Below the pieces are notes generated by a model. That model saw nothing but the letters and a program-made list of their open reading frames with translations. It had not been told where the DNA came from and made no database searches. Below, piece after piece: positions 1 through 47,546 of a stretch of 47,546 nucleotides of DNA. Position 1 is the stretch's first letter. Every line of letters starts with the position of its first letter. The position numbers were made by a program, and so were the translations under genes. The stretch lies in the IMG/VR virus record IMGVR_UViG_3300032073_000051, positions 1-47,546 of that record; one strand, given 5' to 3'. This DNA is from a virus.

Positions 1-127
1 TAATGGATACATTAGTTGAAGAGGGTGTCATTGAAGATGACCATTATGATTTTGTTACTGAGATTACCACAGAGTTTGGTGGTATTAATGATGACAACTA
101 TGTTGTTGTAGAAATAAAGGGAGAAGA
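1..127. repeat. Exact 127-nt repeat of 41663-41789
   Basis: The first 127 bases are identical to 41663-41789. The first mismatch is base 128 (A here, G at 41790). An exact match of 127 bases beginning at base 1 of the sequence is what a de Bruijn assembler using k=127 leaves at a contig end. It suggests circular closure rather than a biological terminal repeat. That reading is inference; the identity is seen directly. Confidence 0.9.
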
Positions 128-143
128 ACATGTCACTAAATAA
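1..143 (+). CDS. RusA-like Holliday junction resolvase, C-terminal fragment (5' cut by window edge)
   Basis: The reading frame is open from the window edge to a TAA at 141-143. It encodes the same C-terminal 46 residues as the complete gene at 41398-41805, apart from an Ala to Thr change near the end. Visible residues include the VIEDDHYDFV segment, typical of RusA-family endonucleases, which cleave Holliday junctions. Its stop overlaps the start of the next gene. The truncation is a contig-edge effect, because the full gene appears in the second lap. Confidence 0.85.
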   Translation, partial: MDTLVEEGVIEDDHYDFVTEITTEFGGINDDNYVVVEIKGEEHVTK

Positions 144-528
144 AAGCAAGGACATTAAAGAGATGCGTAAGTTTGATGTTGACCTAGAGTTTGGTCAGCA
201 GTGGGAAAAGTATGTAGATGAGTTGTTCTCTGGTGCTAAGAAGTGTGAGATTAAAACAGAGAGAGACACATGGGCCAAGACCGGCAACATATGTATTGAA
301 GTTGAAAGCTATGGTAAGCCATCAGGGCTAGCCAGCACAGAGGCTGATGTTTGGGTACACAATCTAGTTAAAGACAATGAGTTGTGTGCTAGTCTTGTGT
401 TTAATACAGACAAGCTACGCAAAGTAATCGAAGAGATGAAACCTTTTACAGTCTATGGTGGTGACAACAAAGCATCTAAGCTACACCTAGTAGATATAAC
501 TAAACTACTTAATGCTATCGCAACCTAG
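130..528 (+). CDS. Putative PD-(D/E)XK-type nuclease/resolvase-like protein (lap 1 copy)
   Basis: A 132-residue protein starting at the ATG after GGGAGAAG. Around residues 38-60 it carries an E-x-K element (CEIKTERDTW) followed by a strand (NICIEVES), the usual core of small PD-(D/E)XK nucleases and archaeal-type Holliday junction resolvases. It lies directly after a RusA-like resolvase and overlaps it by 14 nt, so a role in DNA junction or end processing is plausible. It differs from 41792-42190 by one residue (Thr to Asn near the C terminus). It ends converging with the methyltransferase gene, overlapping by 14 bp. Catalytic assignment is inferred from the motif alone. Confidence 0.65.
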   Translation: MSLNKSKDIKEMRKFDVDLEFGQQWEKYVDELFSGAKKCEIKTERDTWAKTGNICIEVESYGKPSGLASTEADVWVHNLVKDNELCASLVFNTDKLRKVIEEMKPFTVYGGDNKASKLHLVDITKLLNAIAT

Positions 529-1159
529 TAATTAACAAGGCATTGCTTCCAGCAGTCCTAACAACACTAAAACCTGTGCCGAGTATAGACTTAACAAAAT
601 TTTCTATTTCGGCATGGGTAAATCCTTTCTGAAAAGTTCCCTTGCCTTTTGAAATAACACCATCCTGATAAGGAATAGGGTTTACTAAAGAATTTAAGTC
701 AGTATCTTTTCTAGTAAGAATAACTGCTTTACCACCCACCTCTAAACTCTTGCCTATAGTTTGAACAGCCTCTACTCTTTCAGCCATTGGTAGTACATTT
801 AACACAGCATTGCTTATAACACCTTTATACTCATTAACTATTTGATTTGGTGAAGTGTATGTAGGCACAAAACCTTTCTTAGCATAAGGCTCAAAAGAAT
901 CAAAGCCAAACTCTTTAGTAGCTATGCCCAATCCAGCACCATAATCTAGTATGTCTGAACCCTTAACACCTTTAAAGTGTTTGTCCATTACCTTCCTGTA
1001 TGTTGCTATAGTGTTAGGCACTTGAGTGTCTCCGGACTTGCTCAGGTCATAGCCCTGCTCTGCCATTTCTATGTCATTGTCTATGCTTTTCTGCATCTCA
1101 GGAAACACTTGTGTCTCCATGAATCCATTACCTGTACCCATTGCACATACCTTAGGCAT
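515..1159 (-). CDS. Class I SAM-dependent methyltransferase-like protein (lap 1 copy)
   Basis: 214 residues. Seen: motif I (DILDYGAGLG, around residues 69-78) for SAM binding, an acidic post-motif strand (FDSFEP) and a motif-IV-like stretch (VISNAVLNVLP), followed by GKSLEVGGKAVILTRK, the usual late strand of class I methyltransferases. The N-terminal 45 residues (MPKVCAMGTGNGF and onward) are outside the catalytic fold and well conserved between the two laps. The gene ends the late operon, immediately after the large internal virion protein (stop and start overlap). The substrate is unknown; DNA, a virion protein or a host component are all possible. The identity of the fold is fairly sure, the role is not. 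Confidence 0.75.
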   Translation of the reverse strand: MPKVCAMGTGNGFMETQVFPEMQKSIDNDIEMAEQGYDLSKSGDTQVPNTIATYRKVMDKHFKGVKGSDILDYGAGLGIATKEFGFDSFEPYAKKGFVPTYTSPNQIVNEYKGVISNAVLNVLPMAERVEAVQTIGKSLEVGGKAVILTRKDTDLNSLVNPIPYQDGVISKGKGTFQKGFTHAEIENFVKSILGTGFSVVRTAGSNALLITRLR

Positions 1160-4100
1160 TAGTCATCTCCTATTGCTTCTGCACCTAGAGCACCAAGACT
1201 ACCTCTAAGTATTAAATCATAAAATTCTTCAGGTCCTTTAGCCATTGTACCTGCAAGACCCTCACCATATAGAGATGCTATAAAGTCATCAAGAGTACCA
1301 ACAACAGGACCACCCATGTATGAGGCCAGTGAAGTCTCACCAACCAATGGTATACCAATAGCACCTACTAAATCAAGAGGGTCACGCTCATAGTCACTAC
1401 CCCTAATCTCATCTTTAATTGCCATAGCTAATGCAGCAGCACCTAGTGCTGTTCCAATCGCAGCTAGAGTAGACATTTGACCCATCAGGTCTGCTGTACA
1501 ACTTTTTGGATTCATCTTTCTTATTGCTCTTTTAGCAATTGTATTGCCAAACAATATAGGAAAAGATTTTAATTGTGAGAACAATTGATAGTCAGGGTTT
1601 GACATCCAAAGTGGTCTGTTAGTAGCAAGTGGTTCAAGAGCAACATCAGTTATCATCTTACGCATCCAAGGCAACATCAAATCTCTTACTCTTGTTTGTG
1701 TACCATCACTCTTTGTTATAATTGTGTTGAGGAAATCATCATTGATTATGTCAATCTTATTTCCACCCGCTCTGTATATAGAAGCAAAGTCTTCTATGGT
1801 CATACCATTTTCTCTAAGCTCTGACTCTAATCTCTTTCTTCTAGCAGGCTTCATTCTTTTTAGTGCCTTAGCCTCGCTCTCTATTCTTTTAAGTGCAGCA
1901 GTTGCAGCCCATCCACGAACAAAGTTAGTGTACTGAGTTAAAAACAAACCAGCAGGCATCCTAAAGAATACATTTACAAATCTATTAGCATCACCTGCAA
2001 ACATCTTCTCAGTTCTTTCTGTATTCTTAGGGTCTAAAGCAAATCCTGTGAGCCTAATCAAATCTCTAGCAAAGTTTGATGTAGCACCCTTACCAACACC
2101 ACCTGAATAAAGACTACGCTTAATACCTGCAAGAGCATGGACAGCCATGGTAGGTGCAGCCTTTAATGTGTTAGCAATACCATTCCTTTGTATTACCCAC
2201 GCAGGTTCTGTGATAGAAGATATGGTAGCCATTCCAAGATACTTAACTGTAGCTACTGCTGCTACTTTTCTCATCAGGTCTTGTCTTGCTCTGCCTGCAT
2301 CATCCTGAGGTCTTTTAAATGTGTGGTGTACAGCATCATACAAGTTCCACATTTGCTGTGCATCCTTGTTTCCTATTACCTTATTCTTTAGTAAGTAGTT
2401 AATGTCTTCATTTAATCTGTTGGCTTTGTCTGAGCCAAACGCTTGTGCGGATGCAAGTCGTGTAGATGTATTCATCAAGTAGTCATTGATAGAAGACATA
2501 GGACTCTTGCTTCTAAACTCATCTGGAATTCTACTAAACCTAGCGTCTCTTTGTTTTTCAAATGATGGTCTGTCTACACCAGTTCTATTGTCTGAACCTC
2601 TTATCTGCTCTGATGTCATTATTGCTGGGTCTTGTCCATTAAGCACTGCATTAAGTATGTCTTGCTTAATAACATCATCTGTTATTCCAACACCCTTCTG
2701 TCTATTACCATTACTGTCTATGTAGCTTTCACCTAAGGTCTCCAAGAAACGCTCAGGGTTAGCCTCAACTGCTTCTCTGTCCCAGCCACGAGTCAAGTAA
2801 TCTTTTTGGTATCCAATCTTTAGACCATCCTTACCTAATGTTTTAGATAAAGACTTATAAACATTGTCATAGTTTTTTCTAGTGGCAGCAATGTCATTAT
2901 TTAATTCTTTAAACTGTTCTTCACCAAGTTGTTTTCTAACTTCGGCTGCAAGAGCAGGGTCAATCTTTTGTTCCATACCTTGTCCAAAGTACTTGTCAAT
3001 GTTTTGACCTACCTTGCTGCCCATCTTACCTACCAGTGGATAAGAGCTTTCCCACTTGTCTCTTATGTTAGCAAACGGTACAACAAACTCACTGATGTTT
3101 AAGTTCTTTAACGCATTAAAAGAAAGTTCTGATTGAAATTCTCCTGTGCCACTTTCGGCAGGAGCAAATCTTCTTAGTGTTCTGTCAAGACGATAGTATG
3201 CCTCACCAGTCTTGGTGTTTGCACGCTGTCTTTCTATCATGTCAGTAGACCTGTTGAGCAAGAAGTCTGTAGTTCCTGTCTTTAGGGCTTGTAGTTTAGT
3301 TTTAGGAAGTCTAGTAAAGTCTACTCTATTAGGTATTACATCTTCGACAGGTATTAGTTCTTTTATTTTAGCATCTAGTTCAGGTCCTTCATACTTGTCT
3401 AGAAGTTCTTGGTATTGTTTGTCGTAGTCTTTTACTCCTACAGCAAACTCATCGCCTGCTTTTTGTAGCTCGCCTAGGTTATAAGCATCTAACCCACGCT
3501 GTGCTTGCTTGGCTTCTCTTTTATTCTGAGTAGCATCTTTGTATCCAGAGATAGAACCAAATGATGTACCACCTGCAAAACCTGCTGCTGATTGTCCTAA
3601 TGTCTCATCCCAACTTAAGTCTTTTCCTTTTGTTTTAGATGTGAGTTCAGCTATTATGTTTTGAGTACCCTCAGTTCCTGCTTCATACAGTCCAATAGCT
3701 GCAGACTTTTTAAGTCCAGTGAAGAATGCATTTGCAAACTGAGTCTTTTCATAGTTGTTTAGTTTACTAGCCCACTGAGTCAGCTGCTCTTTGACATCTA
3801 TCTTAGAGCCGGGTGTAAATCCTTTAGCTACCTTACCGGGAGCAATAGAGTCTAGTGCTGTGTTAAGTGCAGTTGCAAAAAGAAGATTGGCTTTCTCTCC
3901 TGCATCAAAGTCTTTTACTTCTTTGCCTGCATTTTTTACATGTGTTCTTCCAACATCATCTAGGTTCAATAGACCACGAAACAAGCCAGCAGTTGCTATG
4001 GTTGCTCCAACACCAAGACCTGCCACTGCTGCTGCTACTGATGCAGCTACTGTAGCACCCATGCTTGCTGCATTTTCTGATGCTTTTTCAAGTGCCCAAC

Positions 4101-4431
4101 CTACCTTATCCCAACCCTCTGCTTCCAAAAAGCTAGTGTCATACTCAGGCTGGTAATCTTTTTTTCCTAGTTCACCAGATTTTTCTAGATGATTACCCCA
4201 GTCAGATAAGAAAGTACTAGTCCCTAGTATTTCATCAACAGTCTGAAGAGAGCCACCAAATTGTATTTTAAAATTATCCCAGCTAGTAGCAAGAGAGTCA
4301 TTCTTTTTAGATGGTCCGAATGGGTCTCCTGAAACACCAGCAAAGGGGTCTGTTGACATACCAGCAAAGGGGTCTCCTCCACTGTTACCAAACAAATCCT
4401 CTTCTTCTTCTAGACCAAACAAATCAGCCAT
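1159..4431 (-). CDS. Large internal virion / DNA-ejection protein (lap 1 copy, 1090 aa)
   Basis: At 1090 residues this is the longest protein in the window. The N terminus is acidic and carries repeated D-P-F-A-G/D-P-F-G elements. Residues about 100-150 are Ala/Gly-rich and hydrophobic (ASMGATVAASVAAAVAGLGVG), a likely membrane-active segment. The middle is charged and helical, and another Ala-rich hydrophobic stretch (IGTALGAAALAMAIKDEIRG) lies near the C terminus. Size, hydrophobic segments and position at the end of the late operon resemble internal core/ejection proteins of T7-like and marine podoviruses. I see no transglycosylase motif. The start follows AGGAGG. A diverged copy lies at 42821-46078. 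Confidence 0.6.
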   Translation of the reverse strand: MADLFGLEEEEDLFGNSGGDPFAGMSTDPFAGVSGDPFGPSKKNDSLATSWDNFKIQFGGSLQTVDEILGTSTFLSDWGNHLEKSGELGKKDYQPEYDTSFLEAEGWDKVGWALEKASENAASMGATVAASVAAAVAGLGVGATIATAGLFRGLLNLDDVGRTHVKNAGKEVKDFDAGEKANLLFATALNTALDSIAPGKVAKGFTPGSKIDVKEQLTQWASKLNNYEKTQFANAFFTGLKKSAAIGLYEAGTEGTQNIIAELTSKTKGKDLSWDETLGQSAAGFAGGTSFGSISGYKDATQNKREAKQAQRGLDAYNLGELQKAGDEFAVGVKDYDKQYQELLDKYEGPELDAKIKELIPVEDVIPNRVDFTRLPKTKLQALKTGTTDFLLNRSTDMIERQRANTKTGEAYYRLDRTLRRFAPAESGTGEFQSELSFNALKNLNISEFVVPFANIRDKWESSYPLVGKMGSKVGQNIDKYFGQGMEQKIDPALAAEVRKQLGEEQFKELNNDIAATRKNYDNVYKSLSKTLGKDGLKIGYQKDYLTRGWDREAVEANPERFLETLGESYIDSNGNRQKGVGITDDVIKQDILNAVLNGQDPAIMTSEQIRGSDNRTGVDRPSFEKQRDARFSRIPDEFRSKSPMSSINDYLMNTSTRLASAQAFGSDKANRLNEDINYLLKNKVIGNKDAQQMWNLYDAVHHTFKRPQDDAGRARQDLMRKVAAVATVKYLGMATISSITEPAWVIQRNGIANTLKAAPTMAVHALAGIKRSLYSGGVGKGATSNFARDLIRLTGFALDPKNTERTEKMFAGDANRFVNVFFRMPAGLFLTQYTNFVRGWAATAALKRIESEAKALKRMKPARRKRLESELRENGMTIEDFASIYRAGGNKIDIINDDFLNTIITKSDGTQTRVRDLMLPWMRKMITDVALEPLATNRPLWMSNPDYQLFSQLKSFPILFGNTIAKRAIRKMNPKSCTADLMGQMSTLAAIGTALGAAALAMAIKDEIRGSDYERDPLDLVGAIGIPLVGETSLASYMGGPVVGTLDDFIASLYGEGLAGTMAKGPEEFYDLILRGSLGALGAEAIGDD

Positions 4432-4444
4432 ACTTACTTACCTC

Positions 4445-5515
4445 CTAAGTGAAATCCCACCAGCTTTTTTCTTCCTCTTCCTCTGGATTATCTATTTGTT
4501 TCCTAGGGTCTTTGTCTGGATTTCTTGCATAATAAAGTGCTTTAGCATTTTCAAAAGTAGGTAGTTGTCCTGCCATTGCAAGCTCATGCATCAAAGCATT
4601 GATGGCATTACCTCTAGCTTGGGCTGCTGCTGATTTTTCATCTTTCTCCATTCCACCAAATCCTAATATGTTATTACCACCATCAATATATATTTGTTTA
4701 GTAATTTCAGATGGACTTAGAATCATATTCTTTAGTGCGGTATAGTTTTTTGCATTGCCTTTTGCAGATGCTGCTGCGTTAGCTGCCCATACCTTAGCAG
4801 GCATGTCTACTGCTGCTCTTCCTTTGGGTGTCCTGCCATAGTAATCCATAAGCTGTCCTAGTCTCATAAGCCTAGTGTCAGCCTTATCACTACTCATACT
4901 TTCCATCCACCACTTTGGGTCTTTTATATTGTTTGTTAGCTTTTCCATTTTGCTAACTTCTTTAGGTGCACTGTTTAACTGCTCTCTTCTTTGAGCATCA
5001 TTCATGTATGCAGGTTCAGTTTTTTCTTTAGTCTCTGTTGTAGTGTCATCACCACCTAACATACCCATTAACTGTGTCAAGCTAAGTCCTGCACCTCCTG
5101 CCCAAGATGTTAGTTTCATTGGGTCAAGCTCCCACTTTCCGGGATTAGCTTTGTTCCAAGCAGCTTGTTGTGACTTGTTCATTATAGGATACTTTGGCCT
5201 TTCAGGCTGATTAAATCTTTTAAACAATTTATTCTTCAAACCTGCTAATCTTTTTATATTGTCAGGGTCTTTTATTCTATTCTTTGCGTAGTTAAATCCA
5301 CCTCTTATAAAGGGTGCTGCTAAAGCAAGTCCACCTGCTGCTAACTGTGTTCCTCTACTAACTGGCTCAATGCTAAGTCTTTGAAGAGGCTCTTCTTTAG
5401 GAGCACCTTCCATAGAAATTTGTGGTGCTGCATTGTTTTGCCATGTACTACCTATAGGGCAACTACCAAAAGCTCCCGGAACTACTTGACCGTTATCATC
5501 TCTTACACAAGGCAT
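4445..5515 (-). CDS. Unknown virion-associated protein (356 aa)
   Basis: Not recognised as a family. It starts at an ATG preceded by AAAGGAGA, with the N terminus MPCVRDDNGQVVPGAFGSCP. A short hydrophobic stretch (around residues 57-70, QLAAGGLALAAPF) is followed by basic residues, and the protein ends in an acidic run and KSWWDFT. It lies between two large proteins of the injection/tail end of the late operon, so a virion role is likely. In the second lap, the gene at the same place (46091-47546) is a different protein, although it also ends in KKSWW plus a few residues. This locus therefore looks strain-variable. Confidence 0.55.
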   Translation of the reverse strand: MPCVRDDNGQVVPGAFGSCPIGSTWQNNAAPQISMEGAPKEEPLQRLSIEPVSRGTQLAAGGLALAAPFIRGGFNYAKNRIKDPDNIKRLAGLKNKLFKRFNQPERPKYPIMNKSQQAAWNKANPGKWELDPMKLTSWAGGAGLSLTQLMGMLGGDDTTTETKEKTEPAYMNDAQRREQLNSAPKEVSKMEKLTNNIKDPKWWMESMSSDKADTRLMRLGQLMDYYGRTPKGRAAVDMPAKVWAANAAASAKGNAKNYTALKNMILSPSEITKQIYIDGGNNILGFGGMEKDEKSAAAQARGNAINALMHELAMAGQLPTFENAKALYYARNPDKDPRKQIDNPEEEEEKSWWDFT

Positions 5516-5540
5516 TACTTGTCTCCTTTATTAAATTTCA

Positions 5541-7700
5541 TTATCTACCCCCTACCAATTGAAAGTTGGGAGGTCCGTAGCTAGTATATCCCGGTGCTCC
5601 ACCCGGACTAGCAAACACAGTAGGTGCTGGTGTTGGTCTAGGAGCTGGTGGTCTAAATATGCTAGGTATACTAACTGTAACTGGGGCTGGTTTTGGGTTG
5701 TCATCTACTCCTAAATAGTTTGAACCAATCATCATGTCATCTGCCAGCAATCCTTTTTTAAACATTTCATACATTTCTTTTCCTTCTTGGTTTCCACTGT
5801 CTTCATTAATAAAAGAAGGTAAAGGCTGTGGATTTACAACAGGCTGAACAACTGGATTTGCAACAGCATCTTGATAAGCTATTTCACTAGGAGACATATC
5901 AAGTGTAAATGGATTAATCTGTATGTTTCCAGCATAACCAGTTGTTGTTGCTGGTGGAGAAACTGCTTGAACAAATCCAGCGTTAGCGTTACCAGTATTA
6001 CCAGAACTAATAAAATCATAACCATATTTAAACAATTCATCAAAGCCAACTTTAGGAGTTGGTGAGTAATTGTCACTAGGATACGTCTGTCCAAGGTCTA
6101 TTGTAATACCATTCTGCGACATAGCGTCTAGGTCTGACTGTGTTAAGTCTCCTAAAGGAGTTTTTACTACAATCTCTTCATCCTTTGGGTCATAAAATAT
6201 ACCACCCGGCTCAAACAACTCAGGGTTTGTTCCCTTAGCTTGTTCTTTTGGAGTCATGGGTTTAGATACAATTAAGTTGTCTTCGTCATATGGGTCACTT
6301 GTGGTTGTTACAAGGTTAGAACCATCCCCATAATCAGCAGGAAAACTAGGCATGAAAGTCTGATTTGATTGTACTAAATCTATTTCTGGCACAGTTCTTG
6401 GGTCTACATATATACCTCTGTATTGTTGTGTCTCTTCATTAGGATTTCTCATAATGTTATTAGGTAAAGAACCACCTACCATCTGGTTGGCTGTTTTAAA
6501 ATTACCTTGATTAGATTGAGAACCACCATAAGCAAATGCACCATCATCATTAGGATTCATGTCATACGAGCCTTCAAACACTTGCTCTTCACCACCTATC
6601 ATTGTAGGAGATGTCATTGTGTCATATATACTAGGTCCAACTGGGCTCATAGCATTGTTAGCACCTACTGTATACTGCGTGCCATATATACTAGGTCCAA
6701 CTGGGCTCATAGCATTGTTAGCACCTACTGTATACTGCGTGTCATATATACTAGGACCACCAGTAGGGCTAAATCTTTCCATTCTAGCATTATCAAATCT
6801 AGCTTGGTCTGCTGCACTTATTGTTCCGTTGTTTGTATAGTTAGGTAATCCAATGTCTGGTCCTTGGTCAGCTTGGCTTACAAGAAAATCAGGATTCATA
6901 CCATTAAATCCCGGCATGCTGGCTTGCTTAGTTGAACTTACTTCTGTTCCTGTTCCGGGGAATAATGTGCTAGGTGCATCTCCGGGAGCAATTCCCATTT
7001 CAGCTATTGTCTCAGCATAAGTTAAATCATTGCCCCCATTGCCAGTTCCAGTGCTATTGCTAGTGTTGGTGTTAGTGTTATTGCTAGGAGGTATCTGTGG
7101 AACTCCATCTGGCATAGTCACAGGTGGTAAAGTAATAGCAGTGTCTGCAACTCCCGGCTCAACAAACCCTTCACCAAACTGTCCTTCATAATAGAGGTTA
7201 GGACCCGGAGGTGTACCATACACACCATAATCCATAGGAAGTCCTTGACCATATGTATACTCAGGAACTCCACCCGGTCCTTCGTAGTTAAACAAAGATG
7301 CGTTGTTAAATGCTTCCATGCTTGGGTTGTATATAGTGCCTGATGGTGTACGCTGTCTTAAATCTTGTGACAAGAAAGGGCTTGAAGTAGTTGCAGTATT
7401 ATTGGCAACAAAATCAGGACCAATGTTTCCCGGTCTAGGTGTTACATTAGAATCAGTTTCAAAATCTTCTGGAAACATGGCTATACTAGAGTTGTAAGGA
7501 ACTCCATCTAGACCATACTTCCATCCTGCGTCTGCCATCTCTGGAGTTATAGTAGTAGGTCCTTTAAACTCGTCTTTAAGTGAATCAAACATGTCGTTTA
7601 TTTTGTAATCAACATACACATCAGTTGCATAGTTTTTAACAGGGTCAATTACATTGTCACTTAACCATTCCGTTCCAGTGTGAAATATATTATGTGCCAT
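5541..7700 (-). CDS. Large low-complexity virion-associated protein with 20-residue tandem repeats (719 aa)
   Basis: The 719-residue protein is rich in Asn, Pro, Gly, Thr and Ser, with few predicted helices. It begins MAHNIFHTGTEWLSDNV and contains two tandem 20-residue units (GPSIYGTQYTVGANNAMSPV type) plus a partial third near the middle. The C terminus is Pro-rich (PAPRPTPAPTVF). No known catalytic motif is visible. Its position between injection-type proteins and its composition suggest a structural or adhesive virion component. The start follows AAGGAGAATAA. Confidence 0.55.
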   Translation of the reverse strand: MAHNIFHTGTEWLSDNVIDPVKNYATDVYVDYKINDMFDSLKDEFKGPTTITPEMADAGWKYGLDGVPYNSSIAMFPEDFETDSNVTPRPGNIGPDFVANNTATTSSPFLSQDLRQRTPSGTIYNPSMEAFNNASLFNYEGPGGVPEYTYGQGLPMDYGVYGTPPGPNLYYEGQFGEGFVEPGVADTAITLPPVTMPDGVPQIPPSNNTNTNTSNSTGTGNGGNDLTYAETIAEMGIAPGDAPSTLFPGTGTEVSSTKQASMPGFNGMNPDFLVSQADQGPDIGLPNYTNNGTISAADQARFDNARMERFSPTGGPSIYDTQYTVGANNAMSPVGPSIYGTQYTVGANNAMSPVGPSIYDTMTSPTMIGGEEQVFEGSYDMNPNDDGAFAYGGSQSNQGNFKTANQMVGGSLPNNIMRNPNEETQQYRGIYVDPRTVPEIDLVQSNQTFMPSFPADYGDGSNLVTTTSDPYDEDNLIVSKPMTPKEQAKGTNPELFEPGGIFYDPKDEEIVVKTPLGDLTQSDLDAMSQNGITIDLGQTYPSDNYSPTPKVGFDELFKYGYDFISSGNTGNANAGFVQAVSPPATTTGYAGNIQINPFTLDMSPSEIAYQDAVANPVVQPVVNPQPLPSFINEDSGNQEGKEMYEMFKKGLLADDMMIGSNYLGVDDNPKPAPVTVSIPSIFRPPAPRPTPAPTVFASPGGAPGYTSYGPPNFQLVGGR
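6622..6756. repeat. 60-bp in-frame tandem repeat (2 units plus a partial)
   Basis: Two 60-bp units (6622-6681 and 6682-6741) are nearly identical, and a partial third runs to about 6756. The period is a multiple of three, so each unit adds 20 residues to the 719-aa protein. Near-identity at nucleotide level indicates recent duplication or ongoing homogenisation, so copy number may vary between strains. Confidence 0.9.
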
Positions 7701-7709
7701 TTATTCTCC

Positions 7710-8519
7710 TTAACCGAATCCTAAACCCATTAGACTAGCAGCTTGTGCTAATCCTCCGACATTACTCATAAAACTTGCACCCGGAGTTGTACTCATTTGT
7801 TGTCCAGTGGCTGGTACTAAAGGACTAAATCCTGAAATGCCCTGTTGATACTGTCTAAATTTATCATACGGTAAGTTCTGTTCAAACTGCTGTCGTGCCA
7901 TAGCATCTTTTATTAAGCCTTGTTCTCTAGCTTGCTGTTGCATTCCTGATTGGTTCAGCATTCCATAAGGACTAAATCCAGCACCCATCAATGAACCTGT
8001 CTGTCCTAATGTTCCTAGTTGTTGGTTAAGACCTTGACCATAAGCATTGCTATATACTTGTGCTGCTGCTTGGTTGGCTGAGTCTGCTGCTCCTGCTATA
8101 GCATTGCCTTCTGCAATGCCTTGTCTACCACCACCATAACCACCTGATGCAATAGCACTGTGTCCTATATTTGATAAACTGTCATAAACACCTCCCATTG
8201 CCCTGTCTGCTGCTGCTTGTGCCATGTTATTTACATAAGGGTTGTTGGCTACATCTAGCATGTCAGCACTAGTACCTCTTTGATAAGCACTTAATGCAGG
8301 GTTCATAATACTAGGAGCACCTTTTATGGCAAAGTCTCTTATACCTTGCTGTGATGTTAGCTGGTCTGGTGTAAATCCTGCTCGTGTCTGGCCAGTGTAG
8401 TACTCAGGGCTGTAGTTGTTATATAAATTTTTAGCTTCTTCAAAACCACCTTCCATGTAGGGTACAGCCACATCCCACGGGTCGGCATTTACAGTTGATG
8501 TATCTGGACTCTTTGACAT
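7710..8519 (-). CDS. Putative DNA-injection / tail-associated virion protein (269 aa)
   Basis: A 269-residue protein rich in Ala, Gly, Gln and Asn, with a long low-complexity centre and the Gly-rich element ASGGYGGGRQGIAEGNA around residues 123-139. It ends in a hydrophobic Gly/Leu stretch. Similar Ala/Gln-rich proteins are common injection or internal virion proteins next to the large ejection protein in podoviruses. That role is inferred from composition and position. The start ATG overlaps the stop of the upstream GNAT-like gene (TAATG). Confidence 0.55.
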   Translation of the reverse strand: MSKSPDTSTVNADPWDVAVPYMEGGFEEAKNLYNNYSPEYYTGQTRAGFTPDQLTSQQGIRDFAIKGAPSIMNPALSAYQRGTSADMLDVANNPYVNNMAQAAADRAMGGVYDSLSNIGHSAIASGGYGGGRQGIAEGNAIAGAADSANQAAAQVYSNAYGQGLNQQLGTLGQTGSLMGAGFSPYGMLNQSGMQQQAREQGLIKDAMARQQFEQNLPYDKFRQYQQGISGFSPLVPATGQQMSTTPGASFMSNVGGLAQAASLMGLGFG

Positions 8520-8926
8520 TATTTTATCTCCTTAGCGAATAGTCGTGTTACTTCTTTATAGTCTATATCTTTGAGTACTTTTCCCCAGCCTTTGCGACCA
8601 AACAATTCTACATACTCACAGTTGTGTTGCTTTCCAAATGCGTTTAAGAGTGCATCTGCTTCATCTCTCCATGTATGGAACTCATCGCCACCCAACAGGA
8701 TGACACAGAGCAAATTCTTTTGTGGATACTTAGCTATCTTTGTAACAAAAGCACCCTTAGCTTTCTTTCCTACTTTTACCCAGAGCTGCATATCCTTTGA
8801 TTTACAAGCACTTTTTATGTCAGTAATACTATACTCACCTAAACCATGTTTCAGTGCTGCATTCAAGTATTCTTCAACGAGAGGCCACCAGACCTCTACA
8901 CTCTCTCCCTTAATCCCTTCAATCAA
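8519..8926 (-). CDS. GNAT-fold acetyltransferase-like protein
   Basis: A 135-residue protein with the layout of small phage proteins of the GNAT superfamily. It has strands in the middle (LWVKVGKKAKGAFVTKI; LLCVILLGGDEFHTW), a helix (EADALLNAFGKQHNC), then a final strand and the YVELFGRKGWGKVLKD element near the C terminus. The canonical acetyl-CoA loop is not obvious, so activity may be absent or altered. Such genes recur between tail genes in marine and enteric podoviruses. It overlaps its neighbours by a few bases at each end. Confidence 0.55.
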   Translation of the reverse strand: MIEGIKGESVEVWWPLVEEYLNAALKHGLGEYSITDIKSACKSKDMQLWVKVGKKAKGAFVTKIAKYPQKNLLCVILLGGDEFHTWRDEADALLNAFGKQHNCEYVELFGRKGWGKVLKDIDYKEVTRLFAKEIK

Positions 8927-9177
8927 AGTTTACTCCACGCTCCTGTACTTAAATAAATGTACAATCCTTCACCACCACTTCCCGGATTAAAGTTTGTACC
9001 ATCTGCATACCTTACATCACCAGCTCTTGGCTTAGATGGTGCTACATTTGTTGTATCAAAATGACCATCAGCTATGTTGTTTACTACAGAAGATATCCTA
9101 TCTAATTCTGATTGTAAATATGCTGACAAATCTTCGGGGTTGCTAGGCACAGGCAGTTTAGAATACTTTATACTCAT
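8923..9177 (-). CDS. Small virion-associated hypothetical protein (84 aa)
   Basis: 84 residues, beginning MSIKYSKLPVPSNPEDLSAY, with a short helical N-terminal part (LQSELDRISSVVNNI) and a C-terminal strand-rich part ending GEGLYIYLSTGAWSKL. The ending resembles the short carbohydrate-binding-like or fibre-tip segments seen in phage tail accessory proteins. It overlaps both neighbours by 4 bp (ATGA type), so it is translated in the tail operon. No firm function. Confidence 0.6.
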   Translation of the reverse strand: MSIKYSKLPVPSNPEDLSAYLQSELDRISSVVNNIADGHFDTTNVAPSKPRAGDVRYADGTNFNPGSGGEGLYIYLSTGAWSKL

Positions 9178-10724
9178 ACACCATTACCTCTGTTGCCACT
9201 CGGACTCCAGTGTATTTCTAAATTAGCTAATGACCATGTGTTATCATCTGTAGATTCTGCTCTAACACCTACATAATTTCCTGTAGCCCTGACTGGTATT
9301 TCTGAATGTACACCACTAGTAAATGTATATGGTCCTTTCCAAGTAGTACCTTGTTGTGGATTCATTTCACTACCCACATAAAAATCTACTGAACCTGTAC
9401 CACTAACTCTTGGAACAATCTTTTGTATACTTTTTGTTCCCGGAAAACCTAAATTCATTTTGTCTTTTTCTATGTAAGACCTAAAACTAGTTCCTGCATT
9501 TTGATTGCTTCCCTGTATGTATAGTTTAGTAGCTGATGCAGATGCAATTAATAATGTAGGTTTAAGAGGTGAGTTCCATGACTCACTGTCTGTATCCCAG
9601 TCTCCTGTTTCAGACCAGTCAGTAGCAGAATCAAACTCTACAATACCCCAGTCAACATAGCTTGCATATGGTAAATCTCTCTTAGACCAACTGTTGTTTC
9701 TAAAGTTATATACATAGGCTGTATCTGCAAATGCATTTGTGTCATTAGTGTTAGATACAAAGCATACCCACATCTCATTTTTTTCTCTATCCGCAGCTAC
9801 AAATGTTCTTGTCTTGTAGTCTGGGTGCATAGAACTAAACAGCTCGTCTCTAATCTGCTGGTCTACAATTGACTGCTTGGTCTGGCCATCATGTATGTAT
9901 ACATCATCCTCAGAGACCACAAAATGCTTGTTATCGAAACTTTTTGCACAGTGCCTACCTAAGATACCAACATCATCAAACAGTTGCCTAAATCCAAATA
10001 TAGACTGTCCGCCCTCAAATGCCATAGACCAAATTGAATCTTCTTTATATACAATATTAACATCACCCAAGGGCAAGCAATCAATTACAAATCCTTTTGA
10101 CTGAGATAAATCTACATAGCCAGCATCTTTAGTTGCATCTGTTGGGTCCCAAGTTGTAGGTATTGTTCCACCCTCTGCTGGGTGTGACCACTTAACTCTA
10201 AATGGGTATCGTGTGCTTGACTCTGTTATGTCTAGTGATACTAAAAATCTTTTAAATGGTCTAATAACTTGACAGGTTGTATTGCTTGGCCAGTTAGTTA
10301 AGTCTGCAAACTTAGCATTGTTAGCAGTGCCCATAAATTGTGGATTGTCTACACCATTATTAATAATAGCAACACCACCTAGTACACCACCATTCCAGCC
10401 TGTTCCAGCAGCAGCAGAGTAATCACCACCAGATGTTCTAGTTATGTCTGTATGTGTAGTGTTTGTACCAGAAGTATGTACTCTGTATATTTTAGTTAAG
10501 CTAGGATATATCCAAGAGTTAGTGCTAATAGTGTCGAAAGGCATTAGCCAATAAGGTGCTACTGTTGGTGTACCAAATACTTGTTGAGTACCTAATACTT
10601 TTTTAGTAGTGTCGTTATCAAACTGAACATTGTTACCATCGGACCATTGCGTTTCTGGCAACTCATAAGCATCAATGTCTTTGTTAATTCCTGTAGGATT
10701 TAATACTGTTATCTGTGCCGGCAT
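9174..10724 (-). CDS. P22 gp10-like head-closure / tail stabilisation protein (516 aa)
   Basis: A 516-residue beta-rich protein starting MPAQITVLNPTGINKDIDAY, a pattern found in tail proteins of marine podoviruses related to the P22 gp10 stabilisation family: an early NPTGINKD element, a WSDGNNVQF turn, then repeated beta-propeller-like strands. It lies among other tail genes and has a ribosome site (AGGAAG) a few bases upstream of the ATG. The role in plugging or extending the portal vertex is inferred from family resemblance. Confidence 0.6.
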   Translation of the reverse strand: MPAQITVLNPTGINKDIDAYELPETQWSDGNNVQFDNDTTKKVLGTQQVFGTPTVAPYWLMPFDTISTNSWIYPSLTKIYRVHTSGTNTTHTDITRTSGGDYSAAAGTGWNGGVLGGVAIINNGVDNPQFMGTANNAKFADLTNWPSNTTCQVIRPFKRFLVSLDITESSTRYPFRVKWSHPAEGGTIPTTWDPTDATKDAGYVDLSQSKGFVIDCLPLGDVNIVYKEDSIWSMAFEGGQSIFGFRQLFDDVGILGRHCAKSFDNKHFVVSEDDVYIHDGQTKQSIVDQQIRDELFSSMHPDYKTRTFVAADREKNEMWVCFVSNTNDTNAFADTAYVYNFRNNSWSKRDLPYASYVDWGIVEFDSATDWSETGDWDTDSESWNSPLKPTLLIASASATKLYIQGSNQNAGTSFRSYIEKDKMNLGFPGTKSIQKIVPRVSGTGSVDFYVGSEMNPQQGTTWKGPYTFTSGVHSEIPVRATGNYVGVRAESTDDNTWSLANLEIHWSPSGNRGNGV

Positions 10725-10725
10725 T

Positions 10726-11304
10726 TTATCTTCCTAAATACTTGTTGACTTTTCGTAAGTAATCTTCATCTTCTTCACCTCTCCAGTCAATTAAGAATTC
10801 TTTAAAAGGTTCTTTTTTGTTTTTGTTGTCATTCCACATGTCTTGCATTAAATCAAGAGCAAGTGCTTTGTATTCATCTTGAAGACCAGAGTGCATTCTT
10901 GACCCCTCTCCTCCATAATCATATGCTTCTCTAATTCCTTCACCACCAAAAAAATCATTTATTGCCATAATTCCTCTGTATGGAAGAGCAAACAAGCTAG
11001 CATGCTTTGGATGTAAAGGTTTGTCTTCAGACTCATTACCATAGTAATTAAATAGATTAGCCTGTTCTCTTAGCTTATCTGCAACATTACTATGCTCATC
11101 ATAAATTGAACGCTTAGTAGGGTGATTATAGTAATCATCTAAAAGACTTCCTGTTATTTGAACTGGCCCATAAGCTGTGCTACCTTTGCCACTTTTAGGT
11201 ATTGAGTTAGTTCTTATCCAAGGATTTTTTTCTCCGCCTGTTTCTGCAAAAGAAATAGCTTTGTAAATATCCTCTAAATCATACTCATCAAATATAGATG
11301 CCAT
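10726..11304 (-). CDS. Lysozyme/transglycosylase-like muralytic enzyme
   Basis: A 192-residue protein. Seen: a catalytic-glutamate context, AISFAETGG (Glu21), followed by GSTAYGPVQITG (around residues 41-52), which matches the E...G-x-x-Q arrangement of goose-type/SLT lysozyme folds that cleave peptidoglycan glycan chains. No signal peptide is visible. Placement between a fibre gene and a tail gene allows either a virion-associated lysozyme or the lysis endolysin; small membrane proteins that could act as holins lie just upstream in the operon. The fold call is moderate, the exact role open. Confidence 0.6.
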   Translation of the reverse strand: MASIFDEYDLEDIYKAISFAETGGEKNPWIRTNSIPKSGKGSTAYGPVQITGSLLDDYYNHPTKRSIYDEHSNVADKLREQANLFNYYGNESEDKPLHPKHASLFALPYRGIMAINDFFGGEGIREAYDYGGEGSRMHSGLQDEYKALALDLMQDMWNDNKNKKEPFKEFLIDWRGEEDEDYLRKVNKYLGR

Positions 11305-11305
11305 A

Positions 11306-11926
11306 TCAGCTCATATTTAAACCATCAACAACTGCGTACCAGTTAGCACCATTGTCAATCGTTTCAAATGTAAGAATGTCTATCCCACTTGTTGTTAGTG
11401 TAGGTGTAGTACCTCCAGCAAACTTAACGCTACTGGGCCAAGGGTCTGTCACTGTGCCACCGTTAGTTAGTATTAATTTAAACTTACCATATATGCCAGA
11501 TGTTGGTGCGTTAGTAATTGTAAACGCTCCGCCATTTGCAAGTACAGCAGTTACTACATTGCCCAGTGCAAAATCAATTGCAGTAGAACTACTTACTGTA
11601 CCCACAGCATTAACAATTTCTGTTTGTTTCTTAGTTTTTAAGTTAGTAGTTACACCACTAGCATCGGCAGTTACAGTTCTTGATGCTTCTACTGTGCCTA
11701 AAGTTGGTACATCGTTGTAATTTAACTCTGCTGTTGTACCTGTATATCCATCAATTAAGTTTAGCTCTGTATGTGTAGCTGTTACAGCACCAGCAATGTT
11801 AGGAAAAGTAGCAGCTACTGCTGACTTAACCAGTCTTATGTGGTCATCACCTTGACTTCGTGGGTCTGTTCCTGTTGGGTTTGTTGCTACTAAACCATCT
11901 ATGTATGTTGTTGATTCTAATGCCAT
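11306..11926 (-). CDS. Tail fibre / receptor-binding-type protein (206 aa)
   Basis: The N terminus (MALESTTYIDGLVATNPTG, then QGDDHIRLVKSAVAATFPNI) is the recurrent phage tail-fibre opening, also present in the 413-aa fibre at 18729-19970 (SNPAAGDN, EGDDHIRGIKNVL). It continues with the ATHTELNLIDGYTG element shared with that protein. The C-terminal half is a short Thr/Gly-rich beta domain ending DNGANWYAVVDGLNMS. Likely a short fibre or spike sharing the same virion anchor with the larger fibre. Confidence 0.7.
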   Translation of the reverse strand: MALESTTYIDGLVATNPTGTDPRSQGDDHIRLVKSAVAATFPNIAGAVTATHTELNLIDGYTGTTAELNYNDVPTLGTVEASRTVTADASGVTTNLKTKKQTEIVNAVGTVSSSTAIDFALGNVVTAVLANGGAFTITNAPTSGIYGKFKLILTNGGTVTDPWPSSVKFAGGTTPTLTTSGIDILTFETIDNGANWYAVVDGLNMS

Positions 11927-11927
11927 A

Positions 11928-12365
11928 TTATTTTCCTTTAGCCAACTGAGCTCCGAAATAGAACTCTATTATCATTGTAGCCCAGCCAAAGATTTCATCC
12001 ATCTTTAATACTGAACCAGCTTGTATTTCTATGTACTCTACTACGTCTGGTGTAAATTGAATACCAAAAAAACTAAAGCCTTCTGTTATTGTAGGTATTA
12101 CTGTAGGTACATCAAACCAGACTGGAGCTACTTGAGTAAATATTATAAGTGCTAGTATAACAAATATAATTACTCGTCTGTTAAGTGCAGCCATTGGGCT
12201 TTCTTTATCTGCTCTATCCCTAGCTTGGTTTATTGAATCGTTGCGAGCTTGTAAGTTTTGTATCATTAGTTTTTGTTGCTCTTGTGCTGCTTGGCTTTTA
12301 AGTGCAAATAACTTAGCTACAAAACCTAGTGCTATTGGTGCTACGTTAGTTAAAAATGCTATCAT
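11928..12365 (-). CDS. Small membrane protein, lysis-associated candidate (145 aa)
   Basis: The frame is open further upstream, but the ATG at 12363-12365 overlaps the stop of the preceding gene and gives a plausible N-terminal membrane segment (MIAFLTNVAPIALGFVAKLF). A charged helix follows (QAAQEQQKLMIQNLQARND), then a strong second hydrophobic segment (VIIFVILALIIFTQVAPVWF). Position next to the muralytic enzyme and another membrane protein suggests a role in lysis (holin-like), but this is inference. I recognise no family with certainty. Confidence 0.6.
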   Translation of the reverse strand: MIAFLTNVAPIALGFVAKLFALKSQAAQEQQKLMIQNLQARNDSINQARDRADKESPMAALNRRVIIFVILALIIFTQVAPVWFDVPTVIPTITEGFSFFGIQFTPDVVEYIEIQAGSVLKMDEIFGWATMIIEFYFGAQLAKGK

Positions 12366-12571
12366 ATTGTCAACCTCAATGCTTCTATAATCCCTACTTG
12401 CCCTATTATGTACCAAGCAAACGCACCAAAGACACCCCATTTAATTTGCATTAAAGAAGTATTAATCTTTTGTATACATAAATTAGTGTCATCAATCTTG
12501 CTAAACAGCTTTGCTATTTGGCCTGAGTGTTTGTCTAATTGTAATTGCATTCTACTAAGCTCATCATTCAT
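12362..12571 (-). CDS. Coiled-coil plus single transmembrane protein, XhlA/holin-like candidate (69 aa)
   Basis: 69 residues: an N-terminal helical, coiled-coil-like part (residues 1-40, LSRMQLQLDKHSGQIAKLFS) followed by one hydrophobic segment (WGVFGAFAWYIIGQVGI). This layout is that of XhlA-type haemolysin and other small holin-like proteins. Its ATG overlaps the stop of the 42-aa gene upstream (ATGA) and its stop overlaps the next start, so the set is translationally coupled. Confidence 0.6.
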   Translation of the reverse strand: MNDELSRMQLQLDKHSGQIAKLFSKIDDTNLCIQKINTSLMQIKWGVFGAFAWYIIGQVGIIEALRLTI

Positions 12572-12696
12572 TTCTTTTTGAATCCTCTTTTCATATTAGC
12601 ATAGGCTTTCTTACTGATAGTAGATTTCTTTTTACTTCTACTTGTGCCAGCTTTTTTCCTAGCGTTTATGTTTGCGTACAGTCCTCGTCTAGCCAT
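12568..12696 (-). CDS. Tiny highly basic protein (42 aa)
   Basis: ATG at 12694-12696 overlapping the stop of the 86-aa gene (TAATG), stop TGA at 12568-12570. The translation begins MARRGLYANINARKKAG, is rich in Lys and Arg, and ends RGFKKK. Small Lys/Arg-rich proteins of this form are common next to the DUF6321-type gene in marine podoviruses. The function is unknown; binding to nucleic acid is only suggested by charge. Confidence 0.65.
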   Translation of the reverse strand: MARRGLYANINARKKAGTSRSKKKSTISKKAYANMKRGFKKK

Positions 12697-12956
12697 TACC
12701 ACTTCGCCTTGTTAGCCCAATAAGCAGCAGACATCTTACCTTTTTTTATATTCTTAGCGTGCCTTGCTTTAAATGATGCTGACCTCTTAGTAGCAGTCCT
12801 GTCACCAGAAACTCCTTGCTGTCCAAACCTAATAGTTTTTACTTTACCGCCTTCTTTGGCAACAACAACATGGCTTTTAGTTTTGTGATTAGGTGTACGC
12901 TTTGGTTTGTTGTAGCCAGACACACCTGCTCTAGCTAATCTTGAATCCTTGGCCAT
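12696..12956 (-). CDS. DUF6321-like basic phage protein (86 aa)
   Basis: 86 residues, starting MAKDSRLARAGVSGYNKPKR and ending with KNIKKGKMSAAYWANKAKW. This pattern matches a widespread small phage family that I recognise as DUF6321. It is strongly basic, and its position inside the late operon suggests a virion or DNA-packaging-associated role, but no function is established. It overlaps small basic genes on both sides, making a run of three basic proteins (12568-13054). Confidence 0.7.
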   Translation of the reverse strand: MAKDSRLARAGVSGYNKPKRTPNHKTKSHVVVAKEGGKVKTIRFGQQGVSGDRTATKRSASFKARHAKNIKKGKMSAAYWANKAKW

Positions 12957-13054
12957 TATTTTTTACCTTTTCTTATCGGTGCTTTTTTCTTACCAGTTTT
13001 TTTAACAGGTGGTCTACCTCTTTTACTTCCATATGTTCCGGGTCCGTATGGCAT
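12956..13054 (-). CDS. Tiny basic protein (32 aa)
   Basis: ATG at 13052-13054, stop TAA at 12956-12958 overlapping the next start (TAATG). Encodes MPYGPGTYGSKRGRPPVKK and a Lys-rich tail (about 32 residues). The element KRGRPPVKK resembles an AT-hook-like minor-groove motif (R-G-R-P), so DNA binding is possible. Conserved placement and tight coupling support a real gene despite its length. Confidence 0.6.
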   Translation of the reverse strand: MPYGPGTYGSKRGRPPVKKTGKKKAPIRKGKK

Positions 13055-13063
13055 AGTATTCTC

Positions 13064-13552
13064 CTAATTTGCTAATGGGTTATCTAAAGCTCTTTGTAAT
13101 CTAGCATTGAGCCTTTCTTCTAGTTCCTTTATTTTTCTATCTGTGTCTGAATACAAAGCATCTCGTCTTGCATCAAATCTTTCTTCGGCTGTGTCAATAG
13201 TCTCATCAATCTCATCTTGAGAAGAATTAACTTTATCCTCAAGCCTTTCCATAAGTGATTCTTGTCTAGCTAGGTCATCCTTTAAATCGTTCTTGATTGT
13301 TCTTGTGTAGTCTCTAGCTAGTTCAACTGACTCACTCACACTTATTAAAGTCTCTTCTATTACTGCTAACTCTTGTTCTATACCTGTAAGGTCAGGTGCA
13401 GTATAGGAAGCTATCTTTGCTTCCATGTCTAAGTATCTTTGATAGACTTCAAACCCGCCCCACAAACCACCAATGATTGTACCTAATAACGGAATAATCA
13501 ATAGAGCTTTACTACCACCTACTTTAATTCCACCGTACTCTACTTCTGCCAT
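13064..13552 (-). CDS. Membrane-anchored coiled-coil protein (162 aa), possible spanin/Rz-like
   Basis: A 162-residue protein with one hydrophobic segment near the N terminus (residues 15-33, ALLIIPLLGTIIGGLWGGF) followed by about 110 residues of charged heptad-like helix (EQELAVIEETLISVSESVE; LERLNARLQRAL region). The layout, a signal anchor plus periplasmic coiled coil, is that of i-spanins, but length and charge also fit other scaffolds. It overlaps the start region of the exported 489-aa gene's end. Function not proven. Confidence 0.55.
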   Translation of the reverse strand: MAEVEYGGIKVGGSKALLIIPLLGTIIGGLWGGFEVYQRYLDMEAKIASYTAPDLTGIEQELAVIEETLISVSESVELARDYTRTIKNDLKDDLARQESLMERLEDKVNSSQDEIDETIDTAEERFDARRDALYSDTDRKIKELEERLNARLQRALDNPLAN

Positions 13553-15009
13553 TGTAAATCCATTAGTTTGTTATGTAGTATTTCATTAGCAAGTCCGTTT
13601 CTTAATCCTCTTTTATTGTCGGGTATGTCCTTGTCTAAGTATATGCCTTTGTCTTCATAAAAAATACCATCTACAAGTAACTGTGTATTGTAACTATTAA
13701 AGCCTGCATTGAAGTTAAGTAGTGTAAGTATAAGGGCCTGTAGCTTTTGTTGCTCTTCTAGTGATGCAGCCTCACCCATTTCTACTGCAAGATTCTTTAG
13801 TTTGTTGCTAATAATCTCACGCATCTTTTGTTTCTTACTAGCTTTCTTTTTAGTTTCTACTAGCTTTGGCTCTTCAACAACTTCTACTGCTACTTCTTCT
13901 TGTTGAGGCTCTTCCGTTGTTTGTTCTTCTTGTACGGGTTCTTCTTCCGGCTCTTGCTCATCTAGTTCTTCCTCCGTAGGTTCTTCAATAGTTTCTTCTT
14001 CTACTTCAGGCTCTAGGAATTCTTCTAGCTCTGCTTCTAATTCTTCTATTAACTCTTCTTGTGCTAGTTCTTCAAATACAGTTTCTATTTCAACTAGAGC
14101 TTCTTCTATTGTTGCAGGTGTAAAGTTTTCCAAAGGTTGTATGTCTATAATTTCAAATACAGGAGGCTCTTCTATTACAAATATTTCCTCAAACTCTTCC
14201 TCTTCTTCCCATACCTCTGGTTCTTCTGGCTCTACATATTCATCTATGTAAGCATCACTCCATCCATCACAACCGTAATCATACAAAGGGTCAAGTGCAC
14301 ATTGTTGATTATACACATTATCAGCATAGACTTGTGGGTAGTATAAACAACTTATATGACTGTCTGGTATTACACTGCATACACTCTCTCCGCTTGCTAT
14401 TTCTACTGGGTCTGCTTGTTGACTATCCCAGTATATTGCTCCATTCTGATTAGGTGCATTATAGAACCATTGTTCATATTCACCTGCACTTAAATCTCCA
14501 ACTACACCTACTGTTACCCCGTGATTCTTTATATGTACTTGTTCGTAATTTATTTCTATGTTACCCATTGGGTATATTGTCAAGTCAAATGTATTGCTTG
14601 TGTTTCTGTCGTAATACTCTGACAAATCTTTCCACATATACTTCTGGTATGTTTCATCACCTTGTGTATAAAATCTACCTATACCTGTGTCTATTAAGTC
14701 AGTATGCCAAGGCATAATAGTGTAATGAAACCTTACACCTGTAGCACCACTTGCAAAATCTTGTCCACTACAGCAAAGACCATCGTGTATATAACCAGTG
14801 CCATCCACATCAAGGGGGTCAAGAAAACCCACAACACCATTACTGAACATAAAACTAGTGACATAACTATTTCCATAAAAAGGAAAAGTAAAGTCAAGGG
14901 GTACTTCAATCCATCCATCATCGCTAATCTGGTGCTCAACTATCTCAGGGTCAGATAACGAGGACAGCGAGAAGGATAACGCCAAGAATGCCACTAACCA
15001 ATTTCTCAA
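13540..15009 (-). CDS. Exported NIDO-like beta domain protein with Glu-rich C-terminal half (489 aa)
   Basis: The frame begins at TTG (15007-15009), six bases after GGAG, giving a signal peptide MRNWLVAFLALSFSLSSLS. The adjacent part (FTFPFYGNSYVTSFMFSNG) fits a nidogen-like (NIDO) extracellular domain: beta strands, conserved aromatic/Gly turn, VVGFLDP. After about residue 260 comes a strongly acidic Glu/Pro-rich tract (EEPEVWEEEEEFEEIF and onward), then a basic helix. Signal peptide plus adhesive domain suggests cell-envelope or virion-surface localisation. The TTG start overlaps the end of the upstream gene by 59 bp. Confidence 0.65.
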   Translation of the reverse strand: MRNWLVAFLALSFSLSSLSDPEIVEHQISDDGWIEVPLDFTFPFYGNSYVTSFMFSNGVVGFLDPLDVDGTGYIHDGLCCSGQDFASGATGVRFHYTIMPWHTDLIDTGIGRFYTQGDETYQKYMWKDLSEYYDRNTSNTFDLTIYPMGNIEINYEQVHIKNHGVTVGVVGDLSAGEYEQWFYNAPNQNGAIYWDSQQADPVEIASGESVCSVIPDSHISCLYYPQVYADNVYNQQCALDPLYDYGCDGWSDAYIDEYVEPEEPEVWEEEEEFEEIFVIEEPPVFEIIDIQPLENFTPATIEEALVEIETVFEELAQEELIEELEAELEEFLEPEVEEETIEEPTEEELDEQEPEEEPVQEEQTTEEPQQEEVAVEVVEEPKLVETKKKASKKQKMREIISNKLKNLAVEMGEAASLEEQQKLQALILTLLNFNAGFNSYNTQLLVDGIFYEDKGIYLDKDIPDNKRGLRNGLANEILHNKLMDLQWQK

Positions 15010-15541
15010 GAAATACTCCTCTATTCATATTAGAAGCCGGCTGTTTAGGTGGAATCTTCTTAGGGTTCAGTCTCCACTCTTTTGTAGCTTCTTGTCCTAT
15101 TAATCCCTCACCTGTAGTCGGTGAAAAAATCGGGCAGGGAGTCCCGGCAAATTTCATTGCGTCATACACGCTTCTCGTTTGGCACATGAGTGCAACTGCT
15201 GCAACCTTCATACCCATATCATAGAGTACCTTTGCATTCTTAAGTCTCATACAGTTCTCATCTGAGTAAGCCTGTCCTGTACTGATACCTAGTATCTGTG
15301 TCTGTACTGCTCCACTAACTCCTACCATACATAAGTCACTATTACTTGCGTTAATGCTAGGACTAATTGCACTAGGTGGGTTTGTTCTTATTGTACTTTT
15401 AGTATCTGTACTTGTTGTTACTGTACTATTGCTTGTACTGTTTGTAACAATTGGGTCAGCAGCTTTTGCATTAATAGGTGTAAATAGTACAATAGCTACT
15501 ATAATTATTCCTATGATTAAACCTATTATTCTTTCTTTCAT
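14951..15541 (-). CDS. Exported Cys-containing protein with terminal membrane segments (196 aa)
   Basis: A 196-residue protein with an N-terminal signal peptide/anchor (KERIIGLIIGIIIVAIVLF then INAKAADP), a Thr/Ser-rich linker, several spaced cysteines (SDLCMVGVSG, SDENCMRL, ALMCQTRS, AGTPCPIF) likely forming disulphides, and a C-terminal hydrophobic tail (SGILGVILLAVLVI). It looks like a periplasmic domain anchored at one or both ends. It is coupled to the NIDO-like gene. Function unknown. Confidence 0.6.
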   Translation of the reverse strand: MKERIIGLIIGIIIVAIVLFTPINAKAADPIVTNSTSNSTVTTSTDTKSTIRTNPPSAISPSINASNSDLCMVGVSGAVQTQILGISTGQAYSDENCMRLKNAKVLYDMGMKVAAVALMCQTRSVYDAMKFAGTPCPIFSPTTGEGLIGQEATKEWRLNPKKIPPKQPASNMNRGVFLEKLVSGILGVILLAVLVI

Positions 15542-15551
15542 TTACGTTTGT

Positions 15552-16160
15552 TCATAAATAAATTTGACTATCACTACTATCATTACCTACTAATCCATAT
15601 GGTATTGCGTTAAAAGCTATAGAATGTCTTACAATGTTTGATTTATTTGTTTCAATCATGTGATTGACTTCACTTGGAAAAATAATAATGTCTCCATCAG
15701 TTGGCTCGTAACTCCATTTTCTGCTGTTATAAACATTCCATTCTGTTACTTTTGGTTGTATATTTTGTGTTTGGAAATTTTCAAAAACTATATCTCCACA
15801 ATTTTTATTAGTTTGTACATATAAAACACCACTTAACATACAATTGTTATGATTATGAAATTGACTTTTTTCGCTTGGTTGTATAATTGTTGCCCATGAT
15901 GTTGTTATTTTAAAATCGTTAACATACTTTAACTCATTATTTGCAAACTGTTTTAATTCATTTAATATAGTATCTTTTATAAATTTTAATTCAGGGTTTT
16001 CTAATATGTATAAAAACTCATCATTATTGTTTTCTTCATCACGATTATTTTGTGATTTTCTTGTTTTACCTTCAATTAATTTAACAATTTTTTTCGTATC
16101 AATATTTAATTTATTATAATAAATTGGTTTGCTAAATAATGGTGTAATAACAGGTGGCAT
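15552..16160 (-). CDS. 2OG-Fe(II) oxygenase, PF13759-like (first of three)
   Basis: 202 residues. Seen: the metal-site region QFHNHNNCMLSGVLYV (H102, H104) and a distal FPSEVNHMIE element supplying the second His (about residue 167), followed by RHSIAFN whose Arg could bind 2-oxoglutarate. This matches the phage/marine 2OG-Fe(II) oxygenase family with an H-x-H/N...H core. Such enzymes hydroxylate proteins or nucleic acids; the substrate is unknown. The codon composition is more AT-rich than the surrounding genes, hinting at separate acquisition. The ATG overlaps TAATG with the upstream oxygenase gene. Confidence 0.75.
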   Translation of the reverse strand: MPPVITPLFSKPIYYNKLNIDTKKIVKLIEGKTRKSQNNRDEENNNDEFLYILENPELKFIKDTILNELKQFANNELKYVNDFKITTSWATIIQPSEKSQFHNHNNCMLSGVLYVQTNKNCGDIVFENFQTQNIQPKVTEWNVYNSRKWSYEPTDGDIIIFPSEVNHMIETNKSNIVRHSIAFNAIPYGLVGNDSSDSQIYL

Positions 16161-16738
16161 TATTTAAATTTATCACCTTGAACCCAAGCTACTAGTGACA
16201 TTCTTTTACCTTCTGTAACTGGAGTTACTCTGTGTTCTAAAAAAGAAGGGAATGTAATAATTGCACCTTTGTTCTTTACCCTTATTTTATCTTCAGGTGA
16301 AAAATCTATCCCTTTAATTTCAAAATCACCACCTTTATAATCTTCACGATTAGACAATTGTACTGTCATACTTATTTTTCTATCTGACATAGTTGGATTT
16401 CCCCACCATGTGTCTATATGCCAATCGTAAAATCCATTTTCTGTACCATCGTATAAAGTAAATTGTACATCTTCAACACTTTTTATATCAAAACCATATG
16501 CCATTCTATTAGATTCAACTGCATATTGATATAACAGATTAAATATTGAATTATGTTTTTGTTTGTCTAAAAACGCAACATTTGATTTTCTTACTTCATT
16601 GTCTTCAGTAAATGCAATACTCTGTCCATTTTCTTTGACAACCCCACGATGCAATGGCTCGTCTTGTAAAACCTGTACTATTTGGTCTACTGTTTCATGA
16701 CTTAAAGCGTTATAAAAATTCCAACAGTTATTTCTCAT
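16160..16738 (-). CDS. 2OG-Fe(II) oxygenase, PKHD/prolyl-hydroxylase-like (second of three)
   Basis: 192 residues. Seen: H-x-D metal motif WHIDTWW (H107, D109), a long internal strand-rich segment (KISMTVQLSNREDYKGGDFE), the distal His in FPSFLEHRV (H169) and a following Arg (R179) for 2-oxoglutarate. These are the full facial triad and co-substrate residues of the PKHD-type hydroxylase family. A strong ribosome site (AGGAGGAG) precedes the ATG, so expression may be high. The substrate is unknown; a protein (for example capsid or fibre) or host target are options. Confidence 0.8.
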   Translation of the reverse strand: MRNNCWNFYNALSHETVDQIVQVLQDEPLHRGVVKENGQSIAFTEDNEVRKSNVAFLDKQKHNSIFNLLYQYAVESNRMAYGFDIKSVEDVQFTLYDGTENGFYDWHIDTWWGNPTMSDRKISMTVQLSNREDYKGGDFEIKGIDFSPEDKIRVKNKGAIITFPSFLEHRVTPVTEGKRMSLVAWVQGDKFK

Positions 16739-16761
16739 ATTTTCTCCTCCTATAAATATGT

Positions 16762-17307
16762 TTAAACAAACGTGTAAACAACAACAATACGCCTACCTTC
16801 TTCTTTACGATATTTGATTGCATGGTTTAATCTTGTAAAACTAATACCATGAAATGCTTTTGGTGTAAATTCTTGAGTGACATTTTCATTTTCATCAGCA
16901 ATTAATAAACGTGATGTAGGGCAATCAGTTAAATACACAAGTAATTGTCGATGTGGAAAATCATGGTCATAATGAAAACCTGATTGTTCTTTTGTGCATA
17001 GTCCAGTAGAGTTTATACACATTCTGTATATTTCTTTATATTCTATATTATGTTTTACACAAAAACCATCTAATATAGATTTAAAAAAATGGTAATAAGA
17101 TGAATTTTGTCTCTCTTCAGGTGGTACATTTTCTGCTCTATTTGCTAACAAATGAAACATAAACCCATAACCATCGTCATATAATTGATGGTCTGCGTAG
17201 TACCACGGAAAAGCATCTGTTAACACTTCTTGTTCAACAAAAGTTTTTTGATGTTCAGTAATAAAACTATCGTCTATAATTATTTTATCTTCAGCGATTG
17301 CATCCAA
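16762..17307 (-). CDS. 2OG-Fe(II) oxygenase-like protein (third of three)
   Basis: 181 residues. Seen: H-x-D in SGFHYDHDF (H112, D114), a helix/strand stretch (RQLLVYLTDCPTSRLLIAD), a distal His in FTRLNHAIKY (H162) and Arg172/173 close by. The residue order fits the double-stranded beta-helix 2OG dioxygenase fold, though this member is the most divergent of the three. It is immediately upstream of a small zinc-binding protein gene. Substrate unknown. Confidence 0.7.
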   Translation of the reverse strand: MDAIAEDKIIIDDSFITEHQKTFVEQEVLTDAFPWYYADHQLYDDGYGFMFHLLANRAENVPPEERQNSSYYHFFKSILDGFCVKHNIEYKEIYRMCINSTGLCTKEQSGFHYDHDFPHRQLLVYLTDCPTSRLLIADENENVTQEFTPKAFHGISFTRLNHAIKYRKEEGRRIVVVYTFV

Positions 17308-17326
17308 TGATTTCTCCTCGATATTT

Positions 17327-17482
17327 TTACCACTTGTCTACAGGACAATTTTGTTTTTTAAATTTTACTTTTAAGGCAACTATGCATCCACATTTAGAGC
17401 ATGTACCACCTGTAAACTTAAATTTATAATACTCGCAATTTATACATATATTTAATCTTTCTTGACCAAAACTAACTGCCAT
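17327..17482 (-). CDS. Small DUF6171-like zinc-binding protein (51 aa)
   Basis: ATG at 17480-17482, stop TAA at 17327-17329. The 51-residue translation begins MAVSFGQERLNICINC and carries C-x-x-C (CINC), C-x-x-C-x-C (CSKCGC) and a final CP element before VDKW. Spacing and the ending match small DUF6171-type phage/bacterial zinc ribbons. It sits between a fibre-associated gene and the oxygenase trio. Confidence 0.7.
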   Translation of the reverse strand: MAVSFGQERLNICINCEYYKFKFTGGTCSKCGCIVALKVKFKKQNCPVDKW

Positions 17483-17486
17483 ATTT

Positions 17487-17834
17487 TTATGAAATCAAAC
17501 CATGATGTTTAAGTCTATTGTCAATGTATGTATTATTCTCAACTTCTGAACTAACATCATCAGGTTCTTCTGATGGTAATGCTTCTACTAATGATGCAAT
17601 ATCACTAGCATTTGCCACACCTGCTTTAATTTGTTCTTTTTGCGTGTAAAAATCAGCAGGTAAAAACCCCATAATGTAATCATTTAAAGGTGTACCTGTT
17701 AAATACAACCCATCTGCATCTCTAGGTAAATCAATGTTTAAATTATCAATTGTTTCGTTTGCATCATTGTGTACTGATATTTGTACACTTCCTAGTGTTT
17801 CGTTAAACGCTCTAATTTTGTATGAAAATGCCAT
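17487..17834 (-). CDS. Hypothetical fibre-associated protein (115 aa)
   Basis: 115 residues, starting MAFSYKIRAFNETLGSVQIS, with an N-terminal strand-rich half and an acidic, helical C-terminal half (EALPSEEPDDVSSEVEN) ending LKHHGLIS. It is placed directly downstream of the Gly-rich fibre gene, where many tailed phages encode a fibre-assembly chaperone. That role is inferred from position only. Start after a plausible AAGGAG site. Confidence 0.55.
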   Translation of the reverse strand: MAFSYKIRAFNETLGSVQISVHNDANETIDNLNIDLPRDADGLYLTGTPLNDYIMGFLPADFYTQKEQIKAGVANASDIASLVEALPSEEPDDVSSEVENNTYIDNRLKHHGLIS

Positions 17835-17856
17835 TTATATACTCCTTGTAAATTGG

Positions 17857-18729
17857 TTATCCTTGTGAACCATTAATTGTACCATTGCCACTCCAAGTGA
17901 CATTAGAATTTCCTGAAGTTGCCGCTCCTCCTGAGCCACCCGGTCTCGGATTCCAACCACTACCCGGATTTCCTGCCGCTCCTCCTGCCGCATATCCACC
18001 ACCTGAACCACCCGGCCCAGTCCACGTTCCCGGTGGACAACCATTTCCGTTATAGTTGTAGCCACCTCCACCTGAACCTCCTCCTGTCAGAGAACCTGCC
18101 GCACCATTTCCTGCACGTTGTGAGTAGCCACCCGGCCCGTTGCCACAGCCGCCACCGCCACCTCCTCCAGTTCCCCAGTTGCCATACGTTCCACCTGTGC
18201 CGCCTCCACCACCACCACCTGAAATGCGACCACTACTGTTATTTATAGTCATAGGATTAGATATTAATAGACCCGGCCCACCTGAAGCTCCATCGGTTTT
18301 AGTATTTCCACCTCCACATCCATACTGGTCTGACCAAGCACTACCACCGCCACCACCTGCACCAAGAATTGTTCCATTGTTTATCAAATAGGAGCTTGTA
18401 GGGAAAGAGCCACCATCAATTGTCATCGCATACGAACCTGTAGACGTACTGTAAACAGTTACACCTGAATTAATTGTAGCTTGTAATATTGCACTACCAT
18501 CCCAACCTGCTGAAGTAGCGGCAGTGCGTAGATTTACATTAGTAGTATTAGATGCAATAGTATATGTGAATATATTAGACGTTCCATAAAAATCAGCAGC
18601 AATTTGTATTTCTCCGCTTGCTGGAGCATTGCCTTTGTCGTGGTATTCACTTAACTGGTGAGGTGCTGAACCTCCATACTCAGTAGCTATGTCGTTTAAA
18701 CTTATTTGTCCACTTCCCGGTAATGCCAT
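17857..18729 (-). CDS. Gly-rich tail fibre / adhesin (290 aa)
   Basis: A 290-residue protein with the phage fibre opening MALPGSGQISLNDIATEYGG, which recurs in marine phage receptor-binding proteins. The C-terminal half is extremely Gly-rich (runs such as GGGGGGTGG interspersed with Asn, Ser and Pro). Gly-rich modules of this kind form polyglycine-helix or beta-sandwich receptor tips in T-even and marine phages. The GC-rich repeats are locally unlike the rest of the window. It overlaps the preceding fibre's stop (TAATG). Confidence 0.7.
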   Translation of the reverse strand: MALPGSGQISLNDIATEYGGSAPHQLSEYHDKGNAPASGEIQIAADFYGTSNIFTYTIASNTTNVNLRTAATSAGWDGSAILQATINSGVTVYSTSTGSYAMTIDGGSFPTSSYLINNGTILGAGGGGGSAWSDQYGCGGGNTKTDGASGGPGLLISNPMTINNSSGRISGGGGGGGTGGTYGNWGTGGGGGGGCGNGPGGYSQRAGNGAAGSLTGGGSGGGGYNYNGNGCPPGTWTGPGGSGGGYAAGGAAGNPGSGWNPRPGGSGGAATSGNSNVTWSGNGTINGSQG

Positions 18730-19970
18730 TATTTGCTCTCCAGTTTCCTAACCTTAGCAGTCAGCTCCTTAATTGCTTCAACTAATATTGCTGTCATTGA
18801 ATCATAGTGTAGTGTCTTGTACTCTTTGTCTGTGCCTGTAGCTAGTGGTAGCTTTTTAGTATTGACTGCTGAAGGCATAACCTTTTCAACATCTTGAGCA
18901 AGTAGACCTGCTGACTCTCTGTCGTTGTGCTTGTACTTGTAAGACACACCTTTAAGTTGGTTAATCTTGTCAAGTGCAAACTCTACAGGGTTAATGTCAT
19001 ACTTTAGTGTAGCATCTGAAATTGTAGTTGAGTAAGCAATAACATCACCATCAACGTGCAAATCACCATCAGCTTCTAGTCGCATTTCTTCGCCATTATT
19101 GACTACAAATCTCATAGTTGCATTGTTGTCAAATTGGATGTGGTCACCACCATCTAAACCAATGTGCGTAACTCCGTGTCCACTTAAATCACCTAGTGAA
19201 TTAGATAGTTTAGCGGCTGTTACTTGGTCATCAGCAATATGTGCTGTGTCAATTGAGCCATCTACATAATGCTCTGAGTTAATAGTATCGTCAGCTATCT
19301 TAGCACCTGTTACTGCATCTGCGGCAATAGCTGCTGTGTCAACTGCATTGTCTGCAAGCTCAGAAGCTGTAATTGCGTTAGCAGCTATTTGAGTAGCTGT
19401 AATAGTATCATTTACTAATTTACCTCCAGTAATAGTTGCTGATGCAATATGTGCATTGTCAATACTTCCATCAGTATAGTGTTCACTATCAATAGCGTCA
19501 TCAGCAATCTTAGCACCTGTCACTGCATCAGCAGCTAACGAAGATGTGCCTACTGTAGTCCAATCTAAAACACCTGAACCATTTGTAAGTAACATTTCAT
19601 TAGCATTGCCATCATCATTAGGAAATACTAGCGTGTAACTAGCACCAGCTGAATGTGGTGGACTCTGCAATTTTATTCCGTGTGAGTTTTGTGAGCAGTT
19701 TAGCTGTATATAACCATCTGCTGAACTACCATCACCCTTAGCAACTGGTGAATCAAGTTGTGTTTGTATTGCACTTGTTACACCATCAACATAATTAAGT
19801 TCAGTGTCTGTTGCTGTAATTGCACCATCTATGCTAGGGAAAGTAGTTTTCAGTACATTTTTAATTCCTCGTATATGGTCATCACCCTCAGAGACATTAT
19901 CACCTGCTGCTGGGTTAGACGAGTTTAGGTCATCTATATATTTAGTACCTGTTAAATCTTCTAAAGCCAT
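18729..19970 (-). CDS. Tail fibre with C-terminal peptidase S74 intramolecular chaperone domain (413 aa)
   Basis: The N terminus (MALEDLTGTKYIDDLNSSNP, then EGDDHIRGIKNVL) is a fibre-anchor type shared with the 206-aa fibre. The middle has repeated AADAVTGAKIADD-like units of a trimeric shaft. The C terminus carries the S74 self-cleaving chaperone: a Ser-Lys dyad in ISDATLKYDI (S318, K323), then SAGLLAQDVEKVMPSAV and a terminal coiled coil (ILVEAIKELTAKVRKLESK). The chaperone trimerises the shaft and is released by autocleavage. Confident domain call. Confidence 0.85.
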   Translation of the reverse strand: MALEDLTGTKYIDDLNSSNPAAGDNVSEGDDHIRGIKNVLKTTFPSIDGAITATDTELNYVDGVTSAIQTQLDSPVAKGDGSSADGYIQLNCSQNSHGIKLQSPPHSAGASYTLVFPNDDGNANEMLLTNGSGVLDWTTVGTSSLAADAVTGAKIADDAIDSEHYTDGSIDNAHIASATITGGKLVNDTITATQIAANAITASELADNAVDTAAIAADAVTGAKIADDTINSEHYVDGSIDTAHIADDQVTAAKLSNSLGDLSGHGVTHIGLDGGDHIQFDNNATMRFVVNNGEEMRLEADGDLHVDGDVIAYSTTISDATLKYDINPVEFALDKINQLKGVSYKYKHNDRESAGLLAQDVEKVMPSAVNTKKLPLATGTDKEYKTLHYDSMTAILVEAIKELTAKVRKLESK

Positions 19971-19980
19971 TGGTTACTCC

Positions 19981-20472
19981 TTATGATGATGCAGCAGTTA
20001 CTGTTACTGTTACCTGTAGTGTGTCACCAGAGATTACAGCACGAGATGAACTAAAGTCTACTACACCGTATAGTACACCCGCAGTTCCTGTTGCTGCTGT
20101 GTTTAAAAATGCACCTGCTACTGTAGCTGTGCCTGTGATTGAAAAGTCTACGCTTGTTCCGTTAGTCATGCTACCGGATGAAGCTGCACCTTCTGTCCAT
20201 TCTTTTCTGTTACCAGAGTAACCAGTTAGTTCTGCCCAACTAGAATGTGAAGACATAGTGTCAGCAGCAGCTGGAGTACCAGCTCCTTTAAGACCTATGT
20301 ACCAAGTTGTTACTTGTGTTCCTGCGTGGAACTGTGTGTCAAGAATATGATTCAAACCTACTGTAGTGATTAGGTTTTTCTTATCCTCTTCCCACTTTAC
20401 GTTTCCGTCTTTGTCAAGGCAAGTAACTTTCCAATAGTTAGCCAGCCCTAAATTTACATTATCTAATGCCAT
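19981..20472 (-). CDS. Structural protein, probable tail/fibre component (163 aa)
   Basis: The frame extends upstream, but the ATG at 20470-20472 has a strong AAAGGAGAG site, giving MALDNVNLGLANYWKVTC. The 163-residue product is beta-rich, Thr/Ser/Ala-rich, and ends DTLQVTVTVTAASS. It lies between two structural genes in the head-to-fibre interval. Probably a virion protein (for example a fibre or baseplate-like component); no specific family recognised. Confidence 0.6.
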   Translation of the reverse strand: MALDNVNLGLANYWKVTCLDKDGNVKWEEDKKNLITTVGLNHILDTQFHAGTQVTTWYIGLKGAGTPAAADTMSSHSSWAELTGYSGNRKEWTEGAASSGSMTNGTSVDFSITGTATVAGAFLNTAATGTAGVLYGVVDFSSSRAVISGDTLQVTVTVTAASS

Positions 20473-20500
20473 TGTATTTCTCTCCTTTAGAGTATTATTG

Positions 20501-21319
20501 TTATTCGTCTGGGTCACTTACCTTAGTCCAAGTAGAACCAGTGTCTTCTGCGATGTCATTCCACAAGAAGTTGCTTGATGAAGAAGTACCCGATGTTGCT
20601 GACAAGGTAGCACTCTCTTCAAAGTTTATATTAAATTTCATATCTTGCTCGCTCTCTAGAGTGCCAGAAAAAGGCATAACTAAAGTAACTGTAGCACCAA
20701 CTCCCATTTCTGTAGGCATTAGTGCTGATGCTATTTTTTGTATGTCTTCTGCGTTTAACTTGTTCAGCATTACCTGAGTTATTTCCGCAGTTACATTTAA
20801 TTTAACAGGTGGTGCATATCCCCAATAAGTTGTAGCAGATGCCCACGTTGATGTGTCTAAATCCCAAGTAGTTGTTCCAGCTAAAGGAATATTTACTGTG
20901 TTGGCAAAAGTTATTGAATCAACAAAAACCTGATTTCCAAGACCAGAAGCTCCTTCTGTAGAAGCTAGAGTTATTTCTACTGGATATGTACTGTTTCCTC
21001 TTTCTGCTAAAGTGCTTGCCATAGCAAACTCTGCAACACCAGCCAATGCAAAACCAACAGTAGGAACGCTCATTCCACTATTCTGTGTGAATGTGGCTGT
21101 TCTTGGTACAGCTATGTTAGGTACTCTTCCCCAAGCCTCTTGCTGTGATGTTAATGAATCCCAAGTATCAGTGTTTGTATTCCAATAATCTAAGTGGTCA
21201 TCCGGTGTGCCACTTGTCATATTAAACTCAGCAGTATGTGCGTATGAAGAGTTTAAATATGTTATGTTTACATCAGCCCAAGTTCCTGTCTGTGTATTCC
21301 AAAAATATTGGTAAGACAT
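20501..21319 (-). CDS. Structural protein, tail-associated (272 aa)
   Basis: A 272-residue protein with repeated W-D/T-x-x-x-x-W features (YFWNTQTGTWADVN; YWNTNTDTWDSLT; TTWDLDTSTWASATTYW). These repeated aromatic units suggest a beta-repeat virion protein of marine podoviruses. It follows the SU10-type adaptor (stop and start overlap at 21319), so it is likely a tail or adaptor-ring component. Function beyond virion membership is not visible. Confidence 0.6.
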   Translation of the reverse strand: MSYQYFWNTQTGTWADVNITYLNSSYAHTAEFNMTSGTPDDHLDYWNTNTDTWDSLTSQQEAWGRVPNIAVPRTATFTQNSGMSVPTVGFALAGVAEFAMASTLAERGNSTYPVEITLASTEGASGLGNQVFVDSITFANTVNIPLAGTTTWDLDTSTWASATTYWGYAPPVKLNVTAEITQVMLNKLNAEDIQKIASALMPTEMGVGATVTLVMPFSGTLESEQDMKFNINFEESATLSATSGTSSSSNFLWNDIAEDTGSTWTKVSDPDE

Positions 21320-21963
21320 TAGCCCTCAACTCCAGAGTATATGTTCCTTACTCTCATTGCTGAGCCAGAATGTCTATCCCTTTGGTCCTGTCTTTGTAGT
21401 TTGTCTATTGCGTTACTGTATCCGTTAAGCCACACAGGTATACGCTCATCGTTCTTTATAAAAGGCTCTGCTTCCATAAGAGCACCATATAATAAAATGT
21501 CTGGTGCATTTGCAGTTAGCCAGTTGCTTGTTACAGTACCAGCAGAACCATCCCCTAATGGGGTAAATTTCTCGTAGAAAGCCATTTCTAATTGGTAGGC
21601 TGAGTCAGGTATTGGTGCTAGTTGAATCTCGTCTCCAATCAAAGTATAGGCCCTTGGCTTGCCTGTTGTAGTACTGCCATATAACCTATCTAACATCTCT
21701 GGTGTAATGTACTCAAGAGGTGTCGTTGGATTTGTGTTTAGTTGTATGTTACGCATTTGAATGTAACCACCGGGTAGGTTAAAGTATTGCTGGTTTACTG
21801 TAGCATACATTGTACTTCTTACTTCCATAGGTCGAATGCGTAGCTCCCTATTTATTCTAGCTTCTGCTAGTGCAATAAAGTCTGGTATCCTTGCGGTCAA
21901 GTCTGACCTATCTAACCAGTCTGCTATTGCATCTTTTAATTCTGTAAATGTACCTAATGCCAT
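21319..21963 (-). CDS. SU10-type head-tail adaptor protein (214 aa)
   Basis: The 214-residue sequence begins MALGTFTELKDAIADWLDRS, then ARIPDFIALAEARINRELRI and later LPGGYIQMRNIQL. These elements match the adaptor/tail-tubular-A-like family found with SU10-type capsid proteins; it forms the ring joining portal to tail. It lies three genes after the portal in transcription order, consistent with family gene order. Neighbours overlap by single bases. Confidence 0.75.
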   Translation of the reverse strand: MALGTFTELKDAIADWLDRSDLTARIPDFIALAEARINRELRIRPMEVRSTMYATVNQQYFNLPGGYIQMRNIQLNTNPTTPLEYITPEMLDRLYGSTTTGKPRAYTLIGDEIQLAPIPDSAYQLEMAFYEKFTPLGDGSAGTVTSNWLTANAPDILLYGALMEAEPFIKNDERIPVWLNGYSNAIDKLQRQDQRDRHSGSAMRVRNIYSGVEG

Positions 21964-22256
21964 TATACTTTTCCTTTAGTAGTTCGCCACATAGCGTTAG
22001 CTGGGTCGTTCATCCAAACTTTCATTCTTTCTTGGTTTCCCCATATACCTTCTCTCATCATTTTTTCTACTACGATTAGAGGTATGCTTGCCACTTTGTG
22101 TGACATTACTGAGTCACCTTTGTATTGTGTGTTTTTGTTATGGAACTTGTCTTTTGTATTTAGCTCGGCTAATTTCTTAACTACCTTGTCATCTTGTTGA
22201 CTAGCTATTGTAAGACTTCCATCTAAATTTGTTATGATTTTTGTATCAATTGCCAT
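21963..22256 (-). CDS. Small head-associated hypothetical protein (97 aa)
   Basis: Start placed at the second codon choice, ATG 22254-22256 (MAIDTKIITNLDGSLTIASQ); an upstream GTG at 22268 is possible. About 97 residues, basic and helical, ending DPANAMWRTTKGKV. It lies between the capsid and adaptor genes. A GC-rich hairpin sits just upstream, its 3' arm close to the ribosome site, so translation may be tuned by structure. Function unknown. Confidence 0.6.
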   Translation of the reverse strand: MAIDTKIITNLDGSLTIASQQDDKVVKKLAELNTKDKFHNKNTQYKGDSVMSHKVASIPLIVVEKMMREGIWGNQERMKVWMNDPANAMWRTTKGKV

Positions 22257-22263
22257 AATGTAA

Positions 22264-22287
22264 ACCACCCCAGTTGCCTAGGGTGGT
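22264..22287 (-). terminator. Hairpin between major capsid gene and next gene (attenuator-like)
   Basis: On the minus strand ACCACCC pairs with GGGTGGT (22281-22287 with 22264-22270) around a ten-base loop, followed by TTACATT. The tail is only weakly T-rich, so partial termination, an mRNA 3'-end stabiliser for the capsid transcript, or occlusion of the next ribosome site are all possible. A step-down after the capsid gene is common in phages. Confidence 0.55.
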
Positions 22288-22298
22288 AGTCGGTTATA

Positions 22299-23201
22299 TT
22301 AACCAGTAGTGTATCTAATCTTACCGTTAGCAGCTTCGTTGCCACAGCGTAGACCGTACTCAACTAGAAGCATCTTCTTCTCTGAGTCACCTTCTTTAGC
22401 GATGTCCACAGTTTGGAAATCACGAAGGTAATCAACTGACCACATGTCGTGGTCTAAGAAGTATACAACGTCTTGGTCACAGAATCTATCCATAACAATG
22501 TTGTAAGTACCAAAGTCTGATACATATACATCAACTGAGTTTTGAATAGTCATATTGTTATCTGCAACTGAGCGAACCGCATCAGCACGACCTGACATAG
22601 CTGTGATTAACTTCTTGTTAGTCGCACCTAGTAAGATTGTAGAGGCTTCTCCGCCTTGTGTCCATACTGCTTCAGCAACAGCTAGAACGTCAGCTTCAGT
22701 CATAGCAGCGTGTGAACCACTAGTACCAGCGTCAGTGACGTTAGTAGTAATCCAGTTAGCAGCACCACGAGTCTCACGAGCAGTTGATGCGTTACCCGCA
22801 GCAGCAGCGTTGTCAGCTAGTAGTGAACCTTCCATATCACGCTTAAGCTCTTTAGAAGCCTTTGCTAGTTGGTGAGCCATTTCTGACTTCTTACCAGCGT
22901 TGTTTACAGTCTCGTGAGTACCAGTAACCTCAACAACCTTTTTAGAGATTTGTGTTTGGTTAGTCGCACGAGTTGTAGCAGTAGTTGCAGCTGTACCAGC
23001 AGCAGCTCCTTCAACGTGGTAGTTATTAATTACAGCAGCAGCAAGTGCTTCTGTTTGCCACTCAAATAGAGTGTTAGATACTGAACCCTTGCCAGCAATG
23101 CTGGACATAAATGGAGTATCTGTTGGTGAAATATCATAGATAACATCTGACAAATCCTCACGGATTGCAGTTGCATCGTATGTCTTAAATTGCGTAGGCA
23201 T
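22299..23201 (-). CDS. Major capsid protein, SU10 / DUF5309 family (300 aa)
   Basis: A 300-residue protein starting MPTQFKTYDATAIREDLSDV and continuing YDISPTDTPFMSSI, the hallmark opening of the SU10-type major capsid protein family (DUF5309). The central region has the helices and loops of the HK97 fold (EVTGTHETVNNAGKKSEMA; ILLGATNKKLITAMSGRADA). It follows the scaffold gene with a strong AAGGAGA ribosome site, and is likely the most abundant product. Codon choice is GC-richer than surrounding genes, consistent with high expression. Confident. Confidence 0.85.
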   Translation of the reverse strand: MPTQFKTYDATAIREDLSDVIYDISPTDTPFMSSIAGKGSVSNTLFEWQTEALAAAVINNYHVEGAAAGTAATTATTRATNQTQISKKVVEVTGTHETVNNAGKKSEMAHQLAKASKELKRDMEGSLLADNAAAAGNASTARETRGAANWITTNVTDAGTSGSHAAMTEADVLAVAEAVWTQGGEASTILLGATNKKLITAMSGRADAVRSVADNNMTIQNSVDVYVSDFGTYNIVMDRFCDQDVVYFLDHDMWSVDYLRDFQTVDIAKEGDSEKKMLLVEYGLRCGNEAANGKIRYTTG

Positions 23202-23213
23202 TATCCTATCTCC

Positions 23214-24254
23214 TTAAAGCATATCATAAAAGACAGAAGCGGCATCTTGTTGTTTACCTGACTTCTGTAACCTTGCACGCTTTTTCTTAATGGCCTCAAC
23301 AGCTACATCTTCTTTAGAGTTTCCTCTTCCGGACTTTTGTACTTTAGGAACTTTCTTAACTGCCTTTTTCTTAGGAGCAACCTTGGTTGTCAGCTTATCA
23401 TATTCCATAGCTTTTTTAATTACTAGAACACTACGGTGGTCTGCCAACTGGTTAATCTCTTCTGGTAAAAAGCCTACTGATTTAGCGTACTCTTGTACAT
23501 CTTTCTTTACAGTAGATTCTTTGTCGTTCCACTCAGGTAAAGCCTGAACTAGTCTGGCATATTCTTGTTGAACAAAATGTGCCCTAGCTTTCTGTGCTTC
23601 TTCAGCACGCTCTTGTTGTATAATAACCTGCTGCTGTTGCACGTTTTGTACTTTTTCCTGTGCGTCTCTGTACTCATCTTTCTTAAGCATATACTGGTAT
23701 GGGTCTTCATTTTTTAATGCTTCCCAATCAGTACTATTAAACTCTTGAAGTTTTGCATTCTGTTGCTCTTGCAACATCTGTAAGCCATTAGCGTACATTT
23801 GCCTCTCTTGCTCTAGCTTTTGACGCTCGGACTGGATTTGTTCCGTCTCCTTACGCTGCTCTGCTAATGCTTGAGACTTACGAGTGTAGTCAGCTTGCCT
23901 TTGATAACCGTTCTTAAGCTCATCAATACCAACTTCTAATTCTTCTCCGTCTACCTTTACAGTATACTTTAAATCCTCTTCAGCTACTACTTCATATTCT
24001 TCTTCTTCGGCTACCTCTTCTTCGGTTTCTTCTTCAGCTTGTCCTTCTTCTTCTTCTTCAGGGGCTTCTTCTTCTACCTCTTCAGCTTCCTCTGTATCCT
24101 CTACCACTTCCTCGTCAACAGGGGTATCGGTTTCCTCGCTTGCGGTTTGCTCTTGTGAGTCCCACATATTAAGGATTTGGTTTGCAGCATCTTCTGCTGA
24201 ACCTTCTCTTACTCTTTCAAATCTACCTTCTTGGGTGTTCTCTACAGAATCCAT
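23214..24254 (-). CDS. Scaffolding protein (346 aa)
   Basis: A 346-residue protein, acidic in the first third (VEDTEEAEEVEEEAPEEEEE type runs), followed by a long Gln/Lys-rich coiled coil (EQERQMYANGLQMLQEQQN) and a basic C terminus (KKKAVKKVPKVQKSGRG). This charge layout, with basic end for capsid binding, is typical of phage scaffolds. It lies immediately before the capsid gene, as expected. Family not named by motif. Confidence 0.75.
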   Translation of the reverse strand: MDSVENTQEGRFERVREGSAEDAANQILNMWDSQEQTASEETDTPVDEEVVEDTEEAEEVEEEAPEEEEEGQAEEETEEEVAEEEEYEVVAEEDLKYTVKVDGEELEVGIDELKNGYQRQADYTRKSQALAEQRKETEQIQSERQKLEQERQMYANGLQMLQEQQNAKLQEFNSTDWEALKNEDPYQYMLKKDEYRDAQEKVQNVQQQQVIIQQERAEEAQKARAHFVQQEYARLVQALPEWNDKESTVKKDVQEYAKSVGFLPEEINQLADHRSVLVIKKAMEYDKLTTKVAPKKKAVKKVPKVQKSGRGNSKEDVAVEAIKKKRARLQKSGKQQDAASVFYDML

Positions 24255-24268
24255 AGGGTTGTTCTCCT

Positions 24269-24526
24269 CTATTCAGTTAAAAATTGTTCTTGCTCCCTTT
24301 CAGCAAGTTTGCCTGTCTCAAGCACTGATGTTATGTGTTGATTAACTAAGTCCAGTGCTTTGATTGTTATATATAATCTATCTCTTTCCACTTCTTCGGC
24401 AACTTTGGTATCAAGTAAGTATTGTACTAATGCTTCCTTGACTGTGGACAGAGCCTCTACATATAGAGGATGTTCTAAAATTTGTTTAGCTTGGTCTGCC
24501 CTTGCTATCTCTTCTCCCTTTCCCAT
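24269..24526 (-). CDS. Small helical protein between portal and scaffold (85 aa)
   Basis: 85 residues, all-helical in appearance (RADQAKQILEHPLYVEALST; EVERDRLYITIKALDLVNQH). The pattern of a hydrophobic-P-hydrophobic element followed by two helices recurs in small head proteins located between the portal and scaffold genes in many podoviruses. A role in head assembly is likely by position; no activity is visible. Confidence 0.65.
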   Translation of the reverse strand: MGKGEEIARADQAKQILEHPLYVEALSTVKEALVQYLLDTKVAEEVERDRLYITIKALDLVNQHITSVLETGKLAEREQEQFLTE

Positions 24527-24528
24527 AA

Positions 24529-26574
24529 TTAGTTCCCTATTTTAACTGCTCGTTCTTGTTCTCTTTCTAATACAAGCTCTTGCTGTTTAAGTGCTAGCTC
24601 TGCTTTTTTAATTTCAAGTTCTTGTGCTTTAATCTGCATATCTACTTGTGCTTCTTGCCTCTTAAGCTCTAAGTCTTGTGCAGCTATGTCAGCTTCTAAT
24701 TGCATTTCTTGTTGCTTGATGGCAGACTCTTGTTGTATTTTTTGCAACTTGACTTTTATTTCTTCAGCTTTTAGTTGTGCGTCTGCTTGTTTTGCTTGCT
24801 GCTCTGGGCTAGGCCCTTGTTGCTGTGGAACTTGTGCATCACCGGGGTCTGTAATAAAGTCATCTACATTTTTCATACCCATAGCTTTTATCTGCTCGGC
24901 TACTAGGTTGTATACATTCTTAGGCTTAAGTAGCATACCAGCAGATGGGTGCTGTGCAATCATTTGTATTGTCTGTGACAATCTACCTAAGTGCATTAGG
25001 TTCATATCCTTATTACCAAAGCCTAATCCAACTTGTGCTACACAATCCATCTTTTCTTTCCACTCATGTGGGTACAGTGTAGTCCATTTGTTGTTCAGCC
25101 TTACAATTTTTTCTGGCTTTTCAAACTTTTGTACTAACATATAGACAGAGTTTGCTAGGTCTTTCATACCTGTTTCAGCAAATATTCTGGCTATTAATTC
25201 TATTTTCTGCTGTGCAGCAGTCATGACTTGACCGACACCTGTAGCAGTTTGATGCGATTTTAACGCACCCTCAGATAGACCCATTGAGTTCTTGCTAACA
25301 CCAGTTCGTTCTTCTCTAATGCTGTCTAAATATCCTAGCATATTAAAAGAATTCTGGTCTAGTTGTGGTGTTCCCAGAGGGTTAACAGCACCCGGTGTGC
25401 GTACTCTTACAATACCACCCGGTCTAGAAGTCATCAGGTCATCTAAATTCGCTTGACCTTCCACTACCTCGTATCGCCCATTATTTGTTAGGTACATGTT
25501 GTCTAACAAGTTACGCATTAGTGTAGTCTTAATGAGTTGAAGGTCGGAGATTAAGTCATAAATACTCAGACCGTAAAACTTATGAGGCATTGGTATAGGT
25601 GTAAGGGAGGAGAAGGGAACACTATCCACAGCCTCATTATCTAACAGTTCATCTCCAACCTTCGTTACTTTTCTTAGTTCAGCAATGCCATCGTTGTCAA
25701 AGTCAACACGCATGTAACATTCTGTAACCCAAATTCCATCGTCAATGTCACCCTCTGGTGCATTGTCTTGTTCGTGCGAGAACCTAGAAAGTCTTTCAGC
25801 TTTGTAATCTGCCTCATCATTACTAAATATATTCTCTATTTTATTTTTAGGGTAGCCTTGTTCTAATAACTCAGACTTAGTTTTCTTTACCCTGTGTCCT
25901 ACAAAACGAGCATCCTCTATTGTCTTGGCATACTTGTTTATTAAAAATTCTTCTGGTGGTACAGGCTCTATTCTAACTTGGCCATTGTCATATGTTCTAC
26001 TAACTACAACATCATGTGTTACTTGTTGTGGCTGTAATGAAATAACATCGCTAGCTTCTAATCCATTAGGAGTGTGCTCTAGTACCTCTACATTGTCATC
26101 TAATAAGAGTGCAGTAAATTCTTCTTCTGTTAAGTTCTTATACTCTTCCCTTAGTGTTTCACTGCTGTCATCCCAGTAGTGTTTGACTATACCATTTTTT
26201 TGTAGTAGTGCATCCTTAAACCACTGGTATATTGTAGAAAATCCTGGGTTTTGTCTCATGATTACATAATTAACATAATCAGTAGACTGCTTTGCCATCT
26301 CTACATCTTCTGGACCTTGTGGTTCAAACTGTACTACCTTATCGCCCGAAGTAAATATCTTCATAAGGCTTGGCATAATCCACTCTATTACATCGGCTAC
26401 ATCTCTTGTGACAATTTGAGAACGACCTTCTTGCTCATTACCATACTTCTTACCATAGTAACGGTCTAATGCATCAGAGCGTTGTTCTGTCAGCTTTCCG
26501 TCTTTGTACCCTAGAGCTGAGTTAATTTCTTGCTCTAAGTGAGCAGATAGCTCCCTCTTTGTCATTTTTGCCAT
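24529..26574 (-). CDS. Portal protein (681 aa)
   Basis: A 681-residue protein placed between terminase and scaffold, with the phage portal pattern: YYGKKYGNEQEGRSQIVTRD near the N terminus, DVIEWIMPSLMKIFTSGDKV, then PMPHKFYGLSIYDLISDLQ and a long Gln/Lys/Glu-rich helical C terminus (IKAQELEIKKAELALKQQE) of the barrel or tail-facing domain. It forms the 12-fold ring for DNA entry and exit. Size is in the range of P22/epsilon15-like portals of marine podoviruses. Confidence 0.8.
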   Translation of the reverse strand: MAKMTKRELSAHLEQEINSALGYKDGKLTEQRSDALDRYYGKKYGNEQEGRSQIVTRDVADVIEWIMPSLMKIFTSGDKVVQFEPQGPEDVEMAKQSTDYVNYVIMRQNPGFSTIYQWFKDALLQKNGIVKHYWDDSSETLREEYKNLTEEEFTALLLDDNVEVLEHTPNGLEASDVISLQPQQVTHDVVVSRTYDNGQVRIEPVPPEEFLINKYAKTIEDARFVGHRVKKTKSELLEQGYPKNKIENIFSNDEADYKAERLSRFSHEQDNAPEGDIDDGIWVTECYMRVDFDNDGIAELRKVTKVGDELLDNEAVDSVPFSSLTPIPMPHKFYGLSIYDLISDLQLIKTTLMRNLLDNMYLTNNGRYEVVEGQANLDDLMTSRPGGIVRVRTPGAVNPLGTPQLDQNSFNMLGYLDSIREERTGVSKNSMGLSEGALKSHQTATGVGQVMTAAQQKIELIARIFAETGMKDLANSVYMLVQKFEKPEKIVRLNNKWTTLYPHEWKEKMDCVAQVGLGFGNKDMNLMHLGRLSQTIQMIAQHPSAGMLLKPKNVYNLVAEQIKAMGMKNVDDFITDPGDAQVPQQQGPSPEQQAKQADAQLKAEEIKVKLQKIQQESAIKQQEMQLEADIAAQDLELKRQEAQVDMQIKAQELEIKKAELALKQQELVLEREQERAVKIGN

Positions 26575-26577
26575 ATG

Positions 26578-26715
26578 TTATTTACCTTTGTTAATAGGTT
26601 CTTTTGTTTCTTTAGGTGGTGGCGAGGACATGCTGACTGCTTTCATAATATGTTTAAGGTCTTTAATGTCCTGTGCCATTTCTAATATTTTATTTTCTAA
26701 CCATCTCGGATTCAT
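26578..26715 (-). CDS. Small hypothetical protein between terL and portal (45 aa)
   Basis: ATG at 26713-26715 preceded by AGGAG; stop TAA at 26578-26580. The product begins MNPRWLENKILEMAQDIKDL, an amphipathic helix, and ends in a Pro/Lys-rich tail. It fills the terL-portal gap with overlap-free spacing. Short, but the ribosome site and uninterrupted frame support it. Function unknown. Confidence 0.6.
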   Translation of the reverse strand: MNPRWLENKILEMAQDIKDLKHIMKAVSMSSPPPKETKEPINKGK

Positions 26716-26723
26716 ATCTTCTC

Positions 26724-28013
26724 CTATACTATCCAACTTAAATCAGTCTCAGGAAGTTCCTTTCCCCAGACACTATCATTGCCTGTAAACACTACATCTG
26801 TTACACATAAATAACGAAACGCATCGCTAGCGTGTGATGTCCAATCGTGGACTGGTCTTTGTGACCAAATCTTTTTCTTGTCATCATAGCTACTTCTATA
26901 TTGTAGTAATGCTTCTAGCCCTTTCTTTGTGCTTTCCAAATCAAACCAACACTTGTTTAAATAAGTTCTGGTAGTATCAATACCATCCATTACTTTTAAT
27001 TTTGGTGCTACTTGAAAGTCTATGCCTAGGTCAAATGCTAGGTCTCGTCTTGACTTACCAGTAGAAAATTCTCTAACTACTATATCGTGTGGTGCTATGT
27101 GTGCACCATAGTGGTAGCCTTTTCTATTTAATACATCTATATAGTGTGGCAACCCTTCGTTTGAACTTTCATAATAATCTATAACGTGTACTGCTTTACC
27201 TACAAATTGCACGAACCATATGCTCGTTGCGTCTGAGACTCCGAGGTCCCAGCTTGTTACTACTTGTTTAGACGGGTCATAAGGGACTTTCCCCACTCGG
27301 TCTTCTTCATAAGCAGTTTCAATCTCTTTAGCATAATACGCACCTCTAAGTGCAGCAGACCAAGAACACTCGTATTCTTGTTCAAATTCAGTCTCTGCCA
27401 TATCCTGTTTCGCAAGTTCAAGCTCTTCATCATCTAATATCCCTGTTTCACTCGCCTTGTATAAGAATCTAGCCCATCCCTTCCTATCCGGTGCTGAGTG
27501 GTATAAATCATAAAATTCGTTTTTCCCTTTAGGTGTACCAATAAATATTGCATACCCCTTCCTATCTGATAGTGCTGGTCTTATAACCTCAGAGAACATC
27601 TTAGGGTTCATCTGAGCGTACTCATCAAGCACTACACCATCTAAATAAATTCCCCTGAGGGTGTCGTAATTGTCTGCCCCGTATAGCTGTATCCTCGCTC
27701 CCATAAAGTCGGCTCTTAGTTCTGCCTCGTTAAACTTTACTTCGGGAAATACAGAACATAATCTCTTAAGTTCATCCCATGCTACTGTTTTTGCCTGCTT
27801 AAATAGTGGTGCAATGTATGCATACCTAGGTGCGGGCTTACCAGCTTGTATATCTTCTACAGAACTTTTGATTAGCTGGTTTATAGCAAACACAGTCTTA
27901 CCAAACCGCCTGTGACATACAACTACATTAAATCTATCTAGATTAGTATGTAAGTGTTTTTGTAAATCCCTAGGTGTATAGGGAATTACTATGGATTTCC
28001 TCTCCTCTTGCAT
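26724..28013 (-). CDS. terL: Terminase large subunit (429 aa)
   Basis: 429 residues. Seen: a Walker-A-like ATP-binding motif CHRRFGKT (residues 33-40), a Walker-B VVLDE (127-131) after GIYLDG, then the nuclease part with SWDLGVSDA carrying an acidic metal ligand, and HDWTSHASDAFRYL near the C terminus, another acidic nuclease residue. This ATPase-plus-RNase-H-like nuclease packages DNA into the capsid. It is directly after terS in transcription order. Confident. Confidence 0.9.
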   Translation of the reverse strand: MQEERKSIVIPYTPRDLQKHLHTNLDRFNVVVCHRRFGKTVFAINQLIKSSVEDIQAGKPAPRYAYIAPLFKQAKTVAWDELKRLCSVFPEVKFNEAELRADFMGARIQLYGADNYDTLRGIYLDGVVLDEYAQMNPKMFSEVIRPALSDRKGYAIFIGTPKGKNEFYDLYHSAPDRKGWARFLYKASETGILDDEELELAKQDMAETEFEQEYECSWSAALRGAYYAKEIETAYEEDRVGKVPYDPSKQVVTSWDLGVSDATSIWFVQFVGKAVHVIDYYESSNEGLPHYIDVLNRKGYHYGAHIAPHDIVVREFSTGKSRRDLAFDLGIDFQVAPKLKVMDGIDTTRTYLNKCWFDLESTKKGLEALLQYRSSYDDKKKIWSQRPVHDWTSHASDAFRYLCVTDVVFTGNDSVWGKELPETDLSWIV

Positions 28014-28018
28014 AAATA

Positions 28019-28606
28019 CTAGTGTACTTTGCTATCCTTGTTCCTTAATATTTGATTTGCGTCTGCAATGTCAGTTTCATTGCTGGCCCATTGTATGTCA
28101 AACTGTCTATCCTCTACAACAACGTGGTGTTTCGGAGACCATCCGGCCTGAGTCTTTAACCAAAACGTAGTCATGCTAGGAGATTCTCCACTGACCGCCA
28201 TTTCATAAGCAACACCTGCAACTCTTGCAGTTCTTTTCTCTTTACCTACCGCTAGATTATGAGAATAATATTTATTTAGGGTGGCGTTACTAATACCCAT
28301 TACTTTAGCTATAGTGTGTTGGTCTAATCCTATAGTAACCATCTCTTCTACTTTAGAATAATCGTCATCTGTAGGTTTATACGTCTGTCCACGCTTTATT
28401 CTAGACTTTTTACCACCAGCTTTCTTAGATTCTGCACTAAGTCCACCAGTCGGCCTGCCTTTTTTACGCTCAATCTTTAATACAGCATCAGCAGGTACTA
28501 TACCTTTAGCAGATGCTACTGCATATCTAAGCTCTTCTTCGAGTTCTTTCTCAATTTCTCTGATTTCTTGTTCAGAATCAGCTGAGATGTTTCCTTTGTT
28601 TGCCAT
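28019..28606 (-). CDS. terS: Terminase small subunit (195 aa)
   Basis: The 195-residue sequence has a Lys-rich N-terminal half and a helix-turn-helix-like segment (DQHTIAKVMGISNATLNKYY), then RVAGVAYEMAVSGESPSMTT and FWLKTQAGWSP, the usual terS order (DNA-binding domain then oligomerisation region). It recognises packaging sites and hands DNA to terL. First gene of the late block. The -10 of the nearest promoter is only about 10 nt from the ATG and no ribosome site is visible, so a leaderless transcript is possible. Confidence 0.8.
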   Translation of the reverse strand: MANKGNISADSEQEIREIEKELEEELRYAVASAKGIVPADAVLKIERKKGRPTGGLSAESKKAGGKKSRIKRGQTYKPTDDDYSKVEEMVTIGLDQHTIAKVMGISNATLNKYYSHNLAVGKEKRTARVAGVAYEMAVSGESPSMTTFWLKTQAGWSPKHHVVVEDRQFDIQWASNETDIADANQILRNKDSKVH

Positions 28607-28615
28607 AAGTTTAGT

Positions 28616-28624
28616 ATTATACCA
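28616..28624 (-). promoter_or_regulatory. Extended -10 promoter element (TGGTATAAT), proximal to terS
   Basis: The minus strand reads TGGTATAAT, an extended -10. It lies only ten nucleotides before the terS ATG, which leaves no room for a ribosome site, so transcription from here would be leaderless or the distal promoter is used instead. No convincing -35 is visible. The same nine bases recur at 28751-28759. Confidence 0.45.
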
Positions 28625-28650
28625 GAATTCAAATATTGTTTTGGCTGTTA

Positions 28651-28718
28651 CCTAGAATATTCTAGTGATTGTTTATAGTAGTAAGTAGTGTGTAGTATAT
28701 CTTCACTAGTATTCTAGG
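28651..28718. promoter_or_regulatory. CTAG-centred inverted repeats upstream of terS (candidate operators)
   Basis: A perfect 14-bp palindrome CTAGAATATTCTAG (28652-28665) and a related site CACTAGTATTCTAGG (28704-28718), the flank of the first (CCTAGAATATTCTAGTG) being nearly the inverse of the second. Between them lies GTAAGTAGTGTGTAGTATAT (28681-28700), closely matched at 33469-33488. Repeated palindromic boxes next to two promoter-like -10 elements suggest binding of a dimeric regulator. Inference. Confidence 0.5.
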
Positions 28719-28750
28719 TATGTTTAAGACTTCATTTGTAATGAAACAAT

Positions 28751-28759
28751 ATTATACCA
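28751..28759 (-). promoter_or_regulatory. Extended -10 promoter element (TGGTATAAT), distal late promoter
   Basis: Minus-strand TGGTATAAT, identical to the proximal site. The expected start (about 28744) lies inside a perfect inverted repeat TTCATT-TGT-AATGAA (28731-28745), a reasonable operator position. The -35 is weak, so an activator may be needed. It would give a leader of about 138 nt before terS. Predicted from sequence. Confidence 0.5.
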
Positions 28760-28936
28760 TATGGAGTGTAGTATCCTACTTTTATTTTCTTATGCCGAAA
28801 TCTGAATCCCCGAATCTGGGATGAAACACACACATACTACACACTAAGTTGAAAAAATAAAAATTTTATATGTGGCATGGTTTGGCTCTGGGCGTTTTTT
28901 TTGCAAAAGGGTGTCCCCCCTTCCCCGCTTTCAAGG

Positions 28937-29123
28937 AAACATATATATGAATTCATGCACATCTATTCATTGGTATGTCCGAGTCAAACATATATATGAA
29001 TTACTACCCATGAATACATACACAGTAATTAATACATAGCAATTCATGCACATTTATACATTCATACGATGTCATATGCATCAAATCATATATACCTATT
29101 CATAATAATGAATTCATACACAG
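28937..29123. repeat. Iteron-like repeats in the divergent region (candidate replication origin)
   Basis: AAACATATATATGAATT occurs exactly twice (28937-28953, 28986-29002), AATTCATGCACAT exactly twice (28950-28962, 29041-29053), and TGAAT-A/T-CATACACAG twice (29011-29025, 29109-29123). All lie in a strongly AT-rich stretch with no open reading frame between the divergent blocks. Direct repeats in an AT-rich gap suggest origin or initiator-binding sites. No protein matching an initiator is identified; T7-like phages start replication near their early promoters. Confidence 0.5.
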
Positions 29124-29155
29124 TTTTAAAATGATGTACTTTTCAATGAAATTCT

Positions 29156-29173
29156 CAAGCATTTAATTGCTTG
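29156..29173 (+). repeat. 18-bp palindromic repeat, copy 1
   Basis: CAAGCATTTAATTGCTTG, six-base arms (CAAGCA/TGCTTG) around TTTAAT; the flanking bases T and A extend the stem by one pair. It lies upstream of the early promoter rather than in the leader, unlike copies 2 and 3. See copies at 29312, 30228, 33586 and 40770. Confidence 0.9.
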
Positions 29174-29208
29174 AAAAACCCTTTAAAATCAAGGCATTTA
29201 AAAATAAG

Positions 29209-29236
29209 TTGACAGGCTTTCAAATCTATGGATAAT
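29209..29236 (+). promoter_or_regulatory. Strong sigma70-like early promoter (TTGACA, 16 bp, GATAAT)
   Basis: TTGACA at 29209-29214, spacer of 16 bases, GATAAT at 29231-29236. This is a near-consensus host-type promoter, with a likely start near 29243, reading towards the early block. Because no phage RNA polymerase is found, early genes should be read by host polymerase. The similar promoter at 30176-30203 has the same spacer and -10. Confidence 0.7.
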
Positions 29237-29242
29237 AGTAAG

Positions 29243-29430
29243 TATTCCTAGTGACATTGATTTAGCCGGCATGGATAACCGGCACAAGCTGAAAGGCTTG
29301 TTTCTAGCTTTCAAGCATTTAATTGCTTGAGTTTAACAATTCGGAATTACTGCATTATTACTGGCACTGCTAGTAAGTAATGCCAGTATTAAGTATGTAA
29401 TTCTTTACTTTTAATAAATGGAGAATAACA
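29243..29430 (+). promoter_or_regulatory. Structured 5' leader of the first early gene
   Basis: The roughly 190-nt leader contains four consecutive inverted repeats: GCCGG/CCGGC (29265-29283), ACAAGC/GCTTGT (29284-29301), the 18-bp palindrome copy 2 (29312-29329) and TACTGGCA/TGCCAGTA (29359-29388), before GGAG and the ATG at 29431. Such a run of stems is unusual in a compact phage genome. It suggests RNA processing, stability or regulation. Confidence 0.55.
29312..29329 (+). repeat. 18-bp palindromic repeat, copy 2
   Basis: CAAGCATTTAATTGCTTG, with T and A flanks that extend the pairing. It lies in the leader of the first early gene, 101 nt before its ATG, downstream of the TTGACA promoter. 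Confidence 0.9.
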
Positions 29431-30090
29431 ATGAAAGACTTAATACCTAATGATGTAGTAGAACTTAGCAAGACTGAAATAATTAAATCAATTAACAAGG
29501 CTGAAAACACTGAAAGCCTTGAGATTTTAAAGGCTGTAAAGGCTGTTGGAACTAAGAAAAAAACAATGCGTAACAAAGTGAGAAAAACATTGTCAACGCT
29601 TAGTGCTGATGGTAAGAGCCTTGCGAAATTGCATGAAATTGAATTAGTTATGAATTGCTTAAAAGTTGAAAAGTTAATCGATGATATGAAATCATTAAAA
29701 TCATGCATAGAATGGGTTTTTAATGATTTAGTCAAGGATGATAGCCAGCCATTTTTCCAAAAAGAAAACAGGCAATCTATGAAAAATGTTGAAATCAACA
29801 CTTTACAGCCTTGCGTTATGTCTCCAATGCTTAAGCCTAAGGTAAAACCTAAGGCTGAAATCGTTGAGGATATAAGCGACATTGATTTAAAAATTAACTT
29901 GACAGCAGATAATGACAATAAATTTCAATCTAAGAATAAAATCTTTTTTGAAAGTCATTGTGAACTAGATGAAAATAATGAATTAGTGATTAATGATGAG
30001 ACATTCAATGCCACTATGGAGTTATTCAAGGCTTTTCAGAGCGAAATAAGAAAAGCCCGTTTAAATGCTATTAAAGTCAAAGCTAAGTAA
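29431..30090 (+). CDS. First early protein, unknown (219 aa)
   Basis: The 219-residue protein begins MKDLIPNDVVELSKTEIIKS. It is Lys-rich and mostly helical, with no cysteine clusters or recognised catalytic motif. A linker (MLKPKVKPKAEIVEDISD) separates two helical parts. GGAG lies seven bases before the ATG. It is transcribed alone from a strong promoter and followed by a strong terminator, so it is probably expressed immediately after infection, a typical position for host-takeover factors. Lower GC and Lys-rich use differ from the later early genes. Function unknown. Confidence 0.6.
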   Translation: MKDLIPNDVVELSKTEIIKSINKAENTESLEILKAVKAVGTKKKTMRNKVRKTLSTLSADGKSLAKLHEIELVMNCLKVEKLIDDMKSLKSCIEWVFNDLVKDDSQPFFQKENRQSMKNVEINTLQPCVMSPMLKPKVKPKAEIVEDISDIDLKINLTADNDNKFQSKNKIFFESHCELDENNELVINDETFNATMELFKAFQSEIRKARLNAIKVKAK

Positions 30091-30097
30091 TGCTACT

Positions 30098-30129
30098 AAA
30101 ACCCAGCCTTAAAAAGCTGGGTTTTTTTT
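30098..30129 (+). terminator. Rho-independent terminator after first early gene
   Basis: ACCCAGC and GCTGGGT pair across an eight-base loop, followed by a run of eight T (30122-30129). Classic intrinsic terminator, making 29431-30090 a single-gene transcription unit. Confidence 0.9.
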
Positions 30130-30175
30130 GTGCCTTTAAAAATTAATAACTGAAATGGGATGGGATAGATTTCAT

Positions 30176-30203
30176 TTGACTTATTGGTTTTTGTATGGAT
30201 AAT
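30176..30203 (+). promoter_or_regulatory. Sigma70-like promoter (TTGACT, 16 bp, GATAAT)
   Basis: TTGACT at 30176-30181, 16-base spacer, GATAAT at 30198-30203. The start would be near 30210, so the palindrome at 30228 lies about 18 nt into the transcript. Follows the terminator directly, starting a new early unit. Confidence 0.65.
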
Positions 30204-30227
30204 TAAGTACATCAATCAAACAAACCC

Positions 30228-30245
30228 CAAGCATTTAATTGCTTG
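30228..30245 (+). repeat. 18-bp palindromic repeat, copy 3
   Basis: CAAGCATTTAATTGCTTG flanked by C and G, which add a pair. It is 17 nt before the ATG at 30263, so it sits in the 5' untranslated RNA close to the ribosome site AGGAGG. Confidence 0.9.
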
Positions 30246-30262
30246 GATAACACAGGAGGACT

Positions 30263-30460
30263 ATGCAACAATATGATACGATGAAAGAATACCTAACCGA
30301 TTTACATATAGATGATTGGGATAGGAAAATGCAAGAGAGTCTATGGTATGTCGCTGATGACTCAGGACTTACAATGTTAGATGATGTAGATTTTGAAACA
30401 GCTAATGTATATGCAAGCAAGCATGACGGATGCTATGCATACATGAAAACAAAAGACTAG
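30263..30460 (+). CDS. Small acidic early protein (65 aa)
   Basis: 65 residues, starting MQQYDTMKEYLTDLHIDDWD, acidic overall with a short C-terminal positively charged tail. AGGAGG lies three bases before the ATG, after the 18-bp palindrome. No recognised family. Position suggests early host-interaction. Confidence 0.6.
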   Translation: MQQYDTMKEYLTDLHIDDWDRKMQESLWYVADDSGLTMLDDVDFETANVYASKHDGCYAYMKTKD

Positions 30461-30687
30461 CAAGTTTCTCTCCATAGGCTTGCTTTGTCCTGAGTATGAC
30501 AGTAAACTGCTCAATTTTGTTTTAGTTGTTACAAGCTATCCACCTTTATAGGTGATGAGAATACTATTAAACTGACCTCTTGCGATAGCTAGTAAGTCGG
30601 TGCAAAGTTGTAAAAAATATGGGCTATTGCTATTTACTCTAGAGGGCGATAGCCTATACTCTTTATAACTAAAGTGGAGGTTTGCCT
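30461..30687 (+). other. Non-coding gap with multiple stem-forming segments
   Basis: About 227 bp with no usable frame, between the 65-aa gene and the next early gene (ATG 30688, GGAGG). It holds the structured segment listed separately (30529-30654). No terminator poly-T is visible. Confidence 0.7.
30529..30654 (+). ncRNA. Candidate structured RNA / switch-like leader
   Basis: Complementary segments seen: TTACAA (30529-30534) with TTGTAA (30608-30613); AGCTATC (30534-30540) with GATAGCT (30584-30590); CACCT/AGGTG (30541-30554); ACTGAC (30571-30576) with GTCGGT (30596-30601), which interlocks with the previous stem like a pseudoknot; GGCTATTGC (30622-30630) with GCGATAGCC (30646-30654). Two copies each of a GCTAT-like and a GCGATAGC-like element allow alternative pairings. 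It precedes the gene at 30688. I recognise no known riboswitch. Inference from complementarity only. Confidence 0.4.
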
Positions 30688-31347
30688 ATGCAAACAATTA
30701 AAATTGGTGAGTTTGAATACTCAAGAACTAAGATAAAGAATAATATTCTTAGGGTGTATGCTGATAGCCTAGAGTCAGAGAAAAATGACTGGTATAAAGA
30801 AGCCAATACCTTTGGCTCCCAAGTATCAGATTTTCTTTCTGCCTTTAGTAGATTAAGTGTATCAAAGCGTAAGGTATTAGGAATTGTCTCGGCTCTGTCA
30901 CCTCTTAAAGAGTGGAATAAAAACAAGGAGTTGGCTGTTGATTTGATTTTGTCTGGTGATTGTGGACACATGAAAAACAACAAGCAAAAAGCACTTGATA
31001 TTCTTGCACTGAAGAATGACAAGCCTATTGTTATGGATAAAAAAATCTTAGGTATACTTAATGGGGATAAAACAAAAAGATTTTATTTAAACATGATGTA
31101 CCCATCTGGCAGTGGTGCTACTCTGTTTAGTAGTCTTTATCCCGGAGGAGGTGTTACTGTGGATAGGCATGCTATTGCAATTGCGATAGGCCGAACTGCA
31201 ACAGAGATAGAACAGGTATTAACACCTAACAAGTATACTTTTATAGAAAATTGCTATAAAATAACTGCTGATGCACTGGGATTGACACCCTTGCATCTGC
31301 AATCTATTACTTGGCAAGCGTGGAAACGCATTAAGAAGGAGGTGTAA
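30688..31347 (+). CDS. HhH/DNA-glycosylase-like phage protein (219 aa)
   Basis: Start at ATG 30688 because GGAGG lies upstream; a TTG at 30682 is the first open codon. The 219 residues include KILGILNGDKTKRFYLNMM, then PGGGVTVDRHAIAIAIGRTA and a final QSITWQAWKRIKKE. These elements resemble the helix-hairpin-helix/glycosylase-like proteins of marine phages (DUF7178-type), with a conserved D-R-H near residue 158. Catalytic activity is unproven; a role in DNA repair or host DNA attack is conceivable. Confidence 0.5.
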   Translation: MQTIKIGEFEYSRTKIKNNILRVYADSLESEKNDWYKEANTFGSQVSDFLSAFSRLSVSKRKVLGIVSALSPLKEWNKNKELAVDLILSGDCGHMKNNKQKALDILALKNDKPIVMDKKILGILNGDKTKRFYLNMMYPSGSGATLFSSLYPGGGVTVDRHAIAIAIGRTATEIEQVLTPNKYTFIENCYKITADALGLTPLHLQSITWQAWKRIKKEV

Positions 31348-31544
31348 TGGCCGATATGACTGGTAGAAACTGGGAAAGTGGCCATGAACTTATAGATGTT
31401 GCTGTAATGCTGAGGAAACTCAGGTATTTACAGCAGGATGCAGACTTTGAGGATAATGCAAAGGATTATGCATACTATAAGGGCATGGCTGACTATTACC
31501 AAGAGCTGTCCGACAAGGGACAGGAATTTAATGTTAATTTTTAA
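31347..31544 (+). CDS. Small early protein (65 aa)
   Basis: 65 residues, beginning MADMTGRNWESGHELIDVAV, acidic and Tyr-rich (KDYAYYKGMADYYQELSDK). Its ATG overlaps the stop of the previous gene. Part of a run of small overlapping early genes of unknown function. No domain recognised. Confidence 0.6.
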   Translation: MADMTGRNWESGHELIDVAVMLRKLRYLQQDADFEDNAKDYAYYKGMADYYQELSDKGQEFNVNF

Positions 31545-31553
31545 GGAGGATGT

Positions 31554-31829
31554 ATGAGTTTTATGGAAATGTTTGAAGAAGCAAATGCTAAACCTAGCAT
31601 AGATGTTACTACTCTAAAGAAAGATGAGTGGTATATTATTGACTTGATGGGGATGAATGTCCGAGCCAAGTTAATGAGTTCGCCAAGGCAAGGCAAGGGA
31701 TGGAAGAAAACTGTAATGATGGATGTGCGTGGCTCTGATGTGGGTATGTATGATGAGATGGGCAGTGTATATGTGTCCAAGATTATAGAACATTACCCCG
31801 GTGGGGCTGGAGGATACAGTCATGCGTAA
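31554..31829 (+). CDS. Small early protein (91 aa)
   Basis: 91 residues, beginning MSFMEMFEEANAKPSIDVTT, with a strand-rich middle (EWYIIDLMGMNVRAKLM) and a Gly-rich end. AAGGAGG lies before the ATG. It overlaps the next gene. Unknown function; position as for neighbours. Confidence 0.6.
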   Translation: MSFMEMFEEANAKPSIDVTTLKKDEWYIIDLMGMNVRAKLMSSPRQGKGWKKTVMMDVRGSDVGMYDEMGSVYVSKIIEHYPGGAGGYSHA

Positions 31830-31998
31830 GGAAAAAACTTATCACTGTTGTGTTGATGTAACATATACACAATGGATATATGTGGATGCTGAGAGTCAGG
31901 AGGAAGCTGTCAAGGCTGCGAAAGATGAAGCCATTGACATGCACCCCAACTCTTTAGTCTTGAATAAAGTTGAAGTGTTTGATGCTTATGCAGAATAG
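31822..31998 (+). CDS. Small early protein (58 aa)
   Basis: Start set at ATG 31822 (GGAGG eight bases upstream), giving MRKEKTYHCCVDVTYTQWIY and then a helix (AESQEEAVKAAKDEAIDM). The layout is a small two-strand/one-helix alpha-beta fold. It resembles the 82-aa protein downstream (32785-33033), which has the same strand-helix pattern with DSPEDAEQIATDAV; these may be paralogues. Unknown function. Confidence 0.6.
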   Translation: MRKEKTYHCCVDVTYTQWIYVDAESQEEAVKAAKDEAIDMHPNSLVLNKVEVFDAYAE

Positions 31999-32377
31999 AT
32001 ACTATAGACTGGCATCAGGCAGAGAAGTAACTGTATATGATGTAATGGATGCTACTGGGCTGTCAAAGCCCGGTGCATACAAGAGATTAGCACTGAACAG
32101 GGATGATGAGACTGTATTCCTAAAAGCAGGTGCTTTGTTGGGTATGAAACAGGCTAAAAGCAAGTGGGTTAGTGAGCCAGTGCGAGTAGTTATGGGCATA
32201 CCCATCAATCCTAGTTACTTGGATGGTGTAGTAAAGGGAAACTCTATGTATAATAGAGATGGTGAACTGATGAAGTATGGTGCAAGATGTGCACTAGTCA
32301 GGTACAACGCTAAACTCAGGAAAGAATGGAGGGATAGCACACCTAATATTAAAAACAAGGAGCGATATGGCGGATAA
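31982..32377 (+). CDS. Possible HTH DNA-binding early protein (131 aa)
   Basis: Start at ATG 31982 (GAAG six bases upstream); the frame is open earlier. The N-terminal half reads YDVMDATGLSKPGAYKRLAL, a plausible helix-turn-helix (A-T-G-L-S-K-x-G-A), followed by a basic C-terminal half (RYNAKLRKEWRDSTPNIKN). It could be a small regulator or DNA-binding protein. A candidate to act on the repeats in this arm, but that is speculation. Confidence 0.5.
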   Translation: MLMQNRYYRLASGREVTVYDVMDATGLSKPGAYKRLALNRDDETVFLKAGALLGMKQAKSKWVSEPVRVVMGIPINPSYLDGVVKGNSMYNRDGELMKYGARCALVRYNAKLRKEWRDSTPNIKNKERYGG

Positions 32378-32540
32378 GTATTTAAAATTGTATGACGAAT
32401 GCAATAAAATGAGGGCTGAACTTGACCAAGAAGTAAAAAATGTGACTGGTGATAAAGAGTTGGAGGTATTTCTTGATAAAGTTGAGCGATTGAAAAGTAA
32501 ATATAATAAACTCAGAGAGTTGGAGGATGTATGGACATAA
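32367..32540 (+). CDS. Tiny coiled-coil protein (57 aa)
   Basis: ATG 32367-32369 overlaps the end of the previous gene; stop TAA 32538-32540 overlaps the next start. 57 residues, MADKYLKLYDECNKMRAELD, then a helix (LEVFLDKVERLKSKYNKL). AAGGAG lies before the ATG. Short and helical, unknown function. Confidence 0.55.
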   Translation: MADKYLKLYDECNKMRAELDQEVKNVTGDKELEVFLDKVERLKSKYNKLRELEDVWT

Positions 32541-32809
32541 CAATATATGCAAGTGATGTAAGAAACTTTGATGATGAAGTAGAGAGACACTTCAATGTCG
32601 AGGAATGGTTTGGCCACAAGTTATTTGATGAGCATGACAGGCTTAGTCTAGATAACTATGACTATGCAGTTGACCCTCGGTCATACATAGGTATAATGGT
32701 AGATATGCAGGAGCAAATCCATGACCTGCGTAGCCAGATAGAACTACAGAAAAAGTGGATTAAAAATAGAGAGGAGGTAGAAAGATGGGATGGTTCAATG
32801 TTAAAATAA
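32531..32809 (+). CDS. Small early protein (92 aa)
   Basis: 92 residues, acidic, beginning MDITIYASDVRNFDDEVERH, with a C-terminal helical coiled-coil-like part (IMVDMQEQIHDLRSQIELQ). The ATG follows GGAGG. It overlaps both neighbours. No family recognised. Confidence 0.55.
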   Translation: MDITIYASDVRNFDDEVERHFNVEEWFGHKLFDEHDRLSLDNYDYAVDPRSYIGIMVDMQEQIHDLRSQIELQKKWIKNREEVERWDGSMLK

Positions 32810-33033
32810 AACTAACACAAGAGTCAGTGTTTAATGTAGATGTAGAAGCTGACAGCCCTGAGGATGCAGAGCAAATAGCTACTGATGCTGTATGGGATGA
32901 TGATTACGCTGATGATATAAGGTCAACACTTGAGATTACTGATGAAGAGTATGATGCTGATGAGTGGTGTCGTGAGTGTGACAAACCTATTGATTACTGT
33001 GAATGTGAGGAGGATAAAGATGAATCCGAATAA
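32785..33033 (+). CDS. Small acidic protein with C-terminal Cys pairs (82 aa)
   Basis: 82 residues. Two beta strands and a helix at the N terminus (MGWFNVKIKLTQESVFNVDV; SPEDAEQIATDAV), then acidic repeats and C-x-x-C plus C-E-C (WCRECDKPIDYCECEED), a possible zinc-binding knuckle. GAGGAGG precedes the ATG. The N-terminal part resembles the 58-aa protein at 31822. Function unknown. Confidence 0.6.
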   Translation: MGWFNVKIKLTQESVFNVDVEADSPEDAEQIATDAVWDDDYADDIRSTLEITDEEYDADEWCRECDKPIDYCECEEDKDESE

Positions 33034-33220
33034 CAACAAGCACTTCAACGATGAGGCTCTTAGAATTAACAGGATGTTAAAGAAAGAGAACGACAAGCTA
33101 AGGGATGTGATTAAAGAAATGGATGAGTACATACTGCATTATGTCGTGTATAATATAGACAGTGCTGAGGAAGACAGGCAACTGGGTAGAATACAACAAT
33201 TAATACGGGAGGTATTGTAA
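33020..33220 (+). CDS. Small coiled-coil early protein (66 aa)
   Basis: Start set at ATG 33020 (GAGGAGG upstream) rather than a longer frame. Begins MNPNNNKHFNDEALRINRML with a helical, charged body. The short overlap with the preceding gene fits this compact cluster. Unknown function. Confidence 0.55.
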   Translation: MNPNNNKHFNDEALRINRMLKKENDKLRDVIKEMDEYILHYVVYNIDSAEEDRQLGRIQQLIREVL

Positions 33221-33418
33221 ATGGCTGATATAAATGGTGTTGAGCGTACATATGCTAACAAGGATGAGTACGATTTCGAGGGTGGTGAGTACGATAGTAA
33301 TGAGGTAGATGCTATAATGCAGAGCGAAGAATATAAGCGAGAGCATATGGACTTTAGTGAACTACTACTAAATGATTATATAAAGAATAAAGATAGGTGG
33401 ATACAAAGAAACCTGTGA
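33221..33418 (+). CDS. Small acidic early protein (65 aa)
   Basis: 65 residues, beginning MADINGVERTYANKDEYDFE, acidic at the N terminus, with aromatic residues, and a basic end (KNKDRWIQRNL). Last gene of the small-gene run; its stop overlaps an extended -10 promoter element. Unknown function. Confidence 0.55.
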   Translation: MADINGVERTYANKDEYDFEGGEYDSNEVDAIMQSEEYKREHMDFSELLLNDYIKNKDRWIQRNL

Positions 33419-33510
33419 TATAATAATACTTAGTATATATACTAGGTATGCCTATGATGTTACTATTAGTAAGTAGTATATAGTATATATTCTAGGTGTA
33501 CCTAGTTAGT
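33416..33510 (+). promoter_or_regulatory. Extended -10 promoter and CTAG-rich repeats before SSB
   Basis: TGATATAAT (33416-33424) is an extended -10, overlapping the preceding stop codon. Downstream lie CTTAGTATATATACTAGG and GTAAGTAGTATATAGTATAT (33469-33488), the latter matching 28681-28700 at 18 of 20 bases, then TTCTAGGTGTACCTAG. The arrangement mirrors the terS control region, suggesting that one regulator acts on both. Inference. Confidence 0.5.
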
Positions 33511-33514
33511 ATCT

Positions 33515-33561
33515 CTAGAAGTGCTACAGTTTTTCTTCCATTTTTTCTGTGGCACTTCTAG
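33515..33561 (+). terminator. 15-bp inverted repeat hairpin (terminator or regulatory)
   Basis: CTAGAAGTGCTACAG (33515-33529) pairs with CTGTGGCACTTCTAG (33547-33561) with one G-T pair, around a T-rich 17-base loop. It is symmetric enough to act in either direction. No T-run follows on the plus strand, so termination is uncertain; insulation of the SSB transcript is one reading. Confidence 0.5.
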
Positions 33562-33585
33562 TGGTATTAATACTGCTAGTAGGGT

Positions 33586-33603
33586 CAAGCATTTAATTGC
33601 TTG
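33586..33603 (+). repeat. 18-bp palindromic repeat, copy 4
   Basis: CAAGCATTTAATTGCTTG, flanked by T and G (a U-G wobble pair) and then G and C. It ends 30 nt before the SSB start codon, in the 5' untranslated region. Confidence 0.9.
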
Positions 33604-33633
33604 GCATTGATGTTAATTATAAAGGAGATGTAT

Positions 33634-34020
33634 ATGTCAGAAGCAATGACACTAACTGGTAAGGTTGTATTCAACCATGTAACTAAGCCCGATAACTTCA
33701 AAGGTACAGAGAGATATGCTCTTACCATTGCGTTGGATAAGGCAGGTAAGAAACTGGCTGAGAAAGCAGGCTTGAAGACCAATGAGTATGATGGTAATGT
33801 ACAGATTACTAGTCGCAGGAAGATAGACTTTGACCGACCTAAGATTTACAATGTAGACAAGGAAGAGGTTGGTGTTGGTCACTTATCTTTGTATGGAGAT
33901 ACTGTATCCATGCGAGTCAAGCAGGGTAAGGGAGACTACAGCGAGTACACCTACTTGGAGGCTATTCGTGTAGAAGAGAAGGCGGATGGAGTTGAGGACT
34001 TTGACCCATCTGAATTCTAA
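33634..34020 (+). CDS. Single-stranded DNA-binding protein, T7 gp2.5-like (128 aa)
   Basis: Start at ATG 33634 (AAAGGAG six bases upstream), giving MSEAMTLTGKVVFNHVTKPD. An OB-fold-like strand set (TLTGKVVFNHV; YALTIALDKAG; GNVQITSRRKI) is followed by an acidic aromatic tail VEDFDPSEF, the hallmark of gp2.5-type ssDNA-binding proteins that recruit polymerase and helicase. It protects single-stranded DNA during replication. It is expressed as a single unit between a hairpin and a terminator. Confidence 0.75.
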   Translation: MSEAMTLTGKVVFNHVTKPDNFKGTERYALTIALDKAGKKLAEKAGLKTNEYDGNVQITSRRKIDFDRPKIYNVDKEEVGVGHLSLYGDTVSMRVKQGKGDYSEYTYLEAIRVEEKADGVEDFDPSEF

Positions 34021-34041
34021 TTCTGACTAGGCTGTTAAACA

Positions 34042-34070
34042 GGGGCATCTTCGGATGCCCTTTATTATTT
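34042..34070 (+). terminator. Rho-independent terminator after SSB
   Basis: GGGCATC pairs with GATGCCC across a TTCG tetraloop (34043-34060), followed by TTTATTATTT. Strong structure, moderate U-tract. It would limit readthrough to primase-helicase, explaining a separate, high level of SSB. Confidence 0.85.
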
Positions 34071-34086
34071 TAGTAAGGGAGAAAAT

Positions 34087-35739
34087 ATGGAAAATAAATT
34101 ACTCCGCAAGGAGCAGTGCCCCGACTGTGCTAAGGATGGTGGTGACACTAGCAAGGATAACATGGCTGTCTATTCAGATGGACAGACACATTGCTATGCT
34201 TGTAACACACACGGATTTGTTGAGCACAAAGAAAAGGTACAGGTAGCAGAGACTACCAAAAAGAAAGACTGGTTGGCAGAGTACAACAGAGGTGATTACT
34301 ATGCACTGCCTGATAGAAAGCTAAGAGCCGAGACACTTGAGAAGTACAAGGTCAAGTCAGAGATGGATGGCAAGGGCAAGATAATCAAACACCACTACCC
34401 TAATCACAACAAGAAAGGTGAGATGGTGGGTGTAAAGACTAGGATAGTAGCCAACAAGCAATTCTTTGGGGCAGGCAAGACTGATGCAACAAACCAGCTG
34501 TTTGGTCAGAGTTTGTTCAGAGCAGGTGGTAAGTTTGTTACCATATGTGAGGGCGAGCTAGATGCTATGGCTAGCTACGAAATGTTTGGCTCTAAGTTTG
34601 CTTGTGTTAGTGTGGTTAATGGTTCCCATTGTGTGGATAACATCAAGGCTAACCTTGAATGGCTTGATTCCTTTGAGACTGTAGTGTTGTGCTTTGATAG
34701 TGATGAGTCAGGTAGGAAAGCTGCGAAGTTGGTAGCACCTATACTTGGTCCAAATAAATGTAAGATACTTACACTGGCCAAGCACAAGGATGCATGTGAT
34801 TACCTAAAGAGTGGTGATGGCAAAGCATTCTATGATGAGTGGTGGAATGATGCCAAGCCATACACTGTGAGTGGTGTGGCTACTATCGAGGACATGCGTA
34901 ATGCCATGATGAACTACCGGGATACAGAACTAATACCTCTGCCCGATTCGTTTGGTAATCTCAATGAGATGATGCGTGGTGGTGTAGCTAGAGGTGAGTT
35001 AGTTAGTATCATTGCACACACCAGTATAGGTAAGACCACCATACTTAATGAATTAATCTACCACTTTGCATACAAGACGGATGAAAAGATAGGTTGTTTC
35101 ATGGTTGAGGATAACATAGACGAGACCATTAGAAAGGTGGTGAGTGTACACACTGGTGAGAATATGCAGTTGACCAAGCCTAATGATTTAGATGTTGATG
35201 GTATTATGGACAACGCTATTGACATAGGATTTGGCTCACAGATACAGCTACATAATGATGGTGGTGGTAGTATAGACTTAGAAGAAATGTTTGCAAAGAT
35301 TAGATACTTCATTAAGGGAGTTGGTTGTACTGTTATACTTGTAGACCCACTACATACTGCCATTAAGAACCTGAGCAACGAGAACATTGAGGAAGTTATG
35401 GATAGATTTATTAAGCTGTGCAAGGAGACAAAGGCTACAGTCATACTGTCTACCCATACAAGAAAGCCTGACGATGGCTCCCACCCTCATAAGATTAGTG
35501 AGTATGATGTCAAGGGTAGTGGTGCTATACCACAGGCATGCCATACCAACATACTATTCTCAAGAGACAAGTTGGCAGAGGATGAGTACGAGAAAAACTC
35601 TACTAGGATACGAGTGCCTAAGATGAGAAGGACTGGACAGACTGGTGAAGCAGGCTGGGCATACTTCAATGGTGAGACTGGTAGACTAGAGAAAGGACAC
35701 AATCCTATAGCCGATGGAGGTGGCGATGCGGACTTTTAG
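34087..35739 (+). CDS. Primase-helicase, T7 gp4-like (550 aa)
   Basis: 550 residues. Seen: an N-terminal Cys4 zinc site (C11-x2-C14, C36-x2-C39) for template recognition; TOPRIM region with CEGELDAMASYEM and CFDSDESGRKAA acidic residues; RecA-like helicase with Walker A HTSIGKTT and Walker B ILVDPLHT, followed by STHTRKP. It synthesises primers and unwinds DNA at the fork as a hexamer. It overlaps the polymerase gene by 14 bp. Zinc, TOPRIM and helicase domains are all intact. Confidence 0.9.
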   Translation: MENKLLRKEQCPDCAKDGGDTSKDNMAVYSDGQTHCYACNTHGFVEHKEKVQVAETTKKKDWLAEYNRGDYYALPDRKLRAETLEKYKVKSEMDGKGKIIKHHYPNHNKKGEMVGVKTRIVANKQFFGAGKTDATNQLFGQSLFRAGGKFVTICEGELDAMASYEMFGSKFACVSVVNGSHCVDNIKANLEWLDSFETVVLCFDSDESGRKAAKLVAPILGPNKCKILTLAKHKDACDYLKSGDGKAFYDEWWNDAKPYTVSGVATIEDMRNAMMNYRDTELIPLPDSFGNLNEMMRGGVARGELVSIIAHTSIGKTTILNELIYHFAYKTDEKIGCFMVEDNIDETIRKVVSVHTGENMQLTKPNDLDVDGIMDNAIDIGFGSQIQLHNDGGGSIDLEEMFAKIRYFIKGVGCTVILVDPLHTAIKNLSNENIEEVMDRFIKLCKETKATVILSTHTRKPDDGSHPHKISEYDVKGSGAIPQACHTNILFSRDKLAEDEYEKNSTRIRVPKMRRTGQTGEAGWAYFNGETGRLEKGHNPIADGGGDADF

Positions 35740-37450
35740 TTGTGACATAGAGACAGATGGACTAGACCCTAGTGTTGTATGGTGTATAGCTGTGCAAGAT
35801 GTAGACTCGGGACAGGTCATTACCTTTTCAGGTACTACCCTAGGTTTGTTCAAGCCTTGGATGGCATCAGAGGTAGACTGTCTCGTGTTTCATAATGGCA
35901 TTGGTTTCGATGTTCCAGTACTGACTCGATTGTGTGACATAGACTTTAGTGATGTCCAAGTAGAGGACACATTGGTGATGAGTCAGTTAGATGAGCCACG
36001 CAGAGAGGGTGGCCACTCACTTGCTAGTTGGGGTGAACGTCTAGGATTTGACAAGGGAGACCACGAAGACTGGTCCAAGTTTAGTGAAGAGATGTTGTCG
36101 TATTGTATAAGAGACACTGAGATAACAACCAAGCTATACAGAAGACTGAGGCTAAGAGAACTAAGTCAAGATGCACTGGAACTTGAGTACGCTATAAAGA
36201 AACACTGCACACAACAAGAGAACAATGGGTGGCACTTTGATTTTCATGGTGCAATGATGTTGCTACAAGATATTAATGAGGACTTGCGTAGTGTGGAAGA
36301 GGAAGTGCATAAGACATTCACACCACTTGCAGTGTGGAAAAGCAAGACACCGGTCAAGAACAGGTGGAAGAAAGGTGGTGGCAGGACTGTAGCATATCAA
36401 GCAGAGGTGGACTTACAGTGTCACACCAATGATGATGATGATTATGGGTACTGGCACTACCCTGAGTTTAATCTAGGTAGTAGACAGCAGGTGGGCAGGT
36501 ACTTAATGCACTATGGTTGGAAACCTACAGAGTTTACTAACACAGGACTACCAAAGGTAGACGAGGGTACGCTCAAGGATGTTGACATACCTGAGGCCAA
36601 GTTGATAGCTAGGTACTTGATGCTACAGAAAAGACAGGGTCAGGTCAGCAGTTGGATAGATGAGTACAACCACACAACAGGAAGAATACATAGCAGAGTG
36701 CACACAATGGGAACTGTCACGCACCGCATGTCTAGTAGTAACCCGAACTTACAGCAAGTTACTGCAAGTAACAAGGAGTACGGACAAGAGATGCGTGGTT
36801 TGTTTACTGTTCCTGATGACAAAGTAATTGTAGGTGCTGACCTCAGTGGACTGGAGCTTAGATGTCTTGCCCACTATATGAAAGATGACAACTACACAGA
36901 AGAGATACTTAGTGGTGACATACACACAGCCAATCAAAAAGCTGCTGGACTTGCTACTCGTGATGAGTCCAAGCGATTCATCTATGCTTACCTGTATGGT
37001 GGCGGTGACAATCTGATAGGAAACATATGTGGTGGTGGCAAAGAACTGGGTAAGAAAGTAAAGGCACAGTTTCTAGACAATACACCAGCACTGCGTAACC
37101 TAAGAGTACGCATTGAAAAAGCCAGCAAGCGTGGCTGGATTAAGACACTTGATGGTCGCAAGGTACATGTGCGTAGTCCACACTCAGCACTGAACTTCTT
37201 GTTGCAGAGTGCAGGCTCAATCATAGCCAAGAGAGCGTGGGTTATATTTCATTCTCTTGCTAAGGACTATGAATACAAGCAGTTAGGTGTGATACATGAT
37301 GAGATACAGATAGAGTGTGACTCATCAGATGCAGATGCAGTAGGCAAGCTAGTGGTTAAAGCAATGGAAGACACCACTAACTATTACAAATTAAACTGCC
37401 CGATTACAGGTGAGTATAAAATAGGTAAAACATGGAACGAGACGCACTAG
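35726..37450 (+). CDS. Family A DNA polymerase with 3'-5' exonuclease, T7-like (574 aa)
   Basis: Start at ATG 35726 (GGAGG five bases upstream). The exonuclease domain has DIETDGL, FHNGIGFD and YCIRDTEITTKLY (Exo I-III acidic residues). The polymerase has motif A (ADLSGLELRC), motif B (RDESKRFIYAYLYGGG) and motif C (VIHDEIQI). At the position equivalent to E. coli Pol I Phe762, Tyr420 is present, as in T7. The 574-residue length fits a compact T7-like polymerase lacking a 5'-nuclease domain. It replicates the phage DNA with the gp4-like and SSB proteins. Confidence 0.9.
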   Translation: MRTFSCDIETDGLDPSVVWCIAVQDVDSGQVITFSGTTLGLFKPWMASEVDCLVFHNGIGFDVPVLTRLCDIDFSDVQVEDTLVMSQLDEPRREGGHSLASWGERLGFDKGDHEDWSKFSEEMLSYCIRDTEITTKLYRRLRLRELSQDALELEYAIKKHCTQQENNGWHFDFHGAMMLLQDINEDLRSVEEEVHKTFTPLAVWKSKTPVKNRWKKGGGRTVAYQAEVDLQCHTNDDDDYGYWHYPEFNLGSRQQVGRYLMHYGWKPTEFTNTGLPKVDEGTLKDVDIPEAKLIARYLMLQKRQGQVSSWIDEYNHTTGRIHSRVHTMGTVTHRMSSSNPNLQQVTASNKEYGQEMRGLFTVPDDKVIVGADLSGLELRCLAHYMKDDNYTEEILSGDIHTANQKAAGLATRDESKRFIYAYLYGGGDNLIGNICGGGKELGKKVKAQFLDNTPALRNLRVRIEKASKRGWIKTLDGRKVHVRSPHSALNFLLQSAGSIIAKRAWVIFHSLAKDYEYKQLGVIHDEIQIECDSSDADAVGKLVVKAMEDTTNYYKLNCPITGEYKIGKTWNETH

Positions 37451-37496
37451 TTATAGGGTAAAATACATACTAATTTTAATGAGAGGAGAAGAGACT

Positions 37497-38303
37497 ATGA
37501 AGTCTATAAACACACTAATCCCTGACATCTACAATGTCATGGAGTCCAAGCAGTACGATGGTGACTTGAACTCTATTGCAATGCAGGCAGGTAGGGAAGT
37601 AGAAGATGCAATCAGAGATGCATTCACACCAAGAGAAGACAACAGAGGTTTGCGTATGTCTGGTATAGGTAGGTGTGAAAGAGCACAGTGGTACAGTTAT
37701 AAAGGACACACCCCTGAACCAATCAAGGGTGAGGTATACCTGACTTTCTTACAAGGTCATGTACTAGAGGCTGTGCTTGTAGCTTTGATTAAACTATCAG
37801 GACATACAGTAACAGACCAGCAAAAGAAACACACGATTGAAGGTGTCAATGGTTCTCAGGATTGTACGATTGATGGTGAGTTAGTTGACATCAAGACAGC
37901 AAGTGCTTGGTCTTGGGAAAACAAATTCAAAGAGTCAGGCATAGCTGACGATGCGTTTGGTTACATCAAGCAACTGTCTGCTTATGGTAAAGGAGACAAG
38001 AGAAAGAAAGGATACTTCCTTGCTTTGAATAAAAACAAATCAACACTTAAGTTATGTGAGCAAGAACTAGAAAAAGACATAGACACTTACATCGTTGACT
38101 TGAAAGCTAAGATGGAATCAGACACACCACCTATGAGACTAGCTAACGCTACAACTTGGAACAAAGCTAAGACAGAAGAAAAGCTATGCATGACATGTGC
38201 GTTCTGTGGTTTTAAAGAGGATTGCTTTGGTAGTTTAGAAGCTAGGCCTATACCGTCTGGCAAAATAACTAATTACTTTGTAACAAACGGAGCCAACTTT
38301 TGA
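37497..38303 (+). CDS. PD-(D/E)XK exonuclease, Cas4/RecB-nuclease-like (268 aa)
   Basis: Start at ATG 37497 (AGGAG upstream), beginning MKSINTLIPDIYNVMESKQY. Seen: a nuclease core CTIDGELVDIKTASAW (D-x(n)-E-L-V-D-I-K-T), and cysteines near the C terminus (CMTCAFCGFKEDC), which with C68 (GRCERAQW) could bind an Fe-S cluster as in Cas4/AddB-type nucleases. It fits a T7 gp6-like role in degrading host DNA or processing ends. Confident fold, inferred role. Confidence 0.75.
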   Translation: MKSINTLIPDIYNVMESKQYDGDLNSIAMQAGREVEDAIRDAFTPREDNRGLRMSGIGRCERAQWYSYKGHTPEPIKGEVYLTFLQGHVLEAVLVALIKLSGHTVTDQQKKHTIEGVNGSQDCTIDGELVDIKTASAWSWENKFKESGIADDAFGYIKQLSAYGKGDKRKKGYFLALNKNKSTLKLCEQELEKDIDTYIVDLKAKMESDTPPMRLANATTWNKAKTEEKLCMTCAFCGFKEDCFGSLEARPIPSGKITNYFVTNGANF

Positions 38304-38473
38304 AACAACTACCAGAACTAAAGGCATACATCGCATCAACATATGATGTGTGCCTTATATGTGACGAGCTAGAGATTGAACCTCAAGAATTACTAGATGC
38401 TTTTGAAAAGAGACTGATAGAAAAACAAGACAGGTTTCTTGAGGACTTTGAGGAGAGCACATGGACTACATAG
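38300..38473 (+). CDS. Small protein with TTG start (57 aa)
   Basis: TTG at 38300-38302 overlaps the stop of the nuclease gene (TTGA), with GGAG seven bases upstream. The product reads KQLPELKAYIASTYDVCLIC after the initiating residue, then EPQELLDAFEKRLIEKQDRF, helical and acidic. Small proteins with a similar LPELK...ELLDAFE pattern occur in marine phages. The frame is uninterrupted and ends overlapping the next start. Unknown function. Confidence 0.65.
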   Translation: MKQLPELKAYIASTYDVCLICDELEIEPQELLDAFEKRLIEKQDRFLEDFEESTWTT

Positions 38474-38661
38474 AACTAAGTCTGTCTTTCATATTGCTAG
38501 GTGCTGTTGGCATTTATGTCACACACAAGAGAGCATATGAAAAAGGAATTACTGATGCTGTGCTCATGCATAGAACAGGAAGATTAAAATATAGAGACTA
38601 TCTAGATGACAACGGTGACAAGATGGTAGACATAGAGATAGAACCACTGGAGGATGAATGA
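38461..38661 (+). CDS. Small single-pass membrane protein (66 aa)
   Basis: 66 residues. MDYIELSLSFILLGAVGIYV gives one N-terminal transmembrane segment followed by a basic, charged tail ending IEPLEDE. GAGG lies before the ATG. Upstream of the ribonucleotide reductase gene, overlapping it by 4 bp. Function unknown. Confidence 0.6.
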   Translation: MDYIELSLSFILLGAVGIYVTHKRAYEKGITDAVLMHRTGRLKYRDYLDDNGDKMVDIEIEPLEDE

Positions 38662-40622
38662 AAAAATTACCAACTGATTACCAAAACTTTATTGCTCTTA
38701 GCAGGTATGCGAGGTGGCTACCTGAAAAGAACAGGAGAGAAACGTGGGAAGAAACAGTAGCTAGGTACTTCGACTTTATGGAGGAGCACCTAAGAGAGAA
38801 CACTAACCAAGAGTTAGTACCCAAGACTCGTAAGATTCTTGAAGATGCAGTGCTTAACCTAGAAGTTATGCCTAGCATGAGAGCCTTGATGACTGCTGGC
38901 AAGGCACTTAAAGACAACAACATTGCAGGATATAACTGTGCTTACCTAAGCGTAGACCATCCCAAAGCATTTGATGAGTGCTTGTATGTACTCATGCATG
39001 GCACTGGTGTAGGCTTTAGTGTAGAGAGACAATTTATTAGAAAGCTACCAGAAGTACCAGAAGAAATGATTGATGTAGAAGACATTGTAGTTGTACAAGA
39101 CAGCAAGGAAGGCTGGCAGTCTGCGTTTAGAAAACTAATTACATACCTATACAACGGAGAAATGCCTAAGTGGGACTTCTCTAAGATTAGACCTAAGGGT
39201 GCAAGGCTTGCTACCTTTGGTGGCAGAGCCAGTGGACCAGAGCCATTGCTTGACTTGTTTAACTTCTCTACTAATCTATTTAAAGATGCAGTGGGCAGAC
39301 AGCTAACTAGCTATGAGTGTCATCGTATGATGTGTAAGATTGCAGAGGTTGTAGTAGTAGGTGGTGTGCGTAGGTCTGCACTAATCTCACTTAGTAACCT
39401 TACTGATGAGAGAATGCGTAGTGCCAAGTCTGGTCAGTGGTGGAGTGATACACCTGAGATGGCACTGAGTAACAACAGTGTGTGCTATACAGAGAAGCCA
39501 GACATAGGAATCTTTATGAAGGAGTGGACTTCTTTGTACGAGTCCAAGTCAGGTGAGCGTGGAATCTTTAACAGAGAAGCAGCAATTAAACAAGTAGCTT
39601 CTATAGGTAGACGTGACACTGACCATGAGTTTGGTTGTAATCCTTGTAGTGAAATCATCCTAAGAGATGGCCAGTTTTGTAACTTAACAGAGGTAGTGGT
39701 GCGTGCAGAAGACACACAGAAAGATATCCTCCGTAAGACAAGATTAGCCACCATACTGGGCACGTTTCAAGCAAGTCTTACAAACATTAAAAGACTTCGC
39801 CCTAAATGGGTACATAATACAGAGGAAGAAGCACTACTTGGTGTGTCATTGACTGGCATAATGGACAATGCGTTTATGAATGGTAGTAGTGAGGACAGAG
39901 GTTACTATGGCAAGAGAAGTTTGCCTGACTTCCTGTCTGACCTAAGAAAAGAGACAGTCAAAATTAATGAGCATTGGTCAGAGCTGTTGGGCATTAGTCA
40001 GTCTACTGCAACCACAGCCATCAAGCCTAGTGGTACAGTTAGTCAGTTGGTTGACAGTGCTAGTGGTGTACATACTAGACACAGTGACTACTATATACGC
40101 AGAGTTAGGGCAGATAGAAAAGACCCTATAGCCAGACTAATGGAAGACCAAGGCATACCTGCTGAAAATGATGTAATGAAACCTAACAGTGTCAAGGTGT
40201 TCTCGTTTCCTATGAAGGCTCCTGATGGTGCTGTTACTAGAAACGAAAGGAATGCTATTGAACAGCTAGAGCTGTGGCTTACATACCAAAGATACTACTG
40301 TGAGCACAAGCCTAGTGTAACCATAAGTGTCAGAGAACACGAGTGGATGGAAGTAGGAGCTTGGGTATACAAACACTTTGATGAGGTAAGTGGAGTTAGT
40401 TTCTTACCACACTCAGACCACACATACCAGCAAGCACCATACGAAGAGTGTGACAAAGAAACACACGACAAGTTGCTTAGTGAAATGCCTGAGGCAGTTG
40501 ACTGGGATTTGATTAGTGAGTACGAGCTTACTGACCAGACAGTAGGAACTAAGACTCTTGCTTGTACTGGTAGCGTGTGTGAGTTAGTTGATTTAGTAGA
40601 AGAAGAGAGGGACACGGAATGA
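38658..40622 (+). CDS. nrdJ: Adenosylcobalamin-dependent (class II) ribonucleotide reductase (654 aa)
   Basis: 654 residues. Seen: MPSMRALMTAGKALKDNNIA and YNCAYLSVDHPKAFDECLYV, HGTGVGFSVE, GGVRRSALISL, and the catalytic NPCSEI (Asn-Pro-Cys-x-Glu) loop. The C terminus holds the Cys pair TLACTGSVCELVD used for re-reduction. This is the monomeric RTPR-type class II enzyme, which reduces ribonucleotides to deoxyribonucleotides using vitamin B12 and needs no oxygen or small subunit. It supplies dNTPs during replication. Typical of marine podoviruses. Confident. Confidence 0.88.
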   Translation: MKKLPTDYQNFIALSRYARWLPEKNRRETWEETVARYFDFMEEHLRENTNQELVPKTRKILEDAVLNLEVMPSMRALMTAGKALKDNNIAGYNCAYLSVDHPKAFDECLYVLMHGTGVGFSVERQFIRKLPEVPEEMIDVEDIVVVQDSKEGWQSAFRKLITYLYNGEMPKWDFSKIRPKGARLATFGGRASGPEPLLDLFNFSTNLFKDAVGRQLTSYECHRMMCKIAEVVVVGGVRRSALISLSNLTDERMRSAKSGQWWSDTPEMALSNNSVCYTEKPDIGIFMKEWTSLYESKSGERGIFNREAAIKQVASIGRRDTDHEFGCNPCSEIILRDGQFCNLTEVVVRAEDTQKDILRKTRLATILGTFQASLTNIKRLRPKWVHNTEEEALLGVSLTGIMDNAFMNGSSEDRGYYGKRSLPDFLSDLRKETVKINEHWSELLGISQSTATTAIKPSGTVSQLVDSASGVHTRHSDYYIRRVRADRKDPIARLMEDQGIPAENDVMKPNSVKVFSFPMKAPDGAVTRNERNAIEQLELWLTYQRYYCEHKPSVTISVREHEWMEVGAWVYKHFDEVSGVSFLPHSDHTYQQAPYEECDKETHDKLLSEMPEAVDWDLISEYELTDQTVGTKTLACTGSVCELVDLVEEERDTE

Positions 40623-40762
40623 TACACACCATAGTATTAATAATAGCAATGCAAGTTATTGTTGTTACACTAACAGGGTGTGCTACATTAGAAGATAAGA
40701 TGCAACAGCTTCAATGTCACGCACCAGTAGATTCAAGTATGTGCACAGGCTGGCAGACTTGA
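40619..40762 (+). CDS. Small lipoprotein (47 aa)
   Basis: ATG 40619-40621 overlaps the reductase stop (ATGA); stop TGA 40760-40762. The product MIHTIVLIIAMQVIVVTLTG then CATLEDK carries a signal peptide with lipobox L-T-G-C, so Cys21 should be lipidated. Two further cysteines (QCHAP; MCTGW) follow. Resembles outer-membrane or Rz1-like small lipoproteins. Function unknown; early position suggests superinfection exclusion or envelope interaction. Confidence 0.6.
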   Translation: MIHTIVLIIAMQVIVVTLTGCATLEDKMQQLQCHAPVDSSMCTGWQT

Positions 40763-40769
40763 TGTGTCC

Positions 40770-40787
40770 CAAGCATTTAATTGCTTG
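40770..40787 (+). repeat. 18-bp palindromic repeat, copy 5
   Basis: CAAGCATTTAATTGCTTG flanked by CC and GG, extending the stem by two G-C pairs. Ends 29 nt before the ATG at 40817. Confidence 0.9.
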
Positions 40788-40816
40788 GGTTTATGTTAAA
40801 CCATAAAGGAGTAAAA

Positions 40817-41059
40817 ATGTTAGAAAAAATAAAGAACGGTGCTGACGGAGCAATAGATGTTGGCATTAAGTTAATTAGCTTATCAATTATATTACAAGTA
40901 ATCTTTGGACCAAAGGTAGCTTTCCTAACAGGAGATGTAATTGGTTCTATACTAGGTATAGTATGGACTTTAGGAAATGGTGGACTGGCCGGCATCATCG
41001 CAGCTGTCATCATCTGGAAGTTACTCGACAAAGATATTGTCGATGAGCTTAAAGACTAA
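40817..41059 (+). CDS. Small two-segment membrane protein, holin-like (80 aa)
   Basis: Start at ATG 40817 (AAAGGAG upstream). 80 residues, beginning MLEKIKNGADGAIDVGIKLI with two hydrophobic segments (LISLSIILQVIFG; GGLAGIIAAVIIWKLL). The layout fits small marine-phage membrane proteins, sometimes annotated as holins, but its early-arm position is odd for a lysis gene. It follows repeat copy 5. Confidence 0.55.
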   Translation: MLEKIKNGADGAIDVGIKLISLSIILQVIFGPKVAFLTGDVIGSILGIVWTLGNGGLAGIIAAVIIWKLLDKDIVDELKD

Positions 41060-41177
41060 AGCTAAAAACACTTGGGGTCTTGTCCGCATGGATGGGACTT
41101 CCAAGTTATACATGGAACTCAAAAGAAAAAAACAAAACAAACCACGGGACTTTTGGAGGAGCGACTGGAGAAAATGA
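41043..41177 (+). CDS. Small basic protein (44 aa)
   Basis: ATG 41043 overlaps the end of the membrane-protein gene; stop TGA overlaps the next ATG. 44 residues, MSLKTKAKNTWGLVRMDGTS, then a basic tail (KRKKQNKPRDFWRSDWRK). No strong ribosome site, so translation may depend on coupling. Function unknown. Confidence 0.5.
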   Translation: MSLKTKAKNTWGLVRMDGTSKLYMELKRKKQNKPRDFWRSDWRK

Positions 41178-41401
41178 ATACAGATAATATTAATCCACAA
41201 CATTACCAGCAAGGCAAGATAGAAGTAATAGACTTTATACTAGACCAGAAGATGAGCTACCTGACTGCATCAGCATGCAAGTACCTTTGCCGATGGGAAC
41301 ATAAACACTTGGGTGAAGGCAGACTAGATGACTTAAGAAAAGCAAGATGGTTCATTGAGAAACAGATAGAAGAAATACTCAAAGAGGAGAACATCAAGTG
41401 A
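41174..41401 (+). CDS. DUF3310 protein (75 aa)
   Basis: ATG 41174 chosen because it overlaps the preceding stop (ATGA) and follows GGAG; the frame is open earlier. 75 residues containing NPQHYQQGKIEVIDFILDQ and KYLCRWEHKHLGEGRLDDLR then KARWFIEKQIE, the DUF3310 pattern common in phages (sometimes called SaV-like). Probable role in nucleotide metabolism, not demonstrated. Neighbours are DNA metabolism genes. Confidence 0.8.
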   Translation: MNTDNINPQHYQQGKIEVIDFILDQKMSYLTASACKYLCRWEHKHLGEGRLDDLRKARWFIEKQIEEILKEENIK

Positions 41402-41805
41402 AGATAAAGGGAGTGCTTCCATTACCCACATACACAAAGGGAAGAGGAGACAAGAAGAAAACAAATCTTCTTAGTCTTAATGTATTTAGAAACCTACACC
41501 ATTTTTCTAAGAACAAAGTCAAGCAAGACTATGCTGACCTAGTAAGAGAGTTTGTAAAGACACTACCTAAATACAAAACAATACAGCCTAGCTACACACT
41601 GTACTTTAATAACAACAGAAAGAAAGACTTGGACAACTATACGTTTCCTATGCACAAGTTCTTAATGGATACATTAGTTGAAGAGGGTGTCATTGAAGAT
41701 GACCATTATGATTTTGTTACTGAGATTACCACAGAGTTTGGTGGTATTAATGATGACAACTATGTTGTTGTAGAAATAAAGGGAGAAGAGCATGTCGCTA
41801 AATAA
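41398..41805 (+). CDS. RusA-like Holliday junction resolvase (135 aa, complete copy)
   Basis: 135 residues, GTG start overlapping the DUF3310 stop (GTGA). Seen: PLPTYTKGRGDKKKTNLLSL, the DLDNYTFPMHKFLMDTLVEE stretch with the D-x-D-N acidic core, and VIEDDHY. These are the RusA metal-binding residues. Cleaves branched DNA during replication and packaging. Nucleotides 41663-41805 are repeated at 1-143. Confidence 0.85.
   Translation: MKIKGVLPLPTYTKGRGDKKKTNLLSLNVFRNLHHFSKNKVKQDYADLVREFVKTLPKYKTIQPSYTLYFNNNRKKDLDNYTFPMHKFLMDTLVEEGVIEDDHYDFVTEITTEFGGINDDNYVVVEIKGEEHVAK
41663..41789. repeat. Exact 127-nt repeat of 1-127
   Basis: Identical to bases 1-127; see that entry. Marks the closure point between lap one and lap two: the preceding sequence (up to 41662) is lap-one unit; the following 5.8 kb are a diverged second version of 128 onward. 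Confidence 0.9.
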
Positions 41806-42190
41806 AAGCAAGGACATTAAAGAGATGCGTAAGTTTGATGTTGACCTAGAGTTTGGTCAGCAATGGGAGAAGTATGTAGATGAGTTGTTCTCTGGTGCTA
41901 AGAAGTGTGAGATTAAAACAGAGAGAGACACATGGGCCAAGACCGGCAACATATGTATTGAAGTTGAAAGCTATGGTAAGCCATCAGGGTTAGCCAGCAC
42001 AGAGGCTGATGTTTGGGTACACAATCTAGTTAAAGACAATGAGCTGTGTGCTAGTCTTGTGTTTAATACAGACAAGCTACGCAAAGTAATCGAAGAGATG
42101 AAACCTTTTACAGTATATGGTGGTGACAACAAAGCATCTAAGCTACACCTAGTTGATATAAATAAACTACTTAACGCTATCGCAACCTAG
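41792..42190 (+). CDS. Putative PD-(D/E)XK-type nuclease/resolvase-like protein (lap 2 copy)
   Basis: 132 residues, identical to the copy at 130-528 except one residue, though scattered synonymous changes are seen. The E-x-K core (CEIKTERDTW) is preserved. It converges with the methyltransferase gene, with the same 14-bp overlap as in lap one, so the arrangement is conserved between strains. Confidence 0.65.
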   Translation: MSLNKSKDIKEMRKFDVDLEFGQQWEKYVDELFSGAKKCEIKTERDTWAKTGNICIEVESYGKPSGLASTEADVWVHNLVKDNELCASLVFNTDKLRKVIEEMKPFTVYGGDNKASKLHLVDINKLLNAIAT

Positions 42191-42821
42191 TAACAACAAC
42201 ACCGACATCTCCAGAAGATGTCTCAGAAACTTTAAAGTCCGGCCCAAGAATTGACCTTATGAAGTCCATTAGTTCTTGCTTGGTAAATCCTTTTTGGAAT
42301 GTGTCCTTGCCAGTAATTACTCCGTCTTGATAAGGTCTTGGGTTGACAAGACTTTTTAAGAATCCCCTACCTCTAGCCATAATAACAGCCTTGCCTCCAA
42401 CAGCTAGGCTCTTGCCTATTCCCCTGACTGCCTCAACTCTTTGTTGTCTAGGTAGTACATTCAATACAGCATTATTAATTACACCATTGTATTCTCTGCT
42501 AATTTGAGATGCGTCTGTGTATGTAGGTGTAAACCCACCTTTTGGAAATGGCTCAAAAGAATCAAAGCCCATTTCTTCAGATGCCCTGCCTAAACCTGCA
42601 CCATAATCAAGTATATCCTCAGCAGGCACATCCTTAAAGTGCTTATCCTTTACCTTTCTGTATGTACTTACAGTATTAGAAACTTGAGTGTCACCTGATT
42701 TAGTAATGTCATAACCTTGCTCTGACATTTCCATGTCATTGTCTATGCTCTTCTGCATTTCAGGAAACACTTGTGTCTCTATGAATCCATTACCCGTACC
42801 CATTGCACATACCTTAGGCAT
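42177..42821 (-). CDS. Class I SAM-dependent methyltransferase-like protein (lap 2 copy)
   Basis: 214 residues, clearly homologous to 515-1159 but with many substitutions (DYGAGLGRASEEMGFDSFEP). The SAM-binding motif I and VINNAVLNVLP are kept, as is the conserved N terminus MPKVCAMGTGNGF. Divergence is concentrated in the middle and C-terminal substrate-side regions. Same length, same neighbours. Confidence 0.75.
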   Translation of the reverse strand: MPKVCAMGTGNGFIETQVFPEMQKSIDNDMEMSEQGYDITKSGDTQVSNTVSTYRKVKDKHFKDVPAEDILDYGAGLGRASEEMGFDSFEPFPKGGFTPTYTDASQISREYNGVINNAVLNVLPRQQRVEAVRGIGKSLAVGGKAVIMARGRGFLKSLVNPRPYQDGVITGKDTFQKGFTKQELMDFIRSILGPDFKVSETSSGDVGVVVTRLR

Positions 42822-45800
42822 TAGTCATCTCCTACTGCTTCTGCACCTAGAGCACCGACTGAAGCTCTAAGTATTAAATCAAAAAATTCCTCAGGTCCTT
42901 TGGCCATTGTACCTGCAAGACCTTCACCATACAGAGATGCTATGAAGTCATCTAAAGTACCAACAACTGGGCCACCCATGTATGCAGCCAGTGAAGTTTC
43001 ACCAACTAAAGGTATACCAACAGCACCGACTAAATCAAGAGGACCACGCTCATAGTCACTGCCCCTAATCTCATCTTTAATTGCCATTGCCAATGCAGCA
43101 GCACCCAGTGCTGTTCCAATCGCAGCCAAGGTAGACATCTGTCCCATCAAATCTGCTGTACAACTTTTCGGATTCAGTTTTCTTATTGCTCTCTTAGCAA
43201 TTGTATTACCAAATAGTATAGGAAAAGATTTTAATTGGGAGAACAACTGGTAGTCAGGGTTTGACATCCATAATGGTCTGTTGGTAGCCAATGGCTCAAG
43301 AGCAACATCAGTTACCATCTTACGCATCCAAGGCAACATCAAGTCCCTTACTCTTGTTTGTGTACCATCACTTTTTGTTATAACTGTGTTAAGAAAATCA
43401 TCATTAATTATGTCAATCTTGTTTCCACCTGCCCTGTATATAGAAGCAAAGTCCTCTATGGTCATGCCATTTTCTTTTAGTTCTTCCTCCAGTCTTCTTC
43501 TTCTGGCAGGCTTCATTCTTTTAAGAGCTTTAGCTTCACTCTCTATTCTTTTAAGTGCAGCAGTCGCAGCCCATCCTCGAACAAAGTTAGTGTACTGAGT
43601 AAGAAATAATCCGGCAGGCATTCTAAAAAACACATTAACCCATTTGTTAGCATCACCTGCAAACATCTTCTCAGTTCTTTCTGTATTTCTAGGGTCTAAA
43701 GCAAAGCCTGTAAGTCTAATTAAATCTCTGGCAAAGTTTGATGTAGCACCCTTACCAACACCACCCGAATAAAGACTACGCTTGATTCCTGCAAGAGCAT
43801 GAACAGCCATAGCAGGTGCAGCTTTTAATGTATTGACAATACCATTCCTTTGTATTATCCAAGCAGGCTCTGTAATCGAAGATATGGTAGCCATTCCAAG
43901 ATACTTAAATGTAGCTGCTGCTGCAACTTTTCTCATTAAGTCTTGTCTTGCTCTGCCTGCATCATCTTGTGGTCTTTTAAATGTGTGGTGCACAGCATCA
44001 TACAAATCCCACATCTGTTGTGCATCCTTGTTTCCTATTACTTTGTTCTCTAGTAAGTAATTAATGTCCTCATTTAATCTGTTAGCTTTGTTTGAACCAA
44101 AAGCCTGTGCTGATGCAATTCGTGTAGATGCATTCATCAAGTAGTCATTGATAGAAGTCATAGGACTGTTGCTTCTAAACTCATCTGGAATTCTGCTGAA
44201 CCTAGCGTCTCTTTGTTTTTCAAACGATGGTCTGTCTACTCCAGTCCTGTTGTCTGAATTTCTTATCTGTTCTGACGTTAGTACTGATGGGTCTTGTCCA
44301 TTGAGAACTGCATTAAGTATGTCTTGCTTAATAGCATCATCAGTTATACCAACTCCTTTCTGTTTCTTACCATCACTGTCTATGTAACTTTCACCTAAAG
44401 TATCTAAGAAACGCTGAGGGTTAGCCTCGACTGCTTCCCTGTTCCATCCACGAGTTAAGTAATCTTTTTGGTATCCAACTTCTAGACCATCCTTTCCTAA
44501 TGTTTTAGATAAAGTTTTGTAAACATTATCATAGTTCTTTCTAGTAGATTTTATGTCATTATTTAATTCTTTAAACTTTTTCTCACCAAGTTGTTTTCTA
44601 ACTTCGGATGCAAGAGCAGGGTCAATCTTTTTCTCCATGCCTTGTCCAAAGTATTTGTCAATGTTCTGACCTACCTTACTACCCATCTTACCTACCATTG
44701 GATAAGAGCTTTCCCACTTGTCTCTTATGTCAGCAAACGGTACAACAAAATCACTGATGTTTAAGTTCTTTAATGAGTTAAAAGATAGTTCTGACTGGAA
44801 TTCTCCTGTCCCACTTTCGGCAGGGGCAAATCTTCTTAGTGTTCTGTTAAGACGATAGTATGCCTCACCTGTCTTGGTGTTTGCACGTTGCCTTTCTATC
44901 ATGTCAGTAGACCTGTTGAGCAAGAAGTCTGTAGTTCCTGTCTTTAGGTTTTCAAATTGAGTTTTAGGAAGTCTAGTGAAGTCTACTCTTTCAGGTATTA
45001 CATCTTCTACAGGTATTAGTTCTTTTATTTTAGCATCTAGCTCAGGTCCTTCATACTTATCTAAAAGTTCTTGGTATTGTTTGTCGTAGTCTTTTACTCC
45101 TGTAGCAAAATCATCACCTGCTTTTTGTAGCTCACCTAGGTTGTAAGCATCTAGTCCACGCTGTGCTTGTTTAGCTTCTCTTCTATTCTGAGTAGCATCC
45201 CTGTAACCAGAGATAGTACCGAATGATGTACCGCCTGCAAGACCTGCTGCTGATTGTCCTAATGTCTCATCCCAGCTTAAGTCCTTTCCTCTTGTCTTAG
45301 ATGTGAGCTCAGCTATTATGTTTTGAATACCCTCAGTTCCTGCTTCATACAGTCCAATAGCTGTAGACTTCTTAAGTCCAGTAAAGAATGCATTTGCAAA
45401 CTGAGTCTTTTCATAGTTGTTTAATTTACTAGCCCACTTAGTCAGTTGTTCTTTAACATCTATTTGTGAACCGGGTGTAAATCCTTTAGCTACTTTACCG
45501 GGAGCAATAGAATCTAGTGCTGTGTTAAGTGCAGTTGCAAAAAGAAGATTAGCTTTCTCTCCTGCATCAAAGTCTTTTACTTCTTTGCCTGCATTTTCTA
45601 CATGTGTTCTTCCTACATCATCTAGGTTTAATAGACCACGAAACAAACCTGCAGTTGCAATTGTTCCTCCAACACCAAGTCCTGCTACTGCTGCTGCTAC
45701 TGATGCAGCTACTGTAGCACCCATGCTTGCTGCATTTTCTGATGCTCTTTCAAGTGCCCAGCCTACCTTGTCCCAACCTTCTGCCTCTAGAAAACTAGTG

Positions 45801-46078
45801 TCATATATAGGTTGGTAATCTTCTTTTCCTAACTCACCAGAATCTTCTAGTTTATTGCCCCAGTCAGACAGGAATGTACTAGTTCCTAGTATGTCATCAA
45901 CAGTTTGAAGGGAACCACCAAATTGTATTTTAAAATTGTCCCAGCTTGTAGCAAGAGGGTCATTCTTTGCACCTGCAAGTCCTGAAAAACCATCAGCTGC
46001 TATTCCAGAAAAGCTATCACCTAAACTAGTAATCCCTAATTGTTCTTCTTCCTCTTGGCCGAATCCAAAAATTGCCAT
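42821..46078 (-). CDS. Large internal virion / DNA-ejection protein (lap 2 copy, 1085 aa)
   Basis: 1085 residues, homologous to 1159-4431 along most of its length, with the N terminus clearly different (acidic, D-S-F-S-G and D-G-F-S-G elements in place of D-P-F-A-G). Hydrophobic segments (ASMGATVAASVAAAVAGLGVG and the C-terminal Ala-rich stretch) are conserved. The N terminus is therefore a fast-changing part. Ribosome site AAGGAA. Confidence 0.6.
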   Translation of the reverse strand: MAIFGFGQEEEEQLGITSLGDSFSGIAADGFSGLAGAKNDPLATSWDNFKIQFGGSLQTVDDILGTSTFLSDWGNKLEDSGELGKEDYQPIYDTSFLEAEGWDKVGWALERASENAASMGATVAASVAAAVAGLGVGGTIATAGLFRGLLNLDDVGRTHVENAGKEVKDFDAGEKANLLFATALNTALDSIAPGKVAKGFTPGSQIDVKEQLTKWASKLNNYEKTQFANAFFTGLKKSTAIGLYEAGTEGIQNIIAELTSKTRGKDLSWDETLGQSAAGLAGGTSFGTISGYRDATQNRREAKQAQRGLDAYNLGELQKAGDDFATGVKDYDKQYQELLDKYEGPELDAKIKELIPVEDVIPERVDFTRLPKTQFENLKTGTTDFLLNRSTDMIERQRANTKTGEAYYRLNRTLRRFAPAESGTGEFQSELSFNSLKNLNISDFVVPFADIRDKWESSYPMVGKMGSKVGQNIDKYFGQGMEKKIDPALASEVRKQLGEKKFKELNNDIKSTRKNYDNVYKTLSKTLGKDGLEVGYQKDYLTRGWNREAVEANPQRFLDTLGESYIDSDGKKQKGVGITDDAIKQDILNAVLNGQDPSVLTSEQIRNSDNRTGVDRPSFEKQRDARFSRIPDEFRSNSPMTSINDYLMNASTRIASAQAFGSNKANRLNEDINYLLENKVIGNKDAQQMWDLYDAVHHTFKRPQDDAGRARQDLMRKVAAAATFKYLGMATISSITEPAWIIQRNGIVNTLKAAPAMAVHALAGIKRSLYSGGVGKGATSNFARDLIRLTGFALDPRNTERTEKMFAGDANKWVNVFFRMPAGLFLTQYTNFVRGWAATAALKRIESEAKALKRMKPARRRRLEEELKENGMTIEDFASIYRAGGNKIDIINDDFLNTVITKSDGTQTRVRDLMLPWMRKMVTDVALEPLATNRPLWMSNPDYQLFSQLKSFPILFGNTIAKRAIRKLNPKSCTADLMGQMSTLAAIGTALGAAALAMAIKDEIRGSDYERGPLDLVGAVGIPLVGETSLAAYMGGPVVGTLDDFIASLYGEGLAGTMAKGPEEFFDLILRASVGALGAEAVGDD

Positions 46079-46090
46079 ACTAACTATTCC

Positions 46091-47546
46091 TTAAATAATG
46101 TCAGACCACCAGCTTTTCTTTTTGCCGGATTCTAGTTTTTCTTTTTCTTCTCTTAGTTCCTTAAGTCTTTTTTCTTTGTCTGCTTTTGCTTGGTCTTCTT
46201 CTGCAATCATATTAGCAACAGCAAGAGTGTCTGGTATAACACCATTAGTCATAGTCATTTGAACCATTCGCTCTCTAATTCTTAAAGCTGCTGCATTAAC
46301 TCTGTTATCAACATCTTCTGGTGAGTCTCCACCAATCATACCAAACAAAAATCCTTTGTCTTTCTTGTTTTCAAACGCCCCTTGTAAGGCAGCTCCGATG
46401 TCTGATGTGCTTGGTATTGCTGCTCTTAATGATGAGAATGAAGGAGTACCACTTTTTTGAGAAGCGTTGTAATCCATTACATTGTTCATGTGTTGTATTC
46501 TGTCTTCTCTTAATTGTTGTGAAGGAGTCTTAGCAGGTCTGTACTTCATAGGTGTACCAATGTATGCTAATGTGTCAAACAATTCTTTTGCCCTGTTGTT
46601 TCCCGGAACATCACCTGCTCTCTGTCCAAACCACCAGTCTTTGTTTTCTCCGGATAAAGGACTCAATAACTTGCTGATGTTAAACCCATCAAGTACAGAA
46701 TTAAATACGTTAGTACCACCACCAGAACTTGTTGTCGTTCCCATTAAACTAGTAGAAGGTGCTTGTGTACTTACTAATCCTTGGTTAGTGGAAGAAGTAC
46801 TAGAACTGCTAGTAGCATCAGTATTATTAACATTAGTAGTGCCTTCATTTTCAGTTCTCGTTATTTCATCATCTAATTCTTTAAGGGATTTGTTTATTTC
46901 ATCTTCAGTAAGAGTTCTTTCACCATCTTTGGTTTTGTCTGGATTGCCTGTTACTCCTGCTGAATCTAATAACCAACCCAACATACCATCACCATTCTTA
47001 CCATCAAGAATAATCTTGTCTACCTTGTCTGCAATAGGTGTTATTATATTGTCTAGTATAACAGTTGTTTCGCCCTCTAAAAAACCACTCTCACTGACTG
47101 CTGCTCCAGCAGCATCAATAGCATTTACAATTGAGTCATTAATACTCTGCATAGTCAAAGGTTCTTTGTCAGCATCTTTTGCAGGGTCTTGTCCTGCTGT
47201 ACTTAAGTCTAGCAAATCTGTAGCTAACGGTATAAACTCACTAACTTTTTTCTTAGCTGCTTCATACATGCTGGTGTAGTTGTCAGGGTCAAACCAGTCA
47301 CCAAATATATTTACATCAGATTCTGTTGGTTTTTCTGATTCTATGTCAGACATTAAACTTGTAGCAACTTGGTCAGATGTGACTGGGTCTTTAACAAGAC
47401 CTTCTCTAACCTGTCCTTGTTGCATTCTGTTCTGGTCTGCTAAAAGACCTTGTATATATCTCTGTCTATTCTCTTCATCAACATCCGCCTGTGCAATTTG
47501 TGCAAGAGCATCCTCAACACGAGCTTCTTCTGCTGCTCTAACTGCA
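46091..47546 (-). CDS. Unknown virion-associated protein, 5' end beyond the window (lap 2 only)
   Basis: The frame is open from the stop at 46091-46093 to the window edge, so the ATG at 47425 is not necessarily the start; upstream codons encode an Ala/Glu/Gln-rich helix (AVRAAEEARVEDALAQIAQ). At least 485 residues. It has a Thr/Ser/Asn-rich linker (NNTDATSSSSTSSTNQG), a charged helical C terminus (DKEKRLKELREEKEKLESG) and ends KKSWW plus a few residues. It replaces the 356-aa gene of lap one. Family unknown. Confidence 0.55.
   Translation of the reverse strand, partial: AVRAAEEARVEDALAQIAQADVDEENRQRYIQGLLADQNRMQQGQVREGLVKDPVTSDQVATSLMSDIESEKPTESDVNIFGDWFDPDNYTSMYEAAKKKVSEFIPLATDLLDLSTAGQDPAKDADKEPLTMQSINDSIVNAIDAAGAAVSESGFLEGETTVILDNIITPIADKVDKIILDGKNGDGMLGWLLDSAGVTGNPDKTKDGERTLTEDEINKSLKELDDEITRTENEGTTNVNNTDATSSSSTSSTNQGLVSTQAPSTSLMGTTTSSGGGTNVFNSVLDGFNISKLLSPLSGENKDWWFGQRAGDVPGNNRAKELFDTLAYIGTPMKYRPAKTPSQQLREDRIQHMNNVMDYNASQKSGTPSFSSLRAAIPSTSDIGAALQGAFENKKDKGFLFGMIGGDSPEDVDNRVNAAALRIRERMVQMTMTNGVIPDTLAVANMIAEEDQAKADKEKRLKELREEKEKLESGKKKSWWSDII

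Follow-up and report, generated by a model that had tools for sequence, protein, structure and literature searches.

Few "auxiliary" genes of marine phages are as common as those for oxygenases dependent on 2-oxoglutarate (2OG) and Fe(II), for which the published guesses on a role concern host metabolism and DNA repair. Co-located 2OG-Fe(II) oxygenases, partnered with ferrochelatases, were described in HTVC023P-type pelagiphages by Wittmers et al. 2022 (PMC9599517), and 24 such genes were counted in the cyanophage S-SCSM1, in an account that leaves their functions uninvestigated (PMC9602691). The remark of the original prediction that single phage dioxygenases are known therefore understates the literature. 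Elsewhere, denV is listed among cyanophage genes (PMC3037559), phage proteins resembling EGLN3 are reported in phrog_61 (PMC12774648), and phage collagens are said to be devoid of prolyl hydroxylation (PMC3368898). In the open-licence PMC literature searched, no paper was found that deals with hydroxylation of phage fibres or adhesins, with DUF6171 or with the name of phrog_274.

Gene layout and base composition of the oxygenase cassette

The cassette is encoded by the minus strand of a virus record of 47.5 kb (IMGVR_UViG_3300032073_000051), analysed over its whole length and hereafter called the window. Head and portal proteins share approximately 38–46% identity with their counterparts in LUZ24/tf-type podoviruses and in pelagiphage HTVC106P, and on these sequence comparisons the phage is classed as marine and podovirus-like, a distant kin of the LUZ24/tf-type group. 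In the direction of transcription the genes follow the order gp178, S74 tail fibre, Gly-rich GP38-like adhesin, U115, ZnR, OxyC, OxyB, OxyA and gp196 (Table 1).

Table 1. Genes of the oxygenase cassette and of its borders in the window.
Feature	Position (nt)	Strand	Length (aa)	Description
gp196	14951..15541	-		Conserved gene without assigned function; downstream border of the variable slot
OxyA	15552..16160	-	202	PF13759/TIGR02466, phrog_81 oxygenase-fold protein; H102-x-H104...H167...R178
OxyB	16160..16738	-	192	PF13640, phrog_61 PKHD-type-like oxygenase; H107-x-D109...H169...R179
OxyC	16762..17307	-	181	phrog_274; TTG start with RBS; H112-x-D114...H162...R173
ZnR	17327..17482	-	51	DUF6171/phrog_13558, zinc-ribbon-like; C-terminal CPVDKW
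U115	17487..17834	-	115	No assigned function
GP38-like adhesin	17857..18729	-	290	Gly-rich; proposed substrate
Tail fibre	18729..19970	-	413	C-terminal Peptidase_S74 (chaperone of endosialidase)
gp178	19981..20517	-		Conserved, PF23140 Gp80-like (fibre); upstream border of the variable slot

As originally proposed, the three consecutive oxygenase-fold proteins are non-identical; the genes are adjacent and co-oriented, and each belongs to a different family (PF13759/phrog_81, PF13640/phrog_61 and phrog_274). OxyA and OxyB overlap by 1 base, OxyB and OxyC are separated by 23 bp, and a GAGGAG sequence lies upstream of the OxyC TTG start codon. With profiles built from the ORFs of OxyC loci no fourth oxygenase was detected in the window, where no halogenase was found either, and no biosynthetic partner of the trio was recognised. 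A promoter and terminator scan of the region retrieved no more sites than were present in shuffled sequences.

The DUF6171-like small zinc protein expected beside the trio was confirmed, ZnR adjoining OxyC and matching DUF6171 above the gathering score (E 5.1e-9, 36.8 bits vs 27). Its relatives are encoded in at least 483 viral stretches and in many contexts, and of 52 non-redundant ZnR loci measuring 5 kb or more only 11 have an oxygenase, for which reasons ZnR was rejected as a specific oxygenase partner. A fibre gene had also been placed alongside: the association with fibre and adhesin genes holds, but the fibre gene is not directly next to ZnR, since U115 and then the GP38-like gene intervene. 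U115 occupies the place where a sister phage (L095) encodes a 115-aa protein weakly matching a "tail fiber assembly" PHROG (4.1e-5).

The region is indeed AT-richer than its neighbours and has the highest AT content in the window: its GC content is 28.8%, whereas segments of equal length average 39.3% (sd 2.8), which places it at rank 4 of 913; the lowest-GC segments listed all overlap the oxygenase region. GC at third codon positions (GC3) was 0.14–0.19 in OxyA, OxyB, OxyC, ZnR and U115 vs 0.23–0.44 in the 17 other genes measured, a low GC3 block that is consistent with recent acquisition from AT-rich relatives.

Folds and active sites of the three proteins

OxyB was assigned from its sequence to the jelly-roll 2OG-Fe(II) oxygenase fold. 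It matches PF13640 (E 1.2e-14), and H107, D109, H169 and R179 are invariant in 25/25 aligned sequences, giving an HxD...H triad followed by a basic residue suited to the 2OG carboxylate. In common with the PiuC/YbiX PKHD-type hydroxylases it matches by sequence the solved structures 3dkq (E 1.8e-6) and 9ghl (PiuC), as well as the NCBIfam PRK05467 models; unlike them, it falls far under the NCBIfam PKHD equivalog cut-off (best score 67.7 vs 143 bits) and has no iron-uptake context.

OxyA scored above the curated cut-offs of both PF13759 (E 6.7e-19, 68.6 bits vs 27) and TIGR02466 (67.9 vs 62.5 bits). Its invariant set, H102, H104, H167 and R178 in 21/21 aligned sequences, does not form the HxD/E...H facial triad, the family site being HxH...H; 3bvc, a relative with a solved structure, likewise shows HxH within the part that aligns. 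Approximately ten residues after the distal His, the invariant R178 would provide the basic residue for the 2OG 5-carboxylate. The predicted model (pLDDT 85.9) matches solved 2OG oxygenases across most of its length, pointing to a jelly-roll fold. Nearest to it are 3bvc and 2rg4 (VIA Z 20), of the same PF13759/TIGR02466 family, which however are marine bacterial proteins without assigned function and only ≈17% identical to OxyA. Bacterial P4H, alone or in complex with EF-Tu (4iw3), and PHD2, including its HIF-peptide complex (Z ≈16), come next, in VIA rankings confined to candidates from Foldseek and to fold libraries without the AlphaFold DB; natural-product oxygenases also occur among the Foldseek matches. 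OxyA is thus predicted to combine an oxygenase fold with a non-canonical site having no acidic ligand, and its catalytic activity cannot be assumed.

OxyC did not match any Pfam oxygenase family, and its PHROG match, phrog_274, is named "DNA endonuclease V", a name carried also by its cyanophage homologues. H112, D114 and H162 are invariant in 39/39 aligned sequences, forming the HxD...H triad; R173 is nearly invariant (at least 90%) and R172 stands at +10, so that the basic residue for the 2OG carboxylate is available. The predicted jelly-roll fold of the AlphaFold2 model (mean pLDDT 93.2) matches solved 2OG oxygenases along most of the protein. Among the Foldseek candidates the best solved match is 6n1f, a 2OG-Fe(II) oxygenase (E 1.2e-6 in Foldseek; Z 15.9 in VIA, 2.8 Å over 166 residues), closely followed by PiuC, PHD2, AlkB (Z 14.3) and OGFOD1, with AlkB as good a likeness as PHD2.

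By contrast, genuine T4 DenV (from NC_000866) scored to phrog_1183 and PF03013 only and not to phrog_274, while OxyC has no PF03013 match. The confident oxygenase fold, the conserved HxD...H...R residues and the placement of T4 DenV in another family therefore indicate that the "DNA endonuclease V" label is wrong for OxyC: all that phrog_274 and the cyanophage homologues share with T4 endonuclease V is the name, DenV being unrelated to the oxygenase fold. A new name for phrog_274 would change the reading of many marine phage genomes, and the same may apply, less surely, to the phage "ferrochelatase" name. Comparison of OxyC with the OxyB-type profile (hhalign) gave no support (probability 9%), so the kinship between OxyC and OxyB rests on fold and motif. 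A search of 84,980 species genomes for cellular relatives of OxyC, carried out with one conserved pattern and hence of limited sensitivity, retrieved a single locus, on a Maricaulis MAG contig. That contig is 13,533 bases in length, as is the viral contig behind one of the loci in our set (L061).

The metal ligands originally pointed out in two of the proteins (H107/D109/H169 and H112/D114/H162) are therefore those found invariant. The broader claim that each protein keeps its ligands stands for OxyB and OxyC and is right for OxyA only if the non-canonical site is counted. Predicted structures without the metal site had been named as grounds for dismissing the proposal; the OxyC model appears to retain it, whereas the OxyA model has the non-canonical one.

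Recurrence of the oxygenases and the variable slot

At least 319 relatives of OxyC were present among the IMG/VR candidates examined. Locus sets were made of the best 80 per query and dereplicated by blastn, the OxyC set being reduced to 47 non-redundant loci. Within these best-80 loci, another oxygenase was found in the fetched flanks of 41/47 and at least two others in 39/47; when the "ferrochelatase"-labelled family was excluded, 41/47 still had at least one and 37/47 at least two, with an oxygenase directly abutting OxyC in 26. With the same family excluded, ORFs of other oxygenases took up 38% of the bases within 1 kb of OxyC and 9% at 4–6 kb, compared with 0.8% in gp196 loci, bearing in mind that the profiles were built from OxyC-locus ORFs, so that oxygenases in background loci were perhaps under-detected, and that the control loci come from other phages. 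Neighbouring oxygenases lie mostly on the same strand as OxyC (143/156). A Trp-halogenase-like gene was observed in 18 of the 43 OxyC loci measuring 5 kb or more, again drawn from the best 80; the one tested (L009; Pfam E 3e-97) sits between OxyC and gp196, and a halogenase-like gene is present also in the homologous slot of L256. In cultured pelagiphages, oxygenases gp65 and gp66 of HTVC023P overlap by 1 base, and gp61 and gp60 of HTVC033P overlap as well. The trio is one case of an oxygenase island that recurs in marine phages: what had been noticed in the window is real and was read correctly in outline, and is more general than its author saw.

Glycine-rich GP38 adhesins are receptor-binding tips. 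The GP38-like product of the window contains 29% Gly (57% in its densest 60 aa) and scores 23 bits against Gp38 (PF05268), under the gathering score of 25, so that "GP38-like" is to be taken only as a label. A classical collagen-like Gly-X-Y substrate was rejected, the sole long run in the checked genes being the glycine-dominated stretch of this protein.

Among sister phages the interval from gp178/S74 to gp196 is a swap region, holding one oxygenase in L095, two in L096, at least three in L099 (which reaches the contig end) and none in L094 and L098. The slot set started from 81 sequences (the window and the best 80 gp178 loci); 37 rows were kept once loci that have no gp178, or that end less than 2.5 kb beyond it, had been dropped, and these were condensed to 30 clusters. 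A GP38-type or Gly-rich adhesin was accompanied by an oxygenase in five clusters and not in three, the corresponding numbers in slots with no such adhesin being 0 and 22 (Fisher 3.9e-4), with an adhesin definition chosen post hoc, under which alone the adhesin-class specificity within this phage group holds, and with 17/30 slots ending at a contig end. Restricting the count, made by hand, to the 13 clusters with complete slots gave 4/1/0/8 (P = 5/715 = 0.007). Polarity was pronounced: among 25 loci having both, the oxygenase closest to the Gly-rich gene lay downstream in 21 of the 22 same-strand cases (sign test 1.1e-5, treating related loci as independent). The cultured phages show the same order, with Gly-rich gp60–62 (up to 47–50% Gly in 60 residues), gp63–64 and then the oxygenases gp65–66 in HTVC023P, and Gly-rich gp62 immediately upstream of the oxygenases gp61–60 in HTVC033P.

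With a strict Gly threshold at the locus level, neither the gp196 loci (1/4/2/48, p 0.25) nor the gp178 loci (1/0/2/11, p 0.21) gave a significant association, and among the ZnR loci its direction was the opposite, a Gly-rich ORF being found in 0/11 oxygenase loci (0/11/12/29, p 0.05). The gap between Gly-rich gene and oxygenase was not shorter than with random placement (P 0.155). Gly-rich adhesins without oxygenases occur in L094, L283 and L285, and the oxygenase slot of L252 retains the adhesin N-terminal motif and has no Gly repeats. Given the results for these locus sets, the lack of a gap effect and the oxygenase-free Gly-rich adhesins, the co-variation may reflect module exchange within one phage group and not a direct enzyme–substrate pair.

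Possible roles of the oxygenases

We tentatively favour, at somewhat less than even confidence, a reading from fold and gene context in which OxyA, OxyB and OxyC are protein hydroxylases that travel with the receptor-binding module and modify the adhesin or the fibre. To judge from the fold matches, the foremost candidate chemistry is peptidyl hydroxylation, and, from the gene context, the foremost candidate substrate is the adhesin or fibre. Late transcription would produce the oxygenases together with fibre and adhesin; each enzyme, having taken up Fe(II) and 2-oxoglutarate in its jelly-roll barrel, would activate O2 and hydroxylate a residue on an extended peptide, in the manner of the peptidyl hydroxylases PHD2 and bacterial P4H. 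Adhesin or fibre side chains might so be oxidised during synthesis, altering stability, stacking or receptor contact, and oxygenases and receptor-binding module would move as one unit. As to the multi-step hydroxylation originally suggested, a fixed three-step pathway is unlikely since sister slots hold 0, 1, 2 or at least three oxygenases of differing families. Overall, the original interpretation is partly supported, as regards the three distinct, apparently intact oxygenase-fold proteins, the AT-rich cassette and the polarised association with fibre and adhesin genes.

The enzymes could instead be directed at the host, hydroxylating a host protein such as a translation factor, or altering 2-oxoglutarate levels and thus host nitrogen or energy signalling during infection. 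Modulation of 2OG/NtcA has been proposed for cyanophages (PMC3037559), and the EF-Tu-bound P4H is among the structural neighbours of OxyA; a position after the fibre genes, co-variation with an adhesin class and varied families in one slot would however be unexpected for a metabolic sink, and several different families of low similarity suggest specific substrates. We consider this unlikely. Slightly less credit is given to surface or small-molecule chemistry, by which the oxygenases would act with halogenases and other enzymes on host envelope glycans or lipids, a peptide or a metabolite, for instance to block superinfection: the halogenase-like genes of the OxyC loci, including L009, and of the L256 slot would fit, as would the natural-product oxygenases matched by OxyA, but the window has neither a halogenase nor a recognised biosynthetic partner, and beyond its own family the best VIA matches of OxyA are peptidyl hydroxylases.

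That the trio repairs or modifies phage DNA in the manner of AlkB or TET appears improbable. AlkB is indeed close to OxyC in fold, and a part in DNA repair has been put forward for 2OG oxygenases of phages (PMC3037559, PMC11288001); on the other hand, the genes belong to the late structural block, away from the replication genes, the scanned window ORFs yielded no recognisable gene for nucleotide hypermodification, and the name of phrog_274 lends no support, T4 DenV falling in phrog_1183/PF03013. About equally improbable, in our judgement, is that the genes are AT-rich passengers hitchhiking at a recombination hot spot by the receptor-binding genes and not acting on the virion, as retention of the active-site residues in all aligned family members, and association with one adhesin class and not with the slot as such, speak against it; low GC3, the varying presence and number of oxygenases at the slot and the missing distance effect would be accounted for.

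A wider form of the favoured reading, doubtful as a whole, would have exchangeable receptor-binding modules carry their own chemistry: oxygenase arrays, with halogenases in many relatives, would decorate the Gly-rich adhesin post-translationally, OxyC representing a phage-enriched family of peptidyl hydroxylases misnamed DNA endonuclease V, and OxyA being a 2OG oxygenase that operates through an HxH...H site. If so, host range and adhesin stability would be set by enzymes as well as by sequence. The genetic link to receptor-binding adhesins provides a specific, testable substrate, and cultured pelagiphages share the layout.

Compared with the described systems, S-SCSM1 has in common with the window the PF13640 and PF13759 families and many oxygenases in one genome, but its genome is large and T4-like with scattered copies, and none of the four subfamilies named there is of the OxyC (phrog_274) type (PMC9602691). 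The HTVC023P-type pelagiphages are small marine podoviruses in which several non-orthologous oxygenases lie near each other (PMC9599517). That report calls them nearby "although not adjacent", and the term "tail fiber" is absent from its main text; in the window, by comparison, three oxygenases stand in tandem without a "ferrochelatase". In our analysis HTVC023P and HTVC033P likewise have abutting oxygenase pairs after Gly-rich tail proteins. Clustering of phage oxygenases had already been described; to this the present analysis adds three in tandem at a slot linked to an adhesin, and a reassigned phrog_274.

Repeats in the record and zinc-ribbon proteins

The two ends of the record (window 1-4306 and 41663-45968) were found to repeat each other in the same orientation, with 88.2% identity over 4.3 kb. 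The likely cause is either circular permutation, the assembly having continued beyond the genome's start with sequence of a divergent strain, or a duplication whose copies have diverged; the genome unit would then measure ~41.7 kb. A shorter internal repeat (window 6619-6759; 81 bp at a 60-bp offset, 96% identity) lies within a 719-aa ORF (see table).

DUF6171/phrog_13558 zinc-ribbon proteins ending in CPxxKW, such as that at window 17327-17482, are common across viral contigs (loci L172-L250, carrying its relatives) and frequently close to tail fibre genes. No mention of DUF6171 was found in open-licence PMC papers.

Features of the window and of other viral loci (L330, pelagiphage HTVC023P; L331, HTVC033P)
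Feature	Coordinates	Remark
719-aa ORF	window 5541-7700	11% Pro, 11% Gly
'Ferrochelatase', HTVC023P gp67	L330:7258-7878	
'Ferrochelatase', HTVC033P gp58	L331:7465-8109	
'Ferrochelatase'	L005:149-721	
Trp-halogenase-like flavoprotein	L009:3866-5377	in oxygenase island
Putative small-family member, HTVC023P gp64	L330:5505-6008	
Small-family member	L086:2558-3106	cluster 10

Companions of the oxygenases

Trp-halogenase-like flavoproteins were detected in the oxygenase islands of 18 of the 43 OxyC loci of at least 5 kb. A small family (cluster 10), whose L086 member matched neither Pfam nor PHROG, lies directly upstream of the oxygenases in 9/39 non-redundant OxyC loci. HTVC023P gp64, placed in this family by eye, is weakly matched by an oxygenase profile (1.6e-5) and may be a degenerate oxygenase.

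Phage proteins annotated as ferrochelatases

None of the three phage 'ferrochelatases' listed matched Pfam ferrochelatase. In the alignment of HTVC023P gp67, HTVC033P gp58 and 21 further members, H109-x-D111 ... H162 is invariant (23/23), and one relative, which occurs as a fusion with a PF13640 domain, matched PhyH (E 1.3e-5) and, weakly, AlkB-type models. These proteins may be 2OG oxygenases themselves, in which case the published idea that co-located pelagiphage 2OG-Fe(II) oxygenases are partnered with ferrochelatases (PMC9599517) would change.

Follow-up and report, generated by a model that had tools for sequence, protein, structure and literature searches.

What are the short, identical palindromes that recur between the early genes of an uncultured phage, and which protein, if any, reads them? 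In the window analyzed here, i.e., the whole stretch of 47,546 nucleotides, an earlier note had pointed to the 18-mer CAAGCATTTAATTGCTTG at positions 29156, 29312, 30228, 33586 and 40770 and had offered two readings, namely an RNA element shared by early genes or the operator of an undescribed phage regulator. Comparison with related contigs supports the operator well, as the palindrome type tracks one phage gene, and makes the RNA element less likely.

An identical palindrome in the gaps of the early strand

A scan of both strands confirmed the five positions (Table 1). Exactly five exact copies were found, all on the plus strand and in the same orientation (5/5), spanning 11.6 kb. When up to three mismatches were allowed on both strands, 10 matches were retrieved versus 0.15 expected, far above random frequency within the window, and these correspond only to the same five sites, also read in reverse. 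The restriction to early gaps holds as well: all five copies lie in intergenic gaps of the early strand, with none elsewhere at ≤3 mismatches; such gaps account for 6.4% of the genome, and the chance of five random matches all falling in them is ~1e-6. The arms read CAAGCA/TGCTTG around an incompletely symmetric centre, TTTAAT, and the outermost flanking pairs (T-A, T-A, C-G, T-G and C-G) are as had been claimed. Likewise, the proximity of copies 3, 4 and 5 to start codons was borne out by measurement, and copy 3 does lie downstream of a near-consensus promoter-like site. No plus-strand promoter was predicted upstream of op5. The gene at 29431–30090, bracketed by sites 1–2 and site 3, begins 257 and 101 nt after op1 and op2, respectively.

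Table 1. Palindromes, candidate regulator gene and predicted transcription signals (positions in the window)
Feature	Position	Strand	Remarks
Promoter-like element	29102..29129	−	TTAAAA-16-TATTAT; consensus match; recurs in relatives
Site 1 (op1)	29156..29173	+	Flanked by minus-strand promoter-like element and regulator promoter
Regulator-gene promoter, sigma-70-like	29209..29236	+	TTGACA-16-GATAAT, 11/12; consensus match only
Site 2 (op2)	29312..29329	+	Regulator-gene leader; ~70 bp downstream of predicted start point
Candidate regulator	29431..30090	+	219 aa; covariation with palindrome type
Intrinsic-terminator-like hairpin	30098..30125	+	After regulator gene; separates it from op3 promoter
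Promoter upstream of op3, sigma-70-like	30176..30203	+	TTGACT-16-GATAAT; conserved in relatives
Site 3 (op3)	30228..30245	+	24 bp downstream of TTGACT..GATAAT promoter-like site; 17 nt before ATG at 30263
Site 4 (op4)	33586..33603	+	Upstream of 33634-34020 gene, ending 30 nt before its ATG; 501 bp before primase/helicase ATG
Site 5 (op5)	40770..40787	+	29 nt before ATG of short membrane-protein-like gene (40817-41059)

The palindrome type follows one gene

The earlier note had taken absence of the motif from the same positions in close relatives as counting against a functional element. The 18-mer is indeed missing there, but a different, matching palindrome replaces it, and this replacement is, at the sequence level, the strongest evidence for a putative operator. 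The idea of a fixed element stands within the window, where the copies are identical, but not among relatives, which vary the orientation and carry replaced sequence. Relatives have different palindromes at the corresponding, conserved positions, one type per genome (including CACGCATTTAAATGCGTG, CACTTCTTGAAGTG, TCGGAACACGTTCCGA, ATTAACCCGGTTAAT and others), of 14–20 bp and in 3–5 copies; sites are 98% similar within a genome versus 61% for orthologous sites between genomes. The distance from op4 to the primase gene remains 501–502 bp in the window and in L017, L019, L022 and L023, irrespective of the op4 sequence. In a de novo search, a palindrome in at least three copies near the locus was recovered from 28 of 75 contigs versus 5 of 225 dinucleotide shuffles; an AAGCCCC..GGGGCTT repeat (L043, L056, L063, L094 and L097) is terminator-like and was left out of the operator count. 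No clear repeated palindrome was seen in many contigs, including those with genes of other families at the regulator position.

Across related genomes, the palindrome type follows the single gene 29431–30090, and the cassette carrying it has been swapped between near-identical phages. Between the window and L019, identity falls to 43–67% over 28.9–30.2 kb versus ~90–99% in the flanks. Farther out, at 4 and 12 kb, the distal sites lie in DNA that is 95–99% identical; they are changed only inside the palindrome and match the cassette: op4 and op5 differ from those of L019 at 4 of 18 bases versus 3–4 differences in 120 bases of flank (Fisher p 0.006 and 0.010), and both carry identical base changes. 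One contig, L020, looks hybrid: a CACTTC-type cassette, also present in a second contig (L157), is combined with an L019-type op4 (TACGCATTTAAATGCGTG) lying in DNA 100% identical to that of L019. In L012, the operator is that of the window, yet the regulator is only ~42% identical.

Over 29 genomes, operator and regulator distances are correlated (Mantel r 0.885); part of this signal is linkage, since op1–op3 are physical neighbours of the regulator gene, and covariation is independently tested only by op4 and op5, in six or seven genomes. The correlation persists when the distance of the terminase gene TerS is accounted for (partial Mantel r = 0.88, reached in 0 of 5000 permutations), versus −0.03 for operator and TerS given the regulator. 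Other early genes were excluded as the specificity determinant because they are common to genomes with different operators; this applies to the HTH-like 135-aa protein (31970–32377), of which L019 and L020 have near-unchanged copies, and to the genes at 31554–31829 and 33020–33220. A host-factor site was rejected as well, the palindrome type tracking a phage gene in near-identical genomes. We therefore consider it probable, from these comparisons, that the five palindromes are DNA operators of a phage-encoded, probably dimeric regulator, the product of 29431–30090.

A candidate regulator without recognized relatives

The 219-aa product has a helical N-terminal domain and a variable C-terminal region. 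No sequence relative was found in Pfam, PHROG or the PDB, and no DNA-binding domain was recognized by sequence, including any HTH match; HTH_3 (PF01381) gave no match in 14 records, with positive controls in 14/14. The predicted model is modest (pLDDT 67), and a Foldseek search with this moderate-confidence model returned no match below E 0.5; the fold search of two models gave no meaningful match. Profile comparison gave a collinear but weak alignment between regulator families 1 and 2 (P 0.0055) and none for 1 versus 5 or 2 versus 5; common descent is therefore not claimed.

No close cultured relative was found, whether by DNA or through the regulator protein, and a search of genomes by terminase small subunit yielded no prophage. 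Integrase PF00589 was absent from 14 records with positive controls, several of these records being fragments and serine integrases not having been separately sought.

How the palindromes would act

Most likely, the 219-aa protein would be an autoregulated repressor or an elongation roadblock with dispersed operators, acting in the manner of mycobacteriophage stoperators. Binding, most likely to the symmetric arms in double-stranded DNA, would take place a short way past early promoters and within early-gene leaders and would lower transcription, either by hindering initiation or by blocking elongation, and through op1 and op2 the regulator would control its own gene. When related phages exchange the regulator cassette, the distal operators would then change to the new specificity, in a manner reminiscent of heteroimmunity. 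From these patterns we infer that the protein binds DNA directly, as a dimer, that it represses, and that the system brings a selective advantage during coinfection or superinfection.

The minus-strand TTAAAA-16-TATTAT element is possibly a late promoter. It is conceivable, if unlikely, that the protein bound at op1 activates this promoter and at op2–op5 represses early genes, thus acting as an early-to-late timing switch. In genomes of family 1, op1 stands immediately upstream of the conserved element, with centre distances near 20, 30 and 42 bp, i.e., about helical turns apart; these distances are however few and drawn from related genomes, op1 of family 2 sits on the other side of the element and downstream of where transcription presumably starts, and phase is not kept in L028, L065 and L035. 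Helical phasing, present in family 1 and absent in families 2 and 5 and in L035, was accordingly kept as a minor rival only.

Control at the RNA level, whereby the 219-aa protein would bind stem-loops in early mRNA leaders and affect translation or mRNA stability, appears quite unlikely. Sites 3–5 are only 17–30 nt before start codons, the nearest outside pairs of the window's sites all pair if G-U is allowed, and arm mismatches in the sense direction are G-U in 30 cases versus A-C in 9, as an RNA stem would have them. However, the loop changes freely (TT, GT, AA; CACG, CGTG; TTTAAT, ATTAAA) while the arms give specificity, the opposite of what most hairpin-binding proteins show; asymmetric sites face either way within a single genome; changes in one arm only disrupt pairing (L019 op1–3, L022 op2, L025 op5); several sites are perfectly palindromic to the centre; and no plus-strand promoter-like site is predicted in the window from 28628 to op1. 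Specificity in the arms, variation of centres and orientation, and the presence of arm mismatches together favour a dimer-bound DNA operator over an RNA hairpin. Arms conserved within a genome around a free centre and orientation are what is generally expected of palindromic operators.

The dispersed centromere of prophage N15 is made up of scattered inverted repeats (SopB sites) to which a phage protein binds. Partition sites of this parS type, bound by a ParB-like protein, would likewise comprise palindromes dispersed along the genome and a specific binding protein under autoregulation, here a candidate one, and plasmid centromeres are known in genome-specific types; such a role is nevertheless very improbable, as ParA (PF13614) is absent in 14/14 records, the 219-aa protein matches neither ParB nor an HTH, and the sites stand unclustered before start codons and after promoters. 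That the palindromes are functionless repeats, selfish or spread by recombination, is hardly credible: five exact copies might have arisen by recent spread, but positions are conserved across genomes with sequence-unrelated palindromes, distal sites have changed to match within conserved flanks, and the association is with one gene.

Comparison with known phage systems

As candidate operators of a phage regulator, the palindromes recall the lambdoid immunity regions (lambda, 434 and P22 CI/Cro), where dimers read palindromic operators and the regulator is exchanged with its nearby operators as a cassette, leading to heteroimmunity. Palindromic sites and cassette exchange are common to both systems, whereas the early operators of lambdoid phages are part of the exchanged cassette and two of the sites described here are distant from theirs (4 and 12 kb) and changed separately. 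Moreover, the lambdoid repressors are of the HTH_3 type and accompany lysogeny functions such as integrase, in contrast to the 14 records, partly fragments, without PF01381 or PF00589 matches.

Cluster A mycobacteriophages (L5, Bxb1, TipsytheTRex) encode the immunity repressor Rep and have genome-dispersed stoperators, many in short gaps away from promoters, with a consensus per subcluster; divergence of the repressor is paralleled by that of its sites, and specificity is affected by the C-terminal region (PMC6550527, PMC9283540). Their sites are asymmetric, 13 bp long, present in ~26–30 copies and recognized by a monomeric repressor whose HTH is N-terminal, and these phages are temperate (PMC6550527, PMC9283540). 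In that system, elongation of transcription is halted by the bound repressor, which confers immunity to superinfection. Both systems have dispersed sites matched to one phage-encoded protein. Here, however, 14–20 bp palindromes occur in 3–5 copies in the early arm only, the candidate protein has neither a detected HTH nor a Pfam, PHROG or PDB relative, in contrast to the HTH and Stoperator domains of Rep, and no integrase was found in the 14 records.

In cluster K mycobacteriophages, the SAS/ESAS repeats, some of which contain inverted repeats, precede start codons of non-structural genes and vary in consensus by subcluster; SAS are non-palindromic, 13 bp long, 3–7 bp from the start codon, in 11–19 copies and with no known partner protein (PMC3203893). 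Start-codon proximity and group-specific sequence are shared; the repeats described here are instead palindromes, 17–30 nt from the start codon, with a partner gene indicated. No description of this regulator-palindrome system was found in the open-access literature.

Perspectives

The joint exchange of a candidate regulator and its scattered sites suggests a fast-changing, immunity-like control system based on an undescribed protein family. More tentatively, and with rather less than even confidence, this hypervariable DNA-binding family, devoid of a known DNA-binding fold, may provide immunity-type specificities in a clade of uncultured phages lacking integrase, the cassette being swapped between near-identical phages and the distal operators converted afterwards; selection from coinfecting or resident relatives might then drive new specificities even without classical lysogeny. 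The swaps seen in near-identical genomes and the one mismatched hybrid offer a natural series of matched regulator-operator pairs, from a protein family without known fold. With these pairs it can be tested by what route a phage with scattered operators acquires a new repressor specificity and what would maintain immunity-like diversity in phages that have no lysogeny genes. Another possible use of such pairs is as orthogonal synthetic repressors.

Five palindromes in the early arm

The window, an IMG/VR virus record, carries its late block (terminase, portal, capsid and tail) on the minus strand and its early block (primase/helicase, DNA polymerase, Cas4-type exonuclease and ribonucleotide reductase) on the plus strand, and scanning it bore out the earlier observation of five copies of CAAGCATTTAATTGCTTG, here op1 to op5, confined to plus-strand gaps. 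With gaps making up 6.4% of the genome, the probability of five chance matches all lying in gaps is ~1e-6, and the palindromes form a real set of elements that very probably has a function. The record itself holds one full turn of a ~41.66-kb genome followed by a second version of its own start (bases 1-479 recur exactly at 41663-42141, and 1-4306 match 41663-45968 at 88% overall), to which the related contig L019 is closer (95% versus 88% for the first). It is probably an assembly joining two strain variants, so that 42142-47546 should not be counted as extra genes.

Features of the window (families are groups of regulator-position genes in related contigs)
Feature	Position	Strand	Remarks
Short direct repeat	6650-6770		late block; period 60
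Two neighbouring 2OG-Fe(II) oxygenase-like genes	15552-16738		late block; unusual cargo among tail genes
Conserved TTAAAA..TATTAT element	29102-29129	minus	points to late block; families 1, 2 and 5
op1	29156	plus
op2	29312	plus	within leader of regulator gene itself
Candidate regulator gene	29431-30090	plus	219 aa
op3	30228	plus	24 bp downstream of conserved TTGACT..GATAAT site; 17 nt ahead of start codon
Long hairpin CTAGAAGTGCTACAG .. CTGTGGCACTTCTAG	33505-33555		just upstream of op4
op4	33586	plus	leader of gene preceding primase
op5	40770	plus	leader of small membrane-protein-like gene

A swappable element

In the viral collection scanned, the 18-mer was matched in eight contigs. These comprise strains that are near-identical to the window, relatives with 80-92% identity, and L007, for which no DNA match to the window was seen. 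Most of the relatives (80 fetched by primase, 64 by terminase small subunit) lack it, and many possess several copies of a different palindrome in the same gaps. Indeed, op4 lies 501-502 bp ahead of the primase start in the window, L017, L019, L022 and L023, indicating that position is conserved and sequence is not. With the same finder, at least three palindrome copies were found in 28 of 75 real contigs versus 5 of 225 shuffles. The 18-mer is hence one version of a swappable element. The hairpin preceding op4 is unchanged in L019 and has versions in L017, L022, L025 and L028, beside other palindromes. In L059, L079, L053, L070, L033, L049, L054, L058 and L074, no repeated palindrome with three solid copies was found; the first large early gene past their terminase encodes a conserved Cys-rich protein of 200-240 aa, of another kind.

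Examples of palindromes in related virus contigs
Palindrome	Contigs
CAAGCAATTAAATGCTTG	L016
CACGCAATTAAATGCGTG	L017
CACGCATTTAAATGCGTG	L019, L022
CACTTCNNGAAGTG	L020, L023, L135, L157
CACTACTTGTAGTG	L123, L124, L127
TCGGAACACGTTCCGA	L032, L037, L045
TCGTAACGCGTTACGA	L034
TCGGAANNNTTCCGA	L036, L089, L105
ATTAACCCGGTTAAT	L035
CTCCGAAGTCCTCGGAG	L030
ATATTGGCGCGCGCTAATAT	L028, L065, L095

Regarding the nature of the element, the earlier note left a choice between an RNA stem-loop and a dimer site or operator. The arms are constant inside one genome and change from genome to genome, the centres vary freely (TT, GT, AA; CACG, CGTG; TAG, CTA, TTA), asymmetric sites occur in both orientations within one genome, one-sided arm changes in L019, L022 and L025 break RNA pairing, and no plus-strand promoter is predicted upstream of op1 in the window. 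These features favour sites for a dimer on duplex DNA. An RNA element acting in early transcripts is less favoured. Speaking for it, arm mismatches read in the sense direction comprise 30 G-U versus 9 A-C, an excess that is not fully explained; many of the sites share descent.

Palindrome type follows the candidate regulator gene

On sequence comparison, the palindrome type follows one gene, the candidate regulator. In a sample of nine relatives, the neighbouring terminase small subunit shows 87-94% identity; the first sites flank the gene to its right, whose versions sort into families that share little similarity or none. Between the window and L019, identity is ~90-99% on both sides of 28.9-30.2 kb and drops to 43-67% in windows inside this block, which contains op1, op2, the regulator gene and op3. 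These three sites being linked to the regulator gene, the independent evidence comes from op4 and op5, outside the block, where flanks differ at 3-4 per 120 bases and the palindromes at 4 of 18 (Fisher p 0.006 and 0.010, respectively). These four changes are identical in op4 and op5, and positions 3 and 16, which pair with each other, are among them. Flanks group the window with L019 and L017 with L022; the op4 sequence is instead shared by L019 and L022, in agreement with their regulators, which are the closer pair. Across ten genomes, site similarity is 98% within a genome and 61% at equal position between genomes. Among 29 genomes, operators and regulators diverge together: their distances correlate at 0.885, and at 0.88 when terminase distance is held constant (reached by 0 of 5000 permutations), the correlation of operator distance with terminase distance being -0.03 once the regulator is held constant.

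L020 combines a cassette (regulator gene plus nearby sites) of the CACTTC operator type, named by arm sequence, with an L019-type op4 whose DNA is 100% identical to that of L019, as would be expected from a recent cassette swap. L020 might be a chimeric assembly; however, L157 independently couples a window-like terminase (97% identical) with the same cassette type. Other early genes are out as specificity determinant, since they are common to genomes with different operators.

A probable novel regulator family

The regulator of the window has no sequence relative in PHROG, Pfam or PDB. In its AlphaFold model, residues 9-130 form a helical domain (pLDDT mostly 75-90); the C-terminal part, for which the prediction is poor, contains short strands and a long helix at 189-218. 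Foldseek searches with this model and a family 2 model returned nothing of note. As the window and L017 regulators are near-identical over residues 40 to 130 and divergent beyond, and operator positions 3 and 16 distinguish the two genomes, the C-terminal part likely reads that base pair. At position 194, CAAGCA types have A or H and 5/5 CACGCA types have Y, a possible lead drawn from a small number of sequences. The profiles of families 1 and 2 match weakly but collinearly, and the two may share an origin.

With sites just past start points and in leaders, repression or roadblocking fits better than activation. We infer that the regulator would bind its operators as a dimer, repress early genes or roadblock transcription, and confer immunity; op2, by its location, suggests autorepression. 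Relative to the TTAAAA..TATTAT element, op1 lies upstream in family 1, at spacings near whole helical turns, and downstream in family 2.

No described case of such a system was found in the open-access literature. Closest in working are the stoperators of cluster A mycobacteriophages, which likewise combine dispersed sites, one repressor and coupled divergence (PMC6550527). However, the present system is not a member of this group, since stoperators are asymmetric and bound by a monomeric repressor that carries an HTH (PMC9283540), and cluster A phages are temperate. In 14 records of the window's clade, no integrase, HTH_3 or ParA families were found, positive controls having worked. The SAS/ESAS repeats of cluster K resemble the palindromes in position only (PMC3203893). 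The palindromes most likely serve as operators for a new family of phage regulators that diversifies fast, with a mode of action that resembles a known kind and a novel protein family at its centre.
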